NCBI GenBank assembly: GCA_024640025.1
Contig: JAHEFT010000005.1
Location: forward strand, 1-49,548
Direction: 5' to 3'
Origin: Chromatiales bacterium
GTDB lineage: Bacteria > Pseudomonadota > Gammaproteobacteria > Xanthomonadales > SZUA-36
DNA: 49,548 nt
The notes beneath the pieces were generated by a model. The model did not search any database and was not told the DNA's origin. It worked only from the letters and a program-made list of their open reading frames with translations. Positions within the stretch are counted from its first letter, which is position 1; each line of letters begins with the position of its first letter. The translations under genes were made by a program, and so were the position numbers. Positions 1 through 49,548 of the stretch are shown one piece after another.

Positions 1-637
1 TGGGAATGCCCTTGGCGCCCAGCACAGAGGCCATCCGCCACGACTCGCCAATATCTTCGAAGTCTCCCTGCCCACTGGGCAGCAGGACCATGCGCTTCCG
101 CAGCTGATCCAGTTGCGGGCCCTCCAGCCCGGGCAGGAAATGCAATGGCGATGCAAAATAGAAGTTCTGGATGAATCGTCCTTCCAGGTACTTTGAGAGG
201 TCGTAGGTGCCGCTCATGGCAATTGCCAGCCTGAAAGCATCCGGGTGCCGGCAAATCGTTGCGACGGCATTGAACGCACCGATTGAAGCACCGGCTGCGA
301 CGATTTCGATGTCCGGGCTCTCGCAATCCTTTCGAATGGCTGGAACGATTTCCCGGTAAACCAGGGCGTCGAACATATTTTGCAGATAGGAGCAGAACTC
401 AGCTGAATGCTCTTTCGAAATCCAGGCTCTGCCCGCGATTGAATCGGTGGAGTAAACCTTGATCCGCCCACTTTCGATCAGGGGCGCCAGAGCTCCGATC
501 AGGTGAAAACGTTCGACCTCCTCGGCGTCGCCGCCGGCCGTCGGGAACAGCAGCACCGGCGTTCCGAATGTGCCCCAGCGAACCAGCTGTATTTCCTGCT
601 CCACATGGGGGGAATACCATTTGAAGACCTGCTTCAA
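1..637 (-). CDS. Esterase-family alpha/beta hydrolase, 3' end beyond window
   Basis: Last visible gene of the minus-strand ATP-grasp operon; about 212 codons are present and the C-terminus lies outside the window. The N-terminus (KQVFKWYSPHVEQEIQL, then PVLLFPTAGGD at residues 27-37) and the nucleophile elbow GASIG (residues 116-120, Ser118) fit the putative esterase family (alpha/beta fold, COG4947-like). The distal acid and His are not visible. The best start is a TTG at 635-637 whose last two bases lie inside the TGA stop of the upstream ATP-grasp gene (TTGA, 4-base overlap), implying translational coupling; no ATG is available in this frame near the family N-terminus. A GTG eleven codons downstream is possible but would delete the conserved KWYSP segment. 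There is no signal peptide, so it is probably cytoplasmic. The substrate is unknown; hydrolysis of an ester or amide product of the neighbouring ligases is an inference. Confidence 0.85.
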   Translation of the reverse strand, partial: MKQVFKWYSPHVEQEIQLVRWGTFGTPVLLFPTAGGDAEEVERFHLIGALAPLIESGRIKVYSTDSIAGRAWISKEHSAEFCSYLQNMFDALVYREIVPAIRKDCESPDIEIVAAGASIGAFNAVATICRHPDAFRLAIAMSGTYDLSKYLEGRFIQNFYFASPLHFLPGLEGPQLDQLRKRMVLLPSGQGDFEDIGESWRMASVLGAKGIP

Positions 638-1875
638 GCGCCCACCCCGTCTTTGCGGCGCCATTCCTGCACCCGGCTCCAGAACAGTTCCACGAAGGCC
701 TCGGTTTCATGCGGCGGATACAGCGCTGCGACTTTTTCACCGATCGCACCATGCACGATGTCGGTGGCGAAAAACCCGTTGGCCACTTCGTCGAGGTGCG
801 GCAAATGCGTGGCGCAGAAGGATTCGAACTCGTCCACGTTGAAGTGCCCGCTGGCCAGACTGACGTACCCGGCCATTTTTTCCTCAAAAGGAATGTCCTG
901 GTCGGCGATCGCGAAGTATTCCTGCCAGTCGAGGTTGGTTTTCATCGAACGGCCGGTCGCTGCGCAGAAAATGGACCAGCGCAGGTTGGCTTTGATCAGC
1001 CATGGAAAATGAAAGTGGAGCGAAGTCACCTGCGAGTCAGGGCAGGCGTTCGCGAAATCGATCGGGTACCAGGTGCCGTCCTGGCGCAGGGCTTCACAGG
1101 AATTGAAGTCCCAGCCGAAAAACGCGTTGATCACCATGGTCATGTTCCGCAATTGCTGTTCCTGGTCTGTCGGCAGGAAATCCTGGTCCATGCGATAACG
1201 GTCATGCAGGGGCGCACCCGGATCGTAGTTGACGTAGCGGAACTGGGGCCCCAAACCGATGCAGCGCACGAAGGCGTCATGCGGCTCAACCCCTTTTTGC
1301 AGGTTCATTACCCGGGTGCCGCTGCTTTCATACGCATTGAGCAGTTCCTGGCGGTTCTTGATGCCGGTCACGCCGACCCAGGCGCCGCCATCGTAGGGTT
1401 TCATGTAGAGCGGGTAGCCGATATTGTCACCGATACCCCCCAGGTCAAACAGCTTGGCGTAACGGGTCAGGGTCGGCTGCAGATCGTTCGACTCCGCGTA
1501 CCGCTTGGGCGGGATCATCCAGGTTTCCGGTACCGGAAAGCCCAGGCGGCTCATGGCTGCATAAGTGGTCTGCTTCTCCATCGACTGCAGCGACCAGGGA
1601 TTGTTGAATACGTAGAGGTCATTCACCAGAATCTTGGTTTTGATCCACTCCCTCGAGGTGTGATACCAATGCGTCAGGCGGTCGATGACCACATCATAAG
1701 AGCAGTCCTGCAGGAGGCCGAACGGTTCGATGTTGACCCGTTCCGATTCGATGCGCACGGTGTCTCCGCCGATTGACAGCTTGAGGTCGAGCTGTTTGAG
1801 AAGCGCCTCGTAGCAAATGGGCCAACAGATGTCGGCGCCGAGAGACAAGCCAATTTTCCGGGTGATTTCAGCCAC
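634..1875 (-). CDS. ATP-grasp domain ligase (second of two in operon)
   Basis: 413-residue cytoplasmic protein beginning with GTG, preceded by a good Shine-Dalgarno (GAGGAA). An N-terminal pre-ATP-grasp region (about 1-95) is followed by an ATP-grasp fold: YMKPYDGGAWVGV at 157-169 supplies the nucleotide-binding Lys and Gly-rich loop, and E261 with the PIDFANACPD segment (271-280) looks like the acidic/Asn metal site. ATP-grasp enzymes activate a carboxylate as acyl-phosphate and join it to an amine, thiol or other nucleophile. The protein is clearly different in sequence from the other ATP-grasp in the operon, so the two probably carry out separate ligations. It is separated by 68 bases from the upstream esterase gene and overlaps the downstream esterase start by 4 bases. 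Substrates cannot be read from the sequence. The ligase fold is confident, the reaction unknown. Confidence 0.88.
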   Translation of the reverse strand: MAEITRKIGLSLGADICWPICYEALLKQLDLKLSIGGDTVRIESERVNIEPFGLLQDCSYDVVIDRLTHWYHTSREWIKTKILVNDLYVFNNPWSLQSMEKQTTYAAMSRLGFPVPETWMIPPKRYAESNDLQPTLTRYAKLFDLGGIGDNIGYPLYMKPYDGGAWVGVTGIKNRQELLNAYESSGTRVMNLQKGVEPHDAFVRCIGLGPQFRYVNYDPGAPLHDRYRMDQDFLPTDQEQQLRNMTMVINAFFGWDFNSCEALRQDGTWYPIDFANACPDSQVTSLHFHFPWLIKANLRWSIFCAATGRSMKTNLDWQEYFAIADQDIPFEEKMAGYVSLASGHFNVDEFESFCATHLPHLDEVANGFFATDIVHGAIGEKVAALYPPHETEAFVELFWSRVQEWRRKDGVGA

Positions 1876-1943
1876 TGTAATTCCTCGATCTGCGGGTTAA
1901 CCATCATACGGCCTTCCCCTGTTCTGAGCCAAGTGCGTGGTGT

Positions 1944-3080
1944 TTACTCGTAAACCATCCAAAGCGGCCCCGGGAACAGCCAGGTGAGACCGTTGCGCAG
2001 GCGATCCCGCCAGTTTTCCCAGTTATGGGCGTCGCGGGCTTCCTCGAAGTTGACCTGCATACCCTGGGCTTGCAGCAGGGGCACCATCGAACGGTTTTCA
2101 TAAATCAGCGACTCATAGATTCCACAACTTACGTAGATTTTTTCCGCCAGGGCAAATGGCTTCTTGCGGTATTCATTGACAAAGCGCACCACCGGATCGA
2201 ACACCGGACCTTTCTGGTGCTGGCCCAGGTCGCTGAAGGCAAACGAACCGGACTGAAGCAACAACTGGCCAAACAGGTCAGGATATTTGCTGGCCGCGTG
2301 CAGCGAAGCTACTCCACCAAGGCTGGCGCCCATCAAACCCCTGGCATTGTTATTGTCCACCAGGGGAAGTTTTTCCGACAATGCCGGCACGAGTTCCTCT
2401 CCGATGAAACGGGCATGCCGTGGGTCGCCCGTGTACTCAACCAACCGGTCTGGCGATTGCGTCAGGGCGACGATCATCGCCGGGATCTCCAGCCGGTGAA
2501 TCAGGTTGTCCAGCACGGTCTTGAGATCGGCGTAGCGCAGGTAGTCCGGCCCATCGTGCACCACCAGCAGGGGGTAACTGCGGCTGCGCCTGAACCGTGC
2601 CGGCAGGTAAACCTGGACTTCACGACGGTCGTCGAAGGCCTTGCTGTCTACCTGCAGACTGGTCAGAGAGCCAGTGCGGGCTTCGGGGTCATGCAAGGTC
2701 CAGCGGGGGCGCTTATAGCCATAACCCTGGCACACCGAGTTGGCGCCGAAAGGATCGTGCGCCTGCACCTCGTTGAATTCATCCAGGACCAGGTCACGCC
2801 CGCCGCCGCGAACGACTTCGAACTTGTATTCAAACCGGGATTTGCCGGGCAATTCCATGGTCAACGCCCAGAGGTCGGTTCCTTCCAGCCGCTGCATCGG
2901 CAATGACGTGTTGAATCCTGAAATCCACCGGCGCAAATGCACTTCATCTGCCTGGCCGCGATAAACGAAGGTCACCTGTCCGGGCTGGACCAGGGGGAAC
3001 CGGTGAGTGCTGATAAAGTCGTCCACCGCCCCGGCCAAAGGGACTCCATCGCGAAACAGTTTTTCGATCTGTGGGTTCAC
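1944..3080 (-). CDS. Fes-like esterase (E-set N-domain plus alpha/beta hydrolase)
   Basis: 378 residues from a GTG start at 3078-3080 that overlaps the TGA stop of the S51-like gene (GTGA, 4 bases). An upstream in-frame start near 3194 would give a longer, unlike-family N-terminus inside the S51 gene and is less likely. Residues about 35-115 look like a CBM48/E-set Ig-like domain (VTFVYRG, FEYKFEV), as in enterochelin esterases. The catalytic part has VVHDGPDYL (173-181), a GASLGG nucleophile elbow (251-256, Ser253), CGIYESL (319-325) as the probable acid region and DAHNWENW (350-357, His352). Fes-type enzymes cleave ester bonds of siderophores, but the same fold is common in other esterases and no siderophore genes are nearby. 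With no signal peptide it should be cytosolic. Its place between two ligases suggests it processes or releases a ligation product (inference). Confidence 0.87.
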   Translation of the reverse strand: MNPQIEKLFRDGVPLAGAVDDFISTHRFPLVQPGQVTFVYRGQADEVHLRRWISGFNTSLPMQRLEGTDLWALTMELPGKSRFEYKFEVVRGGGRDLVLDEFNEVQAHDPFGANSVCQGYGYKRPRWTLHDPEARTGSLTSLQVDSKAFDDRREVQVYLPARFRRSRSYPLLVVHDGPDYLRYADLKTVLDNLIHRLEIPAMIVALTQSPDRLVEYTGDPRHARFIGEELVPALSEKLPLVDNNNARGLMGASLGGVASLHAASKYPDLFGQLLLQSGSFAFSDLGQHQKGPVFDPVVRFVNEYRKKPFALAEKIYVSCGIYESLIYENRSMVPLLQAQGMQVNFEEARDAHNWENWRDRLRNGLTWLFPGPLWMVYE

Positions 3081-4006
3081 CGCGACACCAGGGCCTTTTT
3101 CTGTCCCGTTCTCGTCAACACGAAAGACCGGGCCGAGAGAACCACCCGGGCATCCTGCAGGGTAATCATGGCGCCATTGTCCAGGGTGCAACAACTTGCC
3201 GGCGCAAAACGCCGACTGAACAGGGCAAGCCGCTCGCGGTTGCCCCAGTCGATTCGGGTCCTGGCATGCGGCAGAAGGACCCGTTGGCGGACAACGCCAA
3301 GGCCCACGTCCAGTACTTCCGCATCGTTTTTGCCTTGTGGCGCCTTCTGGTGGAACAGCACAATCCGTTCACTCAGGGCCATCGCACCGGCCGACCAGGC
3401 GATCACCGGTTTTTGGGCCAGCAACCCGGCCAGGCCAAACAGCCGGATACGATTCAGCAGCACGGCGACATGCCCGCCGGCAATCAGCACGAGCCCGGCC
3501 CCTTTGACCATGCAGTGAACCTCCTCCCGCTGCGCCATCGCCAGCGGAATGTTCATCGCGGACCGGCGCAGGTCGAAATCCCGGTGAATCGCCATGATTC
3601 TGCGAAGGTGATGCCGGTCCAGCGCGCGAATCTGGGAAATTGCCGCGCGCTGCTCCAGCAAAAGCAGGTCCGGATCGGCTTTCGCACGCATCAACCGCCG
3701 TGCGGCCGCCAGGGTCGGCAACAGCCGAATCCGGTAAAGCCCCTGCAGTTCACGCAGCCTGTCCTGCCGCTCCCGCTTGAGTGCCCGCAAATCCGGTTCA
3801 CTGGCAAAAACTTCTTCAGCTCGCTGGTAGAGCGAAAGGTCTTCGACTGGACGGCCAACATCCTCGCGCAATTCTTCAATCTCACCCTCGGAATCGCGCC
3901 ATCCTGCCGTGATGACCACTATCGGGCCGTCAAAGTCGACTGAATCCACGGCCTGCCTTAAGTTGGGGGCCGGTCGTTGCGGACCGAGGAGTATCTGCAG
4001 AGACAT
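3077..4006 (-). CDS. S51 peptidase / cyanophycinase-like amidohydrolase
   Basis: 309-residue cytoplasmic protein with an ATG start 3 bases downstream of the preceding ATP-grasp stop. The N-terminal strand region (PIVVITAGW, 28-36) leads into a long charged helical stretch (about 40-150), then AGGHVAVL (176-183) and the nucleophile elbow VIAWSAGAMAL (201-211, Ser205). A PHARTRID segment (His247) and LDNGAM (275-280) follow in the order seen in dipeptidase E and cyanophycinases, which use a Ser-His-acid triad in a class-I glutamine-amidotransferase-like fold. The long helical insertion is unusual for classical dipeptidase E. In known systems this family cleaves Asp-X or isoaspartyl-type bonds such as those in cyanophycin. 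Here, beside two ATP-grasp ligases, a role in hydrolysing an amide-linked product or removing a protecting residue is plausible. Fold fairly sure, substrate unknown. Confidence 0.78.
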   Translation of the reverse strand: MSLQILLGPQRPAPNLRQAVDSVDFDGPIVVITAGWRDSEGEIEELREDVGRPVEDLSLYQRAEEVFASEPDLRALKRERQDRLRELQGLYRIRLLPTLAAARRLMRAKADPDLLLLEQRAAISQIRALDRHHLRRIMAIHRDFDLRRSAMNIPLAMAQREEVHCMVKGAGLVLIAGGHVAVLLNRIRLFGLAGLLAQKPVIAWSAGAMALSERIVLFHQKAPQGKNDAEVLDVGLGVVRQRVLLPHARTRIDWGNRERLALFSRRFAPASCCTLDNGAMITLQDARVVLSARSFVLTRTGQKKALVSR

Positions 4007-4009
4007 GGC

Positions 4010-5245
4010 TCAGGCCAACTCCACGTGAACCAGGCCCACAATTTGCTGCAGGGCTTCTTCGACCACGTCGGAATCACCGTCCCGGATGATCACGTAGCCC
4101 TCGCCTTCATAGCTGTCTGAAGCAAACTGCCCGGCAGACGGAAGCCGTGACTCGACCACCAGGTGGCCAAACCGGCGCTGGGCTTCGTCCAGGCCATGAA
4201 TCTGGCGAACCCGTGTCCCTCCCGCGGCGCTTTTTTGTCCGCGAAAATAGGCGGCTCCCACGGCATGCTTCCTCGGTGGCGGGTCAAATTCGTCAAATAC
4301 CATCAGCCGGGGCCACGCCTGGTAAAAATCAAAGTCATGAGCCCAGGACAGCAGGCTGGTGATCTGCGCGCCCGGCGGCCGCGCGCCCACTTCGGAAATG
4401 GCGATCCGCTGATGGCCCAACTGGAACCACTCCATGTGGCTCAGGCCAGTCTGCAGTCCAAGCGCCTCGACTGCCCTGAAACCCGCTTCGCGGATCGGAG
4501 CATACTCCTCGCCGCTCACATCACGGGGCAGAAAGACACACCACTGGATCCACGGATTCTCCAACACCTGCAGCGGCGCGGGCATGTATCGGGAAATGGA
4601 ATGCCAGGCCGGCTTGCCCTTGACCATGACACTGTCGAACGAGTGCTCGGTGCCGGACACGAACTCCTCCAGCAGGGTCGGTTCGCCGGCAGAGGGCGCA
4701 TAGTGCTGCAGCAGGTTCGTAAGGTCCTGCCCCGAATCGAGCCGGTACGTGCCTTTGCCCCCTGCCCCTGCCGGCGGTTTGGCCACCAGGGGAAAGCCGA
4801 CTTCCACGGCGAAAGCGCGCGCCTGTTCGGCATTTTCGGCCAGCACGTGGCGGGCGCAGGGAAGCCCCGCGGTGCGCAGCACGTCCTTCATCCGGGCTTT
4901 ATCCCTGAAATTCAGTGCGGATTGGACGTCGAGACCCTCAATCCCGAGGACTTCCCGCGCACGGGCCAACGGAACCTGCAACTGCTCCAGGGCGCCCAGC
5001 AGGCGCACCGGCGGTCCGAGTTGTCCGGCCAGCGCACGCGCCGCAGCGACCAGCTGCCCGGCATCCAGCGCATTTTCCACGCGCCAGTGTGCCGCCAGGG
5101 ATGAACGCAGGCCCGGCGGCAGTTTTTCAGCCGGATCCTGGCTCACAAGGCTCAGGTTGACGCCCGGCAGATTCGCGGCTCCGGCGACAAAACGAAGCGT
5201 TGTCTCCATGAAAAAAGGTGCTACAAAAATGACGTGGATGCTCAT
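4010..5245 (-). CDS. ATP-grasp domain ligase (first gene of operon)
   Basis: 411 residues from the ATG at 5243-5245 (MSIHVIFVAP); another ATG six codons upstream is possible, and neither has a strong Shine-Dalgarno. A Rossmann-like pre-ATP-grasp domain (1-110) starts with the strand IHVIFVAP and ends at LNFRDKARMK, where carbamoyl-phosphate-synthetase/biotin-carboxylase-type ATP-grasp domains usually begin. The ATP-binding loop is VAKPPAGAGGKGT (154-166); LLEEFVSGTEHSFD (191-204) and the metal-binding SEVGARPPG (284-292) are classical. The C-terminal lid region ends with GEGYVIIRDGDSDVV. This architecture activates carboxylates for amide or peptide ligation. It is the first gene of a five-gene minus-strand operon and is separated by only 37 bases from the yehS-like stop codon upstream, so it could also be co-transcribed with that gene. 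Confidence 0.9.
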   Translation of the reverse strand: MSIHVIFVAPFFMETTLRFVAGAANLPGVNLSLVSQDPAEKLPPGLRSSLAAHWRVENALDAGQLVAAARALAGQLGPPVRLLGALEQLQVPLARAREVLGIEGLDVQSALNFRDKARMKDVLRTAGLPCARHVLAENAEQARAFAVEVGFPLVAKPPAGAGGKGTYRLDSGQDLTNLLQHYAPSAGEPTLLEEFVSGTEHSFDSVMVKGKPAWHSISRYMPAPLQVLENPWIQWCVFLPRDVSGEEYAPIREAGFRAVEALGLQTGLSHMEWFQLGHQRIAISEVGARPPGAQITSLLSWAHDFDFYQAWPRLMVFDEFDPPPRKHAVGAAYFRGQKSAAGGTRVRQIHGLDEAQRRFGHLVVESRLPSAGQFASDSYEGEGYVIIRDGDSDVVEEALQQIVGLVHVELA

Positions 5246-5282
5246 AGGCTGATAGCAGAACACTGCTGCTCACTGATGGCAA

Positions 5283-5756
5283 TTATTTTTTGATATCCGG
5301 CTCGACCTGCTGGTATTGAAGGCCTTTCAGGAAGCCGCGCAGCGCCTGGTCTTTGCATTCGCGATAATGTTTGTGGCCCGGCCGGCGGAAGAACGCACTC
5401 AGCTCGTGTTTGCTCAACCTGAGATCTGCACGCTGCATGATTTCGAGGACATCGTCAGCTTGCAGGTCCAGGGCAATCTTCAGTTTCCTGAAAACCAGGT
5501 TGTTATTCAGTCGTTCTTCCGTTACCGGTTGCGCGCCTTCCTTCCTGCCGCGCTTCTCGATGATCATGCCATTCAGAAAAGCCGCGAACTCCGTATCAAG
5601 GATGGCCTTGAAGGCTGGATCGTCCTCTCTCTTCAGCCAGTCGCTGATTTCCGCCCGGGTTACCGTTCGATCGCCCAGGCCAAAAATCTCAATCATTTTT
5701 GAGTCATCGAAATCAAAAATAAAGCGGATTCGGCGTAAAACATCATTGTTTCTCAT
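5283..5756 (-). CDS. yehS: DUF1456 (YehS-like) protein
   Basis: 157-residue soluble protein containing two similar DUF1456 halves. Each half has an N-terminal helix pair (NNDVLRRIRFIFDF near residue 3; NNNLVFRKLKIALDL near 85) followed by a degenerate winged-helix-like part ending in a short Arg/Lys-rich helix (SDWLKRED; SAFFRRPGHKHYREC). The length and the NGMIIEKRGRKEG linker match E. coli YehS. The start at ATG 5754-5756 (MRNNDVL) fits the family; an ATG three codons upstream is also in frame. The molecular function of this family is not established; regulation or RNA/DNA binding has been suggested only from fold. It lies 37 bases upstream of the ATP-grasp operon on the same strand and diverges from the BNR gene across a 158-base gap, so the promoter for the ligase operon may sit upstream of this gene. 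Confidence 0.9.
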   Translation of the reverse strand: MRNNDVLRRIRFIFDFDDSKMIEIFGLGDRTVTRAEISDWLKREDDPAFKAILDTEFAAFLNGMIIEKRGRKEGAQPVTEERLNNNLVFRKLKIALDLQADDVLEIMQRADLRLSKHELSAFFRRPGHKHYRECKDQALRGFLKGLQYQQVEPDIKK

Positions 5757-5914
5757 ATGGCCCACATCATACTGTATCTGGCGCAGAGAACCTCAGCCAT
5801 GAGCAACGGAAAAATAACCGCAAACCCGGTGGCCTGTGGACTGGACTTCTGCAAGATGTTCCTTCGAATGATCGGTTAAACTGCTTTCATTCCAGATTAA
5901 ACCGGAGAATAGAG

Positions 5915-8900
5915 ATGAAGGCCAGGACGTATTCCCTTCAGAAAATCCCTCATGTTTTACTTGCGCTGTCCTGCCTGCTCTTCACGGTAGGCAGTTGGGG
6001 CGCTGTGCCCGAGGCGTCTTATTCCGATTTGCACTGGCGCCTGGTTGGCCCGTTTCGCGGTGGCTGGGCCACGGCGGTCGCCGGGCATCCTGACAAGGCG
6101 ACTACTTTCTACTTCGGTTCTGCCGATGGAGGCGTATGGAAGACCGAAAATGCCGGCGCAACCTGGCGGCCCTTGTTTGAACAACAGGGCAGCGCATCCA
6201 TCGGCGCCCTGGCGCTTGCGCCCGGCAATCCCGAGGTTATCTGGGTGGGCACCGGCCAGATCCAGCAACGCTGGGATATAGTTGACGGAGACGGCGTATA
6301 CCGCTCGACCGACGGCGGTGAGAACTGGCAACACGTGGGCCTTGGAGATACGCGGCATATCGGCGACCTCTGGGTCGACCCGTCCAATGATGAGATTGCC
6401 GTGGTGGCTGCACTGGGGCATGTCTTTGGACCCAACCGAGAACGCGGACTGTTCAGAACCGAAGATGCCGGCAAAAGCTGGGACCAAGTGCTGTATGTGG
6501 ACGACACGACCGGCGCTGCAGACATTGCACACAACGAAGACACACCCAACATTCTGTACGCCTCCCTCTGGCAGGTTCAACGCCATCCCTGGCTGGACTA
6601 TTTTCAACCGACAGTGGGCGGAAACAGCAGCATTTACCGCTCGATTGACGGCGGCCGCAGCTGGTTGCCCGTGGGTGGCGCAGGCCTCCCGGACAGCCTG
6701 ATGGGACGCATTGAAATCGCTGTCGCCCCGGGGAATGGGGCACAACGCATCTGGGCGTCGGTTGAAGCCGTCGAAGGCAGCGGTCTCTACCGTTCAGAAG
6801 ACGGTGGCAACCATTGGGCGCTGGTCAACGGCGACGCCAGCCTGGCCGGCAATTACATGGGCTGGCTAACGGCCGACCCGCAGGACGCCAATACCGTGTG
6901 GGCAGGCGGGCAACCGTTGCGCCGTTCGACAGACGGCGGCGAGACGTTTTTCATCGTGCGCAGCTCACCCGGCGGCGATGACTACCATGCCTTGTGGATC
7001 GACCCGCGAAACACGGACCGCATGATTACCGGCGCCGACCAGGGCGCCGTGGTGACGTTCAACGGCGGCGAAAGCTGGAGTAGTTGGTACAACCAGCCGA
7101 CCGGGCAATTTTACCGGGTTGCTGTCGACAACGGTTTTCCCTATCGCATTTACAGCGGTCAACAGGACAGCGGCACCGTTTCCATTGCCAGCCGGAGCGA
7201 TTACGGCCGTATCAGTTTCCGGGACTGGAACCCGGTGGGGGGGGACGAACGGGACGGCGATGTGCCCGACCCTCTCGACGCGAACATCGTTTACGGCGCC
7301 GGCCTGGGCGGTCGTATCTCCCGTTGGGATGCGCGCACGGCCCAGGTACAGAATGTCTCACCCTGGCCGGTTTCCAGTTATGCGAGAAACCCGCGGGAAG
7401 TCCTATACCGCTATGACTGGATAACACCCCTGGCCATTTCGGCAGCGCCTCCCCATGCGATGTATACCGCGGCGCAGGTGCTGTTTCGTTCGACCGACGG
7501 TGGCCAGAGCTGGCAGACCATCAGCCCTGACCTGAGTGGAATTGAAACCGGTACCGAGGGGTGCACCGATGATGCGCCCGTTGAGAGGGCCACGGACTGC
7601 GGTTACGGCACGCTGTTCGCGGTCGCCCCTTCGCCGTTGCAGGATGGCCTGGTGTGGGTGGGAACCAATAATGGCCTCGTGCACCTGACCAGCAACGGCG
7701 GTGCAGACTGGCTTGACGTGACCCCGCCCGGACTCGAAGACTGGAGCAAGATCAGTCTGATTGACGCATCGTCCATCGATCCGGATACCGCATACATCGC
7801 CATCGACCGGCACCGGCTGGATGATTTCACACCGCGGGCGTACGTCACCCACGACGCCGGCAGGACCTGGCGCGAAATAGGCCATGGCCTGCCCGACGGC
7901 GCTTATCTGAAGGTGGTACGTGAAGATCCTGAATACAAAGGCCTGCTCTATGCCGGCACGAGCCGGGGGGTTCACGTGTCTTTCGACGATGGAGCAAGCT
8001 GGCAAAGTCTGCAGTTGAATTTGCCCACCACCGGAGTCAATGATCTTCTGGTGCATGAAGATGACCTGGTGATCGCCACGCAGGGCCGGGCCTTGTGGGT
8101 CCTGGATTCAATCGCCCCCTTGCGGTTACTGGCCACAGCTCCTGACATGACCCAGCCTCAGCTGGCAACGCCCGAGCCCGCCGTCCGGTTACGTTTTAAC
8201 CAGAACAAAGATACGCCACTTCCGCCGGAGGAACCCACGGGGGAAAACCCACCTGCGGGAGCCGTGCTGGATTACATCCTGCCGGCGGACTTCAGCGGCC
8301 CTGTCCGGTTTGAGGTGCTCGCAGCGGACGGCAGCGTTATACGCAGCTTTGACAGCGATAAGATACCGACCCAGGCAAAAGCGCGCATTTACTTCGCCGA
8401 TACCTGGCTTGGTGAACCGAAGGCCCTGCCGGCCAGCGCAGGCCATCACCGCTTTATCTGGAACCTTCGCTACGAACCGCCTGGAACACTCGAATCGATG
8501 TATTCGATAGCAGCCGTCCCCGGCAAGCCCACGCCAATTCTGCCGGAGGGCGCCTTTGTGCTGCCGGGTAGTTATTCTGTCAGGCTGAGCGCCGGCGACC
8601 GGGTTATCACGAAAACTCTTGAAGTCACGCCTGACCCGAGGGTTTACGTGAGCCAGGAAGACCTGGCCGCTCTCCTGAAATTTCAGCAACAGGTGGCGGC
8701 AGTGCTGGCGCGGGCCATTGCGCTGCACGAGGAAATTGAGGCTGCCAATGAAGAAGCCCGGTCGGCATCTATGGCCAGCACGCCGCGAAATGTGGCGCGA
8801 GCACTGACTTCCCTGGCGATCGACCTTGAGCACGCCGACGCGCCGCCCACTTCGTCACAACGTGAATTACTGGATTACGAAACCATTCGGCTCGAGCAAG

Positions 8901-8929
8901 CCGGGAACGATTGGAGAGGCTTGCGCTAA
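5915..8929 (+). CDS. Exported BNR/VPS10-type beta-propeller protein
   Basis: 1004-residue protein with an N-terminal signal peptide (about 1-29, hydrophobic ALSCLLFTVG core). A long series of BNR/Asp-box repeats follows, visible as S-x-D-G-G-x-x-W (YRSTDGGENW, FRTEDAGKSW, YRSIDGGRSW, YRSEDGGNHW, FRSTDGGQSW, VSFDDGASW). Together they make one or two sortilin/VPS10-like propellers (about 40-730). A C-terminal region (770-1000) contains a beta domain and a helical stretch, as in large VPS10-like proteins of Proteobacteria and Bacteroidetes often labelled glycosyl hydrolase. No catalytic residues of a known glycosidase family could be assigned, so enzymatic activity is uncertain. The ATG follows a CCGGAG ribosome site. 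The regulator gene starts 50 bases downstream. A decayed gene of a related propeller family lies at the other end of the window. Confidence 0.9.
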   Translation: MKARTYSLQKIPHVLLALSCLLFTVGSWGAVPEASYSDLHWRLVGPFRGGWATAVAGHPDKATTFYFGSADGGVWKTENAGATWRPLFEQQGSASIGALALAPGNPEVIWVGTGQIQQRWDIVDGDGVYRSTDGGENWQHVGLGDTRHIGDLWVDPSNDEIAVVAALGHVFGPNRERGLFRTEDAGKSWDQVLYVDDTTGAADIAHNEDTPNILYASLWQVQRHPWLDYFQPTVGGNSSIYRSIDGGRSWLPVGGAGLPDSLMGRIEIAVAPGNGAQRIWASVEAVEGSGLYRSEDGGNHWALVNGDASLAGNYMGWLTADPQDANTVWAGGQPLRRSTDGGETFFIVRSSPGGDDYHALWIDPRNTDRMITGADQGAVVTFNGGESWSSWYNQPTGQFYRVAVDNGFPYRIYSGQQDSGTVSIASRSDYGRISFRDWNPVGGDERDGDVPDPLDANIVYGAGLGGRISRWDARTAQVQNVSPWPVSSYARNPREVLYRYDWITPLAISAAPPHAMYTAAQVLFRSTDGGQSWQTISPDLSGIETGTEGCTDDAPVERATDCGYGTLFAVAPSPLQDGLVWVGTNNGLVHLTSNGGADWLDVTPPGLEDWSKISLIDASSIDPDTAYIAIDRHRLDDFTPRAYVTHDAGRTWREIGHGLPDGAYLKVVREDPEYKGLLYAGTSRGVHVSFDDGASWQSLQLNLPTTGVNDLLVHEDDLVIATQGRALWVLDSIAPLRLLATAPDMTQPQLATPEPAVRLRFNQNKDTPLPPEEPTGENPPAGAVLDYILPADFSGPVRFEVLAADGSVIRSFDSDKIPTQAKARIYFADTWLGEPKALPASAGHHRFIWNLRYEPPGTLESMYSIAAVPGKPTPILPEGAFVLPGSYSVRLSAGDRVITKTLEVTPDPRVYVSQEDLAALLKFQQQVAAVLARAIALHEEIEAANEEARSASMASTPRNVARALTSLAIDLEHADAPPTSSQRELLDYETIRLEQAGNDWRGLR

Positions 8930-8967
8930 GTCGACAATGGTTTGTAACGCAGAATCCTGAATCCTCT

Positions 8968-8980
8968 TATAATCCCATCG
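8968..8980 (+). promoter_or_regulatory. Candidate -10 box for a leaderless regulator transcript
   Basis: A perfect TATAAT occurs at 8968-8973, just after the BNR gene stop. Standard spacing puts transcription start at about 8980, exactly the GTG chosen as start of the winged-helix regulator, which has no upstream Shine-Dalgarno. The -35 match is poor (TTGTAA at 8942-8947 with a 20-base spacer), so the promoter is only a candidate. Confidence 0.4.
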
Positions 8981-10923
8981 TGAACAGCAATATTCGGCGA
9001 GGCTTTCAACTGGGGGATTGGCGCGTCATCCCCGACCGGGGACTGCTCAAAGGAGCGGACGGGCAGGTGCACCTCGAACCCAAGGTCATGGAAGTGCTGG
9101 TTTGCCTTGCCCGGCATCAGGACAAGGTCGTCAAGCGTGACGAACTGATCAACGAGGTTTGGGGCGGCACACCGGTTACCGACGAAGTCCTTTCCCGTGC
9201 CGTATCGGTCCTTCGAACCAGCCTTGGTGATGACCGGATGAAACCGTTGTTTATCCAGACACTGCCCAAGGTCGGGTATCGCCTCTTGATGCCGGTAACT
9301 CCGCTTGCTGATGCCAGCGCTGCAAACAACTCCGACCGGAGCATTATCAACAAGTGGGCCGCAGTACCGGCCGCGATCCTGATCATGGCGGGCGCACTGG
9401 CTTACTGGTTGTGGCCGGTTGACGTAGTGGATCCGCGCTCACCGGCCGCGTTTGCCCAGATATCGGACTGGTTTGATTTCCTGGCCGAAGAGAAGGCGGG
9501 AACGGGGGGCGCAACTTCTATCGCTGTACTGCCGTTCGAAAACCTGAGTGAAAACAACAGCAGCGACTTCTTCAGCGATGGCCTGACCGACGAACTGACT
9601 GTCTCGCTGAGCAAGGTAAGGGGCCTGAAGGTGGTTGCCCGGCGGTCTTCCTACAGCTTCAAGAATCGCACGGCAGATGTTCCAACCATTGGCAGGCTAC
9701 TTAACGTTGATGCCGTTTTTGAGGGCACCATCCGGCAGGATGGCGAACAGTTACGCATCAACGCCCAACTGAGCAATGTGAGTGATGGCTACCTGATCTG
9801 GTCGGACAGTTTTGAATGTGCGGCAGCTGACATCTTCAACATGCAGGAAAGCATGGCGACTGCAGTTGCAGAAGCTTTGCGTGGTCATTTCACCGGGGGC
9901 AGCCTGCAAATTCCGCTGGTTGAAGAGGCTCCGCCAGACATGGAGGCCTACCAGCTTTACCTGGTTAACGGAAATTTCCTCTGGAAATTGCGCGGTGAAC
10001 AACCATTGCGCAAGAGTATCGAACTATACCGCCAGGCCCTGGCGATAGATCCGGGATTTTCACGGGCCTACATCGGCCTGGCCAATTCACTGGTGCTGCT
10101 TCCCTTTTATTCCCTCGAGCCGATGGAGGAGATTTTTCAGGAGGTAGACGAGATCCTGGCAAACCACCAGTTCAGTGATGATCGTGAGCTTGGCGAAGTG
10201 GAAGCCATTCATGCCTTTATGGCCTACCATCGCTGGCAGTGGATAGAGGCCGAAGAACGTTTTCGCCGGGCACTCGCACTGGCCCCCGACAGCCCCAATG
10301 TTTACGTCTGGTATTCCCAGCACCTTTCCTATGTCGGGCGCAGGAAAGACAGTCTGGAAGCGGCCAAACGCGCGCGGGAACTCGATGAAATTTCCCCGGT
10401 GATCAATGATCGCCTCGGCGTTGCTTATCTCTGGGAAAACGACAACGTCCGTGCCGCTGAACATTTTGCGATTGGCGCGCAGCTTGGATTCCAGAACGTC
10501 ATCAATCCCGCGTACATGATCCTGTTGTTGCGCCTTGAGCGCTATGATGAATTCAGGTCAGTCATGGCCGCTTTTCACCGCGGGACGCCGGCCTCTCCGG
10601 ACTGGTTGATTGAAAATGCGGACACGGTATTCCTGAAGGAAAACCGTAAAATGGCGCTGGAATTGGCACTGCAGGCACGACAGGAAGGACGCTTCGGCCT
10701 GTCGGGACTGGAGTTCGGCTTATGGGTGCTGATTGGCGCCAACGACCAGGCATACGCAAACTTTACTGCTTTGCAGAATTCGGCGCCGCAATACCTCCAG
10801 TTAGAGGTAGTTTTCATCGAGGAGGCCCGGGATTTCCGGGAAGATTCCCGCTTCAGGAACCTGGCGAGGGAGATCGGCTGGGAAGAATACTGGAATAAAT
10901 ATGGCGGGCCGGATAAAGATTAA
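8980..10923 (+). CDS. CadC-like membrane winged-helix regulator with TPRs
   Basis: 647 residues from GTG 8980. The DNA-binding OmpR/PhoB-type winged helix spans about 10-105 (VHLEPKVMEVLVCLARH, then VLSRAVSVLRTSLGDD and LPKVGYRLL). One membrane helix follows (about 128-146, ending YWLWPV). Residues 175-290 form a FlgO/TolB-N-like domain (SIAVLPFENLS, FSDGLTDEL, VVARRSSYSF, VFEGTIRQ, GYLIWSDSF), and the rest is tetratricopeptide repeats. Such proteins sit in the inner membrane with the DNA-binding domain in the cytoplasm. A longer reading frame beginning with TTG at 8911 overlaps the preceding gene but adds 23 residues unlike the family. The target genes are unknown; the adjacent BNR gene and the TRAP operon 148 bases downstream are candidates by position only. 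Confidence 0.9.
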   Translation: MNSNIRRGFQLGDWRVIPDRGLLKGADGQVHLEPKVMEVLVCLARHQDKVVKRDELINEVWGGTPVTDEVLSRAVSVLRTSLGDDRMKPLFIQTLPKVGYRLLMPVTPLADASAANNSDRSIINKWAAVPAAILIMAGALAYWLWPVDVVDPRSPAAFAQISDWFDFLAEEKAGTGGATSIAVLPFENLSENNSSDFFSDGLTDELTVSLSKVRGLKVVARRSSYSFKNRTADVPTIGRLLNVDAVFEGTIRQDGEQLRINAQLSNVSDGYLIWSDSFECAAADIFNMQESMATAVAEALRGHFTGGSLQIPLVEEAPPDMEAYQLYLVNGNFLWKLRGEQPLRKSIELYRQALAIDPGFSRAYIGLANSLVLLPFYSLEPMEEIFQEVDEILANHQFSDDRELGEVEAIHAFMAYHRWQWIEAEERFRRALALAPDSPNVYVWYSQHLSYVGRRKDSLEAAKRARELDEISPVINDRLGVAYLWENDNVRAAEHFAIGAQLGFQNVINPAYMILLLRLERYDEFRSVMAAFHRGTPASPDWLIENADTVFLKENRKMALELALQARQEGRFGLSGLEFGLWVLIGANDQAYANFTALQNSAPQYLQLEVVFIEEARDFREDSRFRNLAREIGWEEYWNKYGGPDKD

Positions 10924-11071
10924 ATATTTATTTTCAATACGTTACGCAATAATAAACGTTTTCCTAAGACCCCTTCACAAAATTATCGAAAAAAATCACC
11001 TTTTCATCATGTGATCGCTCTCCTGTTCGCACAAGCTTCATCCCATCGAAGCCATATCCTGGGAGTGCGAA

Positions 11072-11986
11072 ATGAACCAGCTGTCAATTCCGGCCCTGTT
11101 ACTGAGCTGCTTTTTCTGTCTGGGCGGATGCTCGGTCAGGCAGATCGCCATTTCCAAACTGGGCGATTCGCTGGCCGAAAGCGGGAGTGTCTACGCTTCT
11201 GACAACGACATGGAATTGGTGGGCGCGGCGCTGCCGTTCAGCCTCAAAACCATCGAGGGCCTGCTGGTCGAGGTTCCCAACCATAAGGCGTTGCTGGTAA
11301 CTGCCGCCAGTGGCTTTACGCAGTACAGCTACGTCTATGTCGATCTCGAATCCATGGAGCTTGAGCCGACCGACCCGGCACGTGCGGCAGAACTGAAACT
11401 GCGGGCAAAGAATCTCTACCTTCGCGGCAGGGCCTATGCCCTGCGGGCCGTCGAGCTGACGCGGCAGGATTTCATTCACGGGCTCCGTGATGACCCCGAA
11501 TCCACGCTCTCGGTATTCACAAAGGACAACATCCCCGAGCTTTACTGGTTGTCCCTGTCCTGGGCCGCGGCGATAAGTTCCGACAAGTCCGACATGGAAA
11601 TGGTCGCCGACCTCAACCTCATTGACCCCATCATGCACAGATGCCTCGAACTGGATGAAAGTTATGACCAGGGCGCATTGCACGAATTCATGATCTCTTA
11701 CCAGGGGGAGCGTTCGCCCATGCAAGGCGGAGGGACTTCCCTGGCCCGTGAACACTATGAAAGGGCCATGGAATTGTCCGGCGACATCCGGATCAACTCA
11801 CTGGTTTCCCTGGCGGATTCGGTCTCAATCGGCGAACAAAACCATGCTGAATTCGAATGGGCGCTGCAACAAGCCCTGGCTTTCGACGTGAACGTTTACC
11901 CGCCATACCGCCTTGCCAACCTGGTCTCGCAGAAACGTGCGCGCCTGCTGCTTTCCCGTTCAGACGACTATTTCCTGGAGGACTGA
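11072..11986 (+). CDS. TRAP transporter TatT-type lipoprotein component
   Basis: 304-residue lipoprotein: the signal sequence ends in the lipobox LGGC (Cys20), predicting attachment to a membrane on the periplasmic side. The mature part is alpha-helical and TPR-like. It matches the TRAP T-component family by its features: helix pairs such as LKLRAKNLYLRGRAYALRAVEL (read across 111-132), the PELYWLSLSWAAAI segment, and the closing DYFLED. TatT proteins, known from Treponema, form trimers that bind the substrate-binding protein of associated TRAP transporters. The ATG at 11072 has a good GGGAG site. The next gene, a DctP-type binding protein, begins 4 bases after its stop, with its ribosome site (GGAGG) inside the end of this gene, so the two are translationally linked. 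The upstream 148 bases are AT-rich and probably hold the operon promoter, though no convincing hexamers were found. Confidence 0.9.
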   Translation: MNQLSIPALLLSCFFCLGGCSVRQIAISKLGDSLAESGSVYASDNDMELVGAALPFSLKTIEGLLVEVPNHKALLVTAASGFTQYSYVYVDLESMELEPTDPARAAELKLRAKNLYLRGRAYALRAVELTRQDFIHGLRDDPESTLSVFTKDNIPELYWLSLSWAAAISSDKSDMEMVADLNLIDPIMHRCLELDESYDQGALHEFMISYQGERSPMQGGGTSLAREHYERAMELSGDIRINSLVSLADSVSIGEQNHAEFEWALQQALAFDVNVYPPYRLANLVSQKRARLLLSRSDDYFLED

Positions 11987-11990
11987 TCCG

Positions 11991-13004
11991 ATGTTATTAC
12001 ACACCTGCAAATTGATTACCGCGTTGTTATTCATTCTGTTTTCATTGGACTCGGCTGCCGAGGTCGTCATCAAGATGGCAACCGTCGCACCCAAGGATTC
12101 CGTCTGGCACGAGAACCTGAAGAAGGTGGATGAACGCTGGAATCTTGCCACCAATGGCCAGGTCAGGTTACGGATCTATGCGGGCACGCTGGGAGATGAA
12201 GACGATATCCTGCGCCGCGTCCGCGTGGGCCAGCTGGATGCCGCAGCGATATCGACGGCAGGCCTCAGCTCTATCGACTCCGCAACCCAGGCCATGCACA
12301 TTCCCCTGGCATTTGTCAGCAACGAGGAAATGGAATACGTCAGGGACGGGATCGCGGTGCAACTGGAGCCCGTGCTGGCGGCCAAGGGCTTCAAAGTCAT
12401 TGCATGGGGTGAAGTGGGCTGGGTGCATTTTTTCACCAAAAACCCGGTGGCCACGCCGGATGATCTGCGTAAAGAGAAACTCTTTGTCTGGTCGAACGGC
12501 GATTCGTCGGAGGGAGAAAAACTATGGCAGAACCTCGGATTCAATACCGTTTCATTGTCATCCATTGACATTATGCCTGCATTACAGACAGGCATGATCT
12601 CCGCCTACCAGGCCCCTCCGCTAATGGCGCTTGCAAACCAATGGTTTCCGTTTACGCCCTATATGACGGACCTGAAATGGGCGCCGCTGACCGGCGCCAC
12701 CATCATCACGGAAAGCGCCTGGAACAAGGTTCCAGAGCAATTCCGGCAGGAATTGATGCGCATCACGAATGCAGAAGCTGTTCATCTTCAGAAAGCCGTA
12801 CGGGAGCTTGAACGGGAAGCAACAGCTGCCATGGTCGAGCGGGGCATGAAAATCGTGCCGGTGGACCAGGCAGCCAGGAATGCCTGGCAGGCTACTGTGG
12901 AGGCTGTCTATCCACAGATTCGCGGCCCAGTTGTTCCCGCCAGGTATTTTGATGAATCCATCAGGCTGCGCGATGAATACCGCAGCCTGCATGCGGCCAA
13001 ATAG
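11991..13004 (+). CDS. dctP: TRAP transporter solute-binding protein (DctP family)
   Basis: 337-residue periplasmic protein. The ATG at 11991 follows GGAGG at 11977-11981. Residues 1-22 are a signal peptide (ITALLFILFSLDSAA); the mature protein starts with the typical VVIKMATVAPKDSVWH strand-helix of DctP proteins. Family hallmarks include VRLRIYAGTLGDEDDILRRV (56-75 region), GQLDAAAIS, the hinge segment GEVGWVHFFTKNPV, SIDIMPALQTGMI and the long C-terminal helix around EAVHLQKAVRELEREA. DctP proteins deliver carboxylates or related small acids to the DctQM permease, which uses a sodium gradient. The partner TatT lipoprotein and the fused permease flank it on the same strand. The ligand cannot be decided from sequence; the cluster is of the TatT-associated TRAP class, where a hydrophobic or unusual ligand has been suggested. 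Confidence 0.93.
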   Translation: MLLHTCKLITALLFILFSLDSAAEVVIKMATVAPKDSVWHENLKKVDERWNLATNGQVRLRIYAGTLGDEDDILRRVRVGQLDAAAISTAGLSSIDSATQAMHIPLAFVSNEEMEYVRDGIAVQLEPVLAAKGFKVIAWGEVGWVHFFTKNPVATPDDLRKEKLFVWSNGDSSEGEKLWQNLGFNTVSLSSIDIMPALQTGMISAYQAPPLMALANQWFPFTPYMTDLKWAPLTGATIITESAWNKVPEQFRQELMRITNAEAVHLQKAVRELEREATAAMVERGMKIVPVDQAARNAWQATVEAVYPQIRGPVVPARYFDESIRLRDEYRSLHAAK

Positions 13005-13020
13005 GGTGAGCGCCTCGGTC

Positions 13021-14835
13021 ATGCATACCTCGATGATGCTCTACCGGCGACATAAATACGGCTTTATCGTCATTGCTGCAGCCGTCATGTTACTGATTAT
13101 CGTGTCGCTGCCCCTGCTGGAAATGGTCAGCCGGCCCCTGTTCGGGCAGGGAATTCCCGGATCCATAAACTATGTAAGGCATGCCACCCTCTGGTTCGGC
13201 TATCTTGGTGCGGTCGTGGCTGCCAAAAAGAGCAGGCATATCTCGCTGGGTGTTTCATCATTACTGGCCGGACGCAGCAAAACCCTGGCGGAAATGATCG
13301 CTCATACCCTGGCAACTGTGACTTGCCTGGTGCTTGCGAAAGCGGCACTGGACATGGCGATTGCCGAGAGCTCCTCCGAAGTGTTGCTGGGCGGAATAAT
13401 TCCGTTGTGGCTTGCGCAATCCGTCATGCCGGTCAGCTTTTTCCTGCTGGCCTACCGTTATTCGCAGCAATTAATGCAGGTGGTCAGCTGGGCCGGGCTG
13501 ATTGCGCTAAGCCTTGCAGTACTGGCTATCGGGTACTTCGTCGATTTTGGCAGCGGCTATGCCCTGCCCGCCGGGTTATTGGTCATCCTGGTGGCCACGT
13601 TGGCGGGGACACCGATCTACATCGTGCTGGGCAGCCTGGCAGCTCTGCTGTTTGCCACCGACGGCATACCGCTGGCGTCAATCTCGGTTGAGGCCTACCG
13701 TATTGCATCAAACCCGATACTGCCCACGATCCCATTGTTCACGCTGGCGGGAACGGTCCTGGCGGCAGGCAAGGCCTCTTCCCGGCTGGTGCGGCTGTTC
13801 GAAGCCTGGTTTGGCTGGATGCCGGGAGGATCAGCCATCGCGGCGATATTGGTTTGTGCGTTTTTCACCACTTTTACCGGTGGATCAGGTGTCACCATCC
13901 TGGCCCTGGGCGGGCTGATGCTTCCAATATTGATCAAGCAGCGCTATACCGAAAATTTCTCGCTGGGAGTACTGACCTCTTCCGGAAGCCTTGGCATCCT
14001 GTTGCCACCGAGCCTGCTGGTCATTCTCTATGGAGTGGCGTCCCACACACCCATTAACCAGTTGTTCATTGCGGGCGTGGTTCCGGGCCTGTTGCTGATC
14101 CTGATGACGTCGGCTTACGCCATTTACAAAGCCAGGTCGGCACGGTCTGAACGCAGAAAATTCAACTTGCGTGAGGCGCTTCGTACGCTGAACGAATCGA
14201 AATGGGAAGTGATGCTCCCCGCAGGCGTTTTGTACGGCATTTTTTCCGGCATTGCGACGCTCGTGGAAGTTGCCGCCGCCGCCGCCGCATATACCCTGGT
14301 CACTGAATTACTCATCCATCGTGACGTGAATTTTTCCACCGACCTGGGCGATATATTGAAAGAATGCGCCATACTGGTCGGCGGCATAAAGATCATACTC
14401 GCCTCCGCCATGGGCCTGACGAGTTACCTGATATATGCCGATATACCATCCATGGCGGCCGACCTGATTTTGTCCGTCACCGACTCGCCCCTGCTGTTCC
14501 TGCTGGCCCTGAATGCCGCACTTCTGGTGGCCGGCTGCCTGTTGGACGTTATTTCCGCGATCGTGGTGGTAGTGCCGCTGATGTTGCCGGTAGCCGCCGC
14601 TTTTGGTGTTGATCCAATACATCTGGGCATCATTTTCCTGGCAAACATGGAACTGGGTTACCTGACGCCCCCGGTAGGCATGAACCTTTACCTGGCCTCA
14701 TTCCGGTTTGACAAGCCGATGATGTCTGTCTTCCGGGCCGCCCTGCCCTTTTTCCTGATCAACCTGATAGCCGTGCTGGTCATCACCTACGTGCCGGCGA
14801 TTTCAGTGGGTGTTGTACGATGGTTCGGGCCTTGA
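13021..14835 (+). CDS. dctM: Fused DctQ-DctM TRAP transporter permease
   Basis: 604-residue polytopic inner-membrane protein. The ATG at 13021 (MHTSMMLYRR) is chosen because GGGTGAG lies about ten bases upstream; earlier in-frame starts lie inside the dctP gene. Residues 1-165 form a four-helix DctQ-like small subunit (SLPLLEMVSRPLFGQGIPG, then ATLWFGYLGAVVAAKKSRHISLG in the second helix region). From about 175 the DctM large subunit follows, with the diagnostic IPLFTLAGTVLAAGKASSRL, FFTTFTGGSGVTILALGG, GSLGILLPPSLLVILYG and MELGYLTPPVGMNLYLAS segments, giving about 12 more helices. DctM is the sodium-coupled transport channel. Q-M fusions are known in TRAP families and make this operon complete with three genes. 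Its 3' end overlaps, in antisense, the end of the decayed LysM gene. Confidence 0.92.
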   Translation: MHTSMMLYRRHKYGFIVIAAAVMLLIIVSLPLLEMVSRPLFGQGIPGSINYVRHATLWFGYLGAVVAAKKSRHISLGVSSLLAGRSKTLAEMIAHTLATVTCLVLAKAALDMAIAESSSEVLLGGIIPLWLAQSVMPVSFFLLAYRYSQQLMQVVSWAGLIALSLAVLAIGYFVDFGSGYALPAGLLVILVATLAGTPIYIVLGSLAALLFATDGIPLASISVEAYRIASNPILPTIPLFTLAGTVLAAGKASSRLVRLFEAWFGWMPGGSAIAAILVCAFFTTFTGGSGVTILALGGLMLPILIKQRYTENFSLGVLTSSGSLGILLPPSLLVILYGVASHTPINQLFIAGVVPGLLLILMTSAYAIYKARSARSERRKFNLREALRTLNESKWEVMLPAGVLYGIFSGIATLVEVAAAAAAYTLVTELLIHRDVNFSTDLGDILKECAILVGGIKIILASAMGLTSYLIYADIPSMAADLILSVTDSPLLFLLALNAALLVAGCLLDVISAIVVVVPLMLPVAAAFGVDPIHLGIIFLANMELGYLTPPVGMNLYLASFRFDKPMMSVFRAALPFFLINLIAVLVITYVPAISVGVVRWFGP

Positions 14836-14999
14836 TTACGGCAGATCACAAGTATGTCTTCCACCGTGACATTGTACGTGCCCGCAATGGTCTTGATACT
14901 GTCCCCCTCGACCACCGTGTAAGCGATAGCTTCATCAGCCTGGACATTCCAGGCGCCCCGGGGCGGCGACCGCTTCCACGATAGCGATCAGTCGTTCAT
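14787..14999 (-). pseudogene. Small LysM-protein gene remnant with early stop
   Basis: Read on the minus strand, ATG at 14997-14999 has a near-perfect Shine-Dalgarno (AAAGGAGG, 15007-15014), but the fourth codon is TGA. The same frame then stays open to TAG at 14787 and encodes a clear LysM-like stretch (AYTVVEGDSIKTIAGTYNVT, then VEDILVICRN). Between codon 4 and about codon 16 a shifted frame reads LIAIVEAVAAPG, which looks like a signal-peptide core. Two opposite single-base changes, near 14990 and near 14960, would therefore restore one exported LysM protein of about 70 residues. This suggests a recently broken cell-wall-binding protein, or a sequencing error. It lies just downstream of the small exported protein gene and its end overlaps dctM in antisense. 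Confidence 0.55.
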
Positions 15000-15006
15000 T
15001 TCTAAT

Positions 15007-15014
15007 CCTCCTTT
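15007..15014 (-). promoter_or_regulatory. Strong ribosome binding site before a broken start
   Basis: AAAGGAGG on the minus strand, seven bases upstream of the ATG at 14999. It overlaps the TAA stop of the 70-residue exported protein gene. It is one of the best Shine-Dalgarno sites in the window, yet drives only a three-codon frame (Met-Asn-Asp-stop), supporting the view that the LysM gene behind it was once translated. Confidence 0.6.
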
Positions 15015-15225
15015 AACAGTTATAAACACCCACTGCGCAACGCCGTACGGTGCGACGCCCCACACCAGCTACACTCACGGGTGTCAATGGACGGCCAACC
15101 CGGGCTTCCACAGTCGGTATCGCGCTTTGAACACCAGGGACCGCTAATTGTGACCCGATTTCAGCGCCCACAAAAACAAGGGTGGCGACTATCGCCAGAA
15201 TTCCCAATCTCTTAAAAAAGCTCAT
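15013..15225 (-). CDS. Small exported or membrane-anchored protein, unknown function
   Basis: 70-residue protein whose N-terminus (MSFFKRLGILAIVATLVFVG) is a signal peptide or single membrane helix. The short mature part is Val/Arg-rich and ends in GRRTVRRCAVGVYNC with two cysteines. Its ATG overlaps the TGA stop of the DUF2092 gene (ATGA) and follows a GAAGGAG site, so it is translated with that gene. I do not recognise a named family; small exported proteins with C-terminal RRT/VRR patterns often accompany DUF2092-type genes, which supports a functional pairing but not a function. The LysM remnant follows 13 bases downstream, so the three made up one transcription unit. Confidence 0.7.
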   Translation of the reverse strand: MSFFKRLGILAIVATLVFVGAEIGSQLAVPGVQSAIPTVEARVGRPLTPVSVAGVGRRTVRRCAVGVYNC

Positions 15226-16031
15226 TCGGATTCTCCTTCATCTACCACGAATATTTCCGGCAAATCTCCCGAACCCTTGAGGTCCTGCAGGTCGACTGGC
15301 CGGGCTTCGGTTATGTTCCTGAAGCTGAAATCGAGGGCGGCAACTTCATCTCCAGCCTTCCAGTTACGTACCTGGATGCTGTACTGAGGGCCGCCGGCAA
15401 CCTGCTTCGAAGTGATGACAAAGCGGCAGGGATAGGGCGTTTCTCCCTGTGCGATCCAGATCTGCCAGTCGACCTCCTCGGCCCTGAACGCCAGCGAATC
15501 GCATTCAATGCCGCCGATCACGCCACTACCCAGGTCCTTGACGTCCACGACACCTTTCATCAGTGCGTCATACGAATTGGGCAACAGCAAATCCGCCGCT
15601 GGAAGCGGCCGGTGGTACGTGTCTTTCAATTCGTCAATGAGGTGGGCAACCGAACCGGGGATTTCAATCTGTGTATACACATTCAGATTCTTGCCGAACA
15701 CGGTCAACGTCTTGCCATCGAAGATCATCTCGGAATCGGTGAAACCACCTGAACGCATGGCGTGCACCTTGTCGGGCCGGCTGAGCGTGAGGGCGCCTGA
15801 GCTCGCAATCCCGATCACCTGGTTTTCAGGCGTCACGATCTCCAGATTGGCGTCGTATTCAAACGAAAAAGATTGTTGTGCCGCCATGTAATCCGACATG
15901 GACTTGAGTATACGTTTTGCATCCGCTTCATCGGCGCCGGCAGTTGAAGATCCAACGACCATCACGGAGGCCATGCCGACAGCGAATATCGTTCGTGCCA
16001 CTGGTCGAATGAGTTGAGAAGTCTTGAACAT
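15222..16031 (-). CDS. DUF2092-family periplasmic protein
   Basis: 269-residue exported protein with a signal peptide (about 1-33, VGMASVMVVGSSTAGA). The mature part fits DUF2092, a family with a LolA/LppX-like half-barrel. It starts with an ADEADAKRILKSMSDYMA helix and continues with FSFEYDANLEIV, SGALTLSRPDKVHAMRSGG, MIFDGKTLTVFGKNLNVYTQ, LIDELKD, PLPAADLLLPN and DWQIWIAQGETPYPCRFVIT. Related folds carry hydrophobic ligands such as lipids across the periplasm, but no ligand is established for this family. The two cysteines (in IECDSL and PYPCRF) may pair. The gene has an AGGTGA site before ATG 16029-16031. A 149-base gap separates it from the MscS gene upstream, with no convincing terminator or promoter seen. 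The following small exported gene overlaps it by 4 bases. Confidence 0.88.
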   Translation of the reverse strand: MFKTSQLIRPVARTIFAVGMASVMVVGSSTAGADEADAKRILKSMSDYMAAQQSFSFEYDANLEIVTPENQVIGIASSGALTLSRPDKVHAMRSGGFTDSEMIFDGKTLTVFGKNLNVYTQIEIPGSVAHLIDELKDTYHRPLPAADLLLPNSYDALMKGVVDVKDLGSGVIGGIECDSLAFRAEEVDWQIWIAQGETPYPCRFVITSKQVAGGPQYSIQVRNWKAGDEVAALDFSFRNITEARPVDLQDLKGSGDLPEIFVVDEGESE

Positions 16032-16180
16032 AGGGATTCACCTTCTTTTTGAACGGAGGAGCCGCGCCTGGGATCCTCGGGGAACCTTGAGTGTATGCCT
16101 GTGCGGCATGTCAGTAAACGGCCTGGCGGGCGGCCTTCGTGGTTGACCTGGCCGGGATCGAGAAATAGTCTATTCGATCA

Positions 16181-17830
16181 TCATTCCGGTTTGGACGCCG
16201 GTGCCTCGTACCACTTCTCCGGCGGAACGATCTTCGGTGTCTCCGGATCGTTTTCGTAGTTTGGAGACATGATCTGGACGCCGTGCTCGTTGAAGACATC
16301 CTGGATGTTGCGGTGCAGGTCGGACTTTACCGACGGCAAGCGGGATAGGTCCTTGCAAAAGGCATTGATCTCGTAGTTGACGGTAAAATCGCCCATCGAC
16401 TGCTGATGCACGAAGGGTGCCGGCTCTTTCTGCAGGCCGGCAGTCCGTTCCGCCGCCATCAGCAACATGGCTTCAACCTGCCGCCACGGAACGTCGTAGC
16501 CGATACCGACCGTGGTGTGAACCACCAGTCCCTGCTCCCGCGCCAGCACCGAGTAATTAACCACGTTGGTGTTCAGAATATTCGAGTTCGGAATCACGAT
16601 GCTTTCGTTCTTGACCGTGTTGACCCGGGTAATCATCAGCTTGATTTCCACGGCCCTGCCGATAACATCACCGACCCTGATCAGATCGCCTTCCTTGAAC
16701 GCGCCCCGGTAGGTCATCGCCATGCCCGCCATCATGTTGGCGATAAAGGATGATGAACCGAGAGAAAAAATGACCCCGAGAAACAGGGAGACACCCTTGA
16801 ACGCCAGCGAATCGGACCCCGGGATATACGGATAGGCCACGACCACGGAGAACGCAATGATCAGCAGGCGGACGATCTTGTAGGTTGGAATCGCCCAGTC
16901 ATTGTCGAAGTTCTGCAGCTTGATCCGGCCCCGGGCCACACCCATGAAAAACGTCCGGGTCAGCTTGAGAATATAGCGTACGACCAGGAACAATATGACA
17001 AGGAAGGCCAGTTTGGGCAAAGAAGCCAGGAAACCATGCCACAGGCTTTCGATCGGGTTGAGCACCAGGTCGAACAGAACCATTGCGGCCGGGCGGGTCC
17101 AGGGATACAGACCGAGCAGCGTGTTCAGGTAAAAATAGCCGACGACTGCGACGGCAAGAAATTTGACGGTCTTCAAAAAACTGGCAAACAGGGCCCAGAC
17201 CTGTCCGGCATTGATCAGTTGATGTGACTTGCTGGCCAGGTCCTGCACGCCTTTTTGGACATGGCGTTCCGCCCAGCCATGCAGCCACCGGAACAGGCGG
17301 ATGATTCCCCACAGAAGCAGGAAGACAGCAGCGGTAAGGCCCAGGGCATAGGCCGTATTGGTCAACAATACGGTGGAGCTGCGATCCTTCCGGTACTGGA
17401 CAATGGTTTCGGCGATTTTTGCTTTGAATACCTGCACCAGCAATCTGCGGTCGATATTTTCAATTTCAGCATCCTTGTCGAAAATGACCAGTAGCCGGGT
17501 TTCCCCTGCGTATATGGCGGAAACGTCCGGTTCTTCTTTGATGGTAAGGTCTTCCGGCGAAAATGACTCATCGCGGGCGACCGCAATGACTCGGCTGCGC
17601 ACTTCCTGCGCACGTTTTTTGGCTGGAAAAGAAGACACCCCGCGAAGCAAAAACAGGGTATCACCGTCTACAACGACGGGCGCCGTAATGACCGAATCAT
17701 CAACGGTTGCAGATGTGTCCGCTTGCTGGGCCTGGATTCCGGCTGAAACAGTCATCATCAGGGAAAAAAGCAAACAGCTGAAAACCGTGTGGCGAAACAA
17801 CAGGTGCTTAATGGATGCGATGCTTGTCAT
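16181..17830 (-). CDS. MscS-family mechanosensitive channel
   Basis: 549 residues from ATG 17828-17830; a TTG five codons upstream is less likely. A signal sequence (1-34, ending GIQAQQ) is followed by a periplasmic domain (35-150) that includes LTIKEEPDVSAIYAGETRLL. Several membrane helices come next (about 150-175, 215-240, 265-290, 315-330). The MscS core contains the pore-lining helix GVIFSLGSSSFIANMMAGMA, then FKEGDLIRVGDVIGRAVEI of the beta domain, VKNESIVIPNSNILNTNVVNYS and the C-terminal alpha/beta part through NEHGVQIMSPNYENDP. MscS channels open under membrane tension to release solutes on hypo-osmotic shock. The extended N-terminus resembles the larger members rather than the minimal 286-residue MscS. 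It is probably an independent transcription unit. Confidence 0.92.
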   Translation of the reverse strand: MTSIASIKHLLFRHTVFSCLLFSLMMTVSAGIQAQQADTSATVDDSVITAPVVVDGDTLFLLRGVSSFPAKKRAQEVRSRVIAVARDESFSPEDLTIKEEPDVSAIYAGETRLLVIFDKDAEIENIDRRLLVQVFKAKIAETIVQYRKDRSSTVLLTNTAYALGLTAAVFLLLWGIIRLFRWLHGWAERHVQKGVQDLASKSHQLINAGQVWALFASFLKTVKFLAVAVVGYFYLNTLLGLYPWTRPAAMVLFDLVLNPIESLWHGFLASLPKLAFLVILFLVVRYILKLTRTFFMGVARGRIKLQNFDNDWAIPTYKIVRLLIIAFSVVVAYPYIPGSDSLAFKGVSLFLGVIFSLGSSSFIANMMAGMAMTYRGAFKEGDLIRVGDVIGRAVEIKLMITRVNTVKNESIVIPNSNILNTNVVNYSVLAREQGLVVHTTVGIGYDVPWRQVEAMLLMAAERTAGLQKEPAPFVHQQSMGDFTVNYEINAFCKDLSRLPSVKSDLHRNIQDVFNEHGVQIMSPNYENDPETPKIVPPEKWYEAPASKPE

Positions 17831-17936
17831 AATTACTCGTGGCAATCAGTTTCTTGAAGACGGGAATAATGGCACAAATGATCCGATTTAACGAGCGGCC
17901 CAGAATGCAATTCGCCGCTGAAAGCGAAACGCACCC

Positions 17937-18569
17937 GTGCTGATTTCAGACAGCCACGAATTCATTTTCGTACAGATGCGCAAGGTCGCCAGCACCAGTA
18001 TGCAGGCGGTGTTGCGGCCCCTGTGCCTGCCTCCGCCTTCCGGCAGGTTGGCTCACTTCAAAAGCCGCGCCAGGCTGGAGTGGAACTATCAAAAACATCT
18101 TTTCCGCACCCACGACGACATTCTCGCGGCCCGGCGGCGCATGCCGACCGCCGTCTTTGAGCGTTATTTCAAATTCGCCTTCGTCCGCAATCCCTGGGAA
18201 AGACTGGTTTCGGAATATCACTACATCCTCAGCCGGCCGGAACACGGGCGACACGCACGTGTGTCAGAGCTGGCGGATTTGCGAGGCTTCATCCGGATGC
18301 AGATTCCCAGGCGCGACGCCTACCAGCTCAATATGTTGTGCGACCGCAGAGGGACCCTTTTGATGGACTTCGTCGGCAAACTCGAAAGCCTGCAGGCTGA
18401 TTGGGAAACCGTCGGCAGTGCCATTGGCATACCTCACCAGCCCCTGCCCCGCAGGAACGAAACCAGTTATGGCAGATACCAGGATTTTTACGACCAGGCC
18501 GGTATCGACCTGGTCGCTAAGCACTGGGCGGTCGAAATCGAACGGTTCGGTTATTCCTTCGACAGCTGA
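17937..18569 (+). CDS. Sulfotransferase-family protein
   Basis: 210-residue cytoplasmic protein starting with GTG (MLISDSHEFIFVQMRKVAST). The 5'-phosphosulfate loop equivalent is QMRKVASTSMQ (13-23) and the 3'-phosphate motif is FAFVRNPWERLVSEY (80-94), as in the Sulfotransfer_2 family related to carbohydrate and heparan sulfotransferases. These enzymes transfer sulfate from PAPS to a hydroxyl of a sugar or lipid. The length is typical of the small bacterial members. The ribosome site is weak. Its 3' end overlaps by 19 bases the 3' end of the S9 peptidase gene on the other strand. No PAPS-synthesis or polysaccharide genes are adjacent, so the acceptor is unknown; a second, TPR-linked sulfotransferase occurs 16 kb away. 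Confidence 0.85.
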   Translation: MLISDSHEFIFVQMRKVASTSMQAVLRPLCLPPPSGRLAHFKSRARLEWNYQKHLFRTHDDILAARRRMPTAVFERYFKFAFVRNPWERLVSEYHYILSRPEHGRHARVSELADLRGFIRMQIPRRDAYQLNMLCDRRGTLLMDFVGKLESLQADWETVGSAIGIPHQPLPRRNETSYGRYQDFYDQAGIDLVAKHWAVEIERFGYSFDS

Positions 18570-20548
18570 TCCTTGCCCACCAGGAATTCGCTTAAAAACA
18601 TCATCGTGGCCTGCTGGTAGATGTCCTGGTTCTCTTTTTTGCGGTATCCGTGACCTTCATTCATCGCGTTCATGTACCAGACCGGCATATTCCGTTCACG
18701 CAGGGCCGCCACGATCTGCTCGGCTTCCGTGACCGGCACGCGCGGGTCGTTCTGGCCCTGCACCACCAGCATCGGAATATTGATCTTACCGACGTTGTTC
18801 AAAGGGCTGATCGCTTCCAGGTGCGCCCGCATGGCGGGTTCACGTTCATCGCCGTATTCGGCGCGACGCAGATCACGCCGGTAGTCCTGGGTATTCTCGA
18901 GGAAGGTGACGAAATTACTGATGCCGACAATATCCACTGCTGCTTTCAGGCGGTCACTGTAGTGCACGGAACTTGCCAGCACCATGTAGCCGCCATAACT
19001 GCCGCCGAAAACAGCCACACGGTTCTGGTCCAGATCCGGCTGGGTTTGGATCCAGTCCAGCAAGGCGCCGATATCCTTCACTGAATCCTCACGCTTGAAG
19101 CCATTGTCCAGTGACAGGTAGTGCTTGCCGTAGCCATCTGAACCCCGGACATTGGGAACCACGATGGCAGCGCCCAGTTTCTGCAGCCACATCTGGTAGG
19201 TGCTGCTGAAGGCAGGCCGTGCCTGGCTTTCGGGACCGCCGTGGATGGATATGATGACGGGGAAAGGGCCTTCCCCGGCAGGTTTGTAGAGCCAGGCGGG
19301 AATGTCTGCCGGTCCCCCGGCGCTGCTGTCGAACGTCGGGTAGGCAACCAGTTCCGGCTGAATGAAAGAATCCGTATCCAACCCGCCGACCTCACTGAAC
19401 GTCCAGCGCGTCAGTTCGCCGTACTCCAGCGCTCCTGCTCCCAGTGACAGCACAAAGGAATCACTGGGCGTTTGCGCAGTGTTCAGGGTCATGCCCAGTC
19501 GCGTCCCGTCCGGACTGAATCGCAAGCCACCCGCCAGGCCGGTGGGAATGGAATTCACGGGCCGGTAGGTATTGCTGGCAAGATCCAGCAGGTAAAGCTG
19601 TGAAAATCCGTTTTCGTTAACCGTAAAGGCCGCGCGGGAACGATCCTCGCTGATCGCCATATCTTCGACATGCCAGGGAATATCGGCCGTGATAAAAACC
19701 GGCGTTGCACCTTCTTCGAACGACAGCCATGCCAATTGCTTGAATTCACCGTTAACGTCCGTGACGAAATAGAAACCCTTGCCTTCCCGGTCGAAAGCAA
19801 CCGGGCTGTTGGAGTTGGGATTCTCCGGGTCGCCCGCCAGTCTGCGCAACTTGCCGCTTTCAAGGTCAAGCAAATGAATGCGGGAATCGGCATTGCCGAC
19901 GTAATTCAAAATCAGAAGCTGCTGATTATCCGGAGACCAGTCAACGGCGCCCCACCACGTCCCATCCGGCGATTCCAGCACCATTCCCGCGGATTCCGGA
20001 TTAGTGACATTCATCGTCCAGACATCGTTGGAAGCGCCATTCCTGCGGGTGCTCTGGTACGCGATCCATTCACCCCTGCGATCCCAGACCATCGCGTCGT
20101 TGCGGGATTCCCCGTCAGTCAGCATGACGGCGTCTTGCGCACCCGACGGGTCCAGCAGAAAAATCTGCGAAAACTCGCTACCGCCGGCGTCCATGGTGAA
20201 GATCATCTTTGCCCCGTGTGGCTGACGCGCAACGCCGCCGATCGGTTCTTCGAAAAATGTGATCTGCGTGCGGGCGCCGCCGGCGTGATCCACGTGATGA
20301 ATCTGGCTGACGTCTCCAAAGCGGGTCGAGATAAAGATTCCGTCACCATCTGCGGTCCAGTCCTGAAAACCCGCATACCTGACGTTCTGATAACGGTTGA
20401 GGTCCGCAACCACCGACTGCGGGATAGCGGGAATATCTTCCATCACCAGGTTGCCGTTGTTGGCTTCGGAACGGTAGATATCGGCCAGTCCAACCGGACT
20501 GGCGAGCAAAAAAGACAGTACCAGGACAAAAATAGCGAACGATTTCAT
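18551..20548 (-). CDS. S9-family prolyl oligopeptidase, exported
   Basis: 665-residue protein with a signal peptide (1-22, VLSFLLASPVGLA) and a GGAG ribosome site. Residues 45-400 form a TolB/DPP-IV-like beta-propeller (repeats such as LRFSPDGTRLG, AVDWSPDNQQLL). The alpha/beta-hydrolase domain (about 410-660) has IHGGPESQ (435-442), the nucleophile elbow GGSYGGYM (515-522, Ser517), GQNDPRVP (598-605, Asp601) and NEGHGY (630-635, His633), a complete catalytic triad. Members are dipeptidyl or acylaminoacyl peptidases that clip short peptides, often after proline, in the periplasm. With the two TonB receptors, CocE and M14 proteins it points to peptide scavenging. It overlaps the sulfotransferase gene by 19 bases, end to end. 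Confidence 0.94.
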   Translation of the reverse strand: MKSFAIFVLVLSFLLASPVGLADIYRSEANNGNLVMEDIPAIPQSVVADLNRYQNVRYAGFQDWTADGDGIFISTRFGDVSQIHHVDHAGGARTQITFFEEPIGGVARQPHGAKMIFTMDAGGSEFSQIFLLDPSGAQDAVMLTDGESRNDAMVWDRRGEWIAYQSTRRNGASNDVWTMNVTNPESAGMVLESPDGTWWGAVDWSPDNQQLLILNYVGNADSRIHLLDLESGKLRRLAGDPENPNSNSPVAFDREGKGFYFVTDVNGEFKQLAWLSFEEGATPVFITADIPWHVEDMAISEDRSRAAFTVNENGFSQLYLLDLASNTYRPVNSIPTGLAGGLRFSPDGTRLGMTLNTAQTPSDSFVLSLGAGALEYGELTRWTFSEVGGLDTDSFIQPELVAYPTFDSSAGGPADIPAWLYKPAGEGPFPVIISIHGGPESQARPAFSSTYQMWLQKLGAAIVVPNVRGSDGYGKHYLSLDNGFKREDSVKDIGALLDWIQTQPDLDQNRVAVFGGSYGGYMVLASSVHYSDRLKAAVDIVGISNFVTFLENTQDYRRDLRRAEYGDEREPAMRAHLEAISPLNNVGKINIPMLVVQGQNDPRVPVTEAEQIVAALRERNMPVWYMNAMNEGHGYRKKENQDIYQQATMMFLSEFLVGKDQLSKE

Positions 20549-20618
20549 GATTTCTCCAAAAGACGTAATTGGCTGAGTTCAGCCTGACTGATTCTGGACA
20601 GCAGATCAAACGAAACCA

Positions 20619-21455
20619 CTACTCGGGAACCAGGATTTCGGATTTGAATGATGCCACATTTTCAAGACAAAGTGCCGCGGCCAATTTTGGCAGCAGCACC
20701 GACATTTTTTCCATCAGCCCCCACGGAGGATTGATCACGATCATTCCCGACGCCGTCATACCACTCTCGCCTGAATCCGGAGCCAAACCGAGTTCAAATC
20801 GCTGGATATCCCTGATGCCGCTGGCGACCAGACTCCTTTCCATTTGCCCGATGTTTTCGCGTCTGACGACCGGGTACCAGATGGCATAAATTCCGGTTGA
20901 AAACTTCCGGTACGCCCTGGTGACGGTGTCGATCACCTGCACGTATTCCGTCTTGACCTCGTACGATGGATCAATCAAAACCAGCCCCCTGCGGGACGCC
21001 GGGGGCAGCACAGAAAGCAAGCCCTGGTGTCCATCCTCGAACCTGGCGTGGATCCGGTGGTTATCGCGCGTGTTCTTTGCGAGTTTCCTGAAGTCCGCAG
21101 GATGCAGCTCGAACAGCCAGGCCTCGTCCTGCGGGCGCAGAAAATGACTGGCGATCAGAGGAGAGCCGGGGTAGTAGTTCAATGACCCGGAAGGGTTATA
21201 GGTGCTGATTACCGAGAAATAGCTGGAAAGATCAGGCCAGTCCCCACCCCACAGCTTGCCGATGCCATCCCGGTATTCCGCCAGTTTTTCGGCATGGCCG
21301 AAGTGCAGATCAAAAAGACCTGCGCCGGCGTGTGTATCGACAACCTCGAATGCTTTTTCCTTTTTTGCCAGGGACTCGAGGATTTCAATGAGTACCACGT
21401 GCTTCAGGACATCGGCAAAATTTCCGGCGTGAAATGAATGCCGGTAGCTCAGCAC
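20619..21455 (-). CDS. rlmJ: 23S rRNA (adenine2030-N6)-methyltransferase RlmJ
   Basis: 278 residues, close in length and sequence to E. coli RlmJ: MLSYRHSFHAGNFADVLKHV at the start, VVDTHAGAGLFDL (38-50) for SAM binding, YYPGSPLIA (94-102), ELHPADF, SRRGLVLIDPSYE (154-166), YAIWYPVV and GMTASGMIVINPPWGL near the end. It methylates N6 of A2030 in 23S rRNA. The start codon is GTG (21453-21455). The usual N6-adenine methyltransferase motif D-P-P-Y is here D-P-S-Y (162-165), a substitution at the second proline. It lies 13 bases downstream of the dehydrogenase gene on the same strand, so the two may be co-transcribed, and 70 bases before the S9 peptidase start. Confidence 0.95.
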   Translation of the reverse strand: MLSYRHSFHAGNFADVLKHVVLIEILESLAKKEKAFEVVDTHAGAGLFDLHFGHAEKLAEYRDGIGKLWGGDWPDLSSYFSVISTYNPSGSLNYYPGSPLIASHFLRPQDEAWLFELHPADFRKLAKNTRDNHRIHARFEDGHQGLLSVLPPASRRGLVLIDPSYEVKTEYVQVIDTVTRAYRKFSTGIYAIWYPVVRRENIGQMERSLVASGIRDIQRFELGLAPDSGESGMTASGMIVINPPWGLMEKMSVLLPKLAAALCLENVASFKSEILVPE

Positions 21456-21468
21456 AACCGGATCCTGA

Positions 21469-23925
21469 TCATGCTTTTATCCGTTCCATTTCAGCATCAT
21501 AGAGTGGCTTGAGTGATACTTTTACCGGATAGATCCTGCCTGCAATATCCACTTCCCAGCGCCCCTTCTCCAGGTATTCGGCATCGACCGGATCGCCCTC
21601 GATCATGCCCAACCCGACCGCGCCACCCAACGTATGCCCGTAGGAAGCTGACCGGATATCACCGACCGGGATTCCGTCCCGCAGAATCACTTCAGCGTGG
21701 AACATCAGGGGCTCCGGGTCCTTGACCAGCACCTGGACCAATCGTTTTTGCCAAGGGCCGGAAGCGCTTTTTCGGCGGCATGCTTCCTTGCCGATGAAAT
21801 TACGCTCCTTTTTCAGGTTCACGGCAAAACCCAACCCCACCTCAAAAGGATCATCGGTATTGTCGATATCGTGGCCATAATCACGATAGCCCTTTTCCAG
21901 GCGCAGGCTGGCCAGGGCCTTGAGGCCTGCATGGCGCAATCCGAAATTCTTTCCCGCCTCCATCACCAGGTCGTAAACATGCATCGCCTGTTCCGCCGGA
22001 ATATTGAGTTCATAACCCAGTTCGCCCACGTAGGTGATGCGAACGCAGATGACGCGGGCCAGGCCAATGTCAATTTCCCGGACAGCACGGAACGGGAATG
22101 CCTCGTTGGATAAGTCACTGGTGGTGATGGACTGCAACAGCTCCCGGGATTTGGGACCCTGGATGTTCAACTGCCCGTATGCGGATGTCACGTCCGTGAC
22201 GAAAACGTGCTGATCATCGCCCGTGTTTCTCCGGAGCCAGGTCTCGGTGTGGCGGTGTGCCGTGTCCGAGGTGACCACCATGAATTTTTCATCGTCAAAC
22301 TTGATGACGGTGAGGTCGGCCTCCAGTTTTCCAGCCGGGTTCAGCCACTGGGTATAGGTAATTTTCCCGGCATCGCCATCCACGTCATTGGCCGAAACCG
22401 TGTTCAACAATTTGCCGGCATCCCGCCCCTGCACCAGGAATTTGCCCATGAAGGACATGTCCATCACGATCACGCCTTCGCGGCATGCCTCGTGCTCGGC
22501 TGCCCACCAGGGAAACCAGTTCGCCCTGCCCCAGGTGAGTCCGTCCGGTTCCGGATCCTGTCCCGGCGGTGCATACCAGCCTGGCGATTCCCAACCACTC
22601 ACATCCCTGAAGTGCGCACCCTGCGCCGCCAGGCGATCGTGAAACGGTGACTTCTTTGCGCCCCTGGCGGTTTTCGGAGACCGGTCGGGGTAGTGGCACT
22701 GGTACACCAGGCCGAGCGACTCCAGGGCGCGTTTTCGACGATACTCCGGGTTGCATTGATAGGGGTGGAAACGATCGATATTCATACCCGTGACATCAAC
22801 ATCCGGCGAGCCGTTCAGCATCCAGTGTGCGACCACCCTGCCCAGGCCGCCGCCGGTGATGATGCCGACGGAATTCAACCCGGCCGCCACGAAATAATTT
22901 TTAAGCTCCGGCGCTTCCCCGACGATCGGACTCAGATCCGGCGTGAAACTCTCCGGGCCGCAGAAAAACTTCCGGATGCCGGTTTCCATGGTCACCGGGA
23001 TTCTGCTCATGGCCTGTTCGAGGAAGGGCGTCAGGCGGTCCCAGTCGGGTGGTATCTCGGTGAAGGAACTGTCCCCGGGTATGCCTTGCACATTCCAGGG
23101 CCTGCAGTCCGGCTCGAACAGGCCGATCATCAGCCCGCCCCGTTCTTCACGGTAATAGGCGTGCAGTGACGGATCCTCGAGGATCGGCAGGTCTTTCGGC
23201 ACGCCCGGAATTTCATCCGTAATCAGGTAATAATGCTCCGCCGCCTGGTTGGGGATGGAAACACCGGACATCTCACCCAGTTGCCTGGCCCACATGCCGG
23301 AGCAATTCACCACGAATTCAGAGCGGACATCCCCCTGGTCTGTACGCACCCCGGTGACCGCGCCGCGGTGGGCCAGCACACCCCTCACCGGCATGTTCTG
23401 CAGGATCCTGACGCCCTTCATTCGGGCTCCTTTTGCCAGCGCCATGGTGACGTCGACCGGGTTGATGCGGCCGTCCGACGCGGTGTAAAAGCCGGCCAGG
23501 ACATTATCCGTGCTGGCCAACGGAAAAAGGTCCTTCACTTCCGATGGTGAAAGTTCAACCACATCATTGCCGTGGCGCCGGTTAAATGCGGTGACCCGCC
23601 GGTATTCCTCAACCCGGTCAGGATCAGCCGCGACTTCGATGAAACCCACCGGATTGAAACCGGTAGCCTGACCGGTTTCCTGCTCGAGCCTGGCATAGAG
23701 GTCGCGGGAGTAGCGGCGGATTTCAAGCGATGTTTCTGAAGTAGCCCCATAGGTCGTCATCAAACCGGCTGCATGCCAGGTGGTTCCTGATGTGAGCTGG
23801 TCCCGTTCGAGAAGCACCACGTCGGTACAGCCCATGTCCGCAAGGTGGTAGGCAACGGAACAACCGATGATTCCGCCTCCGATGACCACGACCCTCGCGC
23901 TTTCCGGTAGCCCTGTTTTTGGCAT
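21469..23925 (-). CDS. FAD/GcvT-domain dimethylglycine/sarcosine dehydrogenase-like
   Basis: 818 residues with the domain order of dimethylglycine and sarcosine dehydrogenases. A DAO-type FAD domain comes first (VVVIGGGIIGCSVAYHLADM, 12-31), with SGTTWHAAGLM (46-56), whose His51 is the covalent-FAD site in the animal enzymes. An FAO-type central domain follows (GFNPVG, WARQLGEMSGV, ITGGGLGRVVAHWM). Next is a GcvT-like tetrahydrofolate-binding domain (about 430-700; VMDMSFMGKFLVQGRDA, YTQWLNPAGK, LGYELNIPAEQAM, LRLEKGYRDYGHDI), then a GcvT C-terminal barrel (720-815). Such enzymes oxidatively demethylate N-methylglycines and pass the one-carbon unit to folate. No signal peptide: cytoplasmic. 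Divergent from a TonB receptor across 226 bases. With the Rieske/OYE pair 13 kb away it hints at methylated-amine catabolism, but the exact substrate is not shown. Confidence 0.92.
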   Translation of the reverse strand: MPKTGLPESARVVVIGGGIIGCSVAYHLADMGCTDVVLLERDQLTSGTTWHAAGLMTTYGATSETSLEIRRYSRDLYARLEQETGQATGFNPVGFIEVAADPDRVEEYRRVTAFNRRHGNDVVELSPSEVKDLFPLASTDNVLAGFYTASDGRINPVDVTMALAKGARMKGVRILQNMPVRGVLAHRGAVTGVRTDQGDVRSEFVVNCSGMWARQLGEMSGVSIPNQAAEHYYLITDEIPGVPKDLPILEDPSLHAYYREERGGLMIGLFEPDCRPWNVQGIPGDSSFTEIPPDWDRLTPFLEQAMSRIPVTMETGIRKFFCGPESFTPDLSPIVGEAPELKNYFVAAGLNSVGIITGGGLGRVVAHWMLNGSPDVDVTGMNIDRFHPYQCNPEYRRKRALESLGLVYQCHYPDRSPKTARGAKKSPFHDRLAAQGAHFRDVSGWESPGWYAPPGQDPEPDGLTWGRANWFPWWAAEHEACREGVIVMDMSFMGKFLVQGRDAGKLLNTVSANDVDGDAGKITYTQWLNPAGKLEADLTVIKFDDEKFMVVTSDTAHRHTETWLRRNTGDDQHVFVTDVTSAYGQLNIQGPKSRELLQSITTSDLSNEAFPFRAVREIDIGLARVICVRITYVGELGYELNIPAEQAMHVYDLVMEAGKNFGLRHAGLKALASLRLEKGYRDYGHDIDNTDDPFEVGLGFAVNLKKERNFIGKEACRRKSASGPWQKRLVQVLVKDPEPLMFHAEVILRDGIPVGDIRSASYGHTLGGAVGLGMIEGDPVDAEYLEKGRWEVDIAGRIYPVKVSLKPLYDAEMERIKA

Positions 23926-24151
23926 GAGTATTCACATTCGCAGATTGGAATCTCCGTATTTAAGCACAGATTTTTTTGAAGTTGATTGCTCCAGATCGCT
24001 TGGTGCTTGCGATATTCATTTACCCCGGAACATCCGTCAGCCAATGCATGCCGTTAATGGACATACTAAAAGTTGGTGTATGATCCAGTCTTGGGCAGCG
24101 ACCCGCCAAAAGGTCGCTTCATCTTCGCATGCATCTGTGGGAGTGTTTGTC

Positions 24152-26659
24152 GTGGTGAAAAAAATCAGAAATAAAATTATATTTGGCCTGGCTGTTTCGA
24201 TTTTCATGTCGCCCGCCTTTGGGCAGGAATCGGACACCATCGAAGAAGTCATCGTGATGGCCACCAAGCGGGAGCAAACCCTGCAGGAAGTGCCGCTGGC
24301 GGTGAGCGTGGTGGATTCAAGGACCATCGAGCAGGCGCAGATCAACGACATGGTCGACTTGCAGGGCCTGGTGCCTTCACTGCGTGTGACCCAGTTGCAG
24401 ACGACGGGCAACACGAATTTCGTGATCCGTGGTTTTGGCAACGGTGCGAATAATCCGGGCATCGAGCCTTCGGTGGGTGTTTTTGTCGACGGCGTTTACC
24501 GTTCAAGATCGTCTGCCGCACTGGCCGACCTGCCCAACCTGGAACGCATTGAAGTGCTGCGCGGGCCGCAAAGCACCCTGTTCGGCAAGAACGCCTCAGC
24601 AGGCGTCATCAATATCGTCACTGCCGCGCCCGATATGGATGCTTTAGGCGGACACGCGTCGGTCACTTACGGTAACTATAACCTGCTCATTCTCAAGGGT
24701 GACATCAGCGGTCCCATTTCCGACACCGTCGGTTTCAGCCTGTCGGTAGCCTCCAATAACAGGGACGGCTATTTCAGAAATCTTGAAACGGGCACAGAGT
24801 TGAATGAGCGGGACCGCTGGGGCGTGCGCGGCCAGTTGCTGTTTTTACCGACGGATGACATCACGCTGCGCCTGATCGCGGATTACGACAAGATCGACGA
24901 AAAATGCTGCGGCGTGGCCAACCTGTTGGACGGTCCGACCGGCCTTGCCATTCGGGCGGTTGGCGGCGACCTGGTCCCGAACGACGGCTTCGCCTACAAA
25001 AACTACTACGATTTTGATCCCACCAACAAGATCGAGAATAAAGGCGTGTCACTGCAGGCTGACTTCAATTTTGAAAACGACATGCTGCTGACTTCAATCA
25101 CCTCCTATCGGAAACTTTCCCGCGAGGACAATGTAGACGTCGACTTCACCAGTGCGGAACTGGTTGGCCTGAATTCCGGAGATACCGGCATCGACACGTT
25201 TACCCAGGAACTGCGATTGAGCCAGAGCATGGATTCCGTGGACTGGATGCTTGGCGCCTTCTACTTCGATGAAGATGTGACTTACAACAACGTCGTGACC
25301 TACGACGCCGCGATGAATCCGTTCGGCAATATCCTTTCCTTCGGAGGCTTGAACGGCCTGCAGCAACTTCTGGAGGCACAGGGCCAACTGCCGCCGGGCG
25401 TCACTTTTCTGGGCGCCGGACAGGGCGCCTGGGACTATACCGGGCAGGATGACAAGACGACGTCACTGTTCGGGCAGGCGGACTGGCACGTGACGGACCG
25501 GTGGACGCTGACCGGCGGGCTCAACTACACCAAGGTCAAAAAGAACGCTTATGTCAACCAGGTCAATAGCGATGTTTTTTCATCGATCAGTATGGTCGAG
25601 GTCGGTTTCGCCGGCATTTTCAGCCAGCTGACGGGATTGCCGCCGACCCCGGAAAACATTGCCGCCAATCCACAGGCGGCGGCGATTGCCGGGGGATTAA
25701 GCGTGACTCCATGCACAGCCGAGACACGTCCAGCTTGCAACGAGGCCCTGGGTTTGCAGGTGTTGCAACTGCTGCCTCCCTTCGTGGACTTTCCAAACTC
25801 GGTCGAGCCGGGTAAGTCAAATGACGACAAGATTACCTGGACAGCTGTCGCCGCCTACCAGTGGACCGACAATATCAACGTCTACGCCCGCGCCGGCACC
25901 GGCTTCAAGGCCACCTCCTGGAACCTCAGCCGTGATTCACGCCCGTTTGCAGAAGACATCCCGGCGCTGTTGCAGGCCGGCCTGGGCGTACCGAACCTGA
26001 GACCGGGCACGCGCTACGCCGGCCCCGAGGACTCTACCACCTACGAACTGGGATTCAAGGGCGGCTGGAGCACAGCGAGCCTTAACGTGGCAATCTTCGA
26101 CCAGGAGATCAAGGGTTTCCAATCCAACATTTTCACCGGCACGGGTTTTATCCTCGCAAACGCGGGCAAGCAGTCGACCAAGGGTATTGAAGTCGACGCC
26201 ATGTGGCTGCCGACCGATTCGTTGAGGCTTACATTTGCCAGTACCTGGCTGGATCCGAAGTACGATTCCTTCCCGCTGGGTGAAGGCCCGGACGGGCCGG
26301 TGGACCTCTCGGGTACTACCCCGGCTGGAATCCACAAGATCACCATCGACACGGCTGCGACTTACTATTTCCAGCTCGGATCCGCCGAGGCTTTCGTCCG
26401 GGGCGAGTACCTTTACGCGGATAAGGTCCAGGTGGTGGAGAATGTGCCGGCGGAAATTGCCTCTGCGAAAATCAGCACGTTTAACGCCAGCCTGGGATTT
26501 GGCTGGAGTAACGGACTCGAGCTGATTTTCTGGGGGCGTAACATTTTCAACGATGAATGGTTATTGTCCGCCTTCCCATCGGTTGCACAGCCCGGAAGCT
26601 ACAATGGCTATCCCAACCAGCCGGCGACCTACGGTGTGACGCTCAGGGCGAGCTTCTGA
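24152..26659 (+). CDS. TonB-dependent outer-membrane receptor 1
   Basis: 835 residues from GTG 24152, chosen because GGGAG (24139-24143) precedes it at the right distance and it opens a signal peptide (MVKKIRNKIIFGLAVSIFMS, cleavage near AFGQ). Upstream in-frame sequence lacks such features. A TonB-box-like DTIEEVIVMATKRE (28-41) leads into the plug (VPLAVSVVD, LQGLVPSLRV, FVIRGFGNG, RIEVLRGPQSTLFGKNASAG). A 22-strand barrel follows, ending in the typical terminal strand TYGVTLRASF. Such receptors import large or scarce ligands using TonB energy. The ligand is unknown; no sugar- or siderophore-specific neighbours are evident. The gene diverges from the dimethylglycine-dehydrogenase-like gene, so a shared regulatory region (23926-24151) is possible. 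It ends before a strong hairpin terminator. Confidence 0.93.
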   Translation: MVKKIRNKIIFGLAVSIFMSPAFGQESDTIEEVIVMATKREQTLQEVPLAVSVVDSRTIEQAQINDMVDLQGLVPSLRVTQLQTTGNTNFVIRGFGNGANNPGIEPSVGVFVDGVYRSRSSAALADLPNLERIEVLRGPQSTLFGKNASAGVINIVTAAPDMDALGGHASVTYGNYNLLILKGDISGPISDTVGFSLSVASNNRDGYFRNLETGTELNERDRWGVRGQLLFLPTDDITLRLIADYDKIDEKCCGVANLLDGPTGLAIRAVGGDLVPNDGFAYKNYYDFDPTNKIENKGVSLQADFNFENDMLLTSITSYRKLSREDNVDVDFTSAELVGLNSGDTGIDTFTQELRLSQSMDSVDWMLGAFYFDEDVTYNNVVTYDAAMNPFGNILSFGGLNGLQQLLEAQGQLPPGVTFLGAGQGAWDYTGQDDKTTSLFGQADWHVTDRWTLTGGLNYTKVKKNAYVNQVNSDVFSSISMVEVGFAGIFSQLTGLPPTPENIAANPQAAAIAGGLSVTPCTAETRPACNEALGLQVLQLLPPFVDFPNSVEPGKSNDDKITWTAVAAYQWTDNINVYARAGTGFKATSWNLSRDSRPFAEDIPALLQAGLGVPNLRPGTRYAGPEDSTTYELGFKGGWSTASLNVAIFDQEIKGFQSNIFTGTGFILANAGKQSTKGIEVDAMWLPTDSLRLTFASTWLDPKYDSFPLGEGPDGPVDLSGTTPAGIHKITIDTAATYYFQLGSAEAFVRGEYLYADKVQVVENVPAEIASAKISTFNASLGFGWSNGLELIFWGRNIFNDEWLLSAFPSVAQPGSYNGYPNQPATYGVTLRASF

Positions 26660-26694
26660 TTGGCCCGGGAGAAACTCGAACAGGAAACCGGAAT

Positions 26695-26720
26695 AACCCG
26701 GCTGTCAACAGCCGGGTTTT
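26695..26720 (+). terminator. Rho-independent terminator after TonB receptor 1
   Basis: A perfect 10-base-pair stem (AACCCGGCTG / CAGCCGGGTT) with loop TCAA is followed by TTTT. It lies 35 bases after the receptor stop codon and 18 bases before the start of the alpha/beta hydrolase, so that hydrolase must have its own promoter or depend on read-through. Confidence 0.9.
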
Positions 26721-26738
26721 CCCTCCAGGCCAGTCTTC

Positions 26739-27752
26739 ATGAAGCGCAGAATCCAGGGCGGCCTTTTCGCCGGTTTTATTTTGCTGGCTTTGGCCTTATT
26801 TGGTATGGCACCCGCTGAACTGATCAACGACGCACCCCTGCCCGAGATTGACGGCAATCTGACCGGATGGCTGGCTGAAAAAGAAAGCGTTGCCAACACG
26901 GTCAACGCCATCATTCCGGAAACCGAAAAGCGCATCCGCTGGTACCAGGGACGCCAGAACACCAAAACCCCATACTCGGTCGTATACCTGCATGGTTTCT
27001 CGGCAACCCGGCAGGAAATCGCCCCGGTGGGCGCACTGGTTTCCGATGCGCTCGAAGCAAACCTGTTTGAGACCCGGTTAACGGGCCACGGCCACCTGCA
27101 ACGTCCGTTGGAAAGCATGACTGCTGAAGACTGGCTTGAAGACGCGGCTGAAGCACTGACGATCGGCGCAAGGATCGGCGAAAAAATCATTATGATGGGC
27201 ACCTCGACCGGGGCGACCCTGGCCCTCGCCATGGCCGGCCATCCCAGTTTCGAAGCAGTCAGCACCATTGTCCTGTTCTCACCGAATTTCGCGACCAGGG
27301 ATAAGAACGCCGAGTACCTGACCTGGCCCGGCGGGCCCCAACTGGCATACCTGGTCGCCGGTGAAACACGCAGCTGGACCGCGCAAAACGAGCTGCAAGG
27401 CCGCTACTGGTCAACAACCTACCCCATGGCGGCCGTGATCGAAATGATGCGCCTGGTTAAATATGTCCGTGGAAGATTACCGATGCAACTCGAACAGTCG
27501 GTACTGATGATTTACTCGCCGGCGGATACAGTTGTCGATGTTGATTGGATCGTCCGCGGATTCGAACTGCTGGACAGCCCGCGTAAACAACTGATCGCGA
27601 TTCCGGGTTCCGCCGATGAGAGCAATCATATCCTTGCCGGCGACATCATGGCGCCCCAAAACAATATCCCCATCGCGGAGACCATCACGAATTTCGTCCT
27701 GGCAAGCCGGGCCGAACCGGAAAAGAGCGCCGAATCCGTCAGTGCAGAGTAA
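26739..27752 (+). CDS. Membrane-anchored or exported alpha/beta hydrolase
   Basis: 337 residues with an N-terminal hydrophobic segment (GGLFAGFILLALALFGMA, 7-24) that is a signal anchor or signal peptide. The oxyanion region is VVYLHGFSA (81-89), the nucleophile elbow MGTSTGATLA (153-162, Ser156), and the acid and His are probably in MIYSPADTVVDV and GSADESNHIL. The pattern is like monoglyceride lipase/carboxylesterase-type serine hydrolases. The substrate is unknown. It follows the TonB-receptor terminator by 18 bases with no clear Shine-Dalgarno, which makes the start codon somewhat uncertain. It converges on the EEP-family gene, their stop codons only 7 bases apart. Confidence 0.85.
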   Translation: MKRRIQGGLFAGFILLALALFGMAPAELINDAPLPEIDGNLTGWLAEKESVANTVNAIIPETEKRIRWYQGRQNTKTPYSVVYLHGFSATRQEIAPVGALVSDALEANLFETRLTGHGHLQRPLESMTAEDWLEDAAEALTIGARIGEKIIMMGTSTGATLALAMAGHPSFEAVSTIVLFSPNFATRDKNAEYLTWPGGPQLAYLVAGETRSWTAQNELQGRYWSTTYPMAAVIEMMRLVKYVRGRLPMQLEQSVLMIYSPADTVVDVDWIVRGFELLDSPRKQLIAIPGSADESNHILAGDIMAPQNNIPIAETITNFVLASRAEPEKSAESVSAE

Positions 27753-27759
27753 AGCAGCG

Positions 27760-29304
27760 CTACCTGACGGTGAACGGCGCTGACTCGTCCAGCACCTCGA
27801 AGCCATCATCCTTGACCAGGCGGATGACATAGTCGCCCGGCGCCAGCGGCCAACCCCAGGCGGCTGTTGATTCATCGAGACGTATCACACCCCCGGGTAA
27901 CGCTCCGGTGTAAGCCCAGGCGAGTCCGTTGTCGTAATTGGTCACAACACCTGATGGATATGCCGCCAGGTAATCGTTGCGGTTGCCCGGCGCGTTGCGC
28001 CACCGGACTTCAATGGTTTCGCCCGGTTCGAATGAAGTGCCGCTGACTTCGACCACCGGCTCGGCATCCGTCGCCAGCACCCAGAAATCCCATGCAGGAC
28101 CACTATCCTGTTGCTTCGGGCCGGAGGGCTGTGTCTCCTGTGTTCGAACCTGGTAATGGCCCGGAGCCACCGAAGAAACAGGCAACAACCAGTCTGACCT
28201 TCCGGAAGTTACCCGCCGTTCGGTGATGATTTCCCCGCTTTCAACATCGATGACGGCAAGCATCCTTTCTGCGCTGCTGTTGGCATGGATATCGATCACG
28301 GAGTCACCCTGGTACACGCGCTTCCCGCTGGTCACAAATTCCGGCAATTCCGCCGGCGTGGCCAGAAACCCGGAAATGACGGCGCGATGATCACTGGGCC
28401 AGGGAGTGAGGCCAATCGAGACTTCAGGCCCTCCGCTTTCACCGGCCAGTTCACTGCTCAGCGCCTGCACCTGCCCTGAAAACCAGATGAAGTCGATGCG
28501 GTCCTGGGCGTCGTTCTCACCGAATACATACTCCGCCAGCGGCGGCCGCGCCGCCCACCAGGTCAGGCCCGGGTTGCGCACCGGATCCGAATAAACCGCC
28601 CGCCAGGAATCGCTGAAACCGGCCGCCTCCAAGGCTTTGCTGACTGGCCATTCGAGTGCGTAGTCCAGAAATTTTCGGGTACCGGCAGTAGTTTTGGTCC
28701 AATCCGAATGCGCGGGCGCGTTGAAATCTCCGGTGATGAAGACCGGAATTCCATCTGCAACAAGCTGTCGCAATGGCTCGATATACACTTCGATCGCAGG
28801 CAGGCGAACGGCTTTCTCAAGGGCGACAACTTCAGCAGGGGTTGCGCCGTCACGCACCGCGTCGGGACCGTAGGGGTCTGAAGGCAAATGCACATTGGCT
28901 ATTGCAACGATCCTGCCCGGCTCAACCTCGGCATAAACATACCGCCCATCGGAACCCGCGGGAGCAATCAGCGGATAGCGGGAGATCACGTAGTTATGCA
29001 AGTCAAAATTCCAGCCAAGTTCGCCGGCAAGCCGTTGCAGATTGCCTTCGGCCTCCTGGATTCCGACGATGTCCGCTCCTGACCTCCGAATGGCTTCAAC
29101 GACATTTTCAAAACTGATTTTTGCACCGCCCCATTCAATATTGAACGACATGACACGCAACTCAATCGCATTTTCATTACCCGGCGGAGGCGGCGGTGGA
29201 TCAGCCGGTGCGCATGCAGTAAGGCATGCAATCAGGTACAGCAGAGCCAAACCATGACGGAAAAATGGCCGTGCCAAATAAGTTACCGTTTCATAACGGA
29301 CCAT
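27760..29304 (-). CDS. Lipoprotein EEP-family phosphodiesterase/nuclease
   Basis: 514-residue lipoprotein: the signal sequence ends in LTAC (Cys31), followed by a Pro-rich linker (DPPPPPPG). The endonuclease/exonuclease/phosphatase fold spans about 48-330, with VMSFNIEWGG (51-60), GIQEAEG (81-87, Glu84), a GDFNAPAHSD metal/catalytic loop and a terminal PSDHRAVI motif, the full set of DNase I/sphingomyelinase-type active-site elements. After residue 340 come two beta-sandwich-like regions (DSVIDIHANSSAERMLAV onward; FEPGETIEVRWRNAPG onward) that may bind substrate or surface. Exported EEP proteins with such tails act as extracellular nucleases or phospholipid phosphodiesterases; which applies here is undecided. 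Divergent from the CocE-type hydrolase across a 90-base gap. Confidence 0.88.
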   Translation of the reverse strand: MVRYETVTYLARPFFRHGLALLYLIACLTACAPADPPPPPPGNENAIELRVMSFNIEWGGAKISFENVVEAIRRSGADIVGIQEAEGNLQRLAGELGWNFDLHNYVISRYPLIAPAGSDGRYVYAEVEPGRIVAIANVHLPSDPYGPDAVRDGATPAEVVALEKAVRLPAIEVYIEPLRQLVADGIPVFITGDFNAPAHSDWTKTTAGTRKFLDYALEWPVSKALEAAGFSDSWRAVYSDPVRNPGLTWWAARPPLAEYVFGENDAQDRIDFIWFSGQVQALSSELAGESGGPEVSIGLTPWPSDHRAVISGFLATPAELPEFVTSGKRVYQGDSVIDIHANSSAERMLAVIDVESGEIITERRVTSGRSDWLLPVSSVAPGHYQVRTQETQPSGPKQQDSGPAWDFWVLATDAEPVVEVSGTSFEPGETIEVRWRNAPGNRNDYLAAYPSGVVTNYDNGLAWAYTGALPGGVIRLDESTAAWGWPLAPGDYVIRLVKDDGFEVLDESAPFTVR

Positions 29305-29394
29305 AAGGGACTACGATTCAGCAGGTGACATGTTTTCTGCTCTCTTGTGTGAGCGACGGCTTGATGTGCTTTGAACAAACCAACGAGGGAAATT

Positions 29395-31530
29395 GTGGCT
29401 GCTCAACGACCATTTTACTACCGGATATTTTTCTATTGGCTGACCGCCCGGCCCTGGATTTCGATTCTGTTCCTGGCGCTCATCTCAGGTCAAGCGACAT
29501 CGCTGATAGCGGCCGAAGCGCAGGAACCTTCTCCCCCTCTCTACGAAATTGAGGTTCGCCAGGCCCGGGTCACCATGCCGGACGGCGTCACCATGGCGGT
29601 GGAAATGTATGTGCCTGCGGGTGGAGCAAAAGACGAACGCTTCCCGGTTCTGCTCGAATACCACCCTTACCGTGTCACGACATACCGCGGAAGCCGGTTT
29701 CCTACATACTCCTACTTCGTACAACGCGGTTACATCGTGGTGGCCGCCGATGAACGCGGAAGCGGCAACAGCGAGGGCGTCCTCGGCCCTCATGCCTACT
29801 CGGACCAGGCCCTGGCGGATGGCGAAGTGCTGATCGACTGGCTGTCAAAACAACCCTGGTCGAATGGCAATGTCGCCATGTTCGGAATCTCCTACAGCGG
29901 TTTCATCGCCATCCAGATGGCGATGCGCCAGCCCCCGGCGCTGAAGACGATCCTGGCGATCGATTCCACCGAGTACCTGTACGCCGAGGACTCGTACTTT
30001 ATCGACGGCATCCTTCACCTGGATTCCTACGAAATGATGATGGATGTGGACAATTCGCGTCCCGGCGCACCGGACTATGTTATCGACGAAGCCTATTTTC
30101 GTGACAGGTTCGACCAGCCGCCCTATACGCTGGCCAATAAACGCCACCAGCGCGACGGACCCTACTGGGACCGTGTATCACTGAAGGACCGCTATGAACT
30201 GCTCAGGATTCCGAGCTTCCATATCGGCGGCTGGTACGACGGCTACCGCAACAGCCTGCCGCGCATGCTCGAGCACCTGGATGCTCCGGTGAAAGCCATT
30301 ATCGGTCCTTGGATTCACACCACTCCGGACGACCCCTACCCGGAACCCGGGATCGAGTGGCGCCGCGAGGCGGTGCGTTGGTTCGACCAATGGCTGAAGG
30401 GCCGCGACACCGGCATCCTGGAGGAACCGGACTTTGCCGTATTCGTGCGAAACTGGCATCCGCCAGGGCCTTACCTGGCGGAAGTGGCGGGCGAATGGCG
30501 CTGGGAAGACGGCTGGCCCATCGCGCGAATTCACCAGCAGAGCCTGTACCTGGGTAGGAATCACCAACTGCACGACGAGCCGGTGCAGCCGGTGGAGCAC
30601 CTATTGCGCAATGTACCAACGGCGGGCATGGAAGCGGGTGGACCCAACAGCTGGTGGGGTGAAGTGGCGCATGATCAGCGGCCGACCGATGCCTACAGCC
30701 TGGTCTACGACAGCGAGGTGCTTGAAAGCGACCTGGAAATACTGGGCCGGCCGCTGGCTCATCTTCGGGTTGCAGCTGACGCGCCACGCGCGGACTGGTT
30801 CGTAAGGGTGTCCGATGTCGCGCCGGACGGATCAGTGACTTTGGTCACCGGCGCCGGCTTCAACGGAACGCACCGCGAATCCGCACGCGAGCCGTCCGAC
30901 ATCACGCCCGGCGAAACATTTGAAATTAAACCGGAGCTGCATTTCACTTCCTGGGTGTTTCCAGCCGGTCATCGCATTCGGGTTTCGATCAGCAATGCGC
31001 AGTGGCCGATGTACTGGCCGACCGCCTACCCGGTGACCACTTCTCTATTCCTCGGCGGCGAGACAGGTTCACATATCGACCTGCCGGTCGTCCCCTACGA
31101 AAAACGCCCGTCGCCATCTTTCGAACCGCCGGCGGTCAATCCCGAAGCCCCCGGCTTTTCACATTTCGATATTGCCGGAACCAGTTCAGGCTATGGCGAG
31201 ATCTCAGAAGTGTCGCGTAACCCGCAAACGGCGGAAACAACCATCCGCGCCAACACCGAATACGGACAGAACCTGCCCTGGGGCACCGAGTACTACAAGG
31301 AACTCATCGAGTACCGGACCTCTGACGCGCATCCGGAAAACACGACGCAAACCGGCAAGCACAGCTTTCGCGTGGTGCTCGAGGGCCGCGAATTGCTCTG
31401 GGAAGGCGATACACAGCTGCGCAGCGACCGGAATAACTTTTACTACGAGTACGTGCGACGGCTGAGCGAAAACGGTGAATTGCTGCGTGAAAAAACCTGG
31501 ATGGAGACGATTCCGCGGGATTATCAGTGA
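29395..31530 (+). CDS. CocE/NonD-family exported hydrolase
   Basis: 711 residues from GTG 29395, which has GAGGG five bases upstream; a TTG eight codons earlier is the alternative. The N-terminus (1-40) is a signal peptide or anchor (WISILFLALISGQATSLIAA). The alpha/beta-hydrolase core has PVLLEYHPYR (84-93), DERGSGNSEG (119-128) and the nucleophile elbow FGISYSGFI (163-171, Ser166), with the lid and acid/His in HIGGWYDGY and GPWIHTTP. The C-terminal jelly-roll typical of the X-Pro dipeptidyl-peptidase/cocaine-esterase family follows (about 460-700). Such enzymes hydrolyse acyl esters, beta-lactam acyl chains or X-Pro peptides. The second TonB receptor lies 123 bases downstream on the same strand, a common pairing of exported hydrolase and uptake receptor. 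Confidence 0.92.
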   Translation: MAAQRPFYYRIFFYWLTARPWISILFLALISGQATSLIAAEAQEPSPPLYEIEVRQARVTMPDGVTMAVEMYVPAGGAKDERFPVLLEYHPYRVTTYRGSRFPTYSYFVQRGYIVVAADERGSGNSEGVLGPHAYSDQALADGEVLIDWLSKQPWSNGNVAMFGISYSGFIAIQMAMRQPPALKTILAIDSTEYLYAEDSYFIDGILHLDSYEMMMDVDNSRPGAPDYVIDEAYFRDRFDQPPYTLANKRHQRDGPYWDRVSLKDRYELLRIPSFHIGGWYDGYRNSLPRMLEHLDAPVKAIIGPWIHTTPDDPYPEPGIEWRREAVRWFDQWLKGRDTGILEEPDFAVFVRNWHPPGPYLAEVAGEWRWEDGWPIARIHQQSLYLGRNHQLHDEPVQPVEHLLRNVPTAGMEAGGPNSWWGEVAHDQRPTDAYSLVYDSEVLESDLEILGRPLAHLRVAADAPRADWFVRVSDVAPDGSVTLVTGAGFNGTHRESAREPSDITPGETFEIKPELHFTSWVFPAGHRIRVSISNAQWPMYWPTAYPVTTSLFLGGETGSHIDLPVVPYEKRPSPSFEPPAVNPEAPGFSHFDIAGTSSGYGEISEVSRNPQTAETTIRANTEYGQNLPWGTEYYKELIEYRTSDAHPENTTQTGKHSFRVVLEGRELLWEGDTQLRSDRNNFYYEYVRRLSENGELLREKTWMETIPRDYQ

Positions 31531-31653
31531 CCACTATTTTTTTTGCCGGGAGCAATAACTTTTATAGACATTTCTGAATCACGGATATATGCTCGCGAAG
31601 TTAGCAATTTTTTAACAAAACCTGCATCCCGGATGCACTTATTGGAGACACCA

Positions 31654-34137
31654 ATGTCCCGCGATCAAGCCAGTAATTCCCCCCGAGAGTGGAAGCAACG
31701 CACCATCGTCAGCGCCATTGCTGCTGCACTTACTCCGGGCTGGACCGGTGTCGTTTTCGCACAGGAAGAAAGTGAGGCCGATGAAAGCCGTCTTGAAGAG
31801 GTGATCGTCTCGGCGCGTAAACGCGAAGAAAACATCCAGGACATCCCGCAATCTATACAGGCCTTCAGCCAGAGCGATATCGACAAGGTCGGCATCAAGA
31901 ACCTGAAGGACGTCGCCAAATTCGTCCCGTCCATGACGGTCGTGGGCTCTTCAGCCGGCCTTCAGAAGATCATTTTCCGCGGGCTGGCCGACTCCGTCCG
32001 TCCGTTTATCGCGGACTCATCCGCCGCGATATACCTCGATGAGCAACCGCTGACCACGGGGGCGCAATCTCCGGAAATCCGTCCCTATGACCTCGCCCGC
32101 ATCGAAACCCTGGCCGGGCCGCAGGGCACGCTTTATGGCGCCAGTTCCCAGTCGGGTACGATTCGGTACATCGTCAACAAGCCGGATACCAGCCAGTTTG
32201 CCGCCAACGTCGGCGGCGGTTTGCACAACATGCGCAAGGGCGGCACCGGTTGGGAAGCCGATGCGATGCTCAATATGCCGTTGGTCGAAGACAAGCTGGC
32301 CTTGCGCCTGGTCGCATACGGCGGCAAGGATGCCGGTTACATTGACAACGTCTTCGGCTACTCGCCGGGTCGGTACGACTATGATACGGACGAGTACACC
32401 CAGGGTTCGAAGACCAACCAGTCGCTGGTCAAGGACAACTACAACAGCACGGACTGGAAAGGCCTGCGCGCAGCGGTCAAGTGGGAGGTCAACGACGACT
32501 GGGCAGTCACCGGTATCTACAACTACAGTGATTCGACGGTCAACGGCTACAACGACTATGACCCGAACACCGGCGACCTGAAAACCATCAAGTTCCATGA
32601 GGAACTCTGGGACGACAACTGGAGTAACTTCCAGCTGACCATCGACGGCGACCTCGATTTCGCGCTTCTCACCTCGTCCACATCCTATTTCGAGCGCGAC
32701 ACGGCTTACCAGTTCGACGGCTCCAGCGGGATCGCTTACTACCATTCCGTTCTCGGTTATTACGGGCGTGGCACCTGTGGTGCTAATCCCGCGTACGCCT
32801 ATTACAACATCTACGATTTCTCGACCGCCTGCGCGCTGAACGGCGTGGGTTATGACGTTAATGATGGCGATCCCACCGGGTTCTGGCGGAATGACCAGCG
32901 GGACACGCGCTGGACCCACGAGACCCGCCTGACCGGCAACACGGGGCGCTGGTTCTGGACGGCGGGCGTTTTCTACCAGCAGGCCAAGCAGCACTGGGCA
33001 TTCGGCACCCATATCGACGACTACACGCAAACCCAATCCTGGGCAGCATACAATTCGGACTTTTTTTATGGACCACTCGAGCCGACCGACGTCCGCTGGT
33101 CTTCTGATGAGCGCAACAAGCGCACCGATTGGGCCGTATTCGGCGAAGCCACCGTCGATCTGAACGACAAGTGGAAGATGCTGCTCGGCGCGCGTTGGTA
33201 CGATGTGAAAATCGACCGGACCTACACGTTGAGCGTACCCGGAACCGCGCCGCCGGACATCAGTACACCGTCCGGCAGCGACAGCGGAGTTCTGCCCAAG
33301 CTCGGCTTCCAGTACTTCTTCGAACAAGACAAGATGTTGTATGCCCTCTATTCCGAGGGTTTCCGCACCGGCGGCATCAACCGTGCGCGGGGCAACCCGA
33401 CCCTTCCGGTTGAATACGGCCCCGACCTGCTGAACAACTACGAGGCTGGACTGAAGTCCCAGTGGATGAACGGGCAATTACAGTTCAACCTGATCGGCTA
33501 TCACCAGGTCTGGAAAGACATGCAACTCGAGCTGACAGACCCCAGCTACAGCTATGGCGAACCCTACCAAACGGTCATCGCCAACCTCGGCGACGCGGTC
33601 ATCGACGGTTTCGACCTGGAAATTTTTTACCAGGCTTCCGAACACATTCAGCTGGGCTTGGTCAGCACCTACCTGTTCAATGCCAAGATCAAGGATGACA
33701 TCACGGTTTTTGACGACCGCGACCCGGAAGACATCGCCCTCGACCTGCCCGGTGGGACACGCCTGCCGCTGACCGCAGACCTGAATTTCTCGGCGTTCGC
33801 CGAGTACAACTGGAACACCGATCTGCTGGACGGATCCCAGGCCTATGTGCGCCTGCAGACCAGTTACACCGGTGATTCCTATAACCGCATGCTCGACGCC
33901 GACACCTCCGGCACCGGTTACGGCGCCCGCGTGAAGCAGCCCCATTACAACACCTGGGATCTGCGCACCGGCATCAGCAACGCCGACTGGGAGATCCTCG
34001 CCTACCTGGACAACATGTTCGACAAGCGGGGCGTGACCTACCATGACACCAATGCAGACCTGTTCTGGGGGCGCGACAACGTGGTCGTCATTCAGCCGCG
34101 GACCATCGGGGTTCACGTGAGGCGCTATTTCAAGTAG
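31654..34137 (+). CDS. TonB-dependent outer-membrane receptor 2
   Basis: 827 residues from ATG 31654, with TTGGAGA at 31642-31648 as ribosome site; earlier in-frame codons do not form a signal peptide. The long export signal is TIVSAIAAALTPGWTGVVFA (17-36), followed by a TonB-box-like ESRLEEVIVSARKRE and the plug (DIPQSIQAFSQSDI, NLKDVAKFVPSMTVV, KIIFRGLADSV, LARIETLAGPQGTLYGASSQ). The barrel ends with a terminal strand RTIGVHVRRYFK. The plug/TonB region resembles receptors of the OMP plug family common in sphingomonads and marine gammaproteobacteria. The ligand is unknown. It is probably in one unit with the CocE-type hydrolase, since no terminator was seen in the 123-base gap. A 486-codon open frame on the opposite strand inside this gene is a codon-bias artefact. 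Confidence 0.93.
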   Translation: MSRDQASNSPREWKQRTIVSAIAAALTPGWTGVVFAQEESEADESRLEEVIVSARKREENIQDIPQSIQAFSQSDIDKVGIKNLKDVAKFVPSMTVVGSSAGLQKIIFRGLADSVRPFIADSSAAIYLDEQPLTTGAQSPEIRPYDLARIETLAGPQGTLYGASSQSGTIRYIVNKPDTSQFAANVGGGLHNMRKGGTGWEADAMLNMPLVEDKLALRLVAYGGKDAGYIDNVFGYSPGRYDYDTDEYTQGSKTNQSLVKDNYNSTDWKGLRAAVKWEVNDDWAVTGIYNYSDSTVNGYNDYDPNTGDLKTIKFHEELWDDNWSNFQLTIDGDLDFALLTSSTSYFERDTAYQFDGSSGIAYYHSVLGYYGRGTCGANPAYAYYNIYDFSTACALNGVGYDVNDGDPTGFWRNDQRDTRWTHETRLTGNTGRWFWTAGVFYQQAKQHWAFGTHIDDYTQTQSWAAYNSDFFYGPLEPTDVRWSSDERNKRTDWAVFGEATVDLNDKWKMLLGARWYDVKIDRTYTLSVPGTAPPDISTPSGSDSGVLPKLGFQYFFEQDKMLYALYSEGFRTGGINRARGNPTLPVEYGPDLLNNYEAGLKSQWMNGQLQFNLIGYHQVWKDMQLELTDPSYSYGEPYQTVIANLGDAVIDGFDLEIFYQASEHIQLGLVSTYLFNAKIKDDITVFDDRDPEDIALDLPGGTRLPLTADLNFSAFAEYNWNTDLLDGSQAYVRLQTSYTGDSYNRMLDADTSGTGYGARVKQPHYNTWDLRTGISNADWEILAYLDNMFDKRGVTYHDTNADLFWGRDNVVVIQPRTIGVHVRRYFK

Positions 34138-34164
34138 CGGCCGCTCATCCTGGCCGGGCCGGGG

Positions 34165-36147
34165 CTATTCGTCCCAGCCTGCCAGTTCGTCGCCCAGCAC
34201 CTCGATCAAGGGCGCCAGTTCCTCGCGGAAATGGCGCCAGTGGTTGATGGAAGAATCGTAGATCGGCCGGCGCACCTGCTCTGAACTCGCCGTGCGCACC
34301 GGGCGTTCGGTTTCGTAGAACCGCAGGCATGAATCCTCCCATGGCAATCCGCAATGCTCCAGCAGGCGCCTCGTCTGCGCCTCCTGGTCACGCACCATGT
34401 CCTCGTAACCGACCTCCAGCACCCGGCCCGGCAAAACCTGTTGCCAGTGGCGCATCATCATACGGTACTCCCGGTAAAACTCCCCGATTTCGAACAGGTC
34501 GTAACTGAAGGTCTGACCCTGGGCGAAATGCTGCTTGAAGCTACCGAAACAACTGTCCAGCGGATGACGCCGGGCATCGATGATGATTGCGCCTGGCAGC
34601 ATCAGGTGGATTAGCCCGATGCTGGAAAAGTTATTCGGCATCTTGTCGGTGAAATACGGCAGCCCGCTGCGGTGGCGTTTTGTCCGCTCCAGGTAACCTT
34701 CGCCGAGTTTGAGTAATTCTTCAGTGTCGAGATTCTGCACGATTTCCGGGTAAGCCACGCCGGGGGTGCGTCCCCTCAGACCAGTGATGACGCGACCCAC
34801 GTCCGGCAGTTCGGCCGTGCCCTCGACCTGGCTGTGGCTGGCCAGAATCTGCTCGATCAGCGTGGAACCTGAGCGCGGCAACCCGACGATAAAGATCGGT
34901 GTCGGTTCGACCCGGCCAGCAGATTCGTGGCTCGAAAACAGTTCAGGAGTAAACACCTTGCGAATCCGTTCATGCAGAACCGTGGTATCCACCGGATCAT
35001 AAAAGACGTTGGTGCGCTGGAGTTCGCAGGCTTCGGCATAACAGGCGAATGCTTCCGGGTAGCGCTCCTGGTCTTCGCGCACTTTGCCCAGGGTGAAGAG
35101 GAAATGAACCCGCTCGTCCTCGCTGAGCGATTCGCCGGCGAGGCGCTTTTCGATTTCTGTGATTTCCGATTCACTGAACCGGAACGTCTTCAGGTTAGCC
35201 AGGCTCCAGTAAACCTCACCAAAATCAGGTTGTTGTTCAATCGCCGTGCGATAAGCCGCGATGCCTTCTTCCTGCCGGCCCAGGGTTTTGAGCAGGTGGC
35301 CCATGCCGACCCAGGCGCCCGTGTGTTGGGCGCGCAGTTCAATGGTGCGCCGGTAAGCGGCGAGCGCTTCTTCATGGCGGGCAGAAATCGCCAGCATACT
35401 GGCGTGCAGGTACACGGCGCTGGCGCTGCGCGGATTGCGCTCGGTTGCCTCCGACGTGCAGGCTACCGCGTCTTCAAGGCGATCCTGCTGCTTGTATACG
35501 CGGGCGAGATCGAGACGTGCATCATCAAAATCCGGCGCCTGCTTCAACGCTCGAACCAGCAGGCGCCCGGCCTGGCCCCAGCGCTCTGCTTCACCTGCCA
35601 CCCTGGCCAGCAAACGCAGCGCATTGACGTCATTCGAATTGTTCTTGAGCAGTTCACGACAGACCTGCTCGCACTCGCGCAGCCGGCCTTCGCGCAGGTG
35701 CTCTCCGGCTTCGGCAAGCATTCGGCGTTCCGGGGCAAGGATAAAAGCTTCCTCGTAAATCGTATCGGCGTCCTCCCCTTTTCCGGCCAACGCCAGCGCT
35801 TGTGCCAGCTTCATCCGCACCGGGACCGATTGGGGCTCGATTCGGGCCGCTTGCTGCAACTGTTCCACGGCCTCGTCGATTCGGCCGGTCGACAGCAACG
35901 CCTGGCCATAATTCTCCCTTGCCCGGGCAAAATTCGGCGCCAGGGCCACCGCTTGCTGCAAAGGTTCCAGCGCTTCGCGGGGCTGTTTGCAGTCCAGCAG
36001 GGTGACTCCGTGCAGAGTCAACAGATCGACATTGCCCGGTGTGGCTTCAAGGGCCTTGCGGCACTGTTCGGAGGCCGCCCGGGAATCCCCCGAGTGATAG
36101 AGCTTCATCGCATGTTCAAAGTTTTGCCGGGGGGTGAGGGTTTTCAT
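34165..36147 (-). CDS. TPR-domain sulfotransferase
   Basis: 660-residue cytoplasmic protein in two parts. Residues 5-390 are about ten tetratricopeptide repeats (AMKLYHSGDSRAASEQCRKA, LEPLQQAVALAPNFARARE and so on). From about 415 comes a sulfotransferase domain: PIFIVGLPRSGSTLIEQIL (417-435) is the PAPS-binding P-loop, DKMPNNFSSIGLIHLMLPGA follows, and RRHPLDSCFGSFKQHF is the 3'-phosphate site. The C-terminal WRHFREELAPL is typical of the family, which includes tyrosylprotein-sulfotransferase-like enzymes. The TPR part probably selects a protein or oligomeric acceptor (inference). Tail-to-tail with TonB receptor 2, 27 bases apart. An 11-base gap separates its ATG from the stop of the small exported ORF upstream. 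Confidence 0.92.
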   Translation of the reverse strand: MKTLTPRQNFEHAMKLYHSGDSRAASEQCRKALEATPGNVDLLTLHGVTLLDCKQPREALEPLQQAVALAPNFARARENYGQALLSTGRIDEAVEQLQQAARIEPQSVPVRMKLAQALALAGKGEDADTIYEEAFILAPERRMLAEAGEHLREGRLRECEQVCRELLKNNSNDVNALRLLARVAGEAERWGQAGRLLVRALKQAPDFDDARLDLARVYKQQDRLEDAVACTSEATERNPRSASAVYLHASMLAISARHEEALAAYRRTIELRAQHTGAWVGMGHLLKTLGRQEEGIAAYRTAIEQQPDFGEVYWSLANLKTFRFSESEITEIEKRLAGESLSEDERVHFLFTLGKVREDQERYPEAFACYAEACELQRTNVFYDPVDTTVLHERIRKVFTPELFSSHESAGRVEPTPIFIVGLPRSGSTLIEQILASHSQVEGTAELPDVGRVITGLRGRTPGVAYPEIVQNLDTEELLKLGEGYLERTKRHRSGLPYFTDKMPNNFSSIGLIHLMLPGAIIIDARRHPLDSCFGSFKQHFAQGQTFSYDLFEIGEFYREYRMMMRHWQQVLPGRVLEVGYEDMVRDQEAQTRRLLEHCGLPWEDSCLRFYETERPVRTASSEQVRRPIYDSSINHWRHFREELAPLIEVLGDELAGWDE

Positions 36148-36157
36148 TTACCCGGCA

Positions 36158-36466
36158 CTACCACTGCTTGCTGATGCCGATGCCATAGAAACCATTGTCT
36201 GCCATGGGTGTCACGACAAAGCCCTTGCAGGGTTTGGTGAAGAAACCTTTATAAAACTGGGAGCGTCCCTCGGAATCATGGAGATAGAATGTCGTGCCAT
36301 ATGCCACGGCCGGTATCAGCGTGCGAATGATGCTGCCGGCATTTTCCAAGCTGTCCGAGGCACGGACGCAATGCAATGGAATGAGCAAAGAGCAGGCCAG
36401 AAAAAGGCTTGCCAACAGGTGGTTGCTGGTCATCCTGCCCGGCAGACTGTATCGGAAATTCATCAT
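36158..36466 (-). CDS. Short exported protein, possible internally deleted PAP2 phosphatase
   Basis: 102 residues with a convincing ribosome site (AGGAAAATG ATG) and a signal peptide (about 13-37, LLASLFLACSLLIPLHCVRA). The mature N-terminus (LENAGSIIRTLIPAVAYGTT then FYLHDSEGRSQFYKGF) looks like the first helix-loop of PAP2-type membrane phosphatases. The last 20 residues (FVVTPMADNGFYGIGISKQW) look like the C-terminal tail seen in some of the same proteins. The active-site motifs (KxxxxxxRP, PSGH, SRxxxxxHxxxD) are absent. I infer an in-frame internal deletion of a PAP2 gene that left a short open frame; whether the product is still made or functional is unknown. It sits between the TPR-sulfotransferase and the Rieske gene on the same strand. 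Confidence 0.55.
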   Translation of the reverse strand: MMNFRYSLPGRMTSNHLLASLFLACSLLIPLHCVRASDSLENAGSIIRTLIPAVAYGTTFYLHDSEGRSQFYKGFFTKPCKGFVVTPMADNGFYGIGISKQW

Positions 36467-36504
36467 TTTCCTATTTTCCTATTATCTTCCGTTTACCGCC
36501 AGCC

Positions 36505-37623
36505 TCATTCGCCCAGCCGCTCACGCACCCATTGCTCGAATTCGAAAACGCAGTCCTCGGGTTCGAGCAGCACGCCCTGCTCGTGCCGGCTGCACCGGAT
36601 GCCCTGCTGGTTTAGCTCGCAGGCGTGTGCATCCTCGCTGACTACCTGGCCGGCGAACGCCGCCAGGCGGTCAATTTCCGCTGCAGGCAATGGTCCGGTG
36701 TCCCGATGCAGGTACCAATCCACGGTCAGCTCGGTCTCCTCCGGGCCAACCGCCATGACCCGCACCGTGCGTACATAGTCCACGTGGGCCACCAGGAACA
36801 TCGTCGGTCGGAATGTCGCGAATGTCATGCCTGCTTCCAGCTCTTTTTCTCCCAGGCCTTTGAACCAGGGTAAATCGGTGAAGCCGTCCTGCGACCAGGT
36901 CACGGCGCCGGGTCTCAACATGGCATGCGGCCGCTGCGGATCCTGCTCAAGGCCGGCGTCCTGGTAATCCATGTACCCTGTGCGGTAGACAGGCACCAGG
37001 CGGCACAAGTCGGGATGAACTCCGGGGCAGTGGTAGCACTCCAGATAGTTTTCCCAGAAGATTTTCCAGTTGCAACGCAGCCGGTGGCTTTCCCGGCGGA
37101 CACTGCGTAACTGTTCCAGGGGCCACCTTGCCACGTAACCGGCTTCCGGCTCCAAAGTCTGGTCCAGGGAGATTGCGGGTTCCGGGTCCAGGTTGATGAA
37201 AACAAACCCCCGCCAGGTCTCAAGAGCCACCCGGTACAGCGGGAAATCTTCCAGTCGTATGCCATCGGATTCCGTGGCGCGGGGCGCCTGTTTCAGCTCG
37301 CCCGACAGGGAGTAGCTCCAGGCATGATACGGACAGACGATACGCCGGTTTGCGAAGGTCCCCGAATCGGCCTCACAGAGTATCGAGCCGCGGTGTCGGC
37401 AAGTGTTGTGGAAGGCGTGCAAAACGTCATCTTCCGAACGGGTTACGATGATTTGCTCTGCGCCGATAGGAAGGCGATGGAAATCTCCGGCCGCCGGCCA
37501 GTCTTCCTCGCGGCCGATGCAAAGCCACGCCCTGCCCCAAATGGCTTTTAGTTCCCTGCGGAACTGAAGCGGGTCGTAAAACCAGCTTGCCGGCAGGGTT
37601 TCCCGGTATTTTTCGTGGGACAT
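36505..37623 (-). CDS. Rieske aromatic-ring/betaine-type oxygenase alpha subunit
   Basis: 372-residue cytoplasmic protein. A Rieske [2Fe-2S] domain with CRHRGS (Cys75, His77) and CPYHAW (Cys97, His100) comes first. The catalytic domain carries the mononuclear iron site in the NYLECYHCPGVH segment (residues about 204-215). Overall it resembles the COG4638 oxygenases such as GbcA (glycine betaine monooxygenase) and carnitine or stachydrine demethylases more than large aromatic dioxygenases. Such enzymes need a separate flavin/ferredoxin reductase; none is next to it, but the ATG shares one base with the TAA stop of the OYE flavoprotein gene (TAATG), so both are translated together. With the dimethylglycine-dehydrogenase-like gene elsewhere in the window, demethylation of a quaternary amine is a reasonable but unproven guess. 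Confidence 0.9.
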   Translation of the reverse strand: MSHEKYRETLPASWFYDPLQFRRELKAIWGRAWLCIGREEDWPAAGDFHRLPIGAEQIIVTRSEDDVLHAFHNTCRHRGSILCEADSGTFANRRIVCPYHAWSYSLSGELKQAPRATESDGIRLEDFPLYRVALETWRGFVFINLDPEPAISLDQTLEPEAGYVARWPLEQLRSVRRESHRLRCNWKIFWENYLECYHCPGVHPDLCRLVPVYRTGYMDYQDAGLEQDPQRPHAMLRPGAVTWSQDGFTDLPWFKGLGEKELEAGMTFATFRPTMFLVAHVDYVRTVRVMAVGPEETELTVDWYLHRDTGPLPAAEIDRLAAFAGQVVSEDAHACELNQQGIRCSRHEQGVLLEPEDCVFEFEQWVRERLGE

Positions 37624-38945
37624 TATTTTCTGGCTGCTGCCAACCAGTTTTTCCTGGCCTTCATCCAGAGGGCTTCCCGGTTTTGCAGCGCCAGGAAGCG
37701 AGTGAACGAATGCGTGTCCGTATCGTTTTCCCGGCCTTCGGCCATCAGGACGATCTGGTCGTAATACCAGGCCATCACGGCGAAACTGGAGACAATCTTG
37801 ACCAGTTTGAGAGGACTGTGTATACCGAAAAAGCCGCGGGGATTGCCCAGGGCATTTTCAAATCTCGGGAGGTCCTGGCCACCAGCGAGCATTTTCTTCA
37901 CGCAGTTTGGATCACCACACATAGGCCGGCCGACACCGATTGCGCTGATACCATCCTCGCTGATGGCGTCAGCCATGCCGGCAGCCGTGCGAAACCCCCC
38001 GGTAACCATCAGGGGAACAGCGGCAGTCTCCTTCAAATCTGCCGCAAAGGACTGGAAATAGGATTCCCTTTCGCGGGTGCTGGCGCGAACCTTGATTTCT
38101 TCCTGAGGCTCAATTCCCTCCAACTGGAGCATTTTCGGCTGTTCGTACGTTCCGCCGGATAGTTCAACCAGGTCCACGCCATCGTCCCTGAGCCAGGCCA
38201 CCACCTGGTTCGCATCTTCCGGGCCGAAACCGCCTTTTTGAAAGTCTGAACTGTTGAGTTTGACTGAGATGGCAAAATCACTGCCGACTTTCGCCCGCAC
38301 CACCGATACCACGGAACGCAAAAGCCGGGCCCGGTTTTCGAGCGAACCGCCCCACTCATCCGTGCGGCGATTGCTCAGGGGACTGAGAAACTGGGAGATC
38401 AGGTAACCGTGGGCGCCATGGATCTGGACACCGCTGAACCCGCATTCCTTTGCAACCAGCGCGGCGGCGGCGAACCGCTCGATCAACCCGGAGATTTCAT
38501 CACCCGTCAACGGTGAAGGCTTCGCGAACTGGCCGCCGGGCAGCCTCAACGCGACGTCGGAGGCGGACTTTGGATAAGGATTGACTCTTTTCTGTGTCTG
38601 GCGTCCCGAATGAGAAAGTTGCATCCACATCTGGCACCCTTCGGCGCTGCCGGCCTCCGCCCAGGCTCTGAACGCCGCACGTTCAGACTCATCAGGCGGA
38701 TGATCGAGAATGACGTTTCCCGGCCGTTCGAGGTGGCTGCCGTCGATCATCACATTGCCGGTAATCGATACCGCGATACCACCCTCGGCCCAGGTCCGGT
38801 ACAGCCGGGCATGTTTTTCATTGGGCAAACCGTCCGGGCCCGCGAGTCCTTCGGTCATCGCGGCCTTGACCAGCCGATTCTTGAGAACCAGGCCACACGG
38901 CAATTTTAACGGCCGGTTCAAAACTTCCAGGCAGCCGGTTTTCAT
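37623..38945 (-). CDS. OYE-family NADH:flavin oxidoreductase
   Basis: 440-residue cytoplasmic FMN TIM-barrel. Old-yellow-enzyme signatures include LKNRLVKAAMTEGLA (21-35), WMQLSHSGRQ (107-116), the active-site His pair in QIHGAHGY (174-181), LISQFLSPLSNRRTDEWGGS (182-201) and, near the phosphate site, VTGGFRTAAGM. It lacks the [4Fe-4S] cluster and the C-terminal FAD/NAD domain of 2,4-dienoyl-CoA reductase and trimethylamine dehydrogenase relatives, so it is a classical OYE-type reductase. The Rieske oxygenase follows with a one-base overlap, implying one pathway. OYE enzymes reduce activated alkenes, or act on nitro or N-oxide compounds; here a partner role for the oxygenase (supplying or reducing an intermediate) is inferred. 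Confidence 0.92.
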   Translation of the reverse strand: MKTGCLEVLNRPLKLPCGLVLKNRLVKAAMTEGLAGPDGLPNEKHARLYRTWAEGGIAVSITGNVMIDGSHLERPGNVILDHPPDESERAAFRAWAEAGSAEGCQMWMQLSHSGRQTQKRVNPYPKSASDVALRLPGGQFAKPSPLTGDEISGLIERFAAAALVAKECGFSGVQIHGAHGYLISQFLSPLSNRRTDEWGGSLENRARLLRSVVSVVRAKVGSDFAISVKLNSSDFQKGGFGPEDANQVVAWLRDDGVDLVELSGGTYEQPKMLQLEGIEPQEEIKVRASTRERESYFQSFAADLKETAAVPLMVTGGFRTAAGMADAISEDGISAIGVGRPMCGDPNCVKKMLAGGQDLPRFENALGNPRGFFGIHSPLKLVKIVSSFAVMAWYYDQIVLMAEGRENDTDTHSFTRFLALQNREALWMKARKNWLAAARK

Positions 38946-38994
38946 AGCAGGACGACCTCGAGTGGACCGATCTGTGATTATACTGCTACTTTAC

Positions 38995-41658
38995 CTATTG
39001 GCGGTCGCGCCGGTTGATCTTTCCGCTGTTCTTGCGCCCCGTATTTCTCGAACCGTTCTCCCGGTTGCTGGAATTCACCGGGGCACTCCCCCGCACATTG
39101 CGGACGGGTGCGCTCCTTTGCCCGGCCCTGGCCAGTGCGGGTTGCTGCTGATTCCTGGCTGAAGCGGGCTGCTGACGGTTACCGCCCCCGGCGGTGTCCG
39201 GCACGGCTTGCGGTTTCGGCGTGTTTCGCAAAGATGCGCCAGGATGCTTAAACACAGGTTGTGTCTTCTTCCCTGGTGAAACACCGGGTTGCCTGTTGAC
39301 GGGTTGCTTCGTCTTACCGAGTGACGGTCCGGGCAGACTGGCGACGGGCTGCTGCGTCTTTCCGGGCGATGCGACGGGTTCTCTTGTGACCGGCTGCGAA
39401 AACTTACCCGCTGAAGAGCGAGGTTGCCTGTCGCTGACTCGCGGTGTTCTGCCACTGAAAGCCGCGGGGGGTTTCTCGCTCACCACGCGCTGCGGGGCCC
39501 TCGGGGTGCGCGGAACGGCGACATTTCTCTGATCCGGAATCGCCCGGGTATTACGCCGGCCGCTCGCGGTATCATCCGCAATAATCCTGTCTCTCCGCGC
39601 ACCGTATTCGGAGTCACGAGCCTGGGCTTTGGCCCGCAATTCGGTGGGAGTGACCCGACCGCTTTCGTGGCGGCCTCCGCCCGGCCGGGTGGTGTCCTGA
39701 TAAGTTCCCCGGTCCGGCCTCTTTCCAGGGCCCCCAAGGTGGCTGACATCAGAGACTTTTGCGCGCTGTGCTGCGTCCCGGTACAGGTTCTGGTTGCGGA
39801 CATAGACATCTCTGCCCGTATTCCCTGCCTCCCCCCGGACAAGCCTGCTCCGGCCTTTGGCCCGGCGATCATAGTCGTCACGGCTATACCCACCCCCGCC
39901 ATGGCCACCCCCGCCATGGCCACCCCGGTCATAGCCACCGCGGCCATGAGAATAACGCCCGTACGGCGCCGGCCGTGGCCGGTAACCACGTGGTCCCCAA
40001 CGGTTGTATCGATGGCCGTACCAGGGCTGGCCGTGGTGCCAGAAGCCGCCGGAGTAATAACCGGCATAGAACGGCCCCCAGCCCCAGCTAAGTCCAAAAT
40101 TCCAACCATACCAGGAGTTGTAACTGACATTGAATCCCCAGGTGCTGTAGCGCGGGTAGTAGTAATAAGGAGATATCCACGGCCGGTAGTACCATCCCGT
40201 TCCGTAAACGACCGTGTTGTAATAAACGTAATTTCCCGTGTAACCAGGTGTATAGCCCACGTAGACCACATCCGGGGTGCTGTCATAGATATACACGTAT
40301 TTGACGTTGTAAACCGGTGAGCGTGGAGAAATGGAGGAGACCTGGTCAGGCCTGTAAACGGACACCTCCCATGGGCCGTTTGGATTCGATGAGACGTACC
40401 AGACACCGTCTTCCACCAGGTAATACTGACGGTCTGACTTCAGCACGGTTGAGCCCGTATTGTTCGCATATTCCAGGTCCGGGGTACCTTCAACCTGCTC
40501 GAAAATCGGGTCGCCATCGTAAGCCACATCCAGGTCCACCGGGCCTCTTTCGACCACTGCTGTCTGGGGGATCTGGGCGTCCATGACCGCCTCTCGCGCC
40601 TCTTCGGTACCCGCAACATGAACCCGCGCACCAGATTGGTCGGACCCTTCCGGGATGGCGGCAAAAGCCGCCGGCAGGTCGTCGGATGCGCTATACACCC
40701 AGGGGCCATCCAGCGACCTGGAGTGGTACCAGCGCCCGGCCAGCACAATGTAATACTGCTGCGAACTGATGTGCATGAACACATCGTCGGTGGTGTTGTT
40801 CAGCACCAACAGGTCATCGACCAGGGGTACGAATGCAGCCGGGCCTTCTGTTACGATCAGCTCGGTTGGGGTTGTGGCGATGACAATTTCCGGAGCGTTC
40901 GCCGCGGTGACTTCGTCCCCCGCAGCCTGTTCAGTCCCCTGCCCGCCGGACGCATCGACCATCGCAACGATATCCGCCGGCGGCCGCGCTTCGTAGCGGT
41001 ATGGGCCCTTGGCACTATCGGCGCGGTACCAGACCTCGTCTGCCGCGGCAAGGTAGAACGCCTTGCCGTCGAATATCAACGGATAGGAAGTATTGACGAC
41101 CGCCTGGTATTTACTGTTTTCAATCTCGCGCAAGACCGGCTCACCGTCAAAGCTGACCAGCAATGCCGGACGATCCTTGTAGATAATCGCAGGCGGCATG
41201 GTATTCAGGTTCTGAACGGATTTGGCTTCCTGTTCCGCCGTTTCAAGAGAGCTCACGAGTTCAGACAGGGGAAAGTCCAGGTCCCATCCGGGTGATTGCT
41301 GAGCGAACACCGCGGTCAGTTCCTGCTTCACATCTTCCGTACCCTTCGGAAAGCGTGTCTCGGAAACCATCAGGTTCAATGGATGAACCACACCATTTGT
41401 GCGGTCTATCTCGACTTTTGAAACAAACCAGCCCGCACCAAACACGGGTTCGGAGTCGTCAGAAGGTCTGTAGGCCAGCGCTGCGCGGAAACGGACCAGG
41501 TCACCGTTCATCTCCTCCACTTGCAGGGGATAAACCGTGATGTTTCCTTCATTGACGAGCAATGTCCGGGGCCAACCACTTTCCTGCGCCTGGCCTGGAA
41601 TGGCAACGGCAAGCAGCAGAGCAAAAAAACCTCTCAATGTTACCAGTCGAATGTTCAT
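38995..41658 (-). CDS. Exported Tyr/Gly-rich protein with C-terminal repeats
   Basis: 887 residues from ATG 41656-41658 (GGGAG site six bases away); twelve more upstream codons are in frame but unlikely. Signal peptide 1-25 (RGFFALLLAVAIPGQAQ). The first 450 residues contain several similar units with YYxxxDGxWY and WY...SLDGPW patterns (RWYHSRSLDGPWVY, YYLVEDGVWYVSSNPNGPW), as in proteins automatically labelled carbohydrate-binding family V/XII. A strongly Tyr/Trp/Gly-rich block follows (about 480-590; GWYYRPWISPYYYYPRYSTW), then a Gly/His-rich repeat and a basic, disordered tail of about 280 residues with four 15-residue repeats. It probably acts at the cell surface or in the outer envelope; the function is unknown. 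It may bind carbohydrate or be heavily self-associating. Divergent from the M14 gene. Confidence 0.85.
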   Translation of the reverse strand: MNIRLVTLRGFFALLLAVAIPGQAQESGWPRTLLVNEGNITVYPLQVEEMNGDLVRFRAALAYRPSDDSEPVFGAGWFVSKVEIDRTNGVVHPLNLMVSETRFPKGTEDVKQELTAVFAQQSPGWDLDFPLSELVSSLETAEQEAKSVQNLNTMPPAIIYKDRPALLVSFDGEPVLREIENSKYQAVVNTSYPLIFDGKAFYLAAADEVWYRADSAKGPYRYEARPPADIVAMVDASGGQGTEQAAGDEVTAANAPEIVIATTPTELIVTEGPAAFVPLVDDLLVLNNTTDDVFMHISSQQYYIVLAGRWYHSRSLDGPWVYSASDDLPAAFAAIPEGSDQSGARVHVAGTEEAREAVMDAQIPQTAVVERGPVDLDVAYDGDPIFEQVEGTPDLEYANNTGSTVLKSDRQYYLVEDGVWYVSSNPNGPWEVSVYRPDQVSSISPRSPVYNVKYVYIYDSTPDVVYVGYTPGYTGNYVYYNTVVYGTGWYYRPWISPYYYYPRYSTWGFNVSYNSWYGWNFGLSWGWGPFYAGYYSGGFWHHGQPWYGHRYNRWGPRGYRPRPAPYGRYSHGRGGYDRGGHGGGGHGGGGYSRDDYDRRAKGRSRLVRGEAGNTGRDVYVRNQNLYRDAAQRAKVSDVSHLGGPGKRPDRGTYQDTTRPGGGRHESGRVTPTELRAKAQARDSEYGARRDRIIADDTASGRRNTRAIPDQRNVAVPRTPRAPQRVVSEKPPAAFSGRTPRVSDRQPRSSAGKFSQPVTREPVASPGKTQQPVASLPGPSLGKTKQPVNRQPGVSPGKKTQPVFKHPGASLRNTPKPQAVPDTAGGGNRQQPASARNQQQPALARAGQRSAPVRNVRGSAPVNSSNRENGSRNTGRKNSGKINRRDRQ
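39220..39399 (-). repeat. Four tandem 45-bp repeats in the disordered tail
   Basis: Within the exported Tyr/Gly-rich gene, four adjacent 45-base units encode 15-residue repeats of the form x-Q-P-V-x-x-x-P-x-x-S-x-G-K-T: SQPVTREPVASPGKT, QQPVASLPGPSLGKT, KQPVNRQPGVSPGKK and TQPVFKHPGASLRNT. DNA copies differ in sequence while the protein pattern is kept, pointing to an old expansion under selection. Confidence 0.85.
39886..39945 (-). repeat. Four tandem 15-bp repeats (Gly/His-rich segment)
   Basis: Units close to ATGGCCACCCCCGCC (plus strand) repeat four times without spacers, encoding the Gly/His-rich stretch of the exported repeat protein on the minus strand. The two middle copies are nearly identical, so the tract is likely to vary in length between strains. 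It is not a CRISPR: unit and spacing are too short and it is coding. Confidence 0.8.
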
Positions 41659-41777
41659 ATCCAGCTCCCATGCAGTAAATCCCGCAAACCTCAATAACCG
41701 GCAATAGCCTTTAACGGGTTTGCTTCATGGTCACTATAACGATGCTTACGTGAATGCAACATGAACGCCGTTTGTGC

Positions 41778-41806
41778 TTGAAAGCACGGTTCGGGTACTC
41801 TGTGAT
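41778..41806 (+). promoter_or_regulatory. Candidate sigma70 promoter for the M14 peptidase gene
   Basis: TTGAAA (41778-41783) and TGTGAT (41801-41806) are separated by 17 bases, the ideal spacer. Transcription would start near 41813, leaving a 35-base leader with an AGGAG site before ATG 41848. It lies in the 189-base gap between this gene and the divergent Tyr/Gly-rich gene. Confidence 0.45.
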
Positions 41807-41847
41807 AGTGGATGTTTCAGTTTCGCATCAGCGACCAGGAGCCAGCG

Positions 41848-44800
41848 ATGAAATTGAGCACAACCTTCATTTCTGCACTTATCGGCTGCTTCCTGCTGGT
41901 GAATATTCCAGCGTCATCTGCAATTGCAGATTCGGGCGAGGAAAATACCGCCTGGACCGGGCCCAACTGGGACCGCGATCTGGCTTTGCAGGCTGCGGCA
42001 CGGTTCGATACCAGCCATGAAGCCGAAGAACTCCTGGAACTGGTAAGAAACCCGGCCGGGGCAGCCGCGCTCGAAGCGCTGCAGCAGATTGACTCACGTA
42101 CGGACTGGCCGGGACCTGCCCGCGAAGCCACCCTGCTGCAGTTCACCAACAAGCTGCGAGCCCTGGCGCCGTTTTCCATCGATTCCGAAGTGCTGGACTT
42201 CCTGATCAGCCATGAAAACCAGGTCCTGGTCGCTCATGAAGAATTACCCACGGTTGCCGTGCCCCTGTTTCCCATACGTGCTGCGGCGATGGGCCTGGTT
42301 CACCAATGGACGCGACAGCAGGCCCGATCTGATGCGAAAGAGCTTGCAGCCAGCGACCCACGTCAACTGGTAAGCCTCTATGCTGCCAGCAAGGACCCGA
42401 ACATCCGGGCCGGCATCGAGGATGCCGCTGATGACGTCGATAGGTTAACGGTGAAGGCTTTACTCGAAATCGGAATGCCGCTGCTTGCCAGCAAACCCGA
42501 ACTCACTGGACTGATGGGTGCATTAGCCCTGAAGACAGGTGATCTGAACGTCATGTCCCGGGTGTTGAGCCAGGGGGCTGGCGCTGCACTGGTGGAGGTC
42601 AGCCGGCAGGCCAGTCGGCGACTATCCGGGGCTGACCTGGACCAGTTGATGCTGGCGACGATTGACCAGGCGCCGGCAGCTACGACAGCCCTGCTGGCCG
42701 CTGAAATGGCCCGGCAGGGCAAGGATAAGCGCGACGGCGGAAACCAGCTTCTGGAAGAGTCTGAAAGACCGGAGTTTGGCGTCACAGAGGCAGAGGCCGA
42801 CGCTACGATCGAATACTGGACAGAACAGGACGGTGTTCTGGGTCTTGGCTACCCCGTGCCCCTGCCGGTTGATACTCCGTTGCCTTTTGACGGCTTTCGC
42901 AGCTACAACGGATTACATGCACGCCACCAGGGTTTGATGTCGACGAATTCAATCGTCCACGGCGAAGTCGTCGGAACCACCCATAACGGCCGCGAAATCT
43001 GGGCTTACCGAATCGGCGACAGCGACCTGCTCAGCCGGGATGGCCGGCTTGAGCCCGCAACCCTGACCAATGGCGGCATTCATGCCCGGGAGTGGCAGAC
43101 ACCCGAGGTCGTCACAGGGATTATGGAACTGTTCGTCGAAAAGCAGGGCGATCATCACTTTTATGACTTTCTGCTGGACAACGTCAACATGGTGCTTCTG
43201 CCGGTGCAAAACGTGGATGGATTTGTCCAGACCCAGCGCTACCCGGACCAGAACTGGCTGCGCTCGGATCCCTTTGACCCCGAAAATGATCCGCAACCCT
43301 CACCGCGCGACGGTCGCATGCGACGGAAAAATATGCCCGGCGTTGATGAAATCCTGACGACTTTCGACGATCATCTGTTCGGCATAGACCTGAACCGTAA
43401 TAACCCGCCTCTCTGGAGTACCAACCTGAACCGTTCGTCACCTGACAGCCGTTCACTGGTCTATCACGGTGCGGCTCCGCATTCCGAGCCCGAGGCGAAG
43501 GCCCTGGTCGCGGCTTCTGAACTCGGGCCGGCCAGCCAGCTTCGTGCTTTTACGGACGTGCATTCCTTTTCCCAGGTGTTCTATTTCCACCGCACGTCCA
43601 ACCAGCGCCTGTCCAGAAACACCATCGATTTGCTCCACACCATGGCTGATCACAATGCGGCCCTGCCCGATGGATCGCTATACCTGTTCAACACCAGCCC
43701 CTACGTGGGTATTGACCAGGGCTTCGGAATGACCAACGAGTATTTCACGACCAGCCTTGGCATCCCCGCCTGGGGCGTTGAAGTGGAGCCCAGCCAGGGT
43801 CAGCCGGGATTTCCGGACAACCCTCCGGGATGCGGTGCAGATTATGGCGGCCTGGCCCGCAATTGCCATGATGGTTTCATTCTCCCGGAATCCCAAATTC
43901 GCCGGGTACGGGAAGAACTGGCTCGCAGTTTTGCTGCGGCCTATTACCAGCAGGCCGGGCCACCCTCCATTGCCGCCGTCCGGTTTGTGGATAGCGCTAC
44001 CCAGGCCGTCGTATTCGAAGCGGAATGGGATCCGGCGGGAGAGGACCACCGGGAACTGTACGTTAACCAGGTCCAGCCTCTTGAACTGGGCAGGGATTAC
44101 ACGTTCTGGGTCGCCTATGACCGGCCGATGCGCTGGCGTGAAGGGGGTGAAGTTACCCGCTTCCCGGGGCAACCTTCCTCGACGCTTGATTTTTTCGCTG
44201 GCGCTTTTGTCGGCGACAGCTCTTTGACGAGCAGCCAGGACGATCCCCGTTGGGTCAATGTACCGGGCGATGCTCCGGGTGGTTACTTCCGTTACCGGGA
44301 CGACACTCTGGCCGTGGAATTCAGCTTCCCCCGGGATGAAACAAACCTCGGCCTGGTAACGGCAGATAGACCGGTTACCCTGCACAACAGCACTACCAAT
44401 ATGACCGGGCAGTCGCTGGATAGCGATCCTTCAACAACGATTTCATGGGCAGCCGGCGGTTGGGCGGGATATGAAGATGACAGCGGTCTTGCAAACGATA
44501 ACGGCGGAACAGACCAAACGATCCAGTTCACACTAAGCCCGAACACCCAGCTCGCCCCGTTCGTGGTCGAACCCGGAAGCTCGGCCGCGTGGTACGACCC
44601 CGACCACGAAGGAGAGGGTTTCCTGATCGAAATACTGGCTGGTAACCGGGCTGTCATGTATTGGTTCACCTTCGATGAAACCGGTGAACAGGCCTGGTAC
44701 GTGGCCAATGGTGAAGTTCGGGGCAACCGCCTGCTGTTTCCGCAAATCATCCAGACATCCGGTGGCGGATTCGGGCCCGGGTTCGACCCCGATACCGTGG

Positions 44801-45339
44801 TAAAAACCGTTGTCGGTTCGGCAACCTTCCTGTATGAATCCTGCTCTACCGGCACCATGGTTTATCAACTGCCCGGCCGCAAGGGCCGCTTCAAACTGGA
44901 GCGGCTGTCCCGGGTCATGGGCGCCAATTGCGGGGACTTCCTTGGCCCGCCGCCTACCCCCGAGGCCTCTGAAAGTGGATCCTGGTACAACCCCTCGCAG
45001 GACGGGCACGGCTTCGTGATCGAAGTGCTGCTCAATGGCGACGTGCTGGCCTACTGGTATACCTACGATCAGAACGGCAACCAGGCCTGGGTATTCGGTG
45101 TGGGTGTCATTGAAAACGGCGAGTTGGTGATTCCCGAAGCCTTCCGGACACGGGGGCCGGCTTTTGGACCTGATTTCAATCCGGACGATCTTGAATTGAT
45201 TCCCTGGGGAGAAATGCGGTTTGATTTGTCCTGCAATGCCGGAGAAATGAGTTATAACAGCACAGTCGCGGAATTCGGCGCGGACAATATCGATCTCGAA
45301 CGGCTCACAGCGCTCGCCGGGCTGGCTTGCGACAACTGA
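41848..45339 (+). CDS. Exported M14 zinc carboxypeptidase with two C-terminal repeats
   Basis: 1163 residues from ATG 41848 (AGGAG site); signal peptide 1-30. A helical N-terminal region (about 35-310), rich in Leu/Ala and possibly HEAT-like, precedes the peptidase. The M14 zinc site is GGIHAREW (His412, Glu415) and DVHSFSQ (His572), with the catalytic Glu in WGVEVEPS (Glu645 or Glu647). This matches the carboxypeptidase A family, here with a large propeptide-like N-terminus and long insertions. After a beta domain (about 700-900) come two copies of a domain of about 130 residues, starting AAWYDPDHEGEGFLIEILAG (Trp915) and SGSWYNPSQDGHGFVIEVLL (Trp1046). Each has a following WYTYDxxGxQAW-type core and conserved Cys pairs. 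These domains occur at the ends of exported proteins of Xanthomonadales-like bacteria and may bind the cell surface or substrate. The protein is periplasmic or secreted. Confidence 0.92.
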   Translation: MKLSTTFISALIGCFLLVNIPASSAIADSGEENTAWTGPNWDRDLALQAAARFDTSHEAEELLELVRNPAGAAALEALQQIDSRTDWPGPAREATLLQFTNKLRALAPFSIDSEVLDFLISHENQVLVAHEELPTVAVPLFPIRAAAMGLVHQWTRQQARSDAKELAASDPRQLVSLYAASKDPNIRAGIEDAADDVDRLTVKALLEIGMPLLASKPELTGLMGALALKTGDLNVMSRVLSQGAGAALVEVSRQASRRLSGADLDQLMLATIDQAPAATTALLAAEMARQGKDKRDGGNQLLEESERPEFGVTEAEADATIEYWTEQDGVLGLGYPVPLPVDTPLPFDGFRSYNGLHARHQGLMSTNSIVHGEVVGTTHNGREIWAYRIGDSDLLSRDGRLEPATLTNGGIHAREWQTPEVVTGIMELFVEKQGDHHFYDFLLDNVNMVLLPVQNVDGFVQTQRYPDQNWLRSDPFDPENDPQPSPRDGRMRRKNMPGVDEILTTFDDHLFGIDLNRNNPPLWSTNLNRSSPDSRSLVYHGAAPHSEPEAKALVAASELGPASQLRAFTDVHSFSQVFYFHRTSNQRLSRNTIDLLHTMADHNAALPDGSLYLFNTSPYVGIDQGFGMTNEYFTTSLGIPAWGVEVEPSQGQPGFPDNPPGCGADYGGLARNCHDGFILPESQIRRVREELARSFAAAYYQQAGPPSIAAVRFVDSATQAVVFEAEWDPAGEDHRELYVNQVQPLELGRDYTFWVAYDRPMRWREGGEVTRFPGQPSSTLDFFAGAFVGDSSLTSSQDDPRWVNVPGDAPGGYFRYRDDTLAVEFSFPRDETNLGLVTADRPVTLHNSTTNMTGQSLDSDPSTTISWAAGGWAGYEDDSGLANDNGGTDQTIQFTLSPNTQLAPFVVEPGSSAAWYDPDHEGEGFLIEILAGNRAVMYWFTFDETGEQAWYVANGEVRGNRLLFPQIIQTSGGGFGPGFDPDTVVKTVVGSATFLYESCSTGTMVYQLPGRKGRFKLERLSRVMGANCGDFLGPPPTPEASESGSWYNPSQDGHGFVIEVLLNGDVLAYWYTYDQNGNQAWVFGVGVIENGELVIPEAFRTRGPAFGPDFNPDDLELIPWGEMRFDLSCNAGEMSYNSTVAEFGADNIDLERLTALAGLACDN

Positions 45340-45465
45340 CCGGCCAAATCACAAAAGAGGCATCCTGCCGGCCGGCCAGACCATAAAGAAAGAGATGCGG
45401 CTTTCCGGATCACCCGGCTGACAACTGTATCGACGTTTGACCCGGATTGCTATGATGGTTGGATC

Positions 45466-47337
45466 ATGACTTCAACGACTTCTTTCACATACGACATACA
45501 GGCAACCCAGTCCCTGGGCGGTACGCAGCAGCCGGAGCTTTTTGCCCTGGCCCCCGTTACTAAATTCTCACTCCCGGACCACACGGTACTGGTGCGGAAT
45601 CCACAAAACAGCCGGGAAATGGTCCTCACGGCGGAAGTCATGAGTGCGATGGATCGCTGCGATACATTCAAAACGCTGGACGAGCATGTGTCGGTCCTGA
45701 TGGAGGGTGGCGACCAGAGCAATAACAAGCGAAATGCGATTGCCGATGTTGTGCGGGCTGTTCACCAGGGGGGGCTGACCGTTTCCGCAGGGGAAATCTG
45801 CGCCAGGTTGAATCCTGACCATGACAGTGCTCCCCTTGCGGCGCTTCCTATTGTTGTCATCATCACCTGCGACCGTCCGAAGGCGTTGAAACGCCTGCTG
45901 GAATCTTTGCTGGCTGTTTGCGACTTATCACAGGTGAAGCGCGTTTTTGTCGTTGATGATTCCCGGGATCCGGGCAACGCGTCGTTAAACCGGACCAACA
46001 CGCTGGAGTGCAATAAGCAGTCAGTAACCGAAATTATTTACTTTGGAGCAAGTGCAGCAAGAGATTTGGAGCAGAATCTGATAAGGAGACTGCCCCAACA
46101 CGAAAATGAAATTCGCTTTCTCATTGGCCGGGAGCAATGGAAGAACCATTATTCCGCCGGAGTCGCCCGAAATTACAGCCTCCTCCTGTCTATCGGAAGC
46201 CCAGTCGTCGTTTTTGATGACGATGCTCTTTGCAGGGCCCATGATTCGCCTTTTAGCGAGACCGGACTTGAATTCTCGACACATCGAAGACAGGCTCATT
46301 TTTTCAAGCTACAGGACCAGGCAGAATTTCCGCAGCCCTGCGACGACCCTGACCCGGTTCGGCGTCATATGCGCTGCCTTGGACTATCAGTCCCCGGGGC
46401 TCTGAACGTGCTGGGTTCGAAAACGCTGGATCAGAATGCATTAAGATCCGCGGATGCCAGTTTTGTGCAAAGGATCGATCAACATTCAAAAATACTGATC
46501 ACTGAATGTGGAACACTCGGTGACCCGGGCACGGCCTCCGATAGGTGGGTAGCGACCGTCCCCTCCAAATCACTCCGGCGCCTGCTGGAGGACCCGGCCC
46601 GGATAGAGTCTGCGCTGGGTCGCCGCAACTGCTGGTTAGGCATGGAACGCCCGACTTTCACGCCCAAAGCCAACATGTCCCAGGTCACGGGCATTGACAA
46701 TCGGGACCTTCTGCCGCCGTATGTTCCCATTGAACGCGGCCAGGATAAAATTTTCGGGAACACCCTGCACTACCTGTTCCCGAACAGTGTCTGCCTGAAC
46801 TACGCCTGGGCAATTCCCCATCTGCCGATTCCACCCCGGCAACCTTCGACTATTGATAATGAGTCAGTCGGGGTTGCAACTTTCCCTGGCGATATCACCT
46901 CACAGATCATCGCCAAAATGCAGTCCTGCGAGGCTGAAGACCCTGGTCTTCGTCTTGAATACCTGGCAACCCTGATGCGGGACCTGGCAAACAGCCCTAA
47001 AAAGTTCATCAGAAACCTGAACTCAGAAACCTGGCTCGAATACAAATTGTCCTACATCGTAAAACTTCAATCCGTTCTTGAGGCAAGTAAGGGAGCTCCG
47101 CAATCCTGGGTAACCTTTCTACAGAAATCGATTCAGAAATTTCAGGCGGCTTCGTCCGACCCGCCCATCCTTGCAAAAACCGGAGACTTCCCTTTGCCGC
47201 CGGGGAGCGATGACCTGGTAGAGTTCTGGCAATCCAACTGGAACAGCTTTGGACGAGGACTTTTGGCCTGGCCTGATATCAGGCGGGAAGCCAAAACCGT
47301 TGTCGACGCAACATTTCCGCTCAACCCCGCGCCCTGA
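45466..47337 (+). CDS. Predicted RRE (PqqD-like)-glycosyltransferase fusion
   Basis: 623-residue cytoplasmic protein. Residues 25-115 (FALAPVTKFSLPDHTVLVRN, then MVLTAEVMSAMDRCDTFKTL, DEHVSVLM, ADVVRAVHQGGLT) fit the PqqD/RiPP-recognition-element pattern of a small winged helix: three strands, an LTxE helix, a D-x-F/C step and a closing helix before a GLL/GGL turn. From 127 (LPIVVIITCDRPKALKRLLESL) a GT-A-like fold follows: a Rossmann start, FVVDDSRDPG (161-170) and the metal-binding VVVFDDDALC (247-256). The rest (to 623) is unassigned and contains a Trp-rich C-terminus. RREs bind leader peptides of RiPP precursors, so the fusion suggests leader-guided glycosylation of a peptide. No precursor was found nearby. 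A weak TATGAT at 45451 and no good Shine-Dalgarno precede the ATG. The RRE call is from pattern only. Confidence 0.72.
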   Translation: MTSTTSFTYDIQATQSLGGTQQPELFALAPVTKFSLPDHTVLVRNPQNSREMVLTAEVMSAMDRCDTFKTLDEHVSVLMEGGDQSNNKRNAIADVVRAVHQGGLTVSAGEICARLNPDHDSAPLAALPIVVIITCDRPKALKRLLESLLAVCDLSQVKRVFVVDDSRDPGNASLNRTNTLECNKQSVTEIIYFGASAARDLEQNLIRRLPQHENEIRFLIGREQWKNHYSAGVARNYSLLLSIGSPVVVFDDDALCRAHDSPFSETGLEFSTHRRQAHFFKLQDQAEFPQPCDDPDPVRRHMRCLGLSVPGALNVLGSKTLDQNALRSADASFVQRIDQHSKILITECGTLGDPGTASDRWVATVPSKSLRRLLEDPARIESALGRRNCWLGMERPTFTPKANMSQVTGIDNRDLLPPYVPIERGQDKIFGNTLHYLFPNSVCLNYAWAIPHLPIPPRQPSTIDNESVGVATFPGDITSQIIAKMQSCEAEDPGLRLEYLATLMRDLANSPKKFIRNLNSETWLEYKLSYIVKLQSVLEASKGAPQSWVTFLQKSIQKFQAASSDPPILAKTGDFPLPPGSDDLVEFWQSNWNSFGRGLLAWPDIRREAKTVVDATFPLNPAP

Positions 47338-47415
47338 CGGGATAAGGGATAAAATATTCCATTAACCGTCATATGAGACACATGCTCATTTCTCGATCAA
47401 CCAGGGAGAATAGAT

Positions 47416-48120
47416 ATGGCTGAAAATTCTTATTCCGTTTTCAATGCACTGGCCGATATTTTTGCCGCACCCGGCGAGGCGTTCGATGAAATAAAATCGC
47501 ATACATCATGGCTTTGGTGGCCTTTGCTGATAAACATTTTGCTGGCCTGTGGCCTGTATGCCTACTATTACAACTGGGTGGATTTCCCCTGGCTTATCGA
47601 AGAAACCATCCGTCAGATTCCCGCTGAAAACCGGGCTGAAAGTGCGCAGGCGGTTCGGCAATTCATGCAACCCGCCATCAGCATGTGGACGACCATCGCC
47701 GCCATCGTGGTAATGAGCTTCCTCATTTACCTGATCATGGCCACATATCTCCTGCTCGCCAACAAGCTGACCTCCGGATCAGACATCCGGTTTGGCCAGT
47801 GGTTTTCATTCACTGTATGGACTAATTTTGTCAGCGTCATCGGCACGCTGGCAGGCTTCATGGTCATTTTTCTTTCGGACTCGAACCAGGTTGCAGCAGA
47901 GGGCTTACAGGTATTTTCGATCAACTCTTTGCTGCTGCATGTGGCACCGGGCGAGCCCTGGTTCCGCTGGGCCAGTTCCCTGGGGCTGTTAAATTTCTGG
48001 ACCGTCTTCCTGACCAGTATCGGCTACGCCCGCTGGACCAAATCCTCAATGGTGAAATCCACGATCATCGCTGTATTACCCCTGGCCGCCATATTCGGCA
48101 TCTGGGCATTGACAATTTAG
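47416..48120 (+). CDS. Yip1-domain inner-membrane protein
   Basis: 234 residues, ATG with AGGGAG seven bases upstream. The soluble N-terminus (FNALADIFAAPGEAFDEIKS) is the pattern that starts Yip1-family proteins. Five or so membrane helices follow (WLWWPLLINILLACGLYAYY, ISMWTTIAAIVVMSFLIYLI, FGQWFSFTVWTNFVSVIGTL, a fourth near LGLLNFWTVFLTSIGY, a fifth near TIIAVLPLAAIFGIWALTI). Yip1 proteins in eukaryotes organise membrane traffic; in bacteria their role is unclear. Its TAG stop shares a G with the GTG start of the ThiF-type gene (TAGTG), a translational coupling. It lies 78 bases after the RRE-glycosyltransferase gene. Confidence 0.88.
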   Translation: MAENSYSVFNALADIFAAPGEAFDEIKSHTSWLWWPLLINILLACGLYAYYYNWVDFPWLIEETIRQIPAENRAESAQAVRQFMQPAISMWTTIAAIVVMSFLIYLIMATYLLLANKLTSGSDIRFGQWFSFTVWTNFVSVIGTLAGFMVIFLSDSNQVAAEGLQVFSINSLLLHVAPGEPWFRWASSLGLLNFWTVFLTSIGYARWTKSSMVKSTIIAVLPLAAIFGIWALTI

Positions 48121-49223
48121 TGGCCGGGCTGCCGGACCTCGCACGGTACCACCGGCAAATGCTGCTGCCGGGTTTTGGCGAGGGTGGGCAGCGTAAACTC
48201 CTCGGTTCAACTGCACTGATCCTGGGGTGCGGCGCCCTGGGAACGGTATCCGCCAACATGCTGGCGCGCGCGGGAGTCGGGCACCTGGTCATCATTGACC
48301 GGGATTTCATCGAGCTGACCAATCTGCAGAGACAGGTTCTGTTTGACGAAGAGGATGTCGCCGATGCTATTCCCAAGGCAGAGGCGGCGAAGCGCAAGAT
48401 TGCACGGATCAATTCACAGATCAAAGTCACCGCCATCATCGATGACATCAACTTTCAGAACATCGGGCGATTTACAGCGGGCGCGGATATTCTGATTGAC
48501 GGGCTCGATAACTTCGAGACCCGTTACCTTGTCAATGATTGCGCGGTGAAGTCCGGCATCCCGTACGTTTATGGCGGAGCGGTGGGCACGACTGGCCTGG
48601 CCTATACGATTCTTCCGCATACCCGCAATGGGGACGCTTTCTGGGAAACGGCTCCTGGCGGAAACAGGGCGACCCCGTGTCTGCGCTGCCTGTTCGAAGA
48701 AGCGCCGCCTCCGGGTGAGAGCCCAACCTGCGACACCGCGGGTGTTCTCGGCCCGGCTGTCTCCATCGTCGCCAATTTCCAGGTTACCGAGGCATTGAAA
48801 ATCCTGACCGGCAACCTGGACCAGGTTTCCCCTACGCTGCTGAACATCGATCTCTGGACCAACTCCCTGGCCCAATTGAACGTCAGCGGTATCCGGAATA
48901 AGGTCGATTGCCCGTGTTGCAAGCACCGCAACTTCGAGTATCTGGAAGGCAAAGCAGGGTCCAGGGCGACCACTCTTTGTGGGAGCGACACGATCCAGCT
49001 CACGCACCGGCAGCTGGGTGAAAAGCTCAACCTGGAGGAGATCGCGCGGCATCTCGGCCGGCACGGTCCGCTGAAAGTCAATGAATTCATGGTCCGTACC
49101 AAGCTTTTTGACAACGGCCGGGAGTTTGAGCTAACGCTGTTTGCAGACGGCCGCGCTATCGTAAAAGGAACCCGTGAACCCAGTGTGGCACGGGGAGTGT
49201 ACTCGAAATACGTGGGAAATTAA
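48120..49223 (+). CDS. ThiF/MoeB-type E1-like adenylyltransferase
   Basis: 367-residue cytoplasmic protein starting with GTG that overlaps the Yip1 stop. The E1 fold is complete: YHRQMLLPGFG (10-20), the ATP loop LILGCGALGT (33-42), IDRDFIELTNLQRQVLFDE (59-77), DGLDNFETRYLVND (127-140), zinc ligands CLRC (187-190) and CPCC (264-267), and SPTCDTAGVLGP (201-212), whose Cys204 aligns with the active cysteine of ThiF. It adenylates the C-terminal glycine of a ubiquitin-like sulfur carrier (ThiS/MoaD type). There is no rhodanese domain; the C-terminal 90 residues (LCGSDTIQL, VNEFMVRTKLF, ELTLFADGRAIVKGTREP) are the short domain common to many bacterial ThiF-family proteins. No thi or moa gene is adjacent, so the carrier is unknown. 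Confidence 0.93.
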   Translation: MAGLPDLARYHRQMLLPGFGEGGQRKLLGSTALILGCGALGTVSANMLARAGVGHLVIIDRDFIELTNLQRQVLFDEEDVADAIPKAEAAKRKIARINSQIKVTAIIDDINFQNIGRFTAGADILIDGLDNFETRYLVNDCAVKSGIPYVYGGAVGTTGLAYTILPHTRNGDAFWETAPGGNRATPCLRCLFEEAPPPGESPTCDTAGVLGPAVSIVANFQVTEALKILTGNLDQVSPTLLNIDLWTNSLAQLNVSGIRNKVDCPCCKHRNFEYLEGKAGSRATTLCGSDTIQLTHRQLGEKLNLEEIARHLGRHGPLKVNEFMVRTKLFDNGREFELTLFADGRAIVKGTREPSVARGVYSKYVGN

Positions 49224-49548
49224 GATGGCTGGCAGGCACCTGAATTTGATCGATTATTTGGAGAGTATTCATGGCAGGAATTCGCCCGGGTCTGGCATCT
49301 CGAGCCCTCGTTGACCGACCCTGAAACGGTATTCGCCGGGGTGGAGGATGCGGCACTGTTCAAGTCAACGAACGGCGGGGTTTCCTGGCAGGAACTGGCC
49401 GGTCTGCGCGGGCACGATTCCGGTCCAGGCTGGCAACCAGGCGCCGGCGGCATGTGCCTGCATACGATAGTTCTGGATCCGACGAATGCCGGAGGTTGGA
49501 CACTGTGTACACCGCATCGCGATCCACCCGAAAAATCCGGATGTGCTG
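49224..49548 (+). pseudogene. Decayed BNR/VPS10-type propeller gene, continues past edge
   Basis: The frame directly after the TAA of the ThiF-type gene, without any start codon, reads as the middle of a BNR-propeller protein: [90 protein letters not shown]. Just after this, around 49490, the match continues in another frame with [20 protein letters not shown], a segment that in such proteins occurs some tens of residues further on. A deletion with frame change is therefore likely, together with loss of the 5' end. No signal peptide, ribosome site or in-frame start is present. The rest lies beyond the window, so decay of the whole gene is inferred. Confidence 0.6.

Follow-up and report, generated by a model that had tools for sequence, protein, structure and literature searches.

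What do two divergent ATP-grasp ligases, two esterases and a peptidase-like protein do together in one bacterial operon? The question is raised by the window, i.e. the whole 49,548-nucleotide stretch of the Chromatiales bacterium contig JAHEFT010000005.1 that was analysed. Positions 1–5245 carry five genes on the minus strand, all intact save the last, which is cut by the contig end. GRASPa (4010–5245, minus strand; 411 aa, ATG start, beginning MSIHVIF; Pfam ATP-grasp, 2.9e-9) is separated by a 3-base gap (4007–4009) from a gene for an S51-like protein (3077–4006, minus strand; 309 aa; Pfam Peptidase_S51, 1.3e-8), which shares a GTGA overlap (3077–3080) with EST. EST (1944–3080, minus strand; GTG start) encodes a Fes-like alpha/beta-hydrolase esterase (Pfam Esterase, 2e-23) with an N-terminal Enterochelin_N-like domain. 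After a 68-base gap (1876–1943) follows GRASP2 (634–1875, minus strand; GTG start), a divergent ATP-grasp ligase, which is joined by a TTGA overlap (634–637) to ABH (1–637, minus strand; TTG start), a second alpha/beta-hydrolase esterase (Pfam Esterase, 1.1e-5). This layout had been described in an earlier note made from the sequence, and its coordinates and all four joins were reproduced.

The gene starts fall at matching residues in the nearest relative, L011. Between the five window genes and those of locus L018, protein identity is 70–82% and fourfold-degenerate sites are only 30–42% identical. The five genes are therefore not a product of chance, and the cluster genes are under purifying selection.

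The contig stops inside ABH at position 1, after 212 codons, and the operon itself goes on. A second contig of the same genome, C150, shares 121 identical bases with the left end of the window, and ABH has 241 codons once the frame is joined. C150 carries the end of ABH, an S58 peptidase, GRASPb, GlgA, GRASPc and a BesA/PGM1-like ligase, with GlgA flanked by GRASPb and GRASPc. A putative second copy lies on a further contig, C72. Thus the operon, which the earlier note had taken to be a unit of five genes and two ligases, is really the terminal stretch of a larger cluster that counts five ATP-grasp ligases and includes a glycogen synthase. The cluster GlgA scores as an ADP-glucose glycogen synthase (TIGR02095, 530.6 bits; cut-off 328.45). 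The S58 peptidase (L098:224-1411) was considered as a conserved part and set aside, as only L098 matches among 99 loci (L011–L109, some overlapping).

The ligases

Among PDB sequences, the L-amino-acid ligases come closest to GRASPa and GRASPc. The best match of the GRASPa profile (A6) is the L-amino acid ligase 4wd3 (2e-29) and that of the GRASPc profile is again to L-amino-acid ligases (9.7e-23); profiles A6 and A8 match 4wd3, BL00235 (3vot) and BacD (3wnz) at 2e-29 to 2e-14. Residues K156, E272 and E285 and the R289-P-P-G motif are invariant in profile A6. The matches are only distant, however, and the cluster differs from these enzymes in having three paralogous clades at once, of about 28–37% mutual identity, which share one cluster with esterases and GlgA. 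GRASPa and GRASPc thus resemble L-amino-acid ligases, GRASPb does so by paralogy, and dipeptide formation is a putative activity.

No Pfam family is dedicated to GRASP2. The window protein shows a single Pfam match, to Dala_Dala_lig_C, at 14.5 bits and under the cut-off of 24; the same domain is matched by 24 of 43 GRASP2 rows at E ≤ 0.01. In the structural model (pLDDT 87.9) the nearest folds are RimK, LysX and ArgX (Z 16.1–19.3, with 13–16% identity in those rows), RimK superposing with Z 19.3 and an rmsd of 3.0 over 261 residues. Likeness to RimK is in fold only, since the window protein scores 15.5 bits against the rimK_fam cut-off of 143.4 (TIGR00768), and GRASP2 differs from these ligases by an added C-terminal helical part (residues ~317–410). 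The active-site residues K158, E260, D272 and N275 are kept in all 43 rows. A domain termed EAD7 was rejected as a feature of GRASP2, having been matched once, in one relative (1/43 rows). A search of a plasmid collection with GRASP2 gave no match.

The BesA-like gene is the last of the cluster. It is similar to BesA, the L-propargylglycine-L-glutamate ligase (8yi6, 1.1e-45), and to PGM1 peptide ligase, as it carries PGM1_C, but falls far under the cut-off of the NCBIfam BesA model NF042917 (164.5 bits vs 750) and is thus a homologue and not an equivalog.

Can known pathways account for these ligases? The earlier note recognized no pathway for the gene combination. The NCBIfam results give no housekeeping assignment for the two window ligases, as the profiles listed (for GRASPa the best 25 of 42) all score under their cut-offs. 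Its statement that there is no classic cyanophycin synthetase also holds: GRASPa, GRASPb and GRASPc reach only 32–39 bits vs CphA cut-offs of 850–877, which sets the cyanophycin system aside. No PADLOC match was found for eight cluster proteins at E ≤ 0.01, and anti-phage defence was set aside as well. The CP-ATP-grasp/alpha-E system was rejected on the absence of PF14403/PF04174 and Alpha-E from the Pfam tables of the scanned cluster proteins. CP_ATPgrasp/Alpha-E genes are present elsewhere in the genome (L100).

A partial literature search yielded no published description of the cluster. The 2009 survey of ATP-grasp amidoligases, reportedly the work of Iyer and colleagues, may already describe it. 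The passages of PMC2922099 and PMC8939145 that were matched by term do not mention the neighbourhood.

The esterases and the S51-like protein

EST is similar by sequence to the enterochelin esterase Fes (2b20, 5.2e-25) and to several CE1 feruloyl esterases; the Enterochelin_N match of its N-terminal domain (1.1e-5) is just under the Pfam cut-off. Its Ser251 and His350 are found in 34/34 rows. ABH keeps Ser118 in 35/35 rows and His224 in 34, the remaining one being gapped. In contrast to the siderophore setting of Fes, EST sits with ligases and GlgA. The NRPS condensation domain PF00668 was not found in the assembly, which is 82% complete (a control search was positive in 4 of 14 known genomes), and this bears out the absence of an NRPS remarked on earlier and argues against enterobactin-type siderophore release. 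The EST N-domain shows a weak co-linear match to the GlgB carbohydrate-binding module (hhalign P 0.0057, probability 6.5%; P 0.07–0.7 for four controls), and at E ≤ 0.01 CBM_20 is matched in 2/34 and CBM_48 in 1/34 EST rows. The likeness to the GlgB module is suggestive.

The S51-like protein belongs to the S51 fold class, with 35.2 bits for Pfam Peptidase_S51 (cut-off 23.9). Its profile has no significant match among PDB sequences; the fold search with the model (pLDDT 94.8) did give matches, the best being pseudo-CphB (7uqv, Z 17.4) and cyanophycinase (3en0, Z 16.6). The protein shares its fold (Z 14.3–17.4) and Ser motif with CphB and peptidase E, but differs from both by a helical insert of about 90 residues (positions 3560–3832, minus strand; residues ~59–149 in the secondary structure of the model) with helices 71–107 and 112–149; the insert had been described in the earlier note. 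The nucleophile Ser is kept in 25/27 rows. The position expected for the catalytic His, which we take from the spacing in CphB and PepE, is a His in 14/27 rows and is thus variable, with the window protein having both residues. The earlier assignment to cyanophycinase-type enzymes therefore stands for the fold and the nucleophile, but does not apply uniformly to the family.

Distribution of the cluster

Protein-against-DNA searches mapped 80 loci from seven named phyla, often with short flanks. The earlier note considered the five genes to be one coordinated set and proposed a neighbourhood search to decide it; the genes do stay together, in the same order in 7/7 relatives' loci, and all five are present in 5/7 (L012, on a short contig, has no GRASPa and L015 no ABH). 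In the 80-locus set EST is found in 75 of the 76 loci that extend far enough to show it; for ABH the figure is 70 of 77. Adjacency on one strand within 300 bases holds for EST and GRASP2 in 74/80 loci and for GRASP2 and ABH in 70/80. Across all 80 loci GRASP2 keeps 60–82% identity to the window copy, a high level for proteins from different phyla.

Optional genes were counted in the 32 loci whose flanks extend 9 kb or more in both directions: S51 in 27, GRASPc in 26, GRASPb in 21, GRASPa in 20, GlgA in 17 (including L086, at only 26% identity), any glycogen gene in 20 (L086 again weak) and a BesA-like or GCS2 ligase in 13. EST-GRASP2-ABH is therefore a near-constant core. Recurrent additions to it are the S51-like protein, GRASPa, GRASPb, GRASPc, a BesA-like or GCS2 ligase and glycogen genes. 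Some loci consist of the S51/EST/GRASP2/ABH core alone, and GRASPc was not found at E ≤ 1e-30 in 8/13 core-type genomes, though MAGs may be incomplete. Boseongicola aestuarii CECT 8489 has a reduced version with EST, GRASP2, ABH and GRASPc. No transporter, carrier or precursor gene was noticed in passing as a recurrent neighbour.

GlgA was seen close to the cluster in three phyla only, Pseudomonadota, Planctomycetota and Myxococcota, with a single 26% match in Acidobacteriota. In 29 loci, drawn from three phyla, GlgA and GRASPc are same-strand neighbours within 300 bases of each other (L029 having a short GlgA fragment), and other glycogen genes (GlgB, GlgC and GlgP among those considered) adjoin the cluster in some loci. 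GlgA was not seen in the loci of Actinomycetota (5/5), Eiseniibacteriota (2/2) and Gemmatimonadota (2/2), where flanks are often short; GlgB occurs in two Eiseniibacteriota loci and one of Gemmatimonadota. The glucan link of the cluster is thus not universal.

The common occurrence of ATP-grasp, esterase and S51 domains raises the question of whether unrelated housekeeping or catabolic genes are adjacent here by chance. Order and adjacency, however, are kept across the seven named phyla with correlated divergence (pairwise distances among eight families, r 0.55–0.94). In addition, strong GRASP2 matches occur in only 8/299 genomes of the order, and all eight are among the 11 with GRASPc (E ≤ 1e-30). 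Chance adjacency is refuted unless most loci represent contamination.

What the cluster may make

The proposal we favour, at about an even chance, is that this conserved ATP-grasp cluster builds an amide-linked, peptide-like compound without an NRPS or carrier, that the esterases act on ester links and that synthesis is coordinated with an alpha-glucan, to which the compound is perhaps attached. Each stand-alone ligase would activate a carboxylate as an acyl phosphate and couple it to an amine. GRASPa, GRASPc and GRASPb would act as joiners of the L-amino-acid-ligase type and GRASP2 as a ligase of RimK-like fold; a further link, possibly of the gamma-glutamyl type, might come from the BesA/PGM1-like ligase, or in other lineages from a GCS2 ligase. 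EST and ABH might form ester links, transfer them or hydrolyse them; trimming or regulation might fall to the S51-like protein. The compound would be made together with an alpha-1,4-glucan or ester-attached to it, and this part is proposed because GlgA lies inside the cluster and glycogen genes are neighbours. The gene set and its conservation, the folds, the intact active sites of ligases and esterases and the GlgA linkage in three phyla are observed; from there we infer the peptide chemistry, the substrates and the order of steps, and also glucan attachment, which is the weakest step. The earlier note had likewise read the operon as making and trimming an amide- or ester-linked product; the polymer that it named as one option is conjectural. 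The more specific form, in which the ligases build an amino-acid or peptide group that decorates glycogen, or the alpha-glucan of the cluster GlgA, through an ester bond, and EST (through its N-domain) and ABH attach and remove it, is unlikely. The cluster shares a GlgA above the TIGR02095 cut-off with bacterial glycogen synthesis (GlgA, GlgB, GlgC, GlgP), other genes of which are nearby in some loci; we know of no ATP-grasp amino-acid ligases in glycogen operons.

It is possible, if on the whole doubtful, that the product is a small peptide in free form, serving as a signal, redox buffer or compatible solute; the glycogen genes would then be co-induced neighbours and the esterases would act on the free compound. 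GCS2-type ligases do adjoin the core where GlgA was not seen, in the five Actinomycetota loci and in Granulosicoccus; genome G645, outside the 80 loci, has the order YbdK-EST-GRASP2-ABH-GRASPc and no GlgA within 19.9 kb, and the BesA-like ligase is related to an enzyme that forms a gamma-glutamyl dipeptide. The recurrent GlgA-GRASPc adjacency argues against this reading, however, as does GCS2-CBS, which is found alongside GlgA in Myxococcota, and in our judgement two esterases are a poor fit for a plain peptide.

The esterases are equally unexpected if the ligases tag proteins by amide bonds, an improbable reading in which GRASP2 adds amino acids as RimK does, perhaps to a glycogen enzyme, and hydrolases remove the tag. 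RimK and LysX/ArgX are among the nearest GRASP2 folds and glycogen enzymes are nearby in many loci, but RimK-like folds serve small-molecule ligases too, GRASPa and GRASPc are nearest to ligases of free amino acids, and a conserved acceptor protein was not noticed. The graspetide ligase PsnB (7drm, Z 16.2) is also among the GRASP2 fold matches, which brings up a RiPP system with ATP-grasp enzymes that would cyclize a small, overlooked precursor peptide through lactams or lactones. This is very improbable: RimK ranks higher, and with joins of −4, 3, −4 and 68 bases the genes in the window are packed too tightly for a precursor gene to lie between them.

The preferred reading, a peptide-like compound coordinated with an alpha-glucan, has implications beyond this genome. 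The core is present in at least seven phyla and is accompanied by up to five ligases and, in three phyla, a glycogen synthase, which suggests that a compound still without a name is important to many, mostly uncultured, bacteria. B. aestuarii CECT 8489 is a named strain and lets part of the cluster be tested directly. To our knowledge, amino-acid modification of bacterial glycogen has not been looked for so far; if the glucan link is true, bacterial glycogen would carry such a modification.

The operon and its continuation

The five minus-strand genes at positions 1–5245 of the window are intact and form an operon with overlaps and gaps exactly as described in the earlier note. Pfam and profile matches identify an L-amino-acid-ligase-like ATP-grasp protein (GRASPa), an S51-like protein, a Fes-like esterase (EST), a divergent ATP-grasp protein (GRASP2) and a second esterase (ABH), whose gene is truncated because the contig stops at window position 1. 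A DUF1456 protein (1.9e-53; 5283–5765) is encoded directly upstream on the same strand; it was not seen to recur beside the cluster in other loci. The window also has two TonB-dependent receptors and a zinc carboxypeptidase (23867–26659, 29371–34137, 41812–45339); the second receptor gene starts 12 bases past an S15 gene (X-Pro dipeptidyl-peptidase type), and together these genes suggest peptide use.

The remainder of ABH is on contig C150 of the same genome, whose first 121 bases are identical to the left end of the window in the correct orientation. The ABH frame continues across the join and stops after 241 codons. Past its end is an S58 peptidase (PF03576, 6.2e-116), found in the window's genome alone among the loci searched. 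Beyond it, GRASPb is on the opposite strand, followed by a glycogen synthase (GlgA), GRASPc and a BesA/PGM1-like ATP-grasp ligase; a RecQ-like gene, assigned by eye, lies downstream. The complete cluster thus has ten genes, five of which encode ATP-grasp ligases.

The GRASPb-GlgA-GRASPc-BesA-like half is duplicated on contig C72 of the same genome (L099:10464–16024), with a galactarate/altronate dehydratase-family gene (L099:3790–5346) about 5 kb away. On contig C101 there is a further GRASPb-like ligase, 53% to GRASPb (L100:8772–9989), about 5 kb from an Alpha-E and circularly permuted ATP-grasp pair (L100:1077–3457). Genome G005 (L107) has a counterpart of this ligase (50%), with an ABH-like esterase (40%) after it.

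Conservation, rarity and loss

Among 101 relatives searched, GRASP2 is present in seven genomes besides the window's own. Gene order is the same in all seven loci, and five have all five genes; L012 has no GRASPa, with only ~1.3 kb of contig remaining past S51, and L015 has no ABH. Compared with locus L018, the five window genes show 70–82% protein identity but only 30–42% identity at fourfold sites.

A scan of 84,980 species genomes with two seven-residue patterns confirmed 262 GRASP2 relatives, which is a lower bound. The best 80 were mapped, the other 182 being outside all locus counts; these 80 loci represent seven named phyla, with two loci lacking a phylum name, and some are near-copies (L029/L031, L027/L077, L083/L088). 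EST occurs in 75 of the 76 loci with room for it (mapping did not find it in L089), and ABH, counted anywhere in the locus, in 70 of 77 (not found by mapping in L025, L027, L028, L030, L076, L079 and L092; the ABH of L086 matches at 34% and is on the opposite strand, and that of L087 is upstream). Adjacency on the same strand within 300 bases holds for EST-GRASP2 in 74/80 loci and for GRASP2-ABH in 70/80. Where both flanks reach 9 kb or more (32 loci), S51 is present in 27, GRASPc in 26, GRASPb in 21, GRASPa in 20 and a BesA-like or GCS2 ligase in 13.

In two of the four Acidobacteriota loci a gene of ~1025 amino acids splits EST from GRASP2 (L074:6872–9952, L086:6861–9938). By eye it is a propeller sensor histidine kinase and, if so, hints at regulation by an outside signal. 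A GCS2-type ligase follows ABH in L057, L073, L075, L078, L081, L084, L091, L093, L094, L095 and L096, which are from Actinomycetota, Myxococcota and one Eiseniibacteriota. The one scanned (L057) carries CBS domains; it seems unusual for an amide ligase to bear such nucleotide-sensing domains.

Thirteen genomes of the core type (S51/EST/GRASP2/ABH) were searched for GRASPc at E ≤ 1e-30 along with the known positives L062 and L080. It was not found at this threshold in eight, which are MAGs (L031, L045, L060, L061, L067, L068, L070, L087), despite a short 39% match in L070 by protein mapping. Matches are strong in four (L055, L058, L089, L097), and that of L090, at only 2.6e-65, may be a paralogue. 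Genome G645, outside the 80 loci, has the order YbdK-EST-GRASP2-ABH-GRASPc, with none of GlgA, S51, GRASPa and GRASPb in 19.9 kb.

The cluster is rare: among 299 genomes of the order, 8 have strong GRASP2 matches, and another 18 have only short ones over the ATP-grasp core, with E above 1e-6. At E ≤ 1e-50, GRASP2 is found in 2 of 398 genomes of the phylum, counting the window's own. GRASPc (E ≤ 1e-30) is present in 11 of the 299, i.e. the eight with GRASP2 plus G003, G006 and G008. In G006 and G008 cluster pieces sit at contig ends (GRASPc and GlgA, in G008 also GRASPb and GRASPa), and GRASP2 may therefore be missing because of gaps in the assembly. G003, which belongs to the same genus as the window, has a frame-broken remnant on contig C53 (L101:9849–12128) where GRASPa-like pieces are fused into the GRASPc C-terminus. 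An intact BesA-like gene lies downstream, followed, by eye, by the genes that also lie downstream in the window's genome. In the simplest reading, this would be the scar of an internal deletion between paralogous ligases by which G003 lost the cluster.

Pairwise protein distances of eight families correlate across loci with r of 0.55–0.94, for rows without a stop and covering over 80% of the query, values that related sequences inflate. A GRASP2 tree built by a quick method has 10 phylum-label changes (minimum 6; shuffled mean 23.5), and it mostly clusters by phylum. Among the exceptions is a near-identical Gemmatimonadota/Eiseniibacteriota pair, which may represent transfer or misbinning.

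Folds and active sites

For the GRASP2 model (pLDDT 87.9), the closest fold is that of RimK (Z 19.3, rmsd 3.0, 261 residues); ArgX/LysX, synapsin, inositol-phosphate kinases and Ddl come next at Z 16–17, and rows at most 1 Z apart count as ties. K100, K158, R203, E260, D272 and N275 are invariant in 43/43 rows. The window GRASP2 has no Pfam match above cut-off; Dala_Dala_lig_C is hit at E ≤ 0.01 by 24 of the 43 rows (best 8.9e-6), a few of which may score above its cut-off.

The closest folds to the S51-like model (pLDDT 94.8) are those of pseudo-CphB, cyanophycinase and peptidase E (Z 14.3–17.4); unrelated rows follow at Z 9.5 or less. The nucleophile is Ser in 25 of 27 rows, with C and G in the other two. 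The position where a catalytic His is expected, judging by its spacing in known S51 enzymes, has H in 14 rows, D in 7, N and E in 2 each, and Q and R in 1 each; another His, His219, is kept in 25/27. In the window protein, the nucleophile and the expected catalytic position are Ser205 and His247. EST has Ser and His in 34/34 rows; ABH has Ser in 35/35 and His in 34/35, with one gap.

Glycogen genes and predicted function

Of the same 32 long-flanked loci, 17 have GlgA and 20 have any glycogen gene, L086 (GlgA only 26% identical) being the weak one in both counts. By arithmetic rather than a simulated control, one to three GlgA per 3–4 Mb would by chance place GlgA within a 21-kb stretch in ~0.5–2% of loci. 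GlgA and GRASPc are same-strand neighbours in 29 loci, of which 26 are from Pseudomonadota (in L029 a short GlgA fragment), 2 from Planctomycetota and 1 from Myxococcota. GlgA was seen near the cluster in only three of the seven phyla. It was not seen there in 5/5 Actinomycetota, 2/2 Eiseniibacteriota and 2/2 Gemmatimonadota loci, although GlgB occurs in 2/2 and 1/2 of the latter two groups, respectively; Acidobacteriota have a single 26% match.

The cluster-bound glycogen synthase exceeds the curated cut-off, and GlgB, GlgC or GlgP neighbour the cluster in several loci, which suggests alpha-glucan involvement. Cluster-type GlgA is also found in an ordinary glycogen gene group: G002, which is of the window's genus but lacks GRASP2, has a 64% identical GlgA together with GlgC and GlgB. 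The link may therefore be physical, as in a decorated glucan, or merely regulatory. The EST N-domain weakly resembles carbohydrate-binding modules, which leans towards a physical link without showing one.

No published account of this gene set was found in a partial literature search, which took in few subscription articles and did not include the 2009 survey of amidoligases. The combination appears undescribed; its component families are already known. The cluster is classed with stand-alone ATP-grasp ligase pathways, and a bolder reading, an ester-linked peptide or amino-acid decoration of glycogen, is less likely. As such a pathway, its L-amino-acid-ligase-like ligases (GRASPa and GRASPc by comparison with PDB, GRASPb by Pfam and NCBIfam only), together with RimK-like and BesA-like or GCS2 ligases, would form several different amide bonds in a carrier-free manner, and the two esterases imply ester links somewhere in the pathway.
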